A stretch of DNA of 39,031 nucleotides. It comes from Spirochaetae bacterium HGW-Spirochaetae-5. GTDB taxonomy: Bacteria > Spirochaetota > UBA4802 > UBA5550. Shown here piece by piece: positions 1 through 39,031 of the stretch. A model generated the notes under the pieces. That model searched no databases, was not told the origin of the DNA, and saw only the letters and a program-made list of their open reading frames with translations. The stretch is from NCBI GenBank assembly GCA_002839285.1, contig PGXT01000013.1, forward strand, positions 1-39,031, read 5' to 3'. Position numbers and translations under genes: made by a program. Each line of letters begins with the position of its first letter. Position 1 is the first letter of the stretch.

Positions 1-3000
1 TATTACGGACTGCAGAGTAAAATTGACAACAGAAAGATGACTGTAATCCCTCCGCTCCTTTCGTACTTCGAAACGGACGGATCAGAGGAGACTTCGTACA
101 TTGTATTTCCATTGTACTATTCATCACTCAAACCGGGAAAATCCGACCGGTCCATTCTGTTCCCCTTTATTTGGTGGGGGAAAGATAACTACAGAAATTC
201 AGACAGTTCCTATCAGACTATATTCCCGGTATTTTATCACAGCAGTGAAACCAATCTTAAGACAGGTTCAGGGGAGTACCTCTGGATAAATCCGCTCTTT
301 GTCAGCTGGCGCGATAAAGCGTCACAGAGTGAAGAGGTAGAACATATGTGGTGGGTCCCCATTGTTCCGTTAACTTTTAACTATGTAGACCGCTACTACG
401 GACACCGGAATATTTTATGGCTGTTGGATTACTCATGGAGCATCAATAACGGAGAGGATCAGATGGAGAGGTTCTGGTTTCTCCCCTTTGCTTTATGGAG
501 AAGAGGGAATGACGGATACACTGCATTTTTACCGCCGTTGTATATAAACAACAGACACCGTAACGGTGATTACTACTATCATCTCCTCCCCATCGGCGCA
601 ACCTGGAGAGAAACCGAATACGGATATGACGGGAAGGGGAATGATATTATCCGGCAGACTGTGACTCCGCTTTTCGCAAGGCGAACAGTAACAGATGACA
701 AAAGCGGTGAGGTTACATACTCAAACTTCTGGCTTCCGGTTGTTCCTCTTTTCTTCAGAAGCAGCGACAGCACTGAGGGAACACATACAAATATCGCATT
801 GCTTATCGACTGGGAGAGCGGCATAGACGGCTCGCTGAAAAACTTCTGGCTTGCACCGCTGATTTTCCATCAGACCGGCGATAGCGGGTACAAATATTAT
901 CTCCCATTTTATTGCCGGCCTTCAGGTGCAACAGAGCAAGAGGGGACCTCTTTCGGATTATTCCATTACTACAACTGGCGCGAATCGGGGAGTACGGTCT
1001 GGTCCTGGCTGTATTACAGTGACAGTGATTCAGTAGATAAACTGCCGGTTAAAGGTGAGGGGGTGCCCGAAGGTAAGGAGGAGTTTTACTATACTCATTT
1101 TCTTCCGGTATACTGGTCATGGAGAACACCGGCAAGTGAAGGGCAGCTTATACTCCCCCTTATTTATAATTATAAGGATAAACAGACCAATATACATGTT
1201 AACCTCACAGGCTTCGCGCGTAAAACATATTTCGGGCCCTTTAATCCCGATGTTGCAGTGGGCCTTGCAAATAAAAATGATACTTGGTATCTTGATACAG
1301 ACCTGTCGTGGTTTTACGATGTATGGAGCTTCTCGGGAAGAGTCCCGATCCGTAACCCATTTAAAGATAAAAAAGACAGCCGGGCAGTAAATGACAATCT
1401 CACTGCTGCAGAAATAGATGGTGCAGATAAAACAGAGGCCGATCGGGCAGAGATCGATCAGATAGCTGATGATATGAAAAAAATATCATCATCCAAAAAT
1501 AAGGGGAGAAAGTCCGCTGCAGCTGAAGACAGGAATACAAAAAAAGCGGCAGAAACTGATATAGTCCCGGAAAAGAGTTCAGCAAGAATTGTCGCGAAAA
1601 AAGAGATGAACAGGGAGAGCTCGGAATACTTCTGGGGATGGAAGATCCTCTTCGGATGGATGGCATACGAACATGCAGATTCACAGAGACACTTCAGGCT
1701 GCTGCCGCTGACATGGTTTACCTGGGACGAGAAGGCCAATGATAAACTCTATGTGTTCCTTCCATTTTTTCTTTCATATGAGTCGGAAGAGACAAAAGAG
1801 GAATACTTTGTCGTGGCGCCGTTCTATGCCTCACAGAAGCAGGACCGGTCATACGCAAAGGCATACCTTATCAATCTCTACTGGGACGAGTACACAGCCG
1901 AAGAGGATTACTACGAGAAGACAATACTCTGGCCCTTTGTAAACTGGTACAGCTCCCCCGATAAAAGCGGTTTTAGAATACTCCCCATAGTGTGGCATAA
2001 GACATGGAGGGAGGAGGGGGAGGAGTCATCCCGTACATTATCTCCGCTCTACTACAGTAAAGATGTGAAGAGTATTGAAACGGGTGATTACCTGACACGG
2101 AACAGAATAAATCCCTTGTATTATTCAGACGAAGAGTCTGCTTCAGGAAATTATTCATACTCACTCTTTGTTCCGCTCATCCCTCTTTTTTATCACGGGA
2201 AGGAATCGGATTCACGCATGTCATCTGCTACAACAATTACACCGCTGTTTTATTATAACAGCGAAAAGATCAAGGGGGAGGAGATATCCTACAGCAGTTC
2301 AACACTGCTCTTTCCTCTGCTTCCGGTTTTCTACAGACATAGTTCAGGCGAGTATAGTCACTGGAATTTCCTTGGTGTACTAGACCGCTGCAGCGATAAA
2401 GATTACAGCAGATTTTTTCTATTCCCCGTTTACTATACAACAGAAGAGAGCGGTGAAAAGCACAGCAATATACTGGGGATAATAGACTGGAGCAGCAGCG
2501 AAGACTCAAGCCGGTTTTTCATCTTCCCATTGTATTACTCGACAGAGGAGAGCGGTGAAAAACATCATAATATACTCGGTATAATAGACTGGTGGACCGG
2601 CAGTGAAGGTGTGGAGACATCCATGGTGTTCCCTCTCTACTGGTGGAGCGGCGACAGGGATGGGAGCAGTCTTGTACTCTTCCCGTTATTCTCCTACTTT
2701 AATAATGAGCCGGGAGAGAAGACACGCTTTGTCGCCGGCGCGTACTGGCATGAATCTCCAACTTATGAAAGGCAGAATTTTCTATATCTATTCGATCATA
2801 AAAAATATATCGATGAGCGGTATCCAAGAGATGAATATTCAATGCTTTTTACAACCATGGAGCTTGAAATAACTCCGGAGATAAAAGAGATGAGGCTTCT
2901 CTGGGGGACTCTGTTTAACTATGAAAGCAGCAGAAAATACAACAGTTACGAAGTGGATGCATTTTTGTGGCTGGCCGGTATTTCAAGCCATGGTGAAAAT

Positions 3001-3378
3001 TTTCATAACAGGGTACTTCCGCTCTACTGGTACTCCTCAGATGTAGATTCATCAACTCTTGTTGTCCCTCCGGTGCTGAGCTATTTCAGCAGTGACAGCA
3101 ATGGAGATTTTGATCTTGCACTCCTTGGACTTGTCTATTACAGAAATGAAAATAAGTACGCCGGTGAAGACAGAAGAATGTGGCTCCTGGGAACACTGTA
3201 TAACGAAGTAAAGGTTCCTGAAAGAAAGTATCATGCACGCGGGAGCCTGTGGGGGATTCTATGGGATTACGAAACAGAGGGTGATACAGGATTTGCCAAG
3301 TTTACAATTCTTAAAGGATTATATAAATACAAAAAAGATAAGGGGGAGTCTGAACACACGTTGTTCTGGTTTATCTGA
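1..3378 (+). CDS. Giant aromatic-rich repeat protein, 5'-partial
   Basis: The frame is open from base 1, so the true start and any signal peptide lie outside the window; 1125 codons remain. I do not recognise a named family. The protein is a run of degenerate repeats with cores such as FPLYY, LPLTW, FLPxF and PLFYH separated by charged turns (SGEK, ESGE), as expected of beta-strand and hairpin repeats. Tryptophan and tyrosine are very abundant. A hydrophilic Lys/Glu/Ala-rich linker (about residues 463-540) divides it into two repeat arrays. Residues 804-864 hold two nearly identical 27-residue units. No catalytic motif is seen. The composition suggests an exported beta-rich surface or envelope protein, but this is inference. 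A lipoprotein gene follows about 230 bases downstream. Confidence 0.85.
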   Translation, partial: YYGLQSKIDNRKMTVIPPLLSYFETDGSEETSYIVFPLYYSSLKPGKSDRSILFPFIWWGKDNYRNSDSSYQTIFPVFYHSSETNLKTGSGEYLWINPLFVSWRDKASQSEEVEHMWWVPIVPLTFNYVDRYYGHRNILWLLDYSWSINNGEDQMERFWFLPFALWRRGNDGYTAFLPPLYINNRHRNGDYYYHLLPIGATWRETEYGYDGKGNDIIRQTVTPLFARRTVTDDKSGEVTYSNFWLPVVPLFFRSSDSTEGTHTNIALLIDWESGIDGSLKNFWLAPLIFHQTGDSGYKYYLPFYCRPSGATEQEGTSFGLFHYYNWRESGSTVWSWLYYSDSDSVDKLPVKGEGVPEGKEEFYYTHFLPVYWSWRTPASEGQLILPLIYNYKDKQTNIHVNLTGFARKTYFGPFNPDVAVGLANKNDTWYLDTDLSWFYDVWSFSGRVPIRNPFKDKKDSRAVNDNLTAAEIDGADKTEADRAEIDQIADDMKKISSSKNKGRKSAAAEDRNTKKAAETDIVPEKSSARIVAKKEMNRESSEYFWGWKILFGWMAYEHADSQRHFRLLPLTWFTWDEKANDKLYVFLPFFLSYESEETKEEYFVVAPFYASQKQDRSYAKAYLINLYWDEYTAEEDYYEKTILWPFVNWYSSPDKSGFRILPIVWHKTWREEGEESSRTLSPLYYSKDVKSIETGDYLTRNRINPLYYSDEESASGNYSYSLFVPLIPLFYHGKESDSRMSSATTITPLFYYNSEKIKGEEISYSSSTLLFPLLPVFYRHSSGEYSHWNFLGVLDRCSDKDYSRFFLFPVYYTTEESGEKHSNILGIIDWSSSEDSSRFFIFPLYYSTEESGEKHHNILGIIDWWTGSEGVETSMVFPLYWWSGDRDGSSLVLFPLFSYFNNEPGEKTRFVAGAYWHESPTYERQNFLYLFDHKKYIDERYPRDEYSMLFTTMELEITPEIKEMRLLWGTLFNYESSRKYNSYEVDAFLWLAGISSHGENFHNRVLPLYWYSSDVDSSTLVVPPVLSYFSSDSNGDFDLALLGLVYYRNENKYAGEDRRMWLLGTLYNEVKVPERKYHARGSLWGILWDYETEGDTGFAKFTILKGLYKYKKDKGESEHTLFWFI
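2410..2592 (+). repeat. Coding tandem repeat, two 81-bp units at 102-bp period
   Basis: Two 27-codon units (2410-2490 and 2512-2592) separated by a 21-base SSSEDSS spacer encode almost the same peptide, both containing EESGEKH and NILGIIDW. The rest of the protein is only loosely repetitive, so this pair looks like a recent internal duplication. Confidence 0.85.
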
Positions 3379-3384
3379 TGGTCC

Positions 3385-3545
3385 TGTTCCGCCCCTATCC
3401 GCCCTATCGGGCACCTTTCCCCACGGGGTGGGAGAAAGGGTAGCTGTAAATATTTCCTGTTTCTTCTCCTCCCATTCATGGGGGAGATGGCCAGCGGCCA
3501 GAGGGGGCGGGGCGCACGTTTCTCCGCCCATCCGGATTTTTTCCT
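3385..3545. repeat. GC-rich extragenic palindromes
   Basis: The stretch between the repeat protein and the lipoprotein is much more GC-rich than its surroundings and holds several hairpin-prone motifs: a CCTTTC...GAAAGG pair with a CCCCACGGGGTGGG centre, CTCCTCCCAT facing ATGGGGGAG, and TGGCC-AGC-GGCCA. This is the layout of REP/BIME-type extragenic elements. It could also act as a terminator for the upstream gene, though no strong T-run follows directly. Confidence 0.5.
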
Positions 3546-3605
3546 GTTAAATTCTTGACATTAAAGAGCAGGAATAAGCAAACTGCCGACCGGAGAGTCT
3601 GTATA

Positions 3606-5003
3606 ATGAAAATACCTGCTTTAACAGGTACAGTTGTTTTAATGATGCTCTTCTTCGCCTCCTGCGGGAATCTGGTGAACGATGAGCTGTTAAATGACAG
3701 AGAGACTGTTCCTCCGGGTTTAACAGGAGACGGTTTTGGTACAATTCTTGACGGGAATTTTTCAACTTCAGGGAAAGTGCTGGTCCGTTCGACCGGGAGT
3801 GAGGGGTATTTTTTATCAGCTACAATTAAAGATGAGAATGACAAAGATAATATCTGGCTCTCGTATATAAATAATATCGCCGAAAGAAAATGGTCTGCCC
3901 GCCTTCAGAACAGCGGAACCGATGACCGGTTAAGCAGAATAGAAGTAATAGATAATGATAACATTCTTCTCTTTGCTGACAGGTATTATTCTTCAGAAAC
4001 GAACCCCGATATAGTAATAGTAAAGGTCAACAGTAGCAGCGGGATAGTCTGGCAGCGCTGTATCGGGAGCGAGGAGAAAAATCTGGTCTACGGTACCCTC
4101 CTCACATCTGATGGGGGTTTTCTTCTGACGGGAATTACTGTTATTGAAAAAACTGAAACAGATCCGGGGGTATTTAAGCCCTATGTTTTAAGAATTGATA
4201 AGTACGGAAATATTCTCTGGAAAAAGGATTATAAGAAATTTTATAATATAGCAAGACCCGCAGAGATAATAAGTCTTGGTAATGATGAGTATCTGATTTC
4301 AGGCACAGTAACCGATCCTGAAAACAGTAATATTAATGGTTTTTACTGCACAATAGACGGCAGCCTTCAGACGGGCGGGAAAATAAAAAAAACACGTTAT
4401 ATCAAACTTGAAGATGCTAATATTTCGATGCTCGGCTGCATCAGCACCGGTGAAAATATAACCAGCGTCATAGCGGTTAAAAGCGACACATCCGATGAGT
4501 TCAGTATTCTTTCAATGAATAAGAAAAATTTAAAGCTGGTTTCCAGGAAGAGTTATTATTTCTCCGATTTTCATTTACAGGGTGCAGTTATAAATGTAAA
4601 AAATGACAGCTTTTTACTGGCAGGTATGATTAAATATCTTAAAGGGAAGGGGATTTATACAATCCGTTTCGGAATGGATGGATCTATAAAGGAACTGCAG
4701 ACTAAATATTATGACGCCAGCGGATATAAGTTCATTACTCCAGGTTTCAGCAAAATAGATGAAGACTCAAATGTTACATTCATAAGCAGACTGGATAATC
4801 CCGGTGTATCCAAATATCTCTTTATAGACAGGTTCCGGACCTTTTCATCACTAAAGTCCTCTCAGTCTAAAGTTGTAGTGGTAATTGATGATGGTACAGA
4901 AGAGATCGACACGGGGATCGATGGAGAGGATGTTGACGTTGAAGATGAAGAATCAATCATCGAGGAGAAGGCCGATCCCGGACTGTTTTTTAAGCGATAC
5001 TGA
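3606..5003 (+). CDS. Lipoprotein with beta-propeller-like repeats
   Basis: The ATG at 3606 is chosen because GGAGAG lies about 9 bases upstream and the reading gives a clean lipoprotein signal peptide: MKIP, a hydrophobic core, then lipobox FFASC with Cys at about residue 20. An upstream in-frame extension lacks these features. The mature part carries repeats of the type DGGFLLTG ... YVLRIDKYGNILWKKDY, typical of propeller-like repeats in secreted proteins. The C-terminus is strongly acidic (about 25 Asp/Glu-rich residues) and ends in FFKRY. Predicted to be membrane-anchored and outside the cytoplasm. No enzymatic motif is visible. It may work with the upstream repeat protein, but only proximity supports that. 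Confidence 0.85.
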   Translation: MKIPALTGTVVLMMLFFASCGNLVNDELLNDRETVPPGLTGDGFGTILDGNFSTSGKVLVRSTGSEGYFLSATIKDENDKDNIWLSYINNIAERKWSARLQNSGTDDRLSRIEVIDNDNILLFADRYYSSETNPDIVIVKVNSSSGIVWQRCIGSEEKNLVYGTLLTSDGGFLLTGITVIEKTETDPGVFKPYVLRIDKYGNILWKKDYKKFYNIARPAEIISLGNDEYLISGTVTDPENSNINGFYCTIDGSLQTGGKIKKTRYIKLEDANISMLGCISTGENITSVIAVKSDTSDEFSILSMNKKNLKLVSRKSYYFSDFHLQGAVINVKNDSFLLAGMIKYLKGKGIYTIRFGMDGSIKELQTKYYDASGYKFITPGFSKIDEDSNVTFISRLDNPGVSKYLFIDRFRTFSSLKSSQSKVVVVIDDGTEEIDTGIDGEDVDVEDEESIIEEKADPGLFFKRY

Positions 5004-5391
5004 AAACCCCTTCCTGAAATTAATTCTTTTATAAAAATATAAATACTAACTTTGTTGAAATATCATACCGATATGAGTAGTGATTCCGGTAATAAAAATA
5101 AATAATTTTATTTTAATTTCTTAACATATATTTTATTCAAAATAAAAGATTATATCCCCGTTCCTGCGTCGGGGAGAATAGAGTATTTTTTTATCATATT
5201 TAAGTTCAGAAATTATTACTGAAAAAGTTTTTATTCTCAAGCAAAAAGAACATACTGCTTTATAATAATTTTTTTTTACAGATGATTGGGTTTTGTCAAT
5301 CGGGACGGTGAATAAGCTGTAATACTTTTTATGCTGAGCTATGAGATAAGATTTTATTGCCGGATGAAATTCAAACGTAAGGCGGTATTAA
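5004..5391. other. AT-rich intergenic region with one weak hairpin
   Basis: No convincing gene. A 5-bp stem CCCCG/CGGGG (5156-5160 and 5170-5174, 9-base loop) is followed about 10 bases later by a run of seven T, a possible weak terminator. The rest is low-complexity AT-rich sequence. AAGGCGG just before 5392 could be the ribosome binding site of the next gene. Confidence 0.35.
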
Positions 5392-5778
5392 ATGTTCTAC
5401 CCCATGCTTAATACTAAGGTCAGCGCAGTGGCTGAGAAGGTGTACAGAGAACTTGGTGCCGGCCTGCCGGATAAAGTCTACAAAGAAAGCCTGATTCACG
5501 AGCTTGAGGAAGCTGATATCAGTTATGAAAAGGATCCGTTTATACCTATAGATTACAAGGGACGTGTTCTTGAATCGGGTATACATGCATGCTTTATCAT
5601 CGAAAACAGAATAGTCCTGTATGTTAAAAACTCATCAAAAAGCGGAGGGTATCATACCAATCAGCTTTACAGCTATATGAGGCTTAGCGGGATAAGATGC
5701 GGCATGATACTCGACTTCAACAGCAGTGAATTTGCAAAGGTCGTGAGAGTCTTTATGGTACCGGAGAAGCGGGATTAA
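5392..5778 (+). CDS. GxxExxY family protein
   Basis: A 128-residue protein matching the usual length of the GxxExxY family. The signature region reads GAGLPDKVYKESL, with Asp in place of the usual Glu in the name-giving motif. The downstream pattern LxHELxxADI...YKGRVLESG...ENRIVLYVKN...QLYSYMRLSGIRCGMILDFN also fits the family (a PD-(D/E)XK-like fold has been suggested for it, but its function is not established). It stands alone between AT-rich sequence and a block of dispersed repeats, as small accessory genes often do. Confidence 0.8.
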   Translation: MFYPMLNTKVSAVAEKVYRELGAGLPDKVYKESLIHELEEADISYEKDPFIPIDYKGRVLESGIHACFIIENRIVLYVKNSSKSGGYHTNQLYSYMRLSGIRCGMILDFNSSEFAKVVRVFMVPEKRD

Positions 5779-5847
5779 AAGAGAATCATCCTGCCCGATC
5801 AACGCTCTCCCGGCGTCAGCCCGGGAGAGGCCGTTTCCTGTCATTGC

Positions 5848-6038
5848 GGCATTAGTCTATCCCTGTCCGTCAGGTGTGCAAGCGAAGTGACGCACGGGTC
5901 AGACGAACCCCGCGTTCTTGATAAAATCCACAATGCATATGTCTAAACCGCAGACGACAGCGGTTTAAGTGATAGCCCATGATTTCGAAACTAAAAATCC
6001 GTGTAATCCCATAATCCGCGTAATCTGTGATTCAGACA
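5848..6038 (+). repeat. Dispersed intergenic repeat, long form, copy 1
   Basis: About 190 bases strongly similar to 7101-7293. It starts ggcattagtctatccctg, passes through accccgcgttcttgataaaa and ends in a block made of the word aatccgNgt repeated about every 9-12 bases before gtgattcagac. It is not coding. Confidence 0.85.
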
Positions 6039-6074
6039 ATATATGTAAAAAGTACGTTCCCCGAGTGTTTCGTA

Positions 6075-6230
6075 CCTCGATACACCCCGCGGGCACCCGG
6101 GGAGCGCCCTTTATTTTTTGTGCATACTACAGCGGTTTAAGTAATAGCCGATGATTCCGCAACTAAAAATCCGTGTAATCCTTAAATCCGCGTAATCCGT
6201 GATTCAGACATTCTGCATTTCATCCTTGAA
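6075..6230 (+). repeat. Dispersed intergenic repeat, short form, copy 1
   Basis: Similar to 9005-9156. It begins with a GC-rich block containing gcgggcacccggggagcg, then ctttattttttgtg, and shares the aatccgNgt/gtgattcagac tail with the long forms. The two forms therefore have a common 3' half and different 5' halves. Confidence 0.8.
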
Positions 6231-6268
6231 TCCGGCGTTAATATATAAAAATGTAGTTTTAAAAAATC

Positions 6269-6297
6269 TTGACTTCTATGCATGAAATTTGCATATT
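6269..6297 (+). promoter_or_regulatory. Candidate toxin-antitoxin promoter with palindromic operator
   Basis: TTGACT (6269-6274) and CATATT (6292-6297) are 17 bases apart. A perfect inverted repeat TATGCA-(7)-TGCATA (6277-6295) covers the spacer and the -10, where an autoregulating antitoxin would be expected to bind. Confidence 0.45.
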
Positions 6298-6337
6298 TTA
6301 TCCGGGCTTCATATTTTTAGATAGAGGAGGCAAAGGA

Positions 6338-6580
6338 ATGTACGCGATAGAGTTTGAAACCATTATAAAAAATAAATATATAGAACTTCAGAATGCTGAT
6401 GACCTGATCAATAAACAGGTTCGGGTTATTGTTCTTGTGGATGAGAATAAGATAGCATTGAAAATTCCGGAAGACAGAATTGCCGATGAGCGTATGAAAC
6501 TTGTATTTGCAGATGCAGTGGATTTGAAAATTGATAAAGACATTGATGTCGATTCACTGTGTAATGAGGTTAACGGGTGA
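6338..6580 (+). CDS. Antitoxin of a PIN-type toxin-antitoxin pair
   Basis: The ATG at 6338 follows a strong AGGAGG (6325-6330); the longer in-frame reading from 6269 would run through the promoter. The 80-residue product starts MYAIEFETIIKNKYIELQ and continues NKQVRVIVLVDE, the pattern of short beta-rich antitoxins that precede PIN-domain ribonucleases. The C-terminal half is acidic and likely wraps the toxin. It overlaps the start of the toxin reading frame by 4 bases (GTGA). The partner is interrupted, so this antitoxin may now be an orphan. Confidence 0.75.
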   Translation: MYAIEFETIIKNKYIELQNADDLINKQVRVIVLVDENKIALKIPEDRIADERMKLVFADAVDLKIDKDIDVDSLCNEVNG

Positions 6581-6984
6581 TTTTTTTAGATACCAATATT
6601 TTAATCTATGCTTCTGTTAATCAGACTGTATAACAAGAGGAGAAATCACAGAACCTGCTTCTCGAATTAATAGCAGGTAATAGTCTTCTAATTTCTCCTC
6701 TTGTTATACAGGAATACGTTTTCACGCTGAATAAACTAAAAATTAATCCAGAGTTGATTTATAATAAGTCTATTGCTTTTGAGAGATACTGCAGGCATTA
6801 TATTGATAGCAGGATTATATCAGATGCCACTTTTCTTGCGTCACAGATTGATAGTTTCGGGAATATTAATGATATAGTTCATCTAAAGTACGCTGAAAAT
6901 TATTGCACAAAATTAATTACATATGATGCTGATTTTAATAAATTGAAGCCATTTTCAAAAATTGAAATCGATATATTATCGTAA
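6577..6984 (+). pseudogene. PIN-domain toxin with an in-frame stop
   Basis: Read from GTG 6577, the frame gives MIFLDTNILIYASVNQTV, then TAA at 6631-6633, then continues in the same frame with EKSQNLLLELIAGN, LLISPLVIQEYVF and NINDIVHL to 6984. There is no frameshift and the overall length (about 135 codons) fits a PIN ribonuclease. The acidic residues expected of the fold are present on both sides of the stop: D5, the Glu of QEY, the Asp of NIND and the Asp of TYDADF. The stop lies in the left arm of a perfect 21-bp inverted repeat. Probably inactive unless the stop is read through. A strain-specific nonsense allele is the simplest reading. Confidence 0.8.
6626..6711. repeat. Perfect 21-bp inverted repeat inside the PIN gene
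   Basis: Bases 6626-6646 (CTGTATAACAAGAGG...) are the exact reverse complement of 6691-6711 (...CCTCTTGTTATACAG), with a 44-base loop. Matching stops abruptly at both ends of each arm. The right arm encodes ordinary PIN sequence (ISPLVIQ); the left arm carries the stop codon. Confidence 0.95.
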
Positions 6985-7100
6985 ATTATAAAAGTGTATT
7001 AGCAGAAATGTTGTAATACAAATGCTGTTGCCGTCTTATAATCTTCTGTTGTGAAGGAAAAAAAAATAGCAAAATTATTTACCTTAATCTACCCTCACCC

Positions 7101-7293
7101 GGCATTAGTCTATCCCTGCCTGTCAGGCGTGCCAGCGGCAGCGATGCACGGGGCAGACGTAACCCCGCGTTCTTGATAAAATCCACAATGCATATGTCTA
7201 AACCGCAGACTACAGCGATTTAAGTGATAGCCCATGATTCCGCAACTAAAAATCCGTGTAATCCCATAATCCGCATAATCCGTGATTCAGACA
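7101..7293 (+). repeat. Dispersed intergenic repeat, long form, copy 2
   Basis: Near-identical to 5848-6038 over its whole length, with scattered substitutions concentrated in the first 50 bases (tgtccgtcaggtgtg versus tgcctgtcaggcgtg). It fills most of the 6985-7412 gap between the PIN pseudogene and manC. Confidence 0.85.
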
Positions 7294-7361
7294 TTCTATA
7301 CTGCATTTAATCAACATAATAAATTACTTTACATAGCAAAAGCGGCGGTAAATGAAGTAAA

Positions 7362-7391
7362 TTGACTTAAAAAATTAATTTGTAATTAGAT
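7362..7391 (+). promoter_or_regulatory. Candidate manC promoter
   Basis: TTGACT (7362-7367) is followed after 18 bases by TTAGAT (7386-7391), about 20 bases upstream of the manC start. The -10 is weak. A similar TTGACT-containing stretch precedes the antitoxin, MNT and rfbA genes. Confidence 0.35.
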
Positions 7392-7412
7392 AAAATGTAT
7401 AAGGAGATATAA

Positions 7413-8828
7413 ATGGTAAATCTAATACTTTGCGGCGGCAGCGGAACCAGACTATGGCCCCTTTCAAGGCAGGCCTTCCCTAAACAGTTTGTAAAACTTA
7501 TAAATAATCGTTCACTGTTTCTCGAGACTGTTGCCCGGAATGATAAGATGTTTGATAAATTCTGTATAGTAACTAATAAAGATCACTATTTTCTTGCAGA
7601 ACATCAGATGGATGACGCGGGCATTGATAAAGAGAGATGTTTTGTCCTTGAACCAATGGGGAGAAATACAGCACCAGCAATTGCCCTTGCCTGTTTTAAT
7701 TATAACGCCGATGAGATTATATTCGTGACTCCGTCGGATCATCTTATAACAGATTCTTCCGCATATAAAGAGAGAGTGGAAATTGCGGTAAAATCCGCAA
7801 TGACCGGTGCGCTGGTGACTTTTGGCATTAATCCTGAATACCCGGAAACGGGGTATGGCTATATCGAAGCAGGAATTAACGTTTCAGATTCCCTGTTCGG
7901 AGTTAAAAGCTTCAGGGAAAAACCGGATATTGCTACCGCTGAAAAATATGTAAATGATGGAAATTATTACTGGAACAGCGGAATGTTTGTATTCAAAGCC
8001 GGGGTGTTCCTTGACGAGCTGAAAAAATATTCACCGGAGATATATGAAAAAACATTGATCGCATATAATTCGGCAGCACGTGACGGTGACGATAAAAATC
8101 TGAAGATTTCAATACTTGAAAAAGATATGAAGGATATCCCTTCGGACAGTATTGATTATGCTGTTATGGAGAAGTCGGATAATGTTTATGTTGTATCCTC
8201 GGAGATAGGCTGGACCGACCTGGGGAGTTATGACGCGATTTACGATATAATTGATAAGGATGAAAACGGAAACTCCATAAATGAAAATTTAATACAGGTT
8301 AAATCAAAAAACAATCTGGTTCTGTCAGATGACAGAAAATTAATACTCATAGGTGTTGAGGATCTTATAGTAGTAGATACAGATGATGCAGTGCTTGTGG
8401 CAAAAAAAGGATTTTCTCAGGACGTAAAGGATGTTGTGGGGATGCTTCAGAAGGGGACAGATTCGGAGAATGAGATGACCCTTCTTCATACCACAGTGCA
8501 CCGTCCGTGGGGTAAATATACAATACTTGATGAATCGGAAGGATACAAGGTAAAAGAGATAACAGTAAAGCCGGGGAAGAGGCTTTCGCTGCAGAAGCAT
8601 GCCCATAGAAGCGAGTACTGGGTTGTAGTAAAGGGGGATGCGGTAATTCAGATTGGCGATATTGAGTATAAAAAGCAGTCTGGTGAATCGGTGTATATAC
8701 CTGCAGGTGAAAAGCACAGACTTACGAATGCCGGTTCCGGTCTGGTTGTTATTATTGAAACACAGGTTGGCGGGTATCTTGGAGAGGATGATATTGTCAG
8801 GATTGAGGATGATTTTAACAGGGGATGA
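7413..8828 (+). CDS. manC: Mannose-1-phosphate guanylyltransferase / mannose-6-phosphate isomerase
   Basis: A 471-residue bifunctional type II enzyme of normal length with AAGGAGAT just upstream of the ATG. The N-terminal nucleotidyltransferase domain shows GGSGTRLWPLSR (residues 8-19), FVTPSDH and FREKP. The C-terminal cupin (about residues 360-470) shows RPWGKYTILDE, KPGKRLSLQKHAHRSEYW and VYIPAGEKHRL, the metal site of the isomerase half. It makes GDP-mannose from mannose-1-phosphate and interconverts fructose-6-phosphate and mannose-6-phosphate. It supplies mannose, or GDP-sugars derived from it, to the downstream polysaccharide genes. It stands as a single transcription unit with repeats on both sides. 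Confidence 0.95.
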   Translation: MVNLILCGGSGTRLWPLSRQAFPKQFVKLINNRSLFLETVARNDKMFDKFCIVTNKDHYFLAEHQMDDAGIDKERCFVLEPMGRNTAPAIALACFNYNADEIIFVTPSDHLITDSSAYKERVEIAVKSAMTGALVTFGINPEYPETGYGYIEAGINVSDSLFGVKSFREKPDIATAEKYVNDGNYYWNSGMFVFKAGVFLDELKKYSPEIYEKTLIAYNSAARDGDDKNLKISILEKDMKDIPSDSIDYAVMEKSDNVYVVSSEIGWTDLGSYDAIYDIIDKDENGNSINENLIQVKSKNNLVLSDDRKLILIGVEDLIVVDTDDAVLVAKKGFSQDVKDVVGMLQKGTDSENEMTLLHTTVHRPWGKYTILDESEGYKVKEITVKPGKRLSLQKHAHRSEYWVVVKGDAVIQIGDIEYKKQSGESVYIPAGEKHRLTNAGSGLVVIIETQVGGYLGEDDIVRIEDDFNRG

Positions 8829-8883
8829 TCAATTGATGAACATCCATTAACCTTAGGATGTCGTTCAGCATGAACAGTACATA

Positions 8884-8905
8884 TCGAGCGAAGCGGGCGG
8901 TAAAA
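8884..8905 (+). repeat. Short dispersed repeat, also at 10154-10175
   Basis: The string tcgagcgaagcgggcggtaa followed by aa occurs identically at 8884-8905 and 10154-10175, both intergenic. The remaining part of the 8829-9297 gap before 9005 holds no gene I can support. Confidence 0.8.
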
Positions 8906-9004
8906 GGATTAACCACAGACTTGTGCTGAGCTTGTCGAAGTGCCGGGGGGAACATGCAAAAATAGTCTCATATATCAAAAACCTGCAGAGCATCCCGGGC
9001 TTAC

Positions 9005-9156
9005 CCCTCGATAAACCCTGCGGGCACCCGGGGAGCGCCCTTTACTCTTTGTGTATACTACTGTGATTCAAGTGATAGCCTATGATTCCCGAGCTGAAAA
9101 TCAGTGTAATCCTTTAATCTGCGTAATCCGTGATTCAGACATTTTATCCTTGAATT
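9005..9156 (+). repeat. Dispersed intergenic repeat, short form, copy 2
   Basis: Same structure as 6075-6230: a GC-rich head with gcgggcacccggggagcg, then tgtgtatactactg and a divergent aatcNgNgt tail ending gtgattcagacatt and atccttgaatt. Confidence 0.8.
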
Positions 9157-9191
9157 CAGGATTGATGATTCCAGGCGTTGAGTTTTTTTTA

Positions 9192-9221
9192 TTGACTTTA
9201 GAATTAAATGGGCCGTATTTT
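9192..9221 (+). promoter_or_regulatory. Candidate promoter of the MNT/HEPN pair
   Basis: TTGACT (9192-9197) and TATTTT (9216-9221) with an 18-base spacer, about 75 bases upstream of the MNT start. Further TATA-like sequence overlaps the -10, so the exact hexamer is uncertain. Confidence 0.35.
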
Positions 9222-9297
9222 ATATACTGAAAGACTTAAGTGAATTGTGTAATAATGCAGACGCCGTAAATACAGTAATCATAACCTGAGGTAATAC

Positions 9298-9600
9298 ATG
9301 CGCCTTACAGAATTTCAGAGAAAAAAAATTGTGGATGCCATAATGACGCAGTTTGGATCAGAAGCTGAAATATATCTTTTTGGTTCAAGAGTTGACGATA
9401 ACAAAAAAGGCGGAGATATCGATCTGCTGGTTGCTGTTCATGGTAACAGCGGTGATCTTGAGTTGAAAAAAATAAAATCTGTTACAGGAATTCAATTTGC
9501 AATTGGTGACCAGAAAATTGATTTAATTGTGACTCCCGATATCAGCTGTGATTCGAGGCTAGTTGTTCGTGAAGCTGTTAGAACAGGGGTGAGATTATGA
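9298..9600 (+). CDS. mntA: MNT-type nucleotidyltransferase (MntA-like antitoxin)
   Basis: A 100-residue minimal nucleotidyltransferase of the Pol-beta superfamily. The catalytic signature is LFGSRVDDNKKGGDIDLLV (about residues 24-42): GS followed nine residues later by DxD. In characterised MNT/HEPN systems this protein transfers AMP to a tyrosine of the HEPN partner and so neutralises it. GAGGTAATAC precedes the ATG. The stop overlaps the next start (ATGA), as expected of a coupled pair. The symbol is by family; the activity is inferred. Confidence 0.85.
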   Translation: MRLTEFQRKKIVDAIMTQFGSEAEIYLFGSRVDDNKKGGDIDLLVAVHGNSGDLELKKIKSVTGIQFAIGDQKIDLIVTPDISCDSRLVVREAVRTGVRL

Positions 9601-10085
9601 ATGACGTAATACTGGCAAAAGTTGAATTATCAAAAAAAAAATGTGATTCTCATCTGGAAAAGATGAACAAAGCATCTGTCGGGCTTAAACCGGTTTTTCC
9701 TCTGACAGAGCATGCGTTGAAAAATTTAGCTGACGAAACAGTCACTCTTCTTGATCAGTTTCTGTATCGGTTTATGAAACTTCAGGATGCAATGGGAACG
9801 AGATTTATACCGGTAATAGCCGGACTAATAATCGGCAATAATGATCCAAGGCCGTTTATTGATAATCTGAATATACTTGAAAAAAACGGAGCAATAGATT
9901 CTGCTGAAAAATGGCAGGAATTGAGGAATTTAAGAAATAGATTAGCTCATGAATATCCTGATGATATCGGACAGACAGCAGATGCTTTCAATATGCTGAT
10001 GACAGAATGGACGTATTTGCGTGATATGTATCTATCGATTAAGGGATATTTTGATCAAAGATTGGCCACAGATAAACACAGATAA
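9597..10085 (+). CDS. hepT: HEPN-domain toxin (HepT-like)
   Basis: A 162-residue helical protein. Near residues 122-129 it reads RNRLAHEY, the RX4HXY motif of HEPN ribonucleases paired with MntA; the tyrosine is the residue modified in known systems. It is longer than many DUF86-type HEPN toxins. The last residues (ATDKHR) are encoded by a dispersed CACAGATAAACACAGATAA element that also supplies the stop codon, so the original C-terminus may have differed. Translationally coupled to the preceding nucleotidyltransferase. Confidence 0.85.
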   Translation: MNDVILAKVELSKKKCDSHLEKMNKASVGLKPVFPLTEHALKNLADETVTLLDQFLYRFMKLQDAMGTRFIPVIAGLIIGNNDPRPFIDNLNILEKNGAIDSAEKWQELRNLRNRLAHEYPDDIGQTADAFNMLMTEWTYLRDMYLSIKGYFDQRLATDKHR

Positions 10086-10107
10086 AGGCATGGGATAAAC
10101 ACAGATA
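10066..10107. repeat. CACAGATAAACACAGATAA-type dispersed element
   Basis: Reiterated CACAGATAAA words starting inside the last codons of the HEPN gene, with a partial inverse (atctgtgttaat) at 10143-10154. This type of word is common in bacterial intergenic DNA. The rest of the gap to 10274 holds the second copy of the short 22-base repeat and no gene. Confidence 0.5.
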
Positions 10108-10274
10108 TGTGTGTTGTTAAAAGAGTAAAAACCACATCCTTCATCTGTGTTAATCGAGCGAAGCGGGCGGTAAAACTGCATGAATAAACTCATTTTCCAA
10201 TAATTAGCAATAGATACTTGATTTTTATCCGCAGGAATTTTTTTTAGTGTATATATTAAAATATGGAATAAATA

Positions 10275-11352
10275 ATGAGCAAATTAAAAGTTGATCATGT
10301 CTTCACATCCGAATCTGTAAGTGAGGGTCACCCCGACAAGATTTGTGATCTGGTATCTGATGCCATACTTGATGAATGCCTCAAGCATGACCCTAAAAGC
10401 CGTGTTGCATGTGAAACAGCAACATCAACAAACTTTGTGGTAAATATAGGCGAAATAACCTGTGACGGGTGGCAGAATTCATGGACAATCTGCTGATATT
10501 GCAATGGGTGTAGATGAATACGAGGGACACGAACAGGGTGCAGGCGACCAGGGAATGATGTTCGGCTACGCCACTACTTCAACACCGGAACTTATGCCGG
10601 CGCCTATTCTTTACAGTCACCTGCTTTTAAACAGGCTGCAGGATATAAGAAAGAAAAAAGTAATATCATATCTCCGCCCTGATTCAAAGTCTCAGGTATC
10701 GGTAAGACACGTGAAGGGGATTCCTACAGAGATAACATCCGTAGTTATATCCCACCAGACAGATGAAGTATCACTTGATCTGATTCGAAAAGACCTTATT
10801 GAAGTTGTAAAGGATACTTTATCATTCACACGACTTCTTACCGATAAGACAGAATACTATATTAACCCCACAGGAAAGTTTGTAATCGGTGGACCTCATG
10901 GGGATGCCGGGCTTACCGGACGTAAAATCATAGTCGATTCATACGGCGGAGTAGGGTGCCATGGCGGCGGCGCATTCTCAGGGAAAGATCCGTCCAAGGT
11001 TGACAGATCGGCAGCATATTACGCAAGATATGCCGCAAAGAATATTGTAGCAGCAGGGCTTGCCGATAAATGTGAAATACAGGTAGCATATGCAATTGGC
11101 GTATCTAAACCGCTGAGCATAAATGTAAGTACCTTCGGTACTGCAAAGGTGGATGAAGAGAAAATTCAGCAGGTGCTTGAATCCGAAGAGATTTTCTGCT
11201 TTAGACCGGCAAAGCTGATACAGGCGCTGGGGCTGATGAATCCGAAGGGGTGGTGTTACCATAACACTGCTGCTTATGGTCATTTTGGACGGGATATTTT
11301 CCCATGGGAGAAAACCGATAAAGCGGATGAATTGAAGAGGGTGTTGTTGTAG
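10275..11352 (+). pseudogene. metK: S-adenosylmethionine synthetase, internal deletion plus frameshift
   Basis: The N-terminus ([20 protein letters not shown] through NIGEITC) and the C-terminus ([70 protein letters not shown]) are well conserved but lie in different frames. Only about 25 bases separate GEIT from QSAD; in intact MetK proteins about 39 residues lie there. Roughly 90 bases are missing and the frame is broken, with TGA at 10494. Intact MetK makes SAM from methionine and ATP. MetK is normally essential, so another copy must exist, or this locus is misassembled. I see no SAM riboswitch upstream. Confidence 0.85.
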
Positions 11353-11360
11353 GGGGGGAG

Positions 11361-11526
11361 AGTCTAAAGTTGAAAGGGGAAAGTTGAAGGCAGTCTAAAG
11401 TTGAAAGATGAAAGTTGAAAGTGTCGAATTACAAACTTTGCCCTTTCAACTTTAGACTTTAGTCTTAGGGGAAAGTGTCGAATTACAAACTTTTCACTTT
11501 CCCCTTTCAACTTTCAACTTTAGACT
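11361..11526. repeat. Heptamer-word palindromic element, copy 1
   Basis: Built from AAGTTGA/AAGTCTA-type words, with identical 16-bp inverted ends AGTCTAAAGTTGAAAG (11361-11376) and its complement (11511-11526). It contains two copies of the inner core aaagtgtcgaattacaaact. It lies between metK and the rfb operon and could fold into a long hairpin. Confidence 0.9.
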
Positions 11527-11584
11527 AAAAACCTTCGACTTTTACTCAAAATTTGTATAAATCCTTCCCAGGTCAATATTAGAG

Positions 11585-11614
11585 TTGACTTTTTGAAAAA
11601 GACGTGATTTTATA
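11585..11614 (+). promoter_or_regulatory. Candidate rfb promoter
   Basis: TTGACT (11585-11590) and TTTATA (11609-11614) with an 18-base spacer, about 100 bases before rfbA. The following leader is very AT-rich. Confidence 0.4.
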
Positions 11615-11654
11615 AGTTTTCATTTTTTTAAGTGCTTATTTTATGAATTCAAGT

Positions 11655-11702
11655 ATATTAATCTTAATAGTAAATACTACTTGTGCATATTAATCTTATT
11701 AG
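11655..11702 (+). promoter_or_regulatory. Paired direct repeats upstream of rfbA
   Basis: ATATTAATCTTAATAG (11655-11670) and ATATTAATCTTATTAG (11687-11702) differ at one base and are offset by 32 bases, close to three helical turns. They lie in the leader immediately before the rfbA start, consistent with a regulator site, though no regulator gene is in the window. Confidence 0.45.
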
Positions 11703-11711
11703 GGATATTTT

Positions 11712-12581
11712 ATGAAAGGAATAATTCTGGCCGGCGGCACAGGCACAAGGCTCTACCCTGTTACGCAGGTTGTCTGTAAACAGCTTTTACCTATTTATGA
11801 TAAACCGATGATTCATTATCCTCTTTCTACTTTGATGCTGGCGGGGATAAAAGATATACTGATAATATCTACACCTGAAGATACCCCTGTATTTAAAAGA
11901 GTTTTAGGTGATGGGAGTCAGTACGGTATTTCGCTTAGTTATGCAGTACAGGAGAAACCCAGGGGGCTTGCGGATGCTTTTATTGTGGGTGCTGATTTTA
12001 TCGGTAAAGATAGGGTATGTCTTGTTCTTGGTGACAACATATTTTATGGTAATGGATTATCTGAACTTCTTAGAAAAGCAATAAATGAAAAGGATGAAGC
12101 TACTGTTTTCGGTTATTATGTCAATGATCCCGAACGTTATGGTGTTGTTGAGTTTGATGGTAATCATAAAGCTATATCAATTGAGGAGAAGCCGGAAAAC
12201 CCTAAGTCAAACTATGCAGTTGTCGGGCTATATTTTTATAATAATGATGTAGTGGATATAGCGAAAAATCTTAAACCTTCACCACGTGGTGAGATAGAAA
12301 TAACGGACGTAAACAAGGCTTATCTTGAACAGGGTAGGCTAAATGTACAGATAATGGGGCGCGGTTATGCCTGGCTGGATACCGGAACTCACGAGTCGAT
12401 GCACGAAGCATCTTCTTTTGTAAAGATAATTGAAGACCGAAAGGGGCAGAAGATTTCATGTATTGAAGAGATTGCTTATGTAATGGGATATATCGATGAA
12501 AAGCAGCTTCGTAAACTTGCCGAACCATTAATGAAGTCCGGTTATGGAAAATATCTTTTAAATATACTGGAAAACAGATAA
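11712..12581 (+). CDS. rfbA: Glucose-1-phosphate thymidylyltransferase
   Basis: 289 residues, the usual length. It opens [18 protein letters not shown] and shows [26 protein letters not shown] (metal-binding Asp), [19 protein letters not shown] and [11 protein letters not shown]. It makes dTDP-glucose from glucose-1-phosphate and dTTP, the first committed step of dTDP-rhamnose synthesis. It leads the rfbA-C-D-B cluster; its stop overlaps the rfbC start by one base (TAATG). Confidence 0.97.
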
Positions 12582-13129
12582 TGCCTTTTACATTTAAGCA
12601 GCTTGATATTCCGGGTCTTGTTCTTGTTACCCCCAAAGCTTTCAGCGACAGCAGGGGATTTTTCCTGGAAACATATAAAAAATCAGATTTTAAAAATTCA
12701 GGTATAGATACTGAATTTATGCAGGATAATCATTCTCTTTCATCTAAGGGTGTTCTCCGCGGGCTACATTACCAGAAAGAGCCATATTCTCAGGCAAAGC
12801 TTGTCAGGGTTATAAAGGGGAGTGTATATGACGTCGCCGTTGATATAAGAAAGTCGTCACCTACTTTTAAACAGTGGATTGCCGTTGAGCTTTCTGATGA
12901 AAACAATAATATGCTGTATATACCTGAAGGTTTTGCCCATGGTTTTACAGCACTTGCTGATGATGTTCACCTGGTGTACAAATGTTCATCTGAATACTCT
13001 CATCAATATGATGCCGGTATAAGGTGGGACGATCCGGAGATTAATATTCAGTGGCCCTTTAAAAATCCGAGTATATCGGATAAAGACCTGGTGCTCCCTT
13101 ATCTGAAAGATGCAGAGGTATTCATTTAA
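12581..13129 (+). CDS. rfbC: dTDP-4-dehydrorhamnose 3,5-epimerase
   Basis: 182 residues, normal for RmlC. Diagnostic stretches are DSRGFFLETYKKSDF, FMQDNHSLSSKGVLRGLHYQ (catalytic His of GLHYQ), VYDVAVDIRKSSPTF and IPEGFAHGFTALAD. It epimerises C3 and C5 of dTDP-4-keto-6-deoxyglucose. Translationally coupled to rfbA. Confidence 0.97.
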   Translation: MPFTFKQLDIPGLVLVTPKAFSDSRGFFLETYKKSDFKNSGIDTEFMQDNHSLSSKGVLRGLHYQKEPYSQAKLVRVIKGSVYDVAVDIRKSSPTFKQWIAVELSDENNNMLYIPEGFAHGFTALADDVHLVYKCSSEYSHQYDAGIRWDDPEINIQWPFKNPSISDKDLVLPYLKDAEVFI

Positions 13130-13130
13130 T

Positions 13131-14003
13131 ATGGTATGGATAACCGGCAGTAAGGGGATGCTTGGCCAGGAACTGCTTCAACTTTTTGAAAAACAATCAA
13201 TTCCATGTTTATCATCAGATATTGAAGTAGATATAACTGATATTAGGGCAGTTGAAGAATTTGTTAAAGATAATAATATCAGCTGGATTATTAACTGTTC
13301 TGCTTATACGGCAGTTGATATGGCAGAAGATGAGACAGAGAAAGCTTTTAGTATCAACGGGAGTGGTGTAGAAAATCTTGCAGTTGCTGCTGAAAAAACC
13401 GGTGCAAAAATAATTCATTTTTCAACTGATTATGTTTTTAATGGGACAAAGCATAGCGGTTACATCGAGGACGACGTAGTTAATCCGGTAAATGCTTATG
13501 GGGCAAGCAAGCTTGAAGGTGAAAGACAAATCACTTCAAATTGCAGCCGGCATTTTATCTTCCGCATATCATGGCTATATGGCGCTTATGGTAATAACTT
13601 TGTTCATACAATGCTTAATCTTTTATCGTCAAAAGATGAGATAAATGTAGTTAATGATCAGTACGGGAGCCCAACCTATACTGGTGAACTTGCTGATTTT
13701 ATAAGATTGATTGTAGAGTCAGATTCGGGTAAATATGGTATATATAATTTTTCCGGTGAAGGGAAAACTACGTGGTATTATTTTGCAAGAGCAGTATACA
13801 GTATAGGCAGGGATAATGGATTGATTGGTAAGGATACGGTCATAAATCCAGTTGATTCATCGTCATTTCCAACAAAGGCAAAGAGACCGGCATATTCGTA
13901 TCTTCTGAAAGATAAACTATATAAAACATTCAAATACAGACCGGCAGAATGGAAAGATACACTTGAGAAATATATTAAGAAATTAAATAAAATTCCGGTT
14001 TAA
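13131..14003 (+). CDS. rfbD: dTDP-4-dehydrorhamnose reductase
   Basis: The ATG at 13131 is preferred: it lies two bases after the rfbC stop and gives the family N-terminus MVWITGSKGMLGQEL with its Rossmann glycine motif. An earlier in-frame ATG at 13110 is inside rfbC. About 290 residues. The SDR-type active site reads STDYVFNG...YGASKLEGE (Tyr/Lys). It reduces the 4-keto group to give dTDP-L-rhamnose. The gene ends directly at a CCACGGAG-type repeat. Confidence 0.96.
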   Translation: MVWITGSKGMLGQELLQLFEKQSIPCLSSDIEVDITDIRAVEEFVKDNNISWIINCSAYTAVDMAEDETEKAFSINGSGVENLAVAAEKTGAKIIHFSTDYVFNGTKHSGYIEDDVVNPVNAYGASKLEGERQITSNCSRHFIFRISWLYGAYGNNFVHTMLNLLSSKDEINVVNDQYGSPTYTGELADFIRLIVESDSGKYGIYNFSGEGKTTWYYFARAVYSIGRDNGLIGKDTVINPVDSSSFPTKAKRPAYSYLLKDKLYKTFKYRPAEWKDTLEKYIKKLNKIPV

Positions 14004-14032
14004 CCACGGAGTCGCAGAGAACACGGAGAAAA
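14004..14032 (+). repeat. Short CACGGAG-type dispersed element
   Basis: CCACGGAGTCGCAGAGAACA followed by CGGAG occupies most of the rfbD-rfbB gap and begins at the base after the rfbD stop. Words of this type are frequent intergenic repeats in bacteria. Confidence 0.5.
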
Positions 14033-14062
14033 GATTTTATATTTTTTAAAAAGAGGAATTTT

Positions 14063-15133
14063 ATGCGTAAACTTGAAAATATTCTTGTAACGGGCGGGGC
14101 CGGATTTATAGGTTCAAATTTTATCCGTTATGTATTTAAAAATACCGGATTTAAAGGTAAAATTATAAATCTGGATAAACTTACATATGCAGGTAATGCC
14201 GAAAGCTTATCTGATATAAACAGTGAATTCGGTGATGAAAGATATTCTTTTGTTCATGGAGATATTTGTGACAAAGATCTTGTAAGTAGAGTATTTATTG
14301 ATTACAATATTGATACAGTAATTCATTTTGCAGCAGAGTCCCATGTTGACAGATCTATACACGGGCCTGCAGAGTTTATGAATACAAATATTATTGGCAC
14401 GTTTACACTTCTTGATGCTGCAAAAAATTTCTGGAACGGTAGAAGTGATGTTTTGTTCCATCATATAAGTACAGATGAAGTTTACGGATCACTGGGCGAC
14501 AGCGGCTATTTTTTTGAAACAACACCATACGATCCCAGGAGCCCATATTCAGCATCAAAGGCATCATCTGATCATATTGTAATGGCTTATAATCACACAT
14601 ACGGCCTCCCTGTTACAATTACAAACTGTTCCAACAATTACGGGCCTTATCAGTTTCCCGAAAAACTTATCCCTGTAATAATTTTTAATATTATGGACAA
14701 TAAAACACTCCCTGTTTACGGTGACGGTAAAAATATTCGTGACTGGCTTTTTGTTGATGATCACAACAGCGCAGTTTGGGCTGTTGTTAACAACGGACGA
14801 AATGGTGAAACATATAACGTCGGCGGCGAGAATGAGTGGGAGAATATAAAACTGGTAACAGCCCTATGTGAAAAGATGGCTTTAATTAAAGGGAAAGATA
14901 AAAATAATTTTGAATCACTGATAAATTATGTAAAAGATAGACCGGGCCATGACAGAAGGTATGCTATAAATTGTGATAAGATTAAATTGGAACTGGGATG
15001 GAAGCAGACTGTCAGTTTTGATCAAGGGCTTGATTTAACTATAGACTGGTATTTAAAGAATACTCAATGGATAAGCAATATTAGAAGCGGCGAGTATAAA
15101 AAATGGATTGAAAAGAACTACGGCAGCAGATAG
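14063..15133 (+). CDS. rfbB: dTDP-glucose 4,6-dehydratase
   Basis: 356 residues with AGAGGA before the ATG. It shows LVTGGAGFIGSNFIRY (NAD site), HFAAESHVDRSIHGP, HISTDEVYGSLG, SPYSASKASSDH (YxxxK) and TNCSNNYGPYQFPEKLIP, all typical of RmlB. It converts dTDP-glucose to dTDP-4-keto-6-deoxyglucose. It completes the rhamnose set. The intermediate could also feed the aminotransferase at 31931. Confidence 0.97.
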   Translation: MRKLENILVTGGAGFIGSNFIRYVFKNTGFKGKIINLDKLTYAGNAESLSDINSEFGDERYSFVHGDICDKDLVSRVFIDYNIDTVIHFAAESHVDRSIHGPAEFMNTNIIGTFTLLDAAKNFWNGRSDVLFHHISTDEVYGSLGDSGYFFETTPYDPRSPYSASKASSDHIVMAYNHTYGLPVTITNCSNNYGPYQFPEKLIPVIIFNIMDNKTLPVYGDGKNIRDWLFVDDHNSAVWAVVNNGRNGETYNVGGENEWENIKLVTALCEKMALIKGKDKNNFESLINYVKDRPGHDRRYAINCDKIKLELGWKQTVSFDQGLDLTIDWYLKNTQWISNIRSGEYKKWIEKNYGSR

Positions 15134-15229
15134 ATTGTTTAAGTTACATTATAGTGAACAGGAATTTTTTTGTAATTAATTATTACTTTAAATTAAATAT
15201 TTTCAAAAATAAATAAAAAGATAGATACA

Positions 15230-16084
15230 ATGGAAAACAACATAGAACAGAACTGGACAACAATCATAAAGCCTCAATCAAGTCTGCTGTCACTTAATCT
15301 TAAAGATTTGTGGAGATACAGAGATCTGATAAAAATGTTTATAATAAGGGATTTTGTTACTTTTTATAAACAGACAATCCTCGGGCCCTTATGGTTTATT
15401 ATTCAACCGCTTTTTACCGCTTTAATGTTCACTTTTATATTCGGTACAGTTGCAAAGATATCGACTGACGGCATACCTCCAATGCTTTTTTATATGGCCG
15501 GGATAGTTAACTGGGCGTATTTTTCCGAGTCGCTAACTAAAACTTCCGATACATTTATTGCCAATGCCGGCGTGTTTGGAAAGGTATATTTCCCAAGGCT
15601 TACGGTGCCTGCGTCAGTTGTTATTGCAACCATGATAAGATATATTATTCAGTTTGGTATTTTTCTGGTTGTATATTTTATTTTTATGCTTAAAGGGTAT
15701 GATCTTAAACCAAACTGGATGGTCCTGTTAACACCGGTTCTCCTGCTCTATATGGCCATTATGAGTTTCGGTTTTGGAATATGGATATCATCATTAACCA
15801 CTAAATACAGAGATTTAAGATTTGCACTTCCATTTTTTGTTCAGCTATGGATGTACGCCACACCAGTAGTCTATCCTCTTTCACTTATACCTGAGAAATA
15901 TAAATTCTTTATTATACTAAATCCCATTGTCCCAGTTATGGAAATTTTCAGAATGGGTTATCTTGGTGCCGGAACGGTAGATGTTAATCAGATTTTAATA
16001 AGTATAGGAATCACATTTTTTATTCTTATAACGGGGATTATTATTTTCAACAGAATAGAGAAAACTTTTATGGATACGGTTTGA
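15230..16084 (+). CDS. wzm: Polysaccharide ABC exporter permease
   Basis: 284 residues with about six hydrophobic segments of the ABC-2 polysaccharide exporter type. The N-terminal coupling region reads YRDLIKMFIIRDFVTFYKQT followed by GPLWFIIQPLF; later WISSLTTKYRDLRFALPFFV and YATPVVYPLSLIP match Wzm/TagG-like proteins. It forms the inner-membrane channel that exports completed lipid-linked glycans. Its ATPase partner begins only at 18140, because three small gene units and repeats intervene; wzm and wzt are normally adjacent. No strong Shine-Dalgarno is seen. Confidence 0.93.
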   Translation: MENNIEQNWTTIIKPQSSLLSLNLKDLWRYRDLIKMFIIRDFVTFYKQTILGPLWFIIQPLFTALMFTFIFGTVAKISTDGIPPMLFYMAGIVNWAYFSESLTKTSDTFIANAGVFGKVYFPRLTVPASVVIATMIRYIIQFGIFLVVYFIFMLKGYDLKPNWMVLLTPVLLLYMAIMSFGFGIWISSLTTKYRDLRFALPFFVQLWMYATPVVYPLSLIPEKYKFFIILNPIVPVMEIFRMGYLGAGTVDVNQILISIGITFFILITGIIIFNRIEKTFMDTV

Positions 16085-16088
16085 AAAC

Positions 16089-16184
16089 AGTCTAAAGTTG
16101 AAAGTTGAAAGTCGAAAGTATTGTGGCACAAACTTTCATCTTTCCCCTTTTCACTTTCAACTCAAGACCTTTCAACTTTAGACT
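16089..16184. repeat. Heptamer-word palindromic element, copy 2
   Basis: 96 bases with the same 16-bp inverted ends as copy 1 (AGTCTAAAGTTGAAAG at 16089-16104, complement at 16169-16184) and the core gaaagtattgtggcacaaac. It begins a few bases after the wzm stop and may also act as its terminator. Confidence 0.92.
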
Positions 16185-16208
16185 ATCCTTAACAAAAGGA
16201 ATGATTAA

Positions 16209-16535
16209 ATGGCACAAATGATTGATCTTAATAAGATTAAGAAAGCATTATCAGATAAAAGAGTACGTTTTAGATCTCATTCAGCAGAGATGATAATAGA
16301 ACGGAATATACTTAAACAGGAAGTTTATGACACCTTACAGTTTGGAGAAGTAATTGAGGAATACATCACAGACAAACCATTCCCTAGTTATTTATTCTTT
16401 TTTCACAATGGCATGAAACCTATCCATGTAGTATGTTCTTATAATAATATTGATGATTATGTGGTTATTATTACAGTGTACATACCGGATGATGATCATT
16501 TTGAAAGTGATTTCAGGTCAAGGAGAAAAAAATGA
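16209..16535 (+). CDS. DUF4258 protein, probable toxin component
   Basis: 108 residues. It shows the DUF4258 pattern FRSHSAEMIIERNI, then FGEVIEEYITDKPFPSYLFF, KPIHVVCSY and VVIITVYIPDDDHFESDFRS. The family has a RelE/BrnT-like size and is often encoded next to small zinc-finger antitoxin-like proteins, as here. The stop overlaps the next start by 4 bases (ATGA). AAAAGGAATG precedes the ATG at 16209. RNase or toxin activity is inferred only from family and pairing. Confidence 0.82.
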   Translation: MAQMIDLNKIKKALSDKRVRFRSHSAEMIIERNILKQEVYDTLQFGEVIEEYITDKPFPSYLFFFHNGMKPIHVVCSYNNIDDYVVIITVYIPDDDHFESDFRSRRKK

Positions 16536-16771
16536 GTGAAAATATGACAGTATGCCCGACATGTAATGGTTCAATTGCTGGAGGAACTACAATGTTTACC
16601 GCTAAAATCGGCAATGGTATTCTTATACTTGAAGATGTTCCTGCTGAAATTTGTTCTTTATGTGGTGAGAAATGGTTTTCAGATGTTGTTTTGGATAAAA
16701 TCGAATCTATTGCAAATGATGTTCGTAAGCGGCACATCAAATTTGAAATAATAACTTTTAATGCGGCTTGA
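16532..16771 (+). CDS. YgiT-type zinc-finger protein, probable antitoxin
   Basis: 79 residues with CPTCNG near residue 8 and CSLCGEKW near residue 46, a CxxC...CxxC zinc site like the N-terminal domain of MqsA/YgiT. The MqsA-type HTH half is absent, as in many stand-alone YgiT-type proteins paired with DUF4258. Coupled to the preceding gene; the two form the first unit inserted between wzm and wzt. Confidence 0.85.
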   Translation: MSENMTVCPTCNGSIAGGTTMFTAKIGNGILILEDVPAEICSLCGEKWFSDVVLDKIESIANDVRKRHIKFEIITFNAA

Positions 16772-16784
16772 TAGGGCGAGGGTG

Positions 16785-16857
16785 GTCTAAAGTTGAAAGG
16801 GGAAAGTTGAAAGTATTGTGGCTCAAACTTTCAACTTTTCACTTTCAACTTTCATCT
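16785..16857. repeat. Heptamer-word palindromic element, copy 3
   Basis: 73 bases: GTCTAAAGTTGAAAG on the left, core gaaagtattgtggctcaaac, and CACTTTCAACTTTCATCT on the right. It separates the DUF4258/YgiT-type pair from the four-helix-bundle gene. The right terminus is less perfect than in copies 1, 2 and 5. Confidence 0.88.
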
Positions 16858-16867
16858 GGTGTAAACT

Positions 16868-17218
16868 ATGAAAATAGAGCGATTTGAAGATTTGATCGTG
16901 TGGCAGAAAGCGAAAGAATTGACCGTTATTGTTTATTCAATATTTCAAAACAACAAAGATTTCGGATTTCGTGACCAGATTCAGCGTGCATCAGTTTCTG
17001 TGATGAATAATATTGCTGAAGGATTTGAGAGAAAGGGTGCAAAAGAGTATTCCAGGTTTCTATATATAGCTAAAGGTTCAGCTGGTGAAGTGAGATCGAT
17101 GTTGTATATAGCCAGAGAGCTTGATTATATTGATAAAGAAACATTTGACAGATGTTATAGTTTGGCAGAAGATATATCGAAGATGTTAGCGGGGTTGGTA
17201 AAAAAAGTTGAAAGTTGA
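16868..17218 (+). CDS. Four-helix-bundle (S23-type) protein
   Basis: 116 residues matching the S23/TIGR02436 four-helix-bundle family: MKIERFEDLIVWQKAKELTV, FGFRDQIQRASVSVMNNIAE, GFERKGAKEYSRFLYIAKGS and AGEVRSMLYIARELDYID. The family is also known from intervening sequences of 23S rRNA genes and as free-standing genes; its role is unclear. The last codons (KVES and the stop) are made of repeat copy 4, so the repeat has fixed the 3' end of the gene. Confidence 0.88.
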   Translation: MKIERFEDLIVWQKAKELTVIVYSIFQNNKDFGFRDQIQRASVSVMNNIAEGFERKGAKEYSRFLYIAKGSAGEVRSMLYIARELDYIDKETFDRCYSLAEDISKMLAGLVKKVES

Positions 17219-17293
17219 AGGTCTAAAGATGAAAGTATAGTGTCACAAACTTTCATCTTTCCCCTTTCATCTTTCCCCTTTCAACTTTCATCT
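17205..17293. repeat. Heptamer-word palindromic element, copy 4
   Basis: About 89 bases: AAAGTTGAAAGTTGAAGGTC on the left, core gaaagtatagtgtcacaaac, and several CTTTCATCTTTCCCC words on the right. It overlaps the 3' end of the four-helix-bundle gene and ends just before the ribosome binding site of the next antitoxin gene. Confidence 0.88.
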
Positions 17294-17308
17294 CTTAAAG
17301 GAGTAATT

Positions 17309-17560
17309 ATGAAAGCATTTAAAACACGAATCAAACTTAAAGATCTTAGAAGTATCATAGATATACCAAAAGATATTATTTCTCAGGAAGTTGAGATTAT
17401 TATTTTGTCAGAAACTATATCTCGAAAACCGGTATCTGTTAAAAGGGATCGAGGTAAAGTCGGTGGTATTTTAAATAGATATGCCGATTCCAGTTTAGTT
17501 AAAAACGAGAAAGATAATGCCTGGACTAAAATTATAGAGGATAAACATGGTTTATTGTGA
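17309..17560 (+). CDS. Antitoxin of a second PIN-type pair
   Basis: The start at 17309 follows AAAGGAG; the longer in-frame reading from 17240 would translate repeat copy 4. The 83-residue product begins MKAFKTRIKLKDLRSIIDIP and continues SQEVEIIILSE, a short beta-rich N-terminus followed by a basic and then charged tail. This fits PIN-associated antitoxins, though I do not recognise a specific family. It overlaps the toxin gene by 14 bases. Confidence 0.75.
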   Translation: MKAFKTRIKLKDLRSIIDIPKDIISQEVEIIILSETISRKPVSVKRDRGKVGGILNRYADSSLVKNEKDNAWTKIIEDKHGLL

Positions 17561-17948
17561 TGCCAATATTGTTTTAAGGTATCTGTTACGCGATAATGAA
17601 GATCATTACAAAATTTCTTTGAGTATAATCGAAACAGAAGATGTATTTCTTCTTAACGAAGTGACAGCTGAAATTGTCTATGTACTTCTTAAGACATATT
17701 CTATTGAAAAGAAAAAAGTCTGTGATGTTTTAACAAAATTATTTTTATATCCTAATATTTATTTTTATTCAAAGGAAGTAATCCTTGATGCACTTGATAT
17801 TTTTTCTAAAAATTCAATAGATTATGTAGATTGTATTTTATGCGCATATAATAACATTGAAAAACGTAAAATCATATCATTTGACAAAAAAGTTGTTTCA
17901 TTTATAAAAAAATCGAAAGGGCAAGGGAAGGCGAAGGTTAAAAGTTAA
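17547..17948 (+). CDS. PIN-domain ribonuclease toxin (VapC-like)
   Basis: 133 residues beginning MVYCDANIVLRYLLRDNEDH, with Asp in CDAN. Other expected acidic positions are the Glu of LNEVTAEIVY, the Asp of DYVDCILCAY and the Asp of ISFDKKV, so the PIN active site looks complete. Unlike the toxin at 6577, this one is intact. The basic tail (KSKGQGKAKVKS) runs into repeat copy 5, which supplies the stop codon. Third unit of the wzm-wzt insertion. Confidence 0.85.
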   Translation: MVYCDANIVLRYLLRDNEDHYKISLSIIETEDVFLLNEVTAEIVYVLLKTYSIEKKKVCDVLTKLFLYPNIYFYSKEVILDALDIFSKNSIDYVDCILCAYNNIEKRKIISFDKKVVSFIKKSKGQGKAKVKS

Positions 17949-18100
17949 AAGTCTAAAGTTGAAAGTATCGAGTCACAAACTTTCGACTTTCCCCTTTTCA
18001 CTTTCAACTCAAAACCTTTCAATGGCAGCGAAAAGTTGAAAGTGAAAAGTCGAAAGTATAGTCGCACAAACATTCATCTTTTGACTTTCAACTTTAGACT
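17935..18100. repeat. Heptamer-word palindromic element, copy 5 (double)
   Basis: Contains AGTCTAAAGTTGAAAG (17950-17965) and the matching complement at 18085-18100, with two cores (gaaagtatcgagtcacaaac and gaaagtatagtcgcacaaac). Like copy 1, it looks like two elements fused back to back. It overlaps the PIN 3' end and ends 39 bases before wzt. Confidence 0.9.
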
Positions 18101-18139
18101 AATACATTAAATATGATAAATACAAAAGGTATCTAACCC

Positions 18140-19411
18140 ATGTCACAAACAGTAATACGCGTCGAAAACCTTTACAAAGAATATAAGCTTGGTGTAATAA
18201 GCCATGGCACCCTTACTCATGACCTTCAGTCGTGGTGGGCACGGATGCGTGGTAAGGAGGACCCCAATTCACTGATTTCAGTACATCATAGTGCAGACGC
18301 AGAAAAGGATAGTTTTCTGGCCCTTAAGGATGTTACCTTTGAAATAAAACAGGGGGATAGAGTAGGGATAGTCGGGAAAAATGGAGCTGGTAAATCAACA
18401 TTGCTTAAAGTTTTATCAAAAATTACATCACCAACAAGCGGACAAGTTAAGATCAAAGGACGTATTGCTGCTCTTCTTGAGGTTGGTACCGGTTTTCATG
18501 CTGAACTGACTGGACGGGAGAATATTTACCTTAACGGCGCTATACTTGGTATGAATAAAAAAGAGATTGATCAAAAATTGGACGAAATTATTGATTTTGC
18601 CGGTGTTGAAAAACATATTGATACACCAGTTAAGAGGTATTCAAGCGGGATGAATGTACGGCTTGGATTTGCAATTGCTGCACACCTGGATCCTGAAATT
18701 TTAATTGTAGATGAAGTTCTTGCTGTAGGGGATGCCGAGTTTCAGAAGAAGGCACTCGGAAAGATGGAGAATGTGAGTAAAACCGATGGCCGGACAATAT
18801 TATTTGTAAGTCATAATATGGCAAGCGTTAGTAAATTATGCACTAGTGGGGTATTACTGAGTAATGGTATTGTTGAGTACATCGGTAAAATAGAGGATTG
18901 TGTTGATAGATATTTGAACCATGATTATCAAGATGATAATTTAACTAATACTATATATGAACATGATATCAGAAAGAGAATACAGCTTCATGCTGCTCGT
19001 GTGGTAGATAACAATGGGGTTGAAAAATTTGTATTTTCTTGTGACGAATCTGTTAATATTGAAATGAATATCAATGTTACATCTTTCGAATCCGGAGACT
19101 ATGGGTATTTATCGATTTATAAAAAAGATGGAACAATTATTTTAGTCTCAGATAGCAATGATATTTATAGGGATAGCCTAAAAAAATTAAAATTAGGCAG
19201 AAATAAAGTATATCTCACATTACCACCAAGAACGTTAGGACACGGAGAGTATAGGGTCCTTTTATCAATAACAGATTCAAATGGGGGATCTGGTCAATTA
19301 GATCTTTGCGAAAGGATTTGTAGTTTTAAATTGTCTGATACAAGTACAGTAAGAGCTGATACTAGAGGTGGTTATTTAAGTACTCTTTTGGAATGGAAAA
19401 TAGAACCTTAA
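18140..19411 (+). CDS. wzt: Polysaccharide ABC exporter ATPase with glycan-recognition domain
   Basis: 423 residues. The N-terminal ATPase shows Walker A GKNGAGKST, signature YSSGMNVRLGFA, Walker B ILIVDEVLAVGD and the switch His in FVSHNMAS. From about residue 270 it carries a beta-sandwich C-terminal domain like the Wzt C-domain, which binds the modified non-reducing end of the O-chain. It powers export with the permease at 15230. Base composition drops visibly at about 18840: the ATPase half resembles the rhamnose genes while the C-domain half resembles the AT-rich island downstream, suggesting a recombination joint inside the gene. Confidence 0.93.
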   Translation: MSQTVIRVENLYKEYKLGVISHGTLTHDLQSWWARMRGKEDPNSLISVHHSADAEKDSFLALKDVTFEIKQGDRVGIVGKNGAGKSTLLKVLSKITSPTSGQVKIKGRIAALLEVGTGFHAELTGRENIYLNGAILGMNKKEIDQKLDEIIDFAGVEKHIDTPVKRYSSGMNVRLGFAIAAHLDPEILIVDEVLAVGDAEFQKKALGKMENVSKTDGRTILFVSHNMASVSKLCTSGVLLSNGIVEYIGKIEDCVDRYLNHDYQDDNLTNTIYEHDIRKRIQLHAARVVDNNGVEKFVFSCDESVNIEMNINVTSFESGDYGYLSIYKKDGTIILVSDSNDIYRDSLKKLKLGRNKVYLTLPPRTLGHGEYRVLLSITDSNGGSGQLDLCERICSFKLSDTSTVRADTRGGYLSTLLEWKIEP

Positions 19412-19480
19412 TCCATTTTGTAATTTATTATATAGATTGATACCGATGATATTTAAAATAGAGGAAAGGGTGGTTTTATA

Positions 19481-20194
19481 ATGAAAGTTGCTGTTGTTAC
19501 AGGAGCAAATGGTCAATTAGGTATGGCGTTTGTTCAGACTCTGGTTAATTCGGATTATCACGTATATGCTTTAGATTTAAAAATAGATAACATTAAGAAG
19601 GAAAATAATCTGACACCTGTTTGCTTAGATATCACTAGAGAAAAAGATGTTCATGAATTTTATAATTTATTTACTGAAATTGATATTTTAGTAAATAATG
19701 CAGGAATTGGTGTTTTTACAAAATTTGAGGATAGAACAGCTGAAGAGTTTGAGAATGTTATGAAAGTTAATCTTTTAGGAACTTTTTTAATGTCTCAGGG
19801 AGCTTTAAAATTAATGAAAGTCCAGAGCTATGGGAAAATTATTAACGTGGGGTCAATTTATGGTGTGGTATCTAGCGATGAAAGAATTTATGGAGACAGT
19901 GGTAGAAATAATTCAGAAGTTTATTCGGCAACAAAATCTGGTGTGATTCATATGACTAAATATATGGCTGCACATTTCGGGAAGTATAATATTCAGGTTA
20001 ATTGTATCTCTCCAGGTGGCATTTTTAATAATCAGTCCTCTGATTTTAAAAAAAATTATGAATATAAAACTCCGATGGGGCGCTTGGGTAATCCAGAGGA
20101 TTTACAGAGCGCTTTGAAGTATTTGATCTCCGACGAAACAAAATATACTAATGGTATTAACATAATAGTTGATGGTGGTTTTTGCGCATGGTAA
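19481..20194 (+). CDS. Short-chain dehydrogenase/reductase
   Basis: 237 residues with a purine-rich ribosome binding region (GAGGAAAGGG) upstream. Classical SDR motifs: VVTGANGQLGMAFVQTL (cofactor glycines), NNAGIG, NVGSIYG (catalytic Ser region), YSATKSG (YxxxK) and ISPGGI. Related SDRs (for example PtmA) occur in flagellin and legionaminic-acid clusters. Here it overlaps the FAD-NeuB fusion by 7 bases, so a role in the nonulosonic-acid pathway is likely; the substrate is unknown. Confidence 0.88.
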   Translation: MKVAVVTGANGQLGMAFVQTLVNSDYHVYALDLKIDNIKKENNLTPVCLDITREKDVHEFYNLFTEIDILVNNAGIGVFTKFEDRTAEEFENVMKVNLLGTFLMSQGALKLMKVQSYGKIINVGSIYGVVSSDERIYGDSGRNNSEVYSATKSGVIHMTKYMAAHFGKYNIQVNCISPGGIFNNQSSDFKKNYEYKTPMGRLGNPEDLQSALKYLISDETKYTNGINIIVDGGFCAW

Positions 20195-22581
20195 AAAAGT
20201 ATTACATACTTGGTGGTGGTATTACAGGATTAGTATTAGAATATGAGCTCCTTAAAAAAGGCCAGATTGTTGAAATTATAGAAAGAGACATGAGTGTCGG
20301 TGGTTTAGCGAAATCCTTTGAGTGGAGAGGCCGTATGATTGATCTGGGGCCACATATTTATCACACTCCGAATGATGACATATTGTCATATTGGGGTAAA
20401 GAATTTCGCGGTCTTTTTTGTGAGAGAGAGCACTGGAGTAAAAATTTAAGACTTGGAAAACTTTATGATTATCCAATTTCCAATGAATTTATAGAAGGAT
20501 TGCCAAAAGAAATAAAAGAAAAGATTTTAAATGAGTTAGATCATTGTAACTCAGCAGAGTTAACAAAAGCAACGACATATTATGAGTATATAAGAGCATT
20601 GGCGGGAGAGACTCTTCAAGATATGTTTTTTATGAAATATCCTGAAAAAGTATGGGGACTTTCTACAAAGGAACTTGATGCAAATTGGGCTCCAAAACGT
20701 ATTGAAATAAGAAAGCAAAGATCACCTTTTTACTGGGGGCAATGGAGTGCTGTAGGTAATAAGGGTAGTGGTACCATTATTGATTCTCTCAAAGAAAAAG
20801 TGTTCAAATTGGGCGGTTCGATTAGCTTGCTGGAAGAAGTAAAAAACATTGTTCTTGATGATGATAGAATTAAAAAAATTGAAACTTCTAAGAGAGATAT
20901 CTTTATAAATAATAATGACGTAGTGATTAATACTACTTCTTATACACAGATTGCTAAGATTTTAAAAATTGATACAACTTTAAAATATAGAGGTATAAGA
21001 TTTGTATTTTTGGCAATTAATAAAATTGATGTTTTCCCTGAAGGTGTCGATTTTATATATATTGATGACCCATCTATATATTTCAATCGCATTTCCGATC
21101 AAAATTCTTTCGTAAAAGATCCCGTTAGGAATAGCACAGTAATCTGTTGTGAGATTACTTTTAGTAAAGGTGATTTTATTGATCAGATTGATGATGAAAC
21201 ATTAGCAAAATCTGTTACGGAACAATTTGCTATTCTTGGATTTTGCAAAAAAGAAGATATAGTGGACAGTAAGGTTGTGAAGGTCATGGAAGTATATCCG
21301 ATGTTTTTTTTGGGATATCAGAATGCTCTTTCTATAACTAAGTCAAAGATCGATAAAATCAGTAATATGTATACAATCGGTAGCCTTGCAGAATATGCAT
21401 ATACAGATATGCAGGTACTCTTTGGTAAAGCAATTGACCTGGCAGAGATTTTAACAAACAAAACTTTTAAAATGAATCAAATAAATAAGACTATTCCACG
21501 TCTCAATTTTAATAAAAAAGTAATCATTTCAAATTCTATTATAGGTGAAGGCGAGAAAACCTATATAGTCGCTGAAATAGGACTCAATCATAATGGAGTT
21601 CTCTCTGTTGCAAAAAAGCTTATTGATGAAGCTATTAGTGTGGGTGCTGATGCAGTAAAATTACAAAGTTATAAAAGTGAGAATAGAGTTGCTGAAAATG
21701 GTAAAACATCGAGATATGTTGAGAGAATCCTCGGGATGGAAGAAACAGACTTTGAAATGTTCAAGAAAAATGAACTTTCATATCAACAGGTTAAAGAACT
21801 CTTCGAATATGCAAAAGGGAAAATAACAATTTTTTCAGCCCCTTTTGATACAGAGAGTGTTGATGAACTTGAGCAGCTTGGAATTGATTTTTACAAGATC
21901 GCTTCTTTCGATCTGGTTAATTTACCATTAATTAAAAAAGTAGCACTTACAGGAAAACCGATTATTTTATCAACTGGTATGAGTTCCCTTGCTGAAGTAG
22001 AGGAAGCACTTAGAGTAATTGCAAATTGCGATAATAAAAATGTAATACTTTTACATTGCACATCTTCTTATCCGGCACCTCCTGAAAACATGAATATTAG
22101 GGCAATAGATACTATGCGTATGGCCTTTCAAGTTCCTGTAGGTTTATCGGATCATGTAATAGGCGATCACATAAGTCTTGCTGCTGTGGCTCGTGGAGCC
22201 AATATAATAGAAAAGCATTTTACACTTGATAAAAGAATGGAAGGACCTGATCATGTTTTATCTGTAGAACCAAGAGAGTTTAAGGATCTTATTACAAGAG
22301 TGCGTTCTGTTGAGCAGTCATTGGGTACTGGCATTAAGCAGGCTTCACCCGATGAGATATCAACAATGATTAGATTTAGAAAAACAATGTACATTAATAA
22401 AACTTTGCAGAAAGGTTCTTCAATTACAGAGAATGATATTGTTTATAAAGGCCCTGCTTATGGTTTATACTCAAAATTTGAAGATTTCGTTGTAGGTCAG
22501 AAAGTAAATAGAGATGTTGAAGCTGATACACCCTTAACATGGGATTTGTTTAATAATATGGATGCTAACAATGTTAGATAA
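20188..22581 (+). CDS. Fusion: FAD-dependent oxidoreductase + NeuB-type nonulosonate synthase
   Basis: About 797 residues from ATG 20188 (a TTG two codons earlier is possible). Residues 1-430: YILGGGITGLVLEYELLKKG, an FAD-binding GxGxxG-type motif, then VGGLAKSFEWRGRMIDLGPH as in amine-oxidase/UDP-galactopyranose-mutase-like flavoproteins, and a C-terminal TIGSLAEYAYTDMQ. Residues 445-797: NeuB, with YIVAEIGLNHNG, ADAVKLQSYK, FSAPFDTESVDELEQLG, YKIASFDLVNLPLI, LSTGMSSLAEVEEAL, LHCTSSYPAP, GLSDHVIG and EKHFTLDK. A SAF antifreeze-like domain follows (FRKTMYINKTLQKGSSITEN...GPAYGL). The NeuB half condenses phosphoenolpyruvate with a six-carbon amino sugar to a nine-carbon acid. The flavin half may modify the precursor or product. 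No stop or ribosome binding site separates the halves. Confidence 0.92.
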   Translation: MVKKYYILGGGITGLVLEYELLKKGQIVEIIERDMSVGGLAKSFEWRGRMIDLGPHIYHTPNDDILSYWGKEFRGLFCEREHWSKNLRLGKLYDYPISNEFIEGLPKEIKEKILNELDHCNSAELTKATTYYEYIRALAGETLQDMFFMKYPEKVWGLSTKELDANWAPKRIEIRKQRSPFYWGQWSAVGNKGSGTIIDSLKEKVFKLGGSISLLEEVKNIVLDDDRIKKIETSKRDIFINNNDVVINTTSYTQIAKILKIDTTLKYRGIRFVFLAINKIDVFPEGVDFIYIDDPSIYFNRISDQNSFVKDPVRNSTVICCEITFSKGDFIDQIDDETLAKSVTEQFAILGFCKKEDIVDSKVVKVMEVYPMFFLGYQNALSITKSKIDKISNMYTIGSLAEYAYTDMQVLFGKAIDLAEILTNKTFKMNQINKTIPRLNFNKKVIISNSIIGEGEKTYIVAEIGLNHNGVLSVAKKLIDEAISVGADAVKLQSYKSENRVAENGKTSRYVERILGMEETDFEMFKKNELSYQQVKELFEYAKGKITIFSAPFDTESVDELEQLGIDFYKIASFDLVNLPLIKKVALTGKPIILSTGMSSLAEVEEALRVIANCDNKNVILLHCTSSYPAPPENMNIRAIDTMRMAFQVPVGLSDHVIGDHISLAAVARGANIIEKHFTLDKRMEGPDHVLSVEPREFKDLITRVRSVEQSLGTGIKQASPDEISTMIRFRKTMYINKTLQKGSSITENDIVYKGPAYGLYSKFEDFVVGQKVNRDVEADTPLTWDLFNNMDANNVR

Positions 22582-23668
22582 TTTTTATGAAAATTTAAAA
22601 AAAAATATTTTTGAAGTAAAGGAATATAATAAAATCTCAATTTTTACTATTTCTACAACTTCAAAGCAGGAAGATGAACCCTATCTTACTCCAATCAGAT
22701 ATAGTAAAGATTTTTCTGCTTTTGGTTGTGTGATTTTTAATCAGTCGATTATTTTAAATATTATTGAAATTATGGATGGGCAAGTTGATATTATTCTGGT
22801 AGATGGTGAAAAGAAAATACCTCTTACGATTTATAGGGATATTGATGAAGTAAACAATGTTTTCTATAAAACACGTAAAACTATAGGACTTGTTGAAACT
22901 GGCAATCTATCAAAAATATGTTTTATGTATGTTAAAAAATCTAAGATTTATGAATACAAGCCCAATGATTTAACTGTAAATGCTACTTGGATGTTTTTAA
23001 GTCATCGATTTAAGGAATTAAGTGGTAAGAAAATAACTGTACTCGGCGTAGGTAATATCGGATCTAAACTATCCTTGAAGTTGGTAGAGTGTGGTGCACA
23101 GGTTCATATCCATAGAACCAATTCATTTGTAGGACATCTGATTGAACAGGGATTGAATTGCATAAAGCCACAAAACACAGTGTCAAAAATTGAGTTTCAT
23201 CAGAATCCTCTTCAGGCATCATTTATGTCTGAAATAGTAATAGGTGCCTCTAATGGTGTTCAGGTGATTAATGTTGATATAGTTAAATCGCTGAGTAGAA
23301 ATTGCTTGATAGTAGATTTAGGTAAAAACAATATAACGCCTGATGCAATTGATTATGCAACTTCTCAAGGTATTGAAATATATAGGTCAGATATAACATC
23401 CGCTTTTGAAGGGTATATTTATGAAATACTGAAAATGGAAAATATTTTATGTTCGTCCTATGGGAAAAAAGATTTAGGGTTTTGTACAGTTGTTGGTGGA
23501 GGTTATTTTGGTAGTGACGGTGATATAGTTGTAGATAAAATCATTTCGCCTGAGGTTGTAATTGGTGTTGCAGCTGGAGATGGATCAATAAAGAAGAATC
23601 TTAATGAAGAAGATAAAAAAAGATTAGAGCGATTAATGAAGGAGTTTAATATTGAAACAGTATGGTAA
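22562..23668 (+). CDS. Orphan Rossmann-fold NAD(P)-binding protein
   Basis: 368 residues (ATG at 22562 or 22571, both inside the NeuB gene end). I do not recognise a named family. Residues 1-150 are of unknown fold. Near residue 160 it has KKITVLGVGNIGSKLSLKLV, a clear GxGxxG dinucleotide site followed by GAQVHIHRTN, where the basic/polar end suggests NADP. Then come MSEIVIGASNGVQVI and CLIVDLGKNNIT, resembling the cofactor domain of hydroxyacid dehydrogenases or SAH-hydrolase-like proteins. The C-terminus has a glycine-rich VVGGGYFGSDGD. Its place between NeuB and NeuA points to oxidation or reduction of the nonulosonic acid or its precursor. Confidence 0.75.
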   Translation: MLTMLDNFYENLKKNIFEVKEYNKISIFTISTTSKQEDEPYLTPIRYSKDFSAFGCVIFNQSIILNIIEIMDGQVDIILVDGEKKIPLTIYRDIDEVNNVFYKTRKTIGLVETGNLSKICFMYVKKSKIYEYKPNDLTVNATWMFLSHRFKELSGKKITVLGVGNIGSKLSLKLVECGAQVHIHRTNSFVGHLIEQGLNCIKPQNTVSKIEFHQNPLQASFMSEIVIGASNGVQVINVDIVKSLSRNCLIVDLGKNNITPDAIDYATSQGIEIYRSDITSAFEGYIYEILKMENILCSSYGKKDLGFCTVVGGGYFGSDGDIVVDKIISPEVVIGVAAGDGSIKKNLNEEDKKRLERLMKEFNIETVW

Positions 23669-24695
23669 ACCAAGTACAGCATTAATACTTCAGAAGACAT
23701 CTTTTTTTGAAGAAAATGAATTGCATATAAAAAAACAAAGACAGATTTCAGAAATTTATATTAAACAGCCAAAAAGAAAAACATGTAAAAATTGTAATAA
23801 ACCATTAAGCGATGTTAATGATTTTGAAAAAGATGGTATTGGTTATAAAATATGCGATACTTGTACACATCTTAATGGTGCATATGAAGATACAGATAAA
23901 TATTGTAGTCTAATATATGGTAATGATGAAAAAGTGTATGCAGCGAACTATAAAGTGGATGATGTGGAGGCTTTTAATTACAGGGTAAGCTCTATCTACC
24001 ATCCCAAAGCGGAATTTCTCTATACCTCTCTTTTGAGTCATAATGTGAATCCAAATCATTTAAGTTATCTTGATTTTGGTTCAGGGACAGGATATTTTGT
24101 CAGTGCATTAAAAAAAATTGGAATAAAAAATGTTACTGGTACCGAAGTGTCTGAGTCGCAGGTGAGGCTTGGTAACAAAATGATTGGAGAAGAACTTCTT
24201 TTTAAGCATGAACTTATTGATACCCTCAATGTGATTTCTGAAACAAAAACAGATGTGATATCTATGATTGGAGTACTGGAACACCTTCAGGAATCACGAA
24301 GTGTACTGAAATGTATAAGCGAAAATACAAATATTAAATATCTTATGATTTCTGTACCCCTGTTCAGTCTTAGTGTATACTTGGAAATTCTATCTCCAAA
24401 TATTTTCCATAGACATCTTCATGGAGGACATACCCATCTTTACACTGAACAATCAATAAATTATTTATGCAATGAGTTTAAAATGGAAAAAGTTTCGGAG
24501 TGGTGGTTTGGAGCTGACATGGTTGATCTTTACCGAAGCATTTATGTTAAATTAGAGGGAATTGAAGCTTCTGATAAACTCAAGAAAAATTTTGGTGAAA
24601 TGATGAAAGATATAATCGATCCAATACAGCTTGAACTGGATAAAAAAAACAGATCTTCAGAAGTACATCTCCTATTTAAGAAAAGAACGAGTTAA
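23652..24695 (+). CDS. Zinc-ribbon SAM-dependent methyltransferase
   Basis: The start is TTG 23652: AAGGAG lies 8 bases upstream and the frame begins inside the preceding gene. 347 residues. Cys pairs CKNCNKPL and CDTCTHLNG (about residues 48-77) form a zinc-binding N-terminal region like that of sugar C-methyltransferases (NovU/TylC3 type). The methyltransferase core has LDFGSGTGYFVSALKKIG (SAM motif I), GTEVSESQV and MIGVLEHLQESRSVL. It probably methylates an activated sugar or the nonulosonic acid of this cluster; C- versus O-methylation cannot be decided. Confidence 0.82.
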   Translation: MKQYGKPSTALILQKTSFFEENELHIKKQRQISEIYIKQPKRKTCKNCNKPLSDVNDFEKDGIGYKICDTCTHLNGAYEDTDKYCSLIYGNDEKVYAANYKVDDVEAFNYRVSSIYHPKAEFLYTSLLSHNVNPNHLSYLDFGSGTGYFVSALKKIGIKNVTGTEVSESQVRLGNKMIGEELLFKHELIDTLNVISETKTDVISMIGVLEHLQESRSVLKCISENTNIKYLMISVPLFSLSVYLEILSPNIFHRHLHGGHTHLYTEQSINYLCNEFKMEKVSEWWFGADMVDLYRSIYVKLEGIEASDKLKKNFGEMMKDIIDPIQLELDKKNRSSEVHLLFKKRTS

Positions 24696-24697
24696 TT

Positions 24698-25387
24698 ATG
24701 AAAATAGTAACAATTATCCCAGCACGCAGTGGGAGTAAATCAATACCAGGGAAAAATATTTTCCCGCTAAATGGTATCCCATTGATTGCGTATTCTATAG
24801 ATTATTCTTTAAAATCATCTCTTGTTGATAGGACTGTTGTTTCAACAGATTCTCTGGAGATAGCTGATATTTCCCGTAAATATGGTGCAGAAGTTCCCTT
24901 TATCAGGCCTGCAGAATATGCGATGGATGAGACACCGGATTATCCTGTATTCAGACATGCATTGGATTTTTTTGAAGAAAAATGTCAGATCTACGATGTT
25001 TATTTGTTACTGCGTCCGACTTCACCTCTCAGGCCGGATGGTTTAATTGAACAGGCAGTAGAAATTCTTTCTAAAGATCCAAAGATTAGCTCTGTAAGAA
25101 GTATCGCAAAAATAAAGGAACACCCATATAGATCATGGGAAATACAATCTCATGGTAATATGACCGGTTTTGTTAAAATTGTGAATGAACCGTATAATCT
25201 ACCTCGTCAGCAATTACCAGAGGTATATTTTCAGACCGGAGACTTGGAAGCAATTAGAAGGGAGACATTATTAAAAGGATCTATTTCAGGTGATTATATA
25301 TTTCCGTTGATTATTGATCATGAAAATATTGTTGATATTGATTACATATCAGATTTTAAAAAAGCCGAAGGAAAAATGAAAAGATGA
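24698..25387 (+). CDS. neuA: CMP-nonulosonic acid cytidylyltransferase
   Basis: 229 residues of the expected length. It shows IIPARSGSKSIPGKNIFPLN (CTP-binding loop), PLIAYSIDYSLKSSLVDRTV, VSTDSLEIADISRKYGAEVP, LLRPTSPLRPDGLIEQAVEI and FQTGDLEAIRRETL. It activates the NeuB product as the CMP-sugar. The symbol follows the family; the true substrate (sialic, legionaminic, pseudaminic or a new acid) is not determined by sequence. It overlaps the next gene by 4 bases. Confidence 0.93.
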   Translation: MKIVTIIPARSGSKSIPGKNIFPLNGIPLIAYSIDYSLKSSLVDRTVVSTDSLEIADISRKYGAEVPFIRPAEYAMDETPDYPVFRHALDFFEEKCQIYDVYLLLRPTSPLRPDGLIEQAVEILSKDPKISSVRSIAKIKEHPYRSWEIQSHGNMTGFVKIVNEPYNLPRQQLPEVYFQTGDLEAIRRETLLKGSISGDYIFPLIIDHENIVDIDYISDFKKAEGKMKR

Positions 25388-26340
25388 AATACTTAATTTG
25401 TGGAGTTGGATCAATTGGTTTAAGACATTTAAAAAATTTGAAATTTTTGGGTCATAATGACATAATATTATACACAACGGGAAAGAGTTTGGTGCCAGGT
25501 TATTTGGAGGCTACTAAGGATCTGGATAAATATTCAGATATTGATAAAGCTTTAGCCCAAAATCCAGATGTATGTATGATAACAAATCCAACTTCATTAC
25601 ATATTAGCACTGCTATAAAAGCTGCTGAAAATAACTGTCATCTCTTTATTGAGAAGCCTTTATCACACAATCTTGAAGGATTAGGTGATCTTCTGAAGAT
25701 AACCGAAGATAAGAGACTTATAAGTTTTATTACTTATCAATTTCGTTATCATCCTCATGTGAAAATACTTAAAGATATTTTTAAAAATAATCGTAAAACA
25801 GAATATGGAAAACCTTTATATGTGACGTCGGAATGGTCAGAGTATCTTCCAGACTGGCATCCATGGGAAAATTACAAGGAAGGATATTCTGCAAGAAATG
25901 ATCTTGGTGGAGGTGTATTATTAACACAAATTCATCCTGTGAATTACATTAATTACATTTTTGGAGAAATTGATAAAATTACGGTCAATAAAGCATCAAC
26001 GAAAAGTCTTGGTATTGATGTAGATGATGTAGCTGATTTGCTTATTTCTTTTATCAATGGTTTAACCGGTCATGTGCATATTGATTTTTTACAGAAACCG
26101 AGAGTTCATACAATGAAAATTGTTACTGACATGGGTCGTTTCGAGTGGGATTATCATGAAAATCGGTTGGTTTTTCTTGGCTCTAATGGGGATATTATTA
26201 ATTTTGAAAATGATGGTTTTGATAGAAATGATATGTTTATAGATATGTTATCAGATTTTATTGATTGTGTAAAGAATAAAAAGGAAACTAAATTTAATTT
26301 AAAGAGTGCAATAAAAGAAATGCATCAATTGATTGGATGA
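25384..26340 (+). CDS. Gfo/Idh/MocA-family sugar oxidoreductase
   Basis: 318 residues. The N-terminal Rossmann domain begins MKYLICGVGSIGLRHLKNLK. Then come MITNPTSLHISTAIKAAENN and the family signature CHLFIEKPLSHNLEG (EKP). The substrate half includes YQFRYHPHVK, DLGGGVLLTQIHPVNYINYI (conserved His) and HIDFLQKPRVHTMKI. NAD(P)-linked oxidation or reduction of a sugar ring or nucleotide sugar is expected. Coupled to neuA by an ATGA overlap, so it belongs to the nonulosonic-acid operon; such proteins accompany neuA in several flagellin-modification loci. Confidence 0.9.
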   Translation: MKYLICGVGSIGLRHLKNLKFLGHNDIILYTTGKSLVPGYLEATKDLDKYSDIDKALAQNPDVCMITNPTSLHISTAIKAAENNCHLFIEKPLSHNLEGLGDLLKITEDKRLISFITYQFRYHPHVKILKDIFKNNRKTEYGKPLYVTSEWSEYLPDWHPWENYKEGYSARNDLGGGVLLTQIHPVNYINYIFGEIDKITVNKASTKSLGIDVDDVADLLISFINGLTGHVHIDFLQKPRVHTMKIVTDMGRFEWDYHENRLVFLGSNGDIINFENDGFDRNDMFIDMLSDFIDCVKNKKETKFNLKSAIKEMHQLIG

Positions 26341-26419
26341 GATTTTATTTATTATTAACGATTGGTATGTTGTATTTAATTTAGTTGCTAATTTTTAGAA
26401 ATTTGTTGTTTAATGAATA

Positions 26420-27352
26420 ATGAAGGAGGGGGCTTTGAGGGAAATACCAATTTTTGATGGAATTTTAAAATTGCATTTTGTTAATAAAGTTCTATTGAAA
26501 TTCTATGAGAGAAGCAATAACCTTCGAATCAATGATAGTCTTGATCGAGCAATCAATGAGTCTAAAAGTGAAATAACTAAGATTTCATCACAAAAAGAAA
26601 AAATATATGTTCTTGGAAATGGCCCATCTCTCAGAGAAAGTCTTAGAGTTGGAATAAAAATTCTCAAACAAAATGATTTAATTTGTGTTAATTATTTTTC
26701 TCAATCAGATATGTTCGAGAATTTAAAACCAAAATACTATGTGGTTCTTGACCCCCATTTTACTGACAAAAATTCAGTTGAGAAACAAAATTGTATATTA
26801 ACTGTAAAGCGTATTAATGAAAAAACTACTTGGGAATTGATTATTTTTATTCCTGATTTTATGAAAGAGTGGAGTTATTTTAAGGAAATTACAAATCCAT
26901 ATGTTAAAATTATTTATTTTAAAACGGATTGTATTGATTTTTTAGAAGATGAAATGATAGAATTTAAATTAGCGATGGACAATAGATTTTTTTTAAAGGG
27001 TTGTGGAATTACGGTATTACATGCTGCAATATATTTGTCACTTACTTTAGGTTATAGAAAAGTTTATATTATTGGTGCTGATCACTCATGGCATGTCGAT
27101 GTGAGAGTAGATCAAAATGATAATTCTTTGCTGTCCAACTACTCGCACTTTTATGAAGAAAAGAGGGACTGGTCTCGTCAAAGTGCTTTTCATGGATTTT
27201 CAATGACATCTCTTTTTGAATCTTGGGTATCAGTTTTTAAGGGGCATGAAAAACTAAAAAGATATGCCGATTTTTGTAAAAGTGAAATATATAATGCTTC
27301 TGAACTCAGTTGGATTGATATATATGAGCGTAAGAAATTAGGTAGTGAATAA
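26420..27352 (+). CDS. Cst-II/MptE-like protein, candidate nonulosonyltransferase
   Basis: 310 residues from ATG 26420. AAGGAGG lies inside the first codons, five bases before TTG 26435, so the real start may be that TTG (305 residues). The core shows KIYVLGNGPSLRES (nucleotide-binding GNGPSL), NYFSQSDMFENLKPKYYVVL, GCGITVLHAAIYLSLTLGYR and KVYIIGADHSW. The same order of motifs occurs in GT42 sialyltransferases (Cst-II) and in the MptE/DUF115 superfamily. Placed directly after the neuB-neuA genes, it is a good candidate for transferring the CMP-nonulosonic acid, but this is inference and DUF115-type function remains possible. Confidence 0.7.
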   Translation: MKEGALREIPIFDGILKLHFVNKVLLKFYERSNNLRINDSLDRAINESKSEITKISSQKEKIYVLGNGPSLRESLRVGIKILKQNDLICVNYFSQSDMFENLKPKYYVVLDPHFTDKNSVEKQNCILTVKRINEKTTWELIIFIPDFMKEWSYFKEITNPYVKIIYFKTDCIDFLEDEMIEFKLAMDNRFFLKGCGITVLHAAIYLSLTLGYRKVYIIGADHSWHVDVRVDQNDNSLLSNYSHFYEEKRDWSRQSAFHGFSMTSLFESWVSVFKGHEKLKRYADFCKSEIYNASELSWIDIYERKKLGSE

Positions 27353-27722
27353 CTATAATGAGCAAAATGAAATTTGTTAATTGAATTCTACGAATTGCGG
27401 AGTAAGTTTATATTGAGATGTGGAATTCGTATTTTTTAAAGAATATGATACCAAGTTTAGTGGTAAAGATTTAAATCTAGGGTAGAGTTCTGATCATTAA
27501 GCGGATCTGATTATATATGTTCATAAAAAGTTTTAATAGCGTTATTTGAAAAATTAAACTAGCAAATTTCAATATAAAAATTATAAAGAAATACTTTCTT
27601 CATCAAAAGAAGAATTATTAAAATTTACTTTTATGGGGATCGGAAGCTAGGTAAAAGAAAGGTCTTAAAGAAATAATCTACAGTTAAGAATATTTCTTTA
27701 TATAATATATCAAGGAGAAGAG
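27353..27722. other. AT-rich gap with a possible gene remnant
   Basis: No intact gene. An 8-bp stem TACGAATT/AATTCGTA with a long loop ends in a T-run near 27430-27440 and could be a weak terminator. About 30 codons near 27560-27650 read like a protein (KEILSSSKEELLKFTFMGIG) between stops, perhaps a decayed gene. CAAGGAGAAG at the end is the ribosome binding site of the next gene. Confidence 0.35.
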
Positions 27723-28862
27723 ATGGAGGGGAAAGATAAACTAACAGTTATTTCAGCGGTGCCACCATGGGGATTCGGTGGTGTTAATCAGGTTATGGAA
27801 TATCTTGTAAATAATATCAGTGCTAATTATGTGTTTCCTGATACTAGAAAAAAATCATTGAAGAAGATAATTAAAAAAAGAGAGTTTTCAAAAATCTTTG
27901 ATGAGATTGAAAGGCGAAAAAATTATATAGAACATTTTAATCGAAAGATTTCTATGTTTAAGAATAAAACGGTTTTAATCATTCATCCGCAGTCTATTGG
28001 GTTTGAATTAGTAAAAAATATTATTAAAAGGAATACTAAAATTTATTTTTATGTTATGGATAATAGTTTTTTTTGTGTGAAATCTTATAATCACAGAGCA
28101 GGCAATGTTTGCTTAGATTGCATCTCTGGTAATTATTTAAATGCAAAAGATAATGCATGCGAACCTTTTCCGTATCCGTACGACATTGAAGACAATATAG
28201 ATTTTCTTGATTTCTTACAAGAGGAAGTGGATAAGCTCTTTTTTGTGACTCAAAATAAAAATCAAACAGAATTGATACAAAATCATTTTGGTCATAATGT
28301 AAATATTAAGCAGATTGGATTAGTACCAAATGATGTTTTAGGAATAGATTGCAACCCAACTAATAGAATATTTTTTGATTTTATATATCATGGACATGCA
28401 GTAGATGCTAAAGGTTTTTCGTATGTGTTGAGTCTGGCTCAAAGAATGGCAAATAGACTCTTTTTATTTCCTTTTTGCAAACCTGAAAATATTGATGTAA
28501 GCACTTATCCAAATATTTACTTTGTTCCAATGACATGGGATTCCGGATTAGAGCATCACATCGAGTTTTGTGGAGTTGTTTTATGTTTGAGTTTATGGTC
28601 TGCCCCAATAGAAGGAGCATTGTTGAAATCATTACTCAAGGGTAAAAAAGTAGCCGTTTTTAAAACGCAATATACATTTAATAATGAGCTCCTAGATGAT
28701 TGTGTCTTGAAGTTAAATAGTTTGGATATTAATGAAAATGCTTTGATATTGGAGGAATATTTAAAATCATTTATCGATATTAATAAGCAGCAATTATATA
28801 TTAAAGGTTTGATAGCTGAAATGGAAAATAAAATTAAAGTTTTTTTTGAGACTGATTTTTAA
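27723..28862 (+). CDS. GT-B fold glycosyltransferase, divergent
   Basis: 379 residues with a strong AAGGAG before the ATG. The N-terminus (LTVISAVPPWGFGGVNQVME) has the glycine loop typical of GT4-like enzymes. A cysteine cluster (CLDCISGNYLNAKDNACEP, about residues 137-155) may bind zinc. The C-terminal half has IYHGHAVDAKGFSYVLSLAQ, YFVPMTWDSGLEHHIEFCGV and SLWSAPIEGALLKSLLKGKK, with the Glu of PIEG in the place of the GT4 nucleotide-binding Glu. The 292-base gap after it holds nothing I can support. Confidence 0.72.
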   Translation: MEGKDKLTVISAVPPWGFGGVNQVMEYLVNNISANYVFPDTRKKSLKKIIKKREFSKIFDEIERRKNYIEHFNRKISMFKNKTVLIIHPQSIGFELVKNIIKRNTKIYFYVMDNSFFCVKSYNHRAGNVCLDCISGNYLNAKDNACEPFPYPYDIEDNIDFLDFLQEEVDKLFFVTQNKNQTELIQNHFGHNVNIKQIGLVPNDVLGIDCNPTNRIFFDFIYHGHAVDAKGFSYVLSLAQRMANRLFLFPFCKPENIDVSTYPNIYFVPMTWDSGLEHHIEFCGVVLCLSLWSAPIEGALLKSLLKGKKVAVFKTQYTFNNELLDDCVLKLNSLDINENALILEEYLKSFIDINKQQLYIKGLIAEMENKIKVFFETDF

Positions 28863-29154
28863 ATTAAATGTGATTGTAATGACTGCTAAACTTTTGTTTA
28901 AAAAAGCTATAATTTTGCAATTTATTATATGGATTTAATTAAACTAAATGGAACACTGCAATTTTATTTTTTCACAGGTTAGAAAATTGTAATCATATTA
29001 CCAAAAATTGTATCAAAATATCATAACCGTATATTTTTTGATGAAGAGAGACGAAAGTTGATAAATAAAGTCCAGGTAATAAAAAATAGATAGAATGAAA
29101 CCATTTCCCTTAATTAAAACAACAGAAAAATATTAAAGGATTAATAAAATTTTA

Positions 29155-30081
29155 ATGAGGATCGAAAAACCTTTAGTAACCATAGTGACAATTACTTTTA
29201 ACATAATCAAATCAGGTAGGAAAGATTATTTTAAGCAATGTTTGGAATCAGTTCACAATCAAACTTATCCCAACATTGAACACCTTGTGGTGGATGGTGC
29301 ATCATTTGATGGCACATCGGATTTAATCCAAGAATATGCAGATAAAGGATGGGTGAAATATATCTGCGAACCGGACACTGGAATCTACGATGCTATGAAC
29401 AAGGGGATTAAGAATGCCAAAGGGAAATATATTGCATTTCTTCATTCCGATGATTTCTACCATGGCAATGATGGTATAGAATGTACAATTGCTGAGTTGG
29501 AAAAAACAAATGCAGATTTTTCATATGCGCCTGCAGTGATGATGAAAAAGGACGGTTCATATGATTATAATAATTTTTATTGCAAACCCCAAATTTCAGT
29601 AATTTTTTATTGTATGCCCTTTTGTCATCAAACTATGTTTACGAAAAGAACTGTTTTACTTAAAGAGAATATGTTTAACGATAATTTTAAAAGTGCAGGA
29701 GATTATGATTTAATCATCAGGCTGTGTTTGAACAATTATAAAAGTATATTTGTTGATAACTTATTCACAACTTTTAGAGACGGAGGAATTTCTGCTAATG
29801 ACAATGAATTGAGTTATAGAGAGGTCTGGGAGGCATATTATAAAAATTATAACTATTTATGTTCTATCAGTATTGATGAATGTAAAAACATTTATGAGAA
29901 AGGTTATGAAAATATACCTCTAAAATTGGCAGTTAAACTTAAATTGAGAAATAATTATTTTAATTATTACGAATATTTAGCAAACAGAATATTCATAAAG
30001 AAAGTAATAAGTATAATCGGTTTTCAAATTAAAAAAAGGTTAAGGCAAATTTTAAGAAAAATATATTGCTTTTTAAAATGA
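29155..30081 (+). CDS. GT2-family glycosyltransferase
   Basis: 308 residues of a GT-A fold. It shows VTIVTITFN, FKQCLESVHNQTYPNIEHLV, VDGASFDGTSDLIQEYA, CEPDTGIYDAMNKGIKNAKG and FLHSDDFY (metal-binding DD), all standard for GT2. The C-terminus is basic, with hydrophobic and lysine-rich stretches that could touch the membrane. It adds one sugar to the growing glycan; donor and linkage are unknown. The ribosome binding site is weak (AAAGG about 17 bases upstream). Confidence 0.9.
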   Translation: MRIEKPLVTIVTITFNIIKSGRKDYFKQCLESVHNQTYPNIEHLVVDGASFDGTSDLIQEYADKGWVKYICEPDTGIYDAMNKGIKNAKGKYIAFLHSDDFYHGNDGIECTIAELEKTNADFSYAPAVMMKKDGSYDYNNFYCKPQISVIFYCMPFCHQTMFTKRTVLLKENMFNDNFKSAGDYDLIIRLCLNNYKSIFVDNLFTTFRDGGISANDNELSYREVWEAYYKNYNYLCSISIDECKNIYEKGYENIPLKLAVKLKLRNNYFNYYEYLANRIFIKKVISIIGFQIKKRLRQILRKIYCFLK

Positions 30082-30182
30082 AATAAAATTTTGATTTCAG
30101 GATTTAGTCCAATAAAAAGTGAAATTGAGACACAATCTTTAAATGTCCATTAATGTGATTTGACATGAAAGAAGGATAATAG

Positions 30183-31481
30183 ATGATAAAAATACTATTT
30201 ACTACACCAATTTTAGAACATCCTCCTGTCGGAGGTCCACAATTGAGAATTGAAAACTCGATAAAGGCCTTGAATTTAATTTCTGAGTTACATGTTATCT
30301 CGCGTGTTCCAATGCATTTAATCGGGGGTGTTGATGCTGAAATATTTTATAGATCTATTAGTAATGAGTTTGGCTATTCTCCTAATGCCCATTATTGTTC
30401 CTCGAATCTTTTTGAAAAAATCGCGAATTACAGGTTTAAAATAAAACTGAATTTAATAAACAAATTTTTAAATTTACCTTTCAAATCATATAACAGAATT
30501 TATAATTCTTTTTTCAAAAAGAATAAGCCATTTGACGTGAACGAAGACGCTGATTATATAATAAAATATGTGAATAATAATAATATTGATATAATCTGGT
30601 TTGGTTATGGTAATATTTCTTACGAGCTTATGAAGTCAGTAAAATTGGCTCTGCCTCACGTAAAAATGGTTTGTGATACGGATAGTGTCTGGTCTCGATT
30701 TGTTTTGAGAGAACTCGATGTGGAGGATGATCCACATCGAAGACAAAGAATCGAAGAAGAAGGACGTAAGAAAGAAGTTGAAGAAAAAGATTGGGCAGGT
30801 TTCATGGATGTAACCACTGCTGTCTCTGAGGTTGATGCTGAATATTATAGATCCATTGCGACAGATAAAAACAGGATCCATGTTTTTTCAAATGTTATTG
30901 ATACGGATACATATAAGGGATCATATATTAAGCCTGAAGGCTTTAAAAGACCATGCATTTATCTTGCCGGTAGCTTTGGTCATGATAATAGTCCTATGGA
31001 TAGGGCTGCAATGTGGGTGGTTGAAGAAATTTATCCGATTGTTAAAAAATCAATGCCTGAAATTAGTTTTTATATTATAGGCAGAAATTCTGAAAGACTT
31101 ATAGGTAGGATTGACGATGATTCTATTCGGGTAATTGGTAAGGTTGACTCGGTTCTCCCTTATCTTTGTAACGCTGATGTATCTTTAGTCCCTTTGAAAT
31201 TTGAATCAGGTACAAGATTTAAAATACTTGAAGCTGGTGCTTGTGGTATACCTATCGTTTCTACAACTCTGGGTGCCGAAGGAATACCTTTAACTCATAA
31301 TTTTAATATTTTAATTGCAGATACACCGGAGGATTTTGCTAATGCTATAATAAGACTGATAAAAGATGAAAAATTCGCGCAATTTCTTGCACGTAATTGT
31401 AAGAAGCTTATTGAAGAAAATTATAGTGTCAACTATTTAGTAAAAGAAGGGCAAGATATCATTAAGTTTTTGAAGCAATAA
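30183..31481 (+). CDS. GT4-type glycosyltransferase
   Basis: 432 residues, GT-B fold. The N-terminus reads MIKILFTTPILEHPPVGGPQ (glycine-rich acceptor-side loop) and RIENSIKAL. The C-terminal donor domain has IYLAGSFGHDNSPMDRAAMW, FYIIGRN, IRVIGKVDSVLPYLCNADVS and KILEAGACGIPIVSTTLGAE with the conserved Glu pair. AAGGATAAT precedes the ATG. A cytoplasmic polysaccharide glycosyltransferase is expected; the donor sugar cannot be read from sequence. Confidence 0.9.
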   Translation: MIKILFTTPILEHPPVGGPQLRIENSIKALNLISELHVISRVPMHLIGGVDAEIFYRSISNEFGYSPNAHYCSSNLFEKIANYRFKIKLNLINKFLNLPFKSYNRIYNSFFKKNKPFDVNEDADYIIKYVNNNNIDIIWFGYGNISYELMKSVKLALPHVKMVCDTDSVWSRFVLRELDVEDDPHRRQRIEEEGRKKEVEEKDWAGFMDVTTAVSEVDAEYYRSIATDKNRIHVFSNVIDTDTYKGSYIKPEGFKRPCIYLAGSFGHDNSPMDRAAMWVVEEIYPIVKKSMPEISFYIIGRNSERLIGRIDDDSIRVIGKVDSVLPYLCNADVSLVPLKFESGTRFKILEAGACGIPIVSTTLGAEGIPLTHNFNILIADTPEDFANAIIRLIKDEKFAQFLARNCKKLIEENYSVNYLVKEGQDIIKFLKQ

Positions 31482-31503
31482 AAATATATTTAAAGGATAA
31501 ATA

Positions 31504-31938
31504 ATGTTTGAAGAAATAAAAATAAAAAATGAAATACTTGCAATTATAGTCCGTGCGGATTTTTCAAATCATGGGATTAACTTTTTTACTCCCGATGATT
31601 TTTCCCAACAGCTTGCATATATGTCACATCCTGCAGGGAAAGTGATTGATCCTCACGTTCATAATCCTGTAAAAAGAGAAGTTCATTTTACTAAAGAAGT
31701 ACTATTTATTCGAAAAGGAAAACTCCGCGTTGATTTTTATGATGACTGTAAGAACTATCTCGAAAGCAGAATTTTAGAATCTGGAGATGTACTTTTACTT
31801 GCTTCAGGTGGACATGGATTTGAAGCTTTGGAAGACTTGGAAATGTTTGAGGTTAAGCAGGGACCATATGCCGGTGAAAATGATAAAACACGGTTTCAAG
31901 GTATAAATAATAATGGAGTCTGCACAAAGAATGAATGA
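31504..31938 (+). CDS. Cupin-fold protein
   Basis: 144 residues with AAAGGA upstream. The cupin metal-site region reads DPHVHNPVKREVHFTKEVLF (His/His/Glu) with GKLRVDFYDD; the second motif is SGDVLLLASGGHGFEAL. Small cupins of this kind occur in sugar-modification clusters, where some are isomerases or epimerases of keto sugars. It lacks the typical QdtA/FdtA N-terminus, so I do not assign that function. The stop overlaps the start of the aminotransferase. Confidence 0.82.
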   Translation: MFEEIKIKNEILAIIVRADFSNHGINFFTPDDFSQQLAYMSHPAGKVIDPHVHNPVKREVHFTKEVLFIRKGKLRVDFYDDCKNYLESRILESGDVLLLASGGHGFEALEDLEMFEVKQGPYAGENDKTRFQGINNNGVCTKNE

Positions 31939-33058
31939 TAAATTTATACCTGTATGCGAACCCTTCCTGACAGGTAATGAGCTTAAGTATATAACTGATG
32001 CTGTATCAACCGGATGGATCTCATCAGCCGGTTCTTATATAGAAAAGTTTGAACACGCTTTTGCCGAATATTGCGGTGTCAAATATGGAGTTGCAGTTTG
32101 TAACGGTACTGCGGCGCTTCATTTGGCCATTACATCCCTTGGCATTGGTCCAGGTGATGAGGTTATTATACCGGACTTTACAATGGTTGCTTCAGCTTTT
32201 GCTGTCTGCTATTCGGGGGCTAAACCGGTATTTGTAGATGCGGATATATGCACATGGAATATTGACACAAATAAAATTGAAGAAAAAATTACTACTAATA
32301 CTAAAGCCATAATGCCGGTACATATTTTCGGGAATATGTGTAGCATGGATAAAATTGCTGAAATTGCGAATAAGCATAATCTTTTTATCATTGAAGATGC
32401 TGCCGAAGCCCATGGTGCAGAGTATAAAGGGAAGAAGGCCGGAAGTTTTTCTGATATTGCTGCTTTCAGTTTTTTTGCCAATAAAAACATTACCACCGGC
32501 GAGGGTGGAATGATTATTACCGGCGATGAAGAACTTTATAAAAAGGCAAAATATTTTAAAAACCTCTGTTTTCCGCTAGATGGATCAAGAAATTATCTTC
32601 ATAATGAAATAGGTTTTAATTACAGAATGAGCAATCTTCATGCGGCAATAGGTCTTGCCCAGGTTGAAAGAGCTGATTATTATAGAGAGCTAAGAATTAA
32701 AAACCACATGCTTTATAGAAAATACCTTTCAGATTGTGAAGGTGTTGTTTTTCAGACAGATGAAGATAATTCATTAAATGTTCATTGGATGAATTCTATT
32801 CTTATAGACTCTGTTAAATACGGCAGATCAAGAGATGAGCTTATAATTCATTTGAAAGAGAGCGGAATTGACACCAGACTTCTTTTCAATGGGATGCATA
32901 GGCAGGCATCACTTAAAGAATATGGATGTGATTGTACTGGGGAATATAAAATAACTGATTATCTTTCTGAATCCGGATTTTATCTCCCTTCGGGTAGTGG
33001 ATTATCCGAAGATGATATAAAACGTATTTGTAATATAATTGTCAAATTTCATAAATAA
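31931..33058 (+). CDS. DegT/DnrJ/EryC1/StrS-family sugar aminotransferase
   Basis: The ATG at 31931 gives the family N-terminus MNDKFIPVCEPFLTGNELKY; an ATG six codons earlier lies deeper in the cupin gene. About 375 residues. Motifs: GWISSAGSYIEKFEHAFAEY, VCNGTAALHLAITSLGIGPG, DEVIIPDFTMVASAFAVCYS, EDAAEAHGAEYKGKKAGSFS and FSFFANKNITTGEGGMI (PLP lysine in NKNI). It transaminates a keto-sugar nucleotide using PLP. A dTDP-keto sugar derived from the RfbB product is a plausible substrate. Confidence 0.95.
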   Translation: MNDKFIPVCEPFLTGNELKYITDAVSTGWISSAGSYIEKFEHAFAEYCGVKYGVAVCNGTAALHLAITSLGIGPGDEVIIPDFTMVASAFAVCYSGAKPVFVDADICTWNIDTNKIEEKITTNTKAIMPVHIFGNMCSMDKIAEIANKHNLFIIEDAAEAHGAEYKGKKAGSFSDIAAFSFFANKNITTGEGGMIITGDEELYKKAKYFKNLCFPLDGSRNYLHNEIGFNYRMSNLHAAIGLAQVERADYYRELRIKNHMLYRKYLSDCEGVVFQTDEDNSLNVHWMNSILIDSVKYGRSRDELIIHLKESGIDTRLLFNGMHRQASLKEYGCDCTGEYKITDYLSESGFYLPSGSGLSEDDIKRICNIIVKFHK

Positions 33059-33070
33059 GAGTGTTGAAGA

Positions 33071-33823
33071 ATGAGTGTATTTGGTAAAAACTATTCAGCT
33101 TACTATGACCTTCTTTATAAGGATAAAGATTACAAAGTGGAAGTAGATTATATAAATGAAATTATCACAAAATATTCAAAGAGAAGTTGTAAAACAATTC
33201 TCGACATAGGTTGTGGCACAGGCAAACATCTAAAGTGTTTTAAAGATTCTGGATTTGATGTAGCAGGTGTCGATCTTTCGGAAAATATGATTGCAGAAGC
33301 AGAAATTCTTCTGGAACAGGCAGAAAATCTTCAATGTAGTAAAGCTTCAGAGTTTAATTTGAATAAAAAATTTGATGTTATTGTATCTCTTTTTCATGTT
33401 ATGAGTTATCAGACAGAAAACCTTGAGCTCGAGATGGTTTTTAAAAATGTATATGATCATCTTGAAGATGGTGGTTTGTTTATTTTTGATTTCTGGTATG
33501 GGCCGGCAGTGTTGACAGATCCGCCGGTCGTTAAGATTAAACGTATGGAAAATGATAATATAAAAGTAACACGTTTAACTGAACCATTTATGAATCCGAA
33601 TACTAATACAATTGATGTTAAATTTGAAGTGATGATAGAAGATAAAATTTCACTTACTCATGATGTAATTCGAGAAACACATAAAATGAGATATCTATTT
33701 TTACCGGAAATTGAGCAATGTCTTTCTAATAATGGATTGAAGTTTATTGATTCATTTGAATGGTTAAAGACAAATGAATTATCATTTAGTTCTTGGTATG
33801 GTTTAGTGGTGGCTTGTAAATGA
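33071..33823 (+). CDS. SAM-dependent methyltransferase, amino-sugar N-methyltransferase-like
   Basis: 250 residues. SAM motif I is ILDIGCGTGKHLKCFKDSG, followed by GVDLSENMIAEA and VIVSLFHVMSYQ. The overall pattern (N-terminal YSAYYDLLYKDKDYKVEVDY, internal GGLFIFDFWYGPA) resembles TylM1/DesVI-type N,N-dimethyltransferases of amino sugars, which fits its place directly after the sugar aminotransferase. O-methylation cannot be excluded. It overlaps the next gene by 4 bases. Confidence 0.85.
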   Translation: MSVFGKNYSAYYDLLYKDKDYKVEVDYINEIITKYSKRSCKTILDIGCGTGKHLKCFKDSGFDVAGVDLSENMIAEAEILLEQAENLQCSKASEFNLNKKFDVIVSLFHVMSYQTENLELEMVFKNVYDHLEDGGLFIFDFWYGPAVLTDPPVVKIKRMENDNIKVTRLTEPFMNPNTNTIDVKFEVMIEDKISLTHDVIRETHKMRYLFLPEIEQCLSNNGLKFIDSFEWLKTNELSFSSWYGLVVACK

Positions 33824-35034
33824 GAGTAGGTATTTATATTCCTCATTTTTCTCCAAAATCAGGTGGTGCTTATTCTTTTCAAAATACAATTATAAAATCA
33901 CTTCAAGAAACAATGACAGATCATGAATTTTATATTTTTTATTCCGGACAGCAATTTAAAAAAGAACATTCATCAATTAAATTTATTCCTGTGAGTATTG
34001 ATAATCCTAATAAAACGGCCTTGGTTAAATTATTGTTACGAATGAGAAAAAATATTTTTTTGAAAAAACTTTTTAAAAAAGAAAAAGTTTTAAAACTCAA
34101 CGAAGCAGTACTTGAAAATCATATAGAGTTAATATGGTTTATCACTCCTTTTTATGAATATGTTGAAATTCCCTTTATAATTACCGTGTGGGATCTACAA
34201 CATCGATTTCAGCCCTTTTTTCCTGAAGTAAGTGTCTCAGGGTGGAGTTGGGAGTCAAGAGAAAATCTCTATAAATCAATACTGCCACGTGCAGCATTTG
34301 TAATAACAGGAACTGAAGAGGGAAAACGAGAAATATCTTTTTTCTATGGAATTAGTGAAAGACGTATTAAAATTATACCGTTACCTACTCCTGAGTTTAT
34401 CAATAATCCAGTTATTACAGATTCAGAGAATGTTGAGTTAAAAAAACTAACAAATCCGATTTTGTTTTACCCTGCACAATTCTGGCCGCATAAAAATCAT
34501 ATTGCCTTATTGTTTGCATATAAAATATTGAAGGAAAAATATAATTTATTATTCGATCTTGTATTTGTAGGCTCTGATACAGGTAATTTAAGTTATATTG
34601 AAAATATCATTGAAGATTTGGGGCTGCAGGAAAATGTTCATAATTTTGGTTTCATTTCATTTAACGATATGATTTTTTTATATAAAAATTCATTTGCTCT
34701 TGTGTTCCCAAGTTTGTTTGGTCCTGATAATCTTCCGCCTCTGGAAGCTATGGGTTTGGGTTGTCCTGTGGTAATTTCTGATCAGCCAGGTATTGAGGAG
34801 CAATTGGGAGATGCCGCATTGATAATTGATACAACAAATGAAAATGTAATTGTCGAGGCGATTCTTAAGCTCAAAAATGATGAAACGTTAAGAACTGAGT
34901 TGATTCAACGCGGTTACAAAAGAGCTAATAGTTTTAAAAGTGAAGATTATATTAGAATGATGATCAATATAATTGATGAATTTAAGCCTTATAGAAGATG
35001 CTGGAGTTCCAATGATAAATACATTCATCTATAA
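33820..35034 (+). CDS. GT4-type glycosyltransferase
   Basis: 404 residues. The N-terminus MRVGIYIPHFSPKSGGAYSF carries the glycine loop; WDLQHRFQPFFPEVS and FVITGTEEGKREISFFYGIS are typical of the mannosyltransferase-like GT4 group. The donor domain has LFYPAQFWPHKNHIALLFAY, NVHNFGFISFNDMIFLYKNS and PSLFGPDNLPPLEAMGLGCP with the two conserved acidic positions. A GDP-mannose donor would fit manC, but this is only suggestive. Confidence 0.92.
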   Translation: MRVGIYIPHFSPKSGGAYSFQNTIIKSLQETMTDHEFYIFYSGQQFKKEHSSIKFIPVSIDNPNKTALVKLLLRMRKNIFLKKLFKKEKVLKLNEAVLENHIELIWFITPFYEYVEIPFIITVWDLQHRFQPFFPEVSVSGWSWESRENLYKSILPRAAFVITGTEEGKREISFFYGISERRIKIIPLPTPEFINNPVITDSENVELKKLTNPILFYPAQFWPHKNHIALLFAYKILKEKYNLLFDLVFVGSDTGNLSYIENIIEDLGLQENVHNFGFISFNDMIFLYKNSFALVFPSLFGPDNLPPLEAMGLGCPVVISDQPGIEEQLGDAALIIDTTNENVIVEAILKLKNDETLRTELIQRGYKRANSFKSEDYIRMMINIIDEFKPYRRCWSSNDKYIHL

Positions 35035-35054
35035 AATAGGTATTATAACTATTT

Positions 35055-37106
35055 ATGAAAAATAAAAAAGATATATCAATTGTAATTGGATCCTATAACA
35101 GGAAAAAGTATTTTAAACTGACTATTGACAGTATTCGAAGAGAACTTGAGAATTTAAATTTAGATTGTGAAATAATAGTAATCGATGGCGGCTCCGATGA
35201 TGGAACTCTTGATTGGCTTGTTAAGCAAAAAGATATAATAACAATGGTCCAACATAACCGCGGTATATGGAGAGGTAAAGAAATAAAACGCAGATCCTGG
35301 GGTTATTTTATGAATCTCGGATTTAAAGCAGCACAGGGCAAATACATTTGTATGTTAAGTGATGATTGTCTTATTATTCCTGGCGCAATAAAAAATGGAT
35401 TTAATTACTTCGAAAAGCAGTTACAATTAGGAAGAAATGTAGGTGCTGTAGCCTTTTATTGGAGAGATTGGCCCAAATTTAGTTTTTATTATGCTGGTCT
35501 TGTTTTCGGGAAGATATTTGTAAACCATGGAATGTATTTAAACAGTGCTCTCACTTCAATAGGTTATATTGATGAAGATTTTTATTTTTATCATGCCGAT
35601 GGAGATCTTTGTCTTAAGTTATGGGATCATGGTTTTGAGTGCCTGGCATGCCCCGATTCATTTATAGAACACTACTCACATGCTAATATTTCTGCCCGTA
35701 AGTCTAATAATATCAAACAATCTGAAGATTATAAAAAACTGCTGAAGAAGTGGGACAATATTTTTATAAATAGTGGTCCTGAAATACAACAATTATCATA
35801 TATAAGTTTGCAGTTTGAAGATAGAAACAAAACCTTTCAAAAATTTATGAATTCTTTTGTTAAAATAAAGCATATCCTAAAAGAATATTCGGCAGGTACT
35901 GATTTGTTATCAAGAATAAAAAAAATGAATTTCAAAAATAGTCTTAATTCTTTCCAGAAATTTGAACATGGTATAAATAAAAAAACATGGGTATCTTATG
36001 ATAAAATTATAAATTCATCTGAAAATAAGTATAAGAATGATTTAGAGATAAAATCCTCATCTCAATCAAAAGATGAAGATAAATCAGATGAAAGAATTAT
36101 TATTTTAGAGTCATTTGATAAAAAATATATAAACAATAAACAACGTATATTGATACATATGCCTAAACCTGAAGATAGCCCGGGTGGTTTTTCATTGTTC
36201 AATAATTTATATCAATCTTTAAATTATATTGGAATATCTGCAGACGTTTTATATTTTGGCGAATCAGTAGAAAAAAAATTGGAACTGTTTAAGCCAACAT
36301 GCTTGCTTACAAGTGACCATGAAAGCTGGTTGAGGTGGATTAATTGGCATGAAATACAAAATTATAGGGAAAAGAATGATCTAAAAATTGGTTTAACAGC
36401 TTCAATTGAGGAATATGGGAATACCCCATTATTACCTCGATTAGAATGGGCAAAAAAAGTGCAAGTTGATTTTTATTACAGTTTTCGAAGTAGAAGTTAT
36501 TTCGAATCAAGGGTCGAATATAAACCTTTTTTTGAGGCAGGATTTTCTATTTTAAATATTGAATTTGGTGCTAATCCGTTGCTTTATTTTCCAATAAAAG
36601 GCATAGAACGTGATATAGACTATGTTTTTCTTGGTTCTAATAATCCCGATAAAATGGAAAGATATAATCAATATTTCACGGAGATATTTAAAAACTATAA
36701 GGGTTTTATACATGGTCCTGGATGGACTAGATTAAAAAAATTTCAGATGAATACGGAACTTGATAGATATTTTTATTCAAGGGCCAAAGTCGGTTTGAAT
36801 CTTCACTTGCAGGAGCAGATTGATTGGCCGTGCGAGCTTAATGAAAGAACATATATGTTGGCAGCCTGCGGAGTGCCTCAATTGATTGATCAACCCGGAT
36901 TACTTGTTGAACACTTTTCGTCTGACTGTTTTTTTATTGCTGATAACCCCAAAGATTATTATGATTTATTTAAATTTATTCTTGATAATCCTGAAGAGGC
37001 AAATAGGAGGTCTGAAATTTCCAGAAAGGAAGTCTTGGCAAAACATACAACTCTGCATCGTGCAGAACAATTTATCAAGCAATATGATTCTTTGTTTAAT
37101 AATTGA
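35055..37106 (+). CDS. Two-domain glycosyltransferase: GT2 + CgeB-like GT-B
   Basis: 683 residues. Residues 1-240: GT2 domain with ISIVIGSYNRKKYFKLTIDS, VIDGGSDDGTLDWLVKQ, GKYICMLSDDCLIIP (DD) and YFYHADGDLCLKLWDHGFEC. Residues 241-360 form a charged linker rich in Lys, Ser and Asp. Residues 365-683: GT-B type domain like CgeB/DUF3880 proteins, with IDYVFLGSNNPDKMERYNQY, AKVGLNLHLQEQIDWPCELN and NERTYMLAACGVPQLIDQPG. Two sugar additions by one protein are likely. No clear Shine-Dalgarno is seen. Confidence 0.88.
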   Translation: MKNKKDISIVIGSYNRKKYFKLTIDSIRRELENLNLDCEIIVIDGGSDDGTLDWLVKQKDIITMVQHNRGIWRGKEIKRRSWGYFMNLGFKAAQGKYICMLSDDCLIIPGAIKNGFNYFEKQLQLGRNVGAVAFYWRDWPKFSFYYAGLVFGKIFVNHGMYLNSALTSIGYIDEDFYFYHADGDLCLKLWDHGFECLACPDSFIEHYSHANISARKSNNIKQSEDYKKLLKKWDNIFINSGPEIQQLSYISLQFEDRNKTFQKFMNSFVKIKHILKEYSAGTDLLSRIKKMNFKNSLNSFQKFEHGINKKTWVSYDKIINSSENKYKNDLEIKSSSQSKDEDKSDERIIILESFDKKYINNKQRILIHMPKPEDSPGGFSLFNNLYQSLNYIGISADVLYFGESVEKKLELFKPTCLLTSDHESWLRWINWHEIQNYREKNDLKIGLTASIEEYGNTPLLPRLEWAKKVQVDFYYSFRSRSYFESRVEYKPFFEAGFSILNIEFGANPLLYFPIKGIERDIDYVFLGSNNPDKMERYNQYFTEIFKNYKGFIHGPGWTRLKKFQMNTELDRYFYSRAKVGLNLHLQEQIDWPCELNERTYMLAACGVPQLIDQPGLLVEHFSSDCFFIADNPKDYYDLFKFILDNPEEANRRSEISRKEVLAKHTTLHRAEQFIKQYDSLFNN

Positions 37107-37118
37107 TGGGGGCATGCA

Positions 37119-37934
37119 GTGGATTTATTACTCAATACAAATATTGAAGAACTTATTTTAAACAAAATTCATGGAAAAGTAGGTCGTGTAGGTGGTTTAG
37201 TAAACCAAATTATAAACTACAAGAATTGCATTGTTGAAGATTTAAATATAAGTGATGGTGGCTTCGGGCAAATAGAAAAAATTGCTGACCATGAAAACTA
37301 TATAGGTAAACTTAAGATTATTAAAAAATACGTTAAGCAGGAAGTTGTTTTTTTTACAACTGGAAAACGATCAATCAGGGATCGAAAGACAATTATAATT
37401 GACACACATAATGCTGTTTCAAATCCCTTTTTAATAGATAGATATAATAACATAATATCGTCAAATATGATCGAGCATTCACCTAATCCAATTTTTTTAT
37501 TGTTAAATTTCCACTTTATGACTAAACTTGAAGGTCATCATTTTCATGCAATCCCTCATTATAAATATACTTACGATTGTTATCGTACGCCAACAACATT
37601 AGAACATATGATTGGTGACTTTGAAAATCAGATTTCTTTTAATGATTCAACTCATAATGAAGACTACATTAACTCTGCAATAGTAAAACATGGGTGGCAG
37701 AAAGAATTTCATGAAATATATCCTGTTGCCTATCCGTATATTCACTTTCATGTTTTTGATCAACATAATGTATCTGAATTATTTAATTTAATGTTTGAAG
37801 ATGTCACTGTAGATATTATTAAGACAGATGAATTTTCAGATAATCTTATTTTATCCAGCAACATTCTAAAAAGTTCATTTATCAAAGAGTATAACTCTAT
37901 AATTAAAAAATATTCCGAACAGATAATTAAATAA
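37119..37934 (+). CDS. Degenerate methyltransferase-like protein
   Basis: The start is GTG 37119, six bases after GGGGG. 271 residues. The stretch IISSNMIEHSPNPIFLLLNF, then HHFHAIPHYKYTYDCYRTPT and TLEHMIGDF with a late YPYIHFHVFD, matches the C-terminal half of class I methyltransferases found in polysaccharide loci (pattern HVxEHxxxP...VPD...D..R..T.leH). The N-terminal half lacks a recognisable glycine-rich SAM motif I. It may be a catalytically altered relative with a structural or binding role, or very divergent. Confidence 0.65.
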   Translation: MDLLLNTNIEELILNKIHGKVGRVGGLVNQIINYKNCIVEDLNISDGGFGQIEKIADHENYIGKLKIIKKYVKQEVVFFTTGKRSIRDRKTIIIDTHNAVSNPFLIDRYNNIISSNMIEHSPNPIFLLLNFHFMTKLEGHHFHAIPHYKYTYDCYRTPTTLEHMIGDFENQISFNDSTHNEDYINSAIVKHGWQKEFHEIYPVAYPYIHFHVFDQHNVSELFNLMFEDVTVDIIKTDEFSDNLILSSNILKSSFIKEYNSIIKKYSEQIIK

Positions 37935-37935
37935 T

Positions 37936-38559
37936 ATGATATTATTAAAAAAAATAATAAAAGTAATTAAAAAATTAAGAATCAATGATGAGTCATTTAA
38001 TAATAAAAATGATTGCTATAAAAAATCTGTATTTACCAATCAAATCAATTTTTATAAGGAATATGAAATTGGTGATTTTACATATGGAAAACCTAACATC
38101 ATTTTTAAACAATCAAATCTAAAAATTGGAAAATTTTGTTCAATAGCTGATAATGTTACGATTTTTTTAGGCGGAAACCACAGGTCAGATTGGATAACAA
38201 CATACCCTTTTGTTTCTTTTTTCAAAGATGCAAAACTATACACCGGACATCCAGCTACAAAAGGGGATGTTATAATTGGTAATGATGTTTGGATTGGATA
38301 TGGAGTTTGTATAATGTCGGGATGTAGGATAGGCGATGGTGTTGTTGTTGGAGCAAATAGTGTAATTACTAAAGATATACCACCGTATTCAATTGTTGCG
38401 GGTAATCCGGCAAGAGTCGTTAGATATAGGTTCAGAAGAAATGAAATTGAGTCATTGTTAAAAATTGAATGGTGGAATTGGCCAATTGAGAAAATTAAAG
38501 AAGCATGGCCTGATCTGATGAACTCTGATGTGCAAAAATTTGTATTGATGCAAAGGTAG
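37936..38559 (+). CDS. Left-handed beta-helix (CatB-type) acyltransferase
   Basis: 207 residues starting one base after the preceding stop. Hexapeptide repeats: FTYGKPNIIF, LKIGKFCSIADNVTIFLGG, NHRSDWITTYPF, VIIGNDVWIGYGVCIMSGCR, IGDGVVVGANSVITKDIPPY and SIVAGNPARVV. The CatB/Vat pattern (NHR...YPF with His) indicates an acetyl- or other acyl-CoA transferase acting on a sugar hydroxyl or amine. It probably O- or N-acetylates the glycan made by this island. The first 35 residues are lysine-rich. Confidence 0.92.
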   Translation: MILLKKIIKVIKKLRINDESFNNKNDCYKKSVFTNQINFYKEYEIGDFTYGKPNIIFKQSNLKIGKFCSIADNVTIFLGGNHRSDWITTYPFVSFFKDAKLYTGHPATKGDVIIGNDVWIGYGVCIMSGCRIGDGVVVGANSVITKDIPPYSIVAGNPARVVRYRFRRNEIESLLKIEWWNWPIEKIKEAWPDLMNSDVQKFVLMQR

Positions 38560-38567
38560 ATAATATT

Positions 38568-38747
38568 ATGAAATTACCAGCATATAGAGTAATAATTTTC
38601 GAGAGAATGCTCCTAAAATTAAAAATAATACTATTTAGTCATTTAAACTCAAGATATAGCATAAAAGAAAACTATATTACATCGGATGATATTTTATGGT
38701 GGGAAGGCCATATAAATAATATGGTTTTAAAAGATTATGAAGCTTAA
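38568..38747 (+). CDS. Short hypothetical protein, possibly truncated
   Basis: 59 codons from ATG 38568, nine bases after the acyltransferase stop: MKLPAYRVIIFERMLLKLKI ... YITSDDILWWEGHINNM, ending DYEA. No family is recognised. The codon bias and AT content match the island genes. It stops just before the IS remnant, so it may be the 5' end of a longer glycan gene cut by transposition. Confidence 0.45.
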   Translation: MKLPAYRVIIFERMLLKLKIILFSHLNSRYSIKENYITSDDILWWEGHINNMVLKDYEA

Positions 38748-38764
38748 AAGTGGGTATCCACTAA

Positions 38765-38950
38765 AAGTTAAGAATATTGTGTGTTGACAAAAGGGCTCAC
38801 TTACATATAGAACTATCAATTAAAAGCCAGTGTGAGCTCCTGGGGATCAGCAGGTCGGCATATTACTATACACCAGAGCCGTCTGTTGACAAAGAAGAAA
38901 TCAGAATTTTGAAAGCTATAGTGGACGAGTTACCCTACGTGCCAAGATAG
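38765..38950 (+). mobile_element. IS3-type transposase orfB fragment, decayed
   Basis: Between stops the frame reads LCVDKRAHLHIELSIKSQ and CELLGISRSAYYYTPEPSVD, then IRILKAIVDELPY, the N-terminus of IS3-family OrfB. It then runs PYVPR and stop, where PYYGxR is expected; an additional G near 38937 would restore PYGAKI, so a one-base deletion is likely. The catalytic DDE domain is absent, replaced at about 38950 by the next element. Confidence 0.8.
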
Positions 38951-38980
38951 TTGTCGCCTGAAATAAATCAGGAGATGACA

Positions 38981-39031
38981 ATGAAATACACTAAAAGATT
39001 TAAAGAATCAGTACTTAAGAAAGTATTACCG
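38981..39031 (+). CDS. IS transposase OrfA, 3'-partial
   Basis: An ATG after AGGAG (38970-38974) opens MKYTKRFKESVLKKVLP, running off the window. This matches the N-terminus of HTH OrfA proteins of IS3-type elements (pattern MKYxxEFKESIxxKxLPP). The left end of the element probably lies near 38950-38960 (TGTCGCCTGAAATAAATCAG). This is a second IS abutting the orfB fragment. Confidence 0.7.
   Translation, partial: MKYTKRFKESVLKKVLP

Follow-up and report, generated by a model that had tools for sequence, protein, structure and literature searches.

The range of nine-carbon acidic sugars that a bacterium can display on its surface is set by NeuB enzymes. The described proteins closest to the one analysed here are, for one part of it, the NeuB/LegI/PseI synthases (PF03102 plus a SAF domain; PDB 1xuu, 8h2c, and 1vli) and, for the other, UDP-galactopyranose mutase (UGM, Glf; PDB 4dsg, 3gf4, and 3hdq) and the PRK07208-type NAD(P)/FAD oxidoreductases encoded in polysaccharide loci. 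In NeuB, Arg314 is reported to be the only SAF-domain residue that acts directly at the active site, where it positions the N-acetyl group of ManNAc (PMC6795526), and the residue for C2 specificity is Gly in Neu/Leg synthases and Phe in Pse synthases (PMC7371886). Among gene clusters, the legionaminic acid clusters with PtmA-LegF-PtmF (Campylobacter and Plesiomonas) are the nearest counterpart.

The window (the whole stretch of DNA that we analysed, 39,031 nucleotides of contig PGXT01000013.1 from Spirochaetae bacterium HGW-Spirochaetae-5) contains one gene that joins both parts. Its open frame occupies 20182-22581 on the forward strand; the first ATG, at 20188, gives a protein of 797 aa, and an in-frame TTG at 20182 is an alternative start. 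A sequence-only reading had described a single unbroken frame linking a flavoprotein to a complete NeuB with a SAF domain, and this is confirmed: residues 9-330 of the fusion match the Pfam models NAD_binding_8, Amino_oxidase, and GLF (UGM); the NeuB domain (PF03102) covers residues 480-719 (E=1e-87, 293.6 bits against a cut-off of 22.1) and the SAF domain residues 739-788, barely over its cut-off (21.4 versus 21 bits); GC3 is even in the two halves (0.25 and 0.22) and gives no hint of a shift in frame; and the same fusion occurs in an independent assembly, contig JAUYKH010000041.1 (L074) of the MAG "bacterium isolate C24_metabat.bin.187". The fusion is a real, rare, and new architecture, of which we found no published description in the open-access literature, and its sequence is best read as that of a bifunctional enzyme. 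The features of the locus are as follows (basis of each assignment in brackets).

15230-16084, forward strand: Wzm-type ABC-2 polysaccharide export permease (identified from its translated sequence)
18140-19411, forward strand: Wzt-type polysaccharide export ATPase with a Wzt_C domain (profile match)
19481-20194, forward strand: short-chain dehydrogenase/reductase (SDR; adh_short_C2), overlapping the start of the fusion gene; a 44% identical homologue adjoins the L074 fusion (Pfam, L074 comparison)
20188-22581, forward strand: fusion gene, UGM-superfamily flavoprotein plus NeuB plus SAF, 797 aa (open frame, Pfam, L074 homologue)
20188-21489, forward strand: flavoprotein half, about residues 1-434, with the motifs GxGxxG, GPHIYHT, FFMKYPEKVWG, KYRGIRF, VYP, and EYAYTDM (Pfam, profile alignment)
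21535-22578, forward strand: NeuB-type PEP-condensing half with the SAF domain; the tested PEP/metal residues are all kept (Pfam, alignment, fold match)
22450-22452, forward strand: codon of Gly755, which aligns with Arg314 of N. meningitidis NeuB and is Gly in the L074 fusion too (profile alignment)
22562-23668, forward strand: RED, an NAD-dependent 2-hydroxyacid-dehydrogenase/DpaA-like dehydrogenase, overlapping the last 20 bases of the fusion gene; 37% identical L074 homologue (Pfam, L074 comparison)
23652-24695, forward strand: SAM-dependent methyltransferase; a 25% identical homologue lies just upstream of the L074 fusion (Pfam, L074 comparison)
24698-25387, forward strand: CMP-nonulosonate-type cytidylyltransferase (CTP_transf_3; PseF/LegF-like), here the CMP-transferase; 60% identical L074 homologue (Pfam, NCBIfam, L074 comparison)
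25384-26340, forward strand: Gfo/Idh/MocA oxidoreductase, in a PtmF-like position (Pfam)
26420-27352, forward strand: MptE-like (PF01973) protein with an NGPSL motif, a candidate transferase of the product (Pfam; role inferred)

The genes for the SDR, the fusion, RED, the methyltransferase, the CMP-transferase, and the Gfo/Idh/MocA oxidoreductase overlap or lie at most 3 bases apart, so these six are very likely co-translated. Wzm/Wzt-type export genes, dTDP-rhamnose-type genes, and glycosyltransferases surround them, and by its gene content the locus is one for an ABC-exported surface polysaccharide; the NGPSL motif of the MptE-like protein is one known from nonulosonate-linked transferase families. 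A NeuB-type synthase beside a CMP-sugar transferase, a trait of nonulosonate clusters, is found both in the window and in L074. The legionaminic acid clusters share the SDR, CMP-transferase, and Gfo/Idh/MocA-type genes beside NeuB, whereas the cassette has no counterparts of PtmE, LegB, LegG, and LegH and adds the flavoprotein, RED, and the methyltransferase. RED served as a marker and, beyond the window and L074, was not found in about 1,280 further genomes from five phyla, searched in sets of 296, 380, 198, 198, 181, and 231 genomes, of which the set of 231 overlaps that of 380, and blanks in the sets of 198, 198, and 181 are weak, as these had no positive genome; its predicted structure is poor (mean pLDDT 42). 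Between the Wzm- and Wzt-type genes, at 16209-17948, are genes for a DUF4258 protein, a 23S rRNA-intervening-sequence protein, and a VapBC-like pair of a small protein and a PIN-domain protein, which suggests insertions into the polysaccharide locus.

For the flavoprotein half, a profile of both fusion flavoproteins has UGMs as its nearest solved structures (E=1e-18), and among NCBIfam models PRK07208 is the best match (162 bits) and the UGM model TIGR00031 reaches 57.8 bits (cut-off 303.75), all scores being below the cut-offs. We compared active-site residues using the residue table of D. radiodurans UGM, with the roles given there, as the reference (PMC3624792). Both fusions are identical to UGM at His85, Phe176, Tyr179, Trp184, Arg305, Tyr335, and Tyr370, and share its GPHI(Y/F)HT loop; counterparts of His109, Arg364, Asn296, and Tyr371 are absent, with Arg364, which contacts the FAD pyrophosphate, replaced by Ser/Thr and His109, a galactose contact, by Ser/Cys, and Arg198 aligns to Lys or Arg in a mapping that hinges on a one-residue gap. 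The half is about 21% identical to UGM, falls on a separate deep branch, and unlike UGM is fused to NeuB. To PRK07208-type proteins it is 22-28% identical over its whole length; these have GPHRFFS/GGHRFFS-type loops and an insert of about 20 residues that the fusions lack, and they stand alone, not adjoining NeuB in the loci examined (in one of them, L086, a distant NeuB-like gene lies 4 kb off). Most of the UGM residues kept in the fusions are also present in PRK07208-type proteins, so their conservation does not prove mutase chemistry; what the fusions have in common with UGM and not with PRK07208-type proteins is the GPHI(Y/F)HT loop and the missing insert. Two other candidate separators of the fusions from PRK07208 were dropped: the equivalent of UGM Arg174/198, as its mapping rests on one gap and PRK07208 has an adjacent Arg, and the His, which all rows keep. 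Of the earlier description of this half as "UGM/amine-oxidase-like", the kinship to UGM stands, UGMs being the nearest solved relatives, and "amine-oxidase-like" proved too loose for a protein on its own deep branch between UGM and the PRK07208-type proteins.

We tentatively read the flavin chemistry as UGM-like rather than redox, a modest preference that comes from the loop and the missing insert shared with UGM. It is possible, if somewhat unlikely, that the flavoprotein half instead oxidises or desaturates an intermediate, as amine oxidases, desaturases, and protoporphyrinogen oxidases do, and that the fusion channels substrate to a normal NeuB. The Amino_oxidase Pfam match and the presence of three other oxidoreductases in the window cassette are consistent with such a role, as are the fold matches of the predicted flavoprotein half, which are to protoporphyrinogen oxidase-type structures; however, the low confidence of the prediction for this half leaves its fold ranking with little meaning, and the two-fusion profile finds UGM first.

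The NeuB half was mapped on N. meningitidis NeuB; the structural work used an alignment with NeuB rows only, as alignments that mixed fusions with NeuB and flavoprotein sequences were misaligned. Full-length homology, the Mn/PEP residues, and the SAF domain are shared with NeuB/LegI/PseI synthases, and the predicted structure of this half, which has good confidence, matches 1xuu and 8h2c (TM to target about 0.88-0.90). Since both fusions keep every tested PEP/metal residue (E25, K53, Q55, K129, S154, Y186, S213, H215, E234, H236, and D247), the NeuB half should be able to condense PEP. The fusion differs from these synthases in its added N-terminal flavoprotein of 434 aa, in scoring below the NCBIfam cut-offs for both of its closest models, N-acetylneuraminate synthase (TIGR03569, 367.5 versus 399.65) and pseudaminate synthase (TIGR03586, 312.3 versus 340.25), and at Arg314: in a profile alignment with the crystal proteins 4ipi (R314A) and 4ipj (R314K), this site is the Gly of a KGP motif in both fusions. 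Among the 30 rows that span the site besides the window, 28 have Arg, one has Met (the very divergent L086), and the one Gly is that of the L074 fusion. At the C2-specificity site the window has Phe and L074 has Met, where Neu/Leg synthases have Gly; Phe at this site does not by itself exclude an N-acetyl substrate, because Pse synthases also have it.

The usual UDP-sugar hydrolysing epimerase had been noted as missing from the window, and this extends further: there is no NeuC- or PseG-like gene in the window or in the L074 stretch (the PseG search covered these and short stretches around two other NeuB loci of the host), and the whole host genome, 95% complete, has no match to Epimerase_2 (the NeuC/LegG/WecB family), which 11 of 14 control genomes match. 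Together, the change of Arg314 to Gly, the Phe or Met at the C2-specificity site, and the lack of Epimerase_2 and of a nearby NeuC or PseG argue for a substrate of the NeuB half that, to judge from these residues and genes, would lack the standard C2 N-acetyl group, and we consider this probably a new cassette for an ulosonate not derived from an N-acetylhexosamine. The suggestion of an unusual route is likewise likely to be right, given a fusion conserved with its partners in a second lineage, the missing hydrolysing epimerase, and the loss of Arg314; the flavin-dependent step directly before or after PEP condensation and the interdomain tunnel that came with this suggestion are hypothetical. 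A normal N-acetylated nonulosonate, with the Gly at the Arg314 site compensated elsewhere and the precursor supplied from outside the window, appears unlikely. It would agree with the closest stand-alone NeuBs (40-46% identity), some of which have NeuC/NeuD-like or Gfo/CMP/SDR genes next to them, the arrangement of ordinary Neu/Leg clusters, and with the cytidylyltransferase, SDR, and oxidoreductase, which also occur in legionaminic clusters as LegF, PtmA, and PtmF; but Arg314 is reported to be key at the catalytic site (PMC6795526), its replacement by Gly is common to both fusions, and the host genome shows no Epimerase_2 match.

On balance, we favour a bifunctional enzyme encoded in a small cassette, moved horizontally, that would supply a surface polysaccharide exported by the ABC route with a CMP-activated ulosonic acid. 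The core cassette would consist of the fusion, the SDR, RED (2-hydroxyacid-dehydrogenase-like), and the CMP-transferase, plus the methyltransferase. The NeuB half would condense PEP with a sugar that does not carry the customary N-acetyl group at C2, and C5 of the product would bear a hydroxyl or some other group; the CMP-transferase would activate this product; and the SDR, RED, and the methyltransferase would tailor it. In the UGM-like flavoprotein half, N5 of reduced FAD would attack the anomeric carbon of a nucleotide-linked sugar, which may be the CMP-product (with a ring change to the furanose) or a precursor. Set against this explanation are that UGM acts on NDP-sugars and CMP-ulosonates carry one phosphate, that the UGM Arg364 and His109 equivalents are replaced in the fusions, and that only two fusions are known among the matches listed, both from MAGs. 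A more specific version is speculative, with a low probability: the product of the fusion would be a 5-hydroxy (Kdn-like) ulosonic acid, and a UGM-like flavin reaction on the CMP form of this acid would yield its furanose form. A furanose ring would need a free C5 hydroxyl, and this reading fits the loss of the N-acetyl-gripping Arg314; to our knowledge, a flavin mutase for a CMP-ulosonate would be the first. Two E. coli capsules, K74 and K95, contain furanosidic Kdo (PMC7387560, PMC12887879), and we found no account in the open-access literature of an enzyme that makes it.

It is also improbable that the flavoprotein acts before the NeuB half, on a nucleotide-linked hexose (by a pyranose/furanose or similar conversion), with another enzyme freeing the sugar for PEP condensation: UGM-like residues of the diphosphate/uracil site are kept and a UGM-type mutase, the CDP-fucose mutase, works with cytidine nucleotides (PMC12369002), but a hydrolase of the NeuC or PseG kind is found neither in the window nor in the L074 stretch. 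That an assembly or sequencing error joined two neighbouring genes is very improbable, and for practical purposes ruled out by L074, an independent assembly with the fusion in the same operon, and GC3 is even across the junction, even though the contig has at least one probable frameshift (in the metK-like gene near 10275-11352). The favoured reading makes the conserved fusion, with its changed substrate-gripping residue and a cassette lacking the usual precursor enzymes, a pointer to an acidic sugar outside the Neu, Leg, and Pse routes, and the enzymatic question, including that of UGM-type flavin chemistry on ulosonic acids, can be tested with one protein and four neighbours.

The domain pair had been proposed for a search in protein databases, and a profile scan of genome contigs brought up the second fusion in L074, in one frame (811-aa open frame) and 44% identical to that of the window end to end (39% in the flavoprotein half, by the profile scan). 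The homologues of the SDR, RED, and the CMP-transferase (the last at 14347-15030) lie downstream of the L074 fusion and that of the methyltransferase upstream, and the homologue of the Gfo/Idh/MocA gene is about 8 kb off, so this gene is not part of the core of the cassette. The L074 host belongs to another phylum: its source genome has 0.8 Mb and its listed phylum-mates mostly about 0.5-1.3 Mb, unlike the phylum of the window host, so the two hosts are distant. In trees, both halves of the fusions form their own clades; the NeuB halves are sisters (support 99/98), as are the flavoprotein halves (100/97), whose shared long branch falls between UGM and the PRK07208-type proteins; its deep placement is unsure, as long branches meet near the fusion clade. 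The simplest reading is that the two parts fused once and the fusion then spread horizontally, and horizontal movement is the best reading for the cassette.

At least two fusions are known among the matches listed in the profile scan. NeuB matches are common in the 98 genomes that comprise the window's own and 97 relatives, and only the window's match spans both halves, with no other fusion in the 97 relatives. In 393 genomes of the window's phylum there is no close relative of the flavoprotein half, the best matches being stand-alone proteins of at most 28% identity; as a single-protein query it gave no matches in the viral and genome collections, where the profile scan was needed. No fusion was found in plasmids or phages, in which tblastn gave separate NeuB or UGM/PRK07208 proteins only, or in the viral collections with the two-fusion profiles.

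L074 also encodes another NeuB (7734-8780), which stands alone and retains the usual Arg. Close to it are a further SDR gene and cytidylyltransferase, HAD, and ATP-grasp genes, so that this contig has two ulosonate routes side by side. Two further NeuB-like genes lie in the host genome outside the window (contigs C167:7240-8304 and C265:499-1398), the second beside a cytidylyltransferase-like gene. Elsewhere in the window, the S-adenosylmethionine synthetase-like gene at 10275-11352 is split, its N-terminal segment stopping near 10494 and the central and C-terminal domains lying in the next frame, likely by a frameshift or sequencing error. At 9298-10085 a Nucleotidyltransferase (MNT-type) and HepT-like pair resembles an MNT/HEPN toxin-antitoxin module, and at 37-3378 a protein of 1113 aa with no Pfam match has many imperfect repeats around LFPLYY/W-type motifs. 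A small cupin-like protein without a Pfam match is followed by a DegT/DnrJ aminotransferase at 31504-33058, and a similar small protein (34% identity) is found in a NeuB locus of a viral contig (L041:6068-6445).
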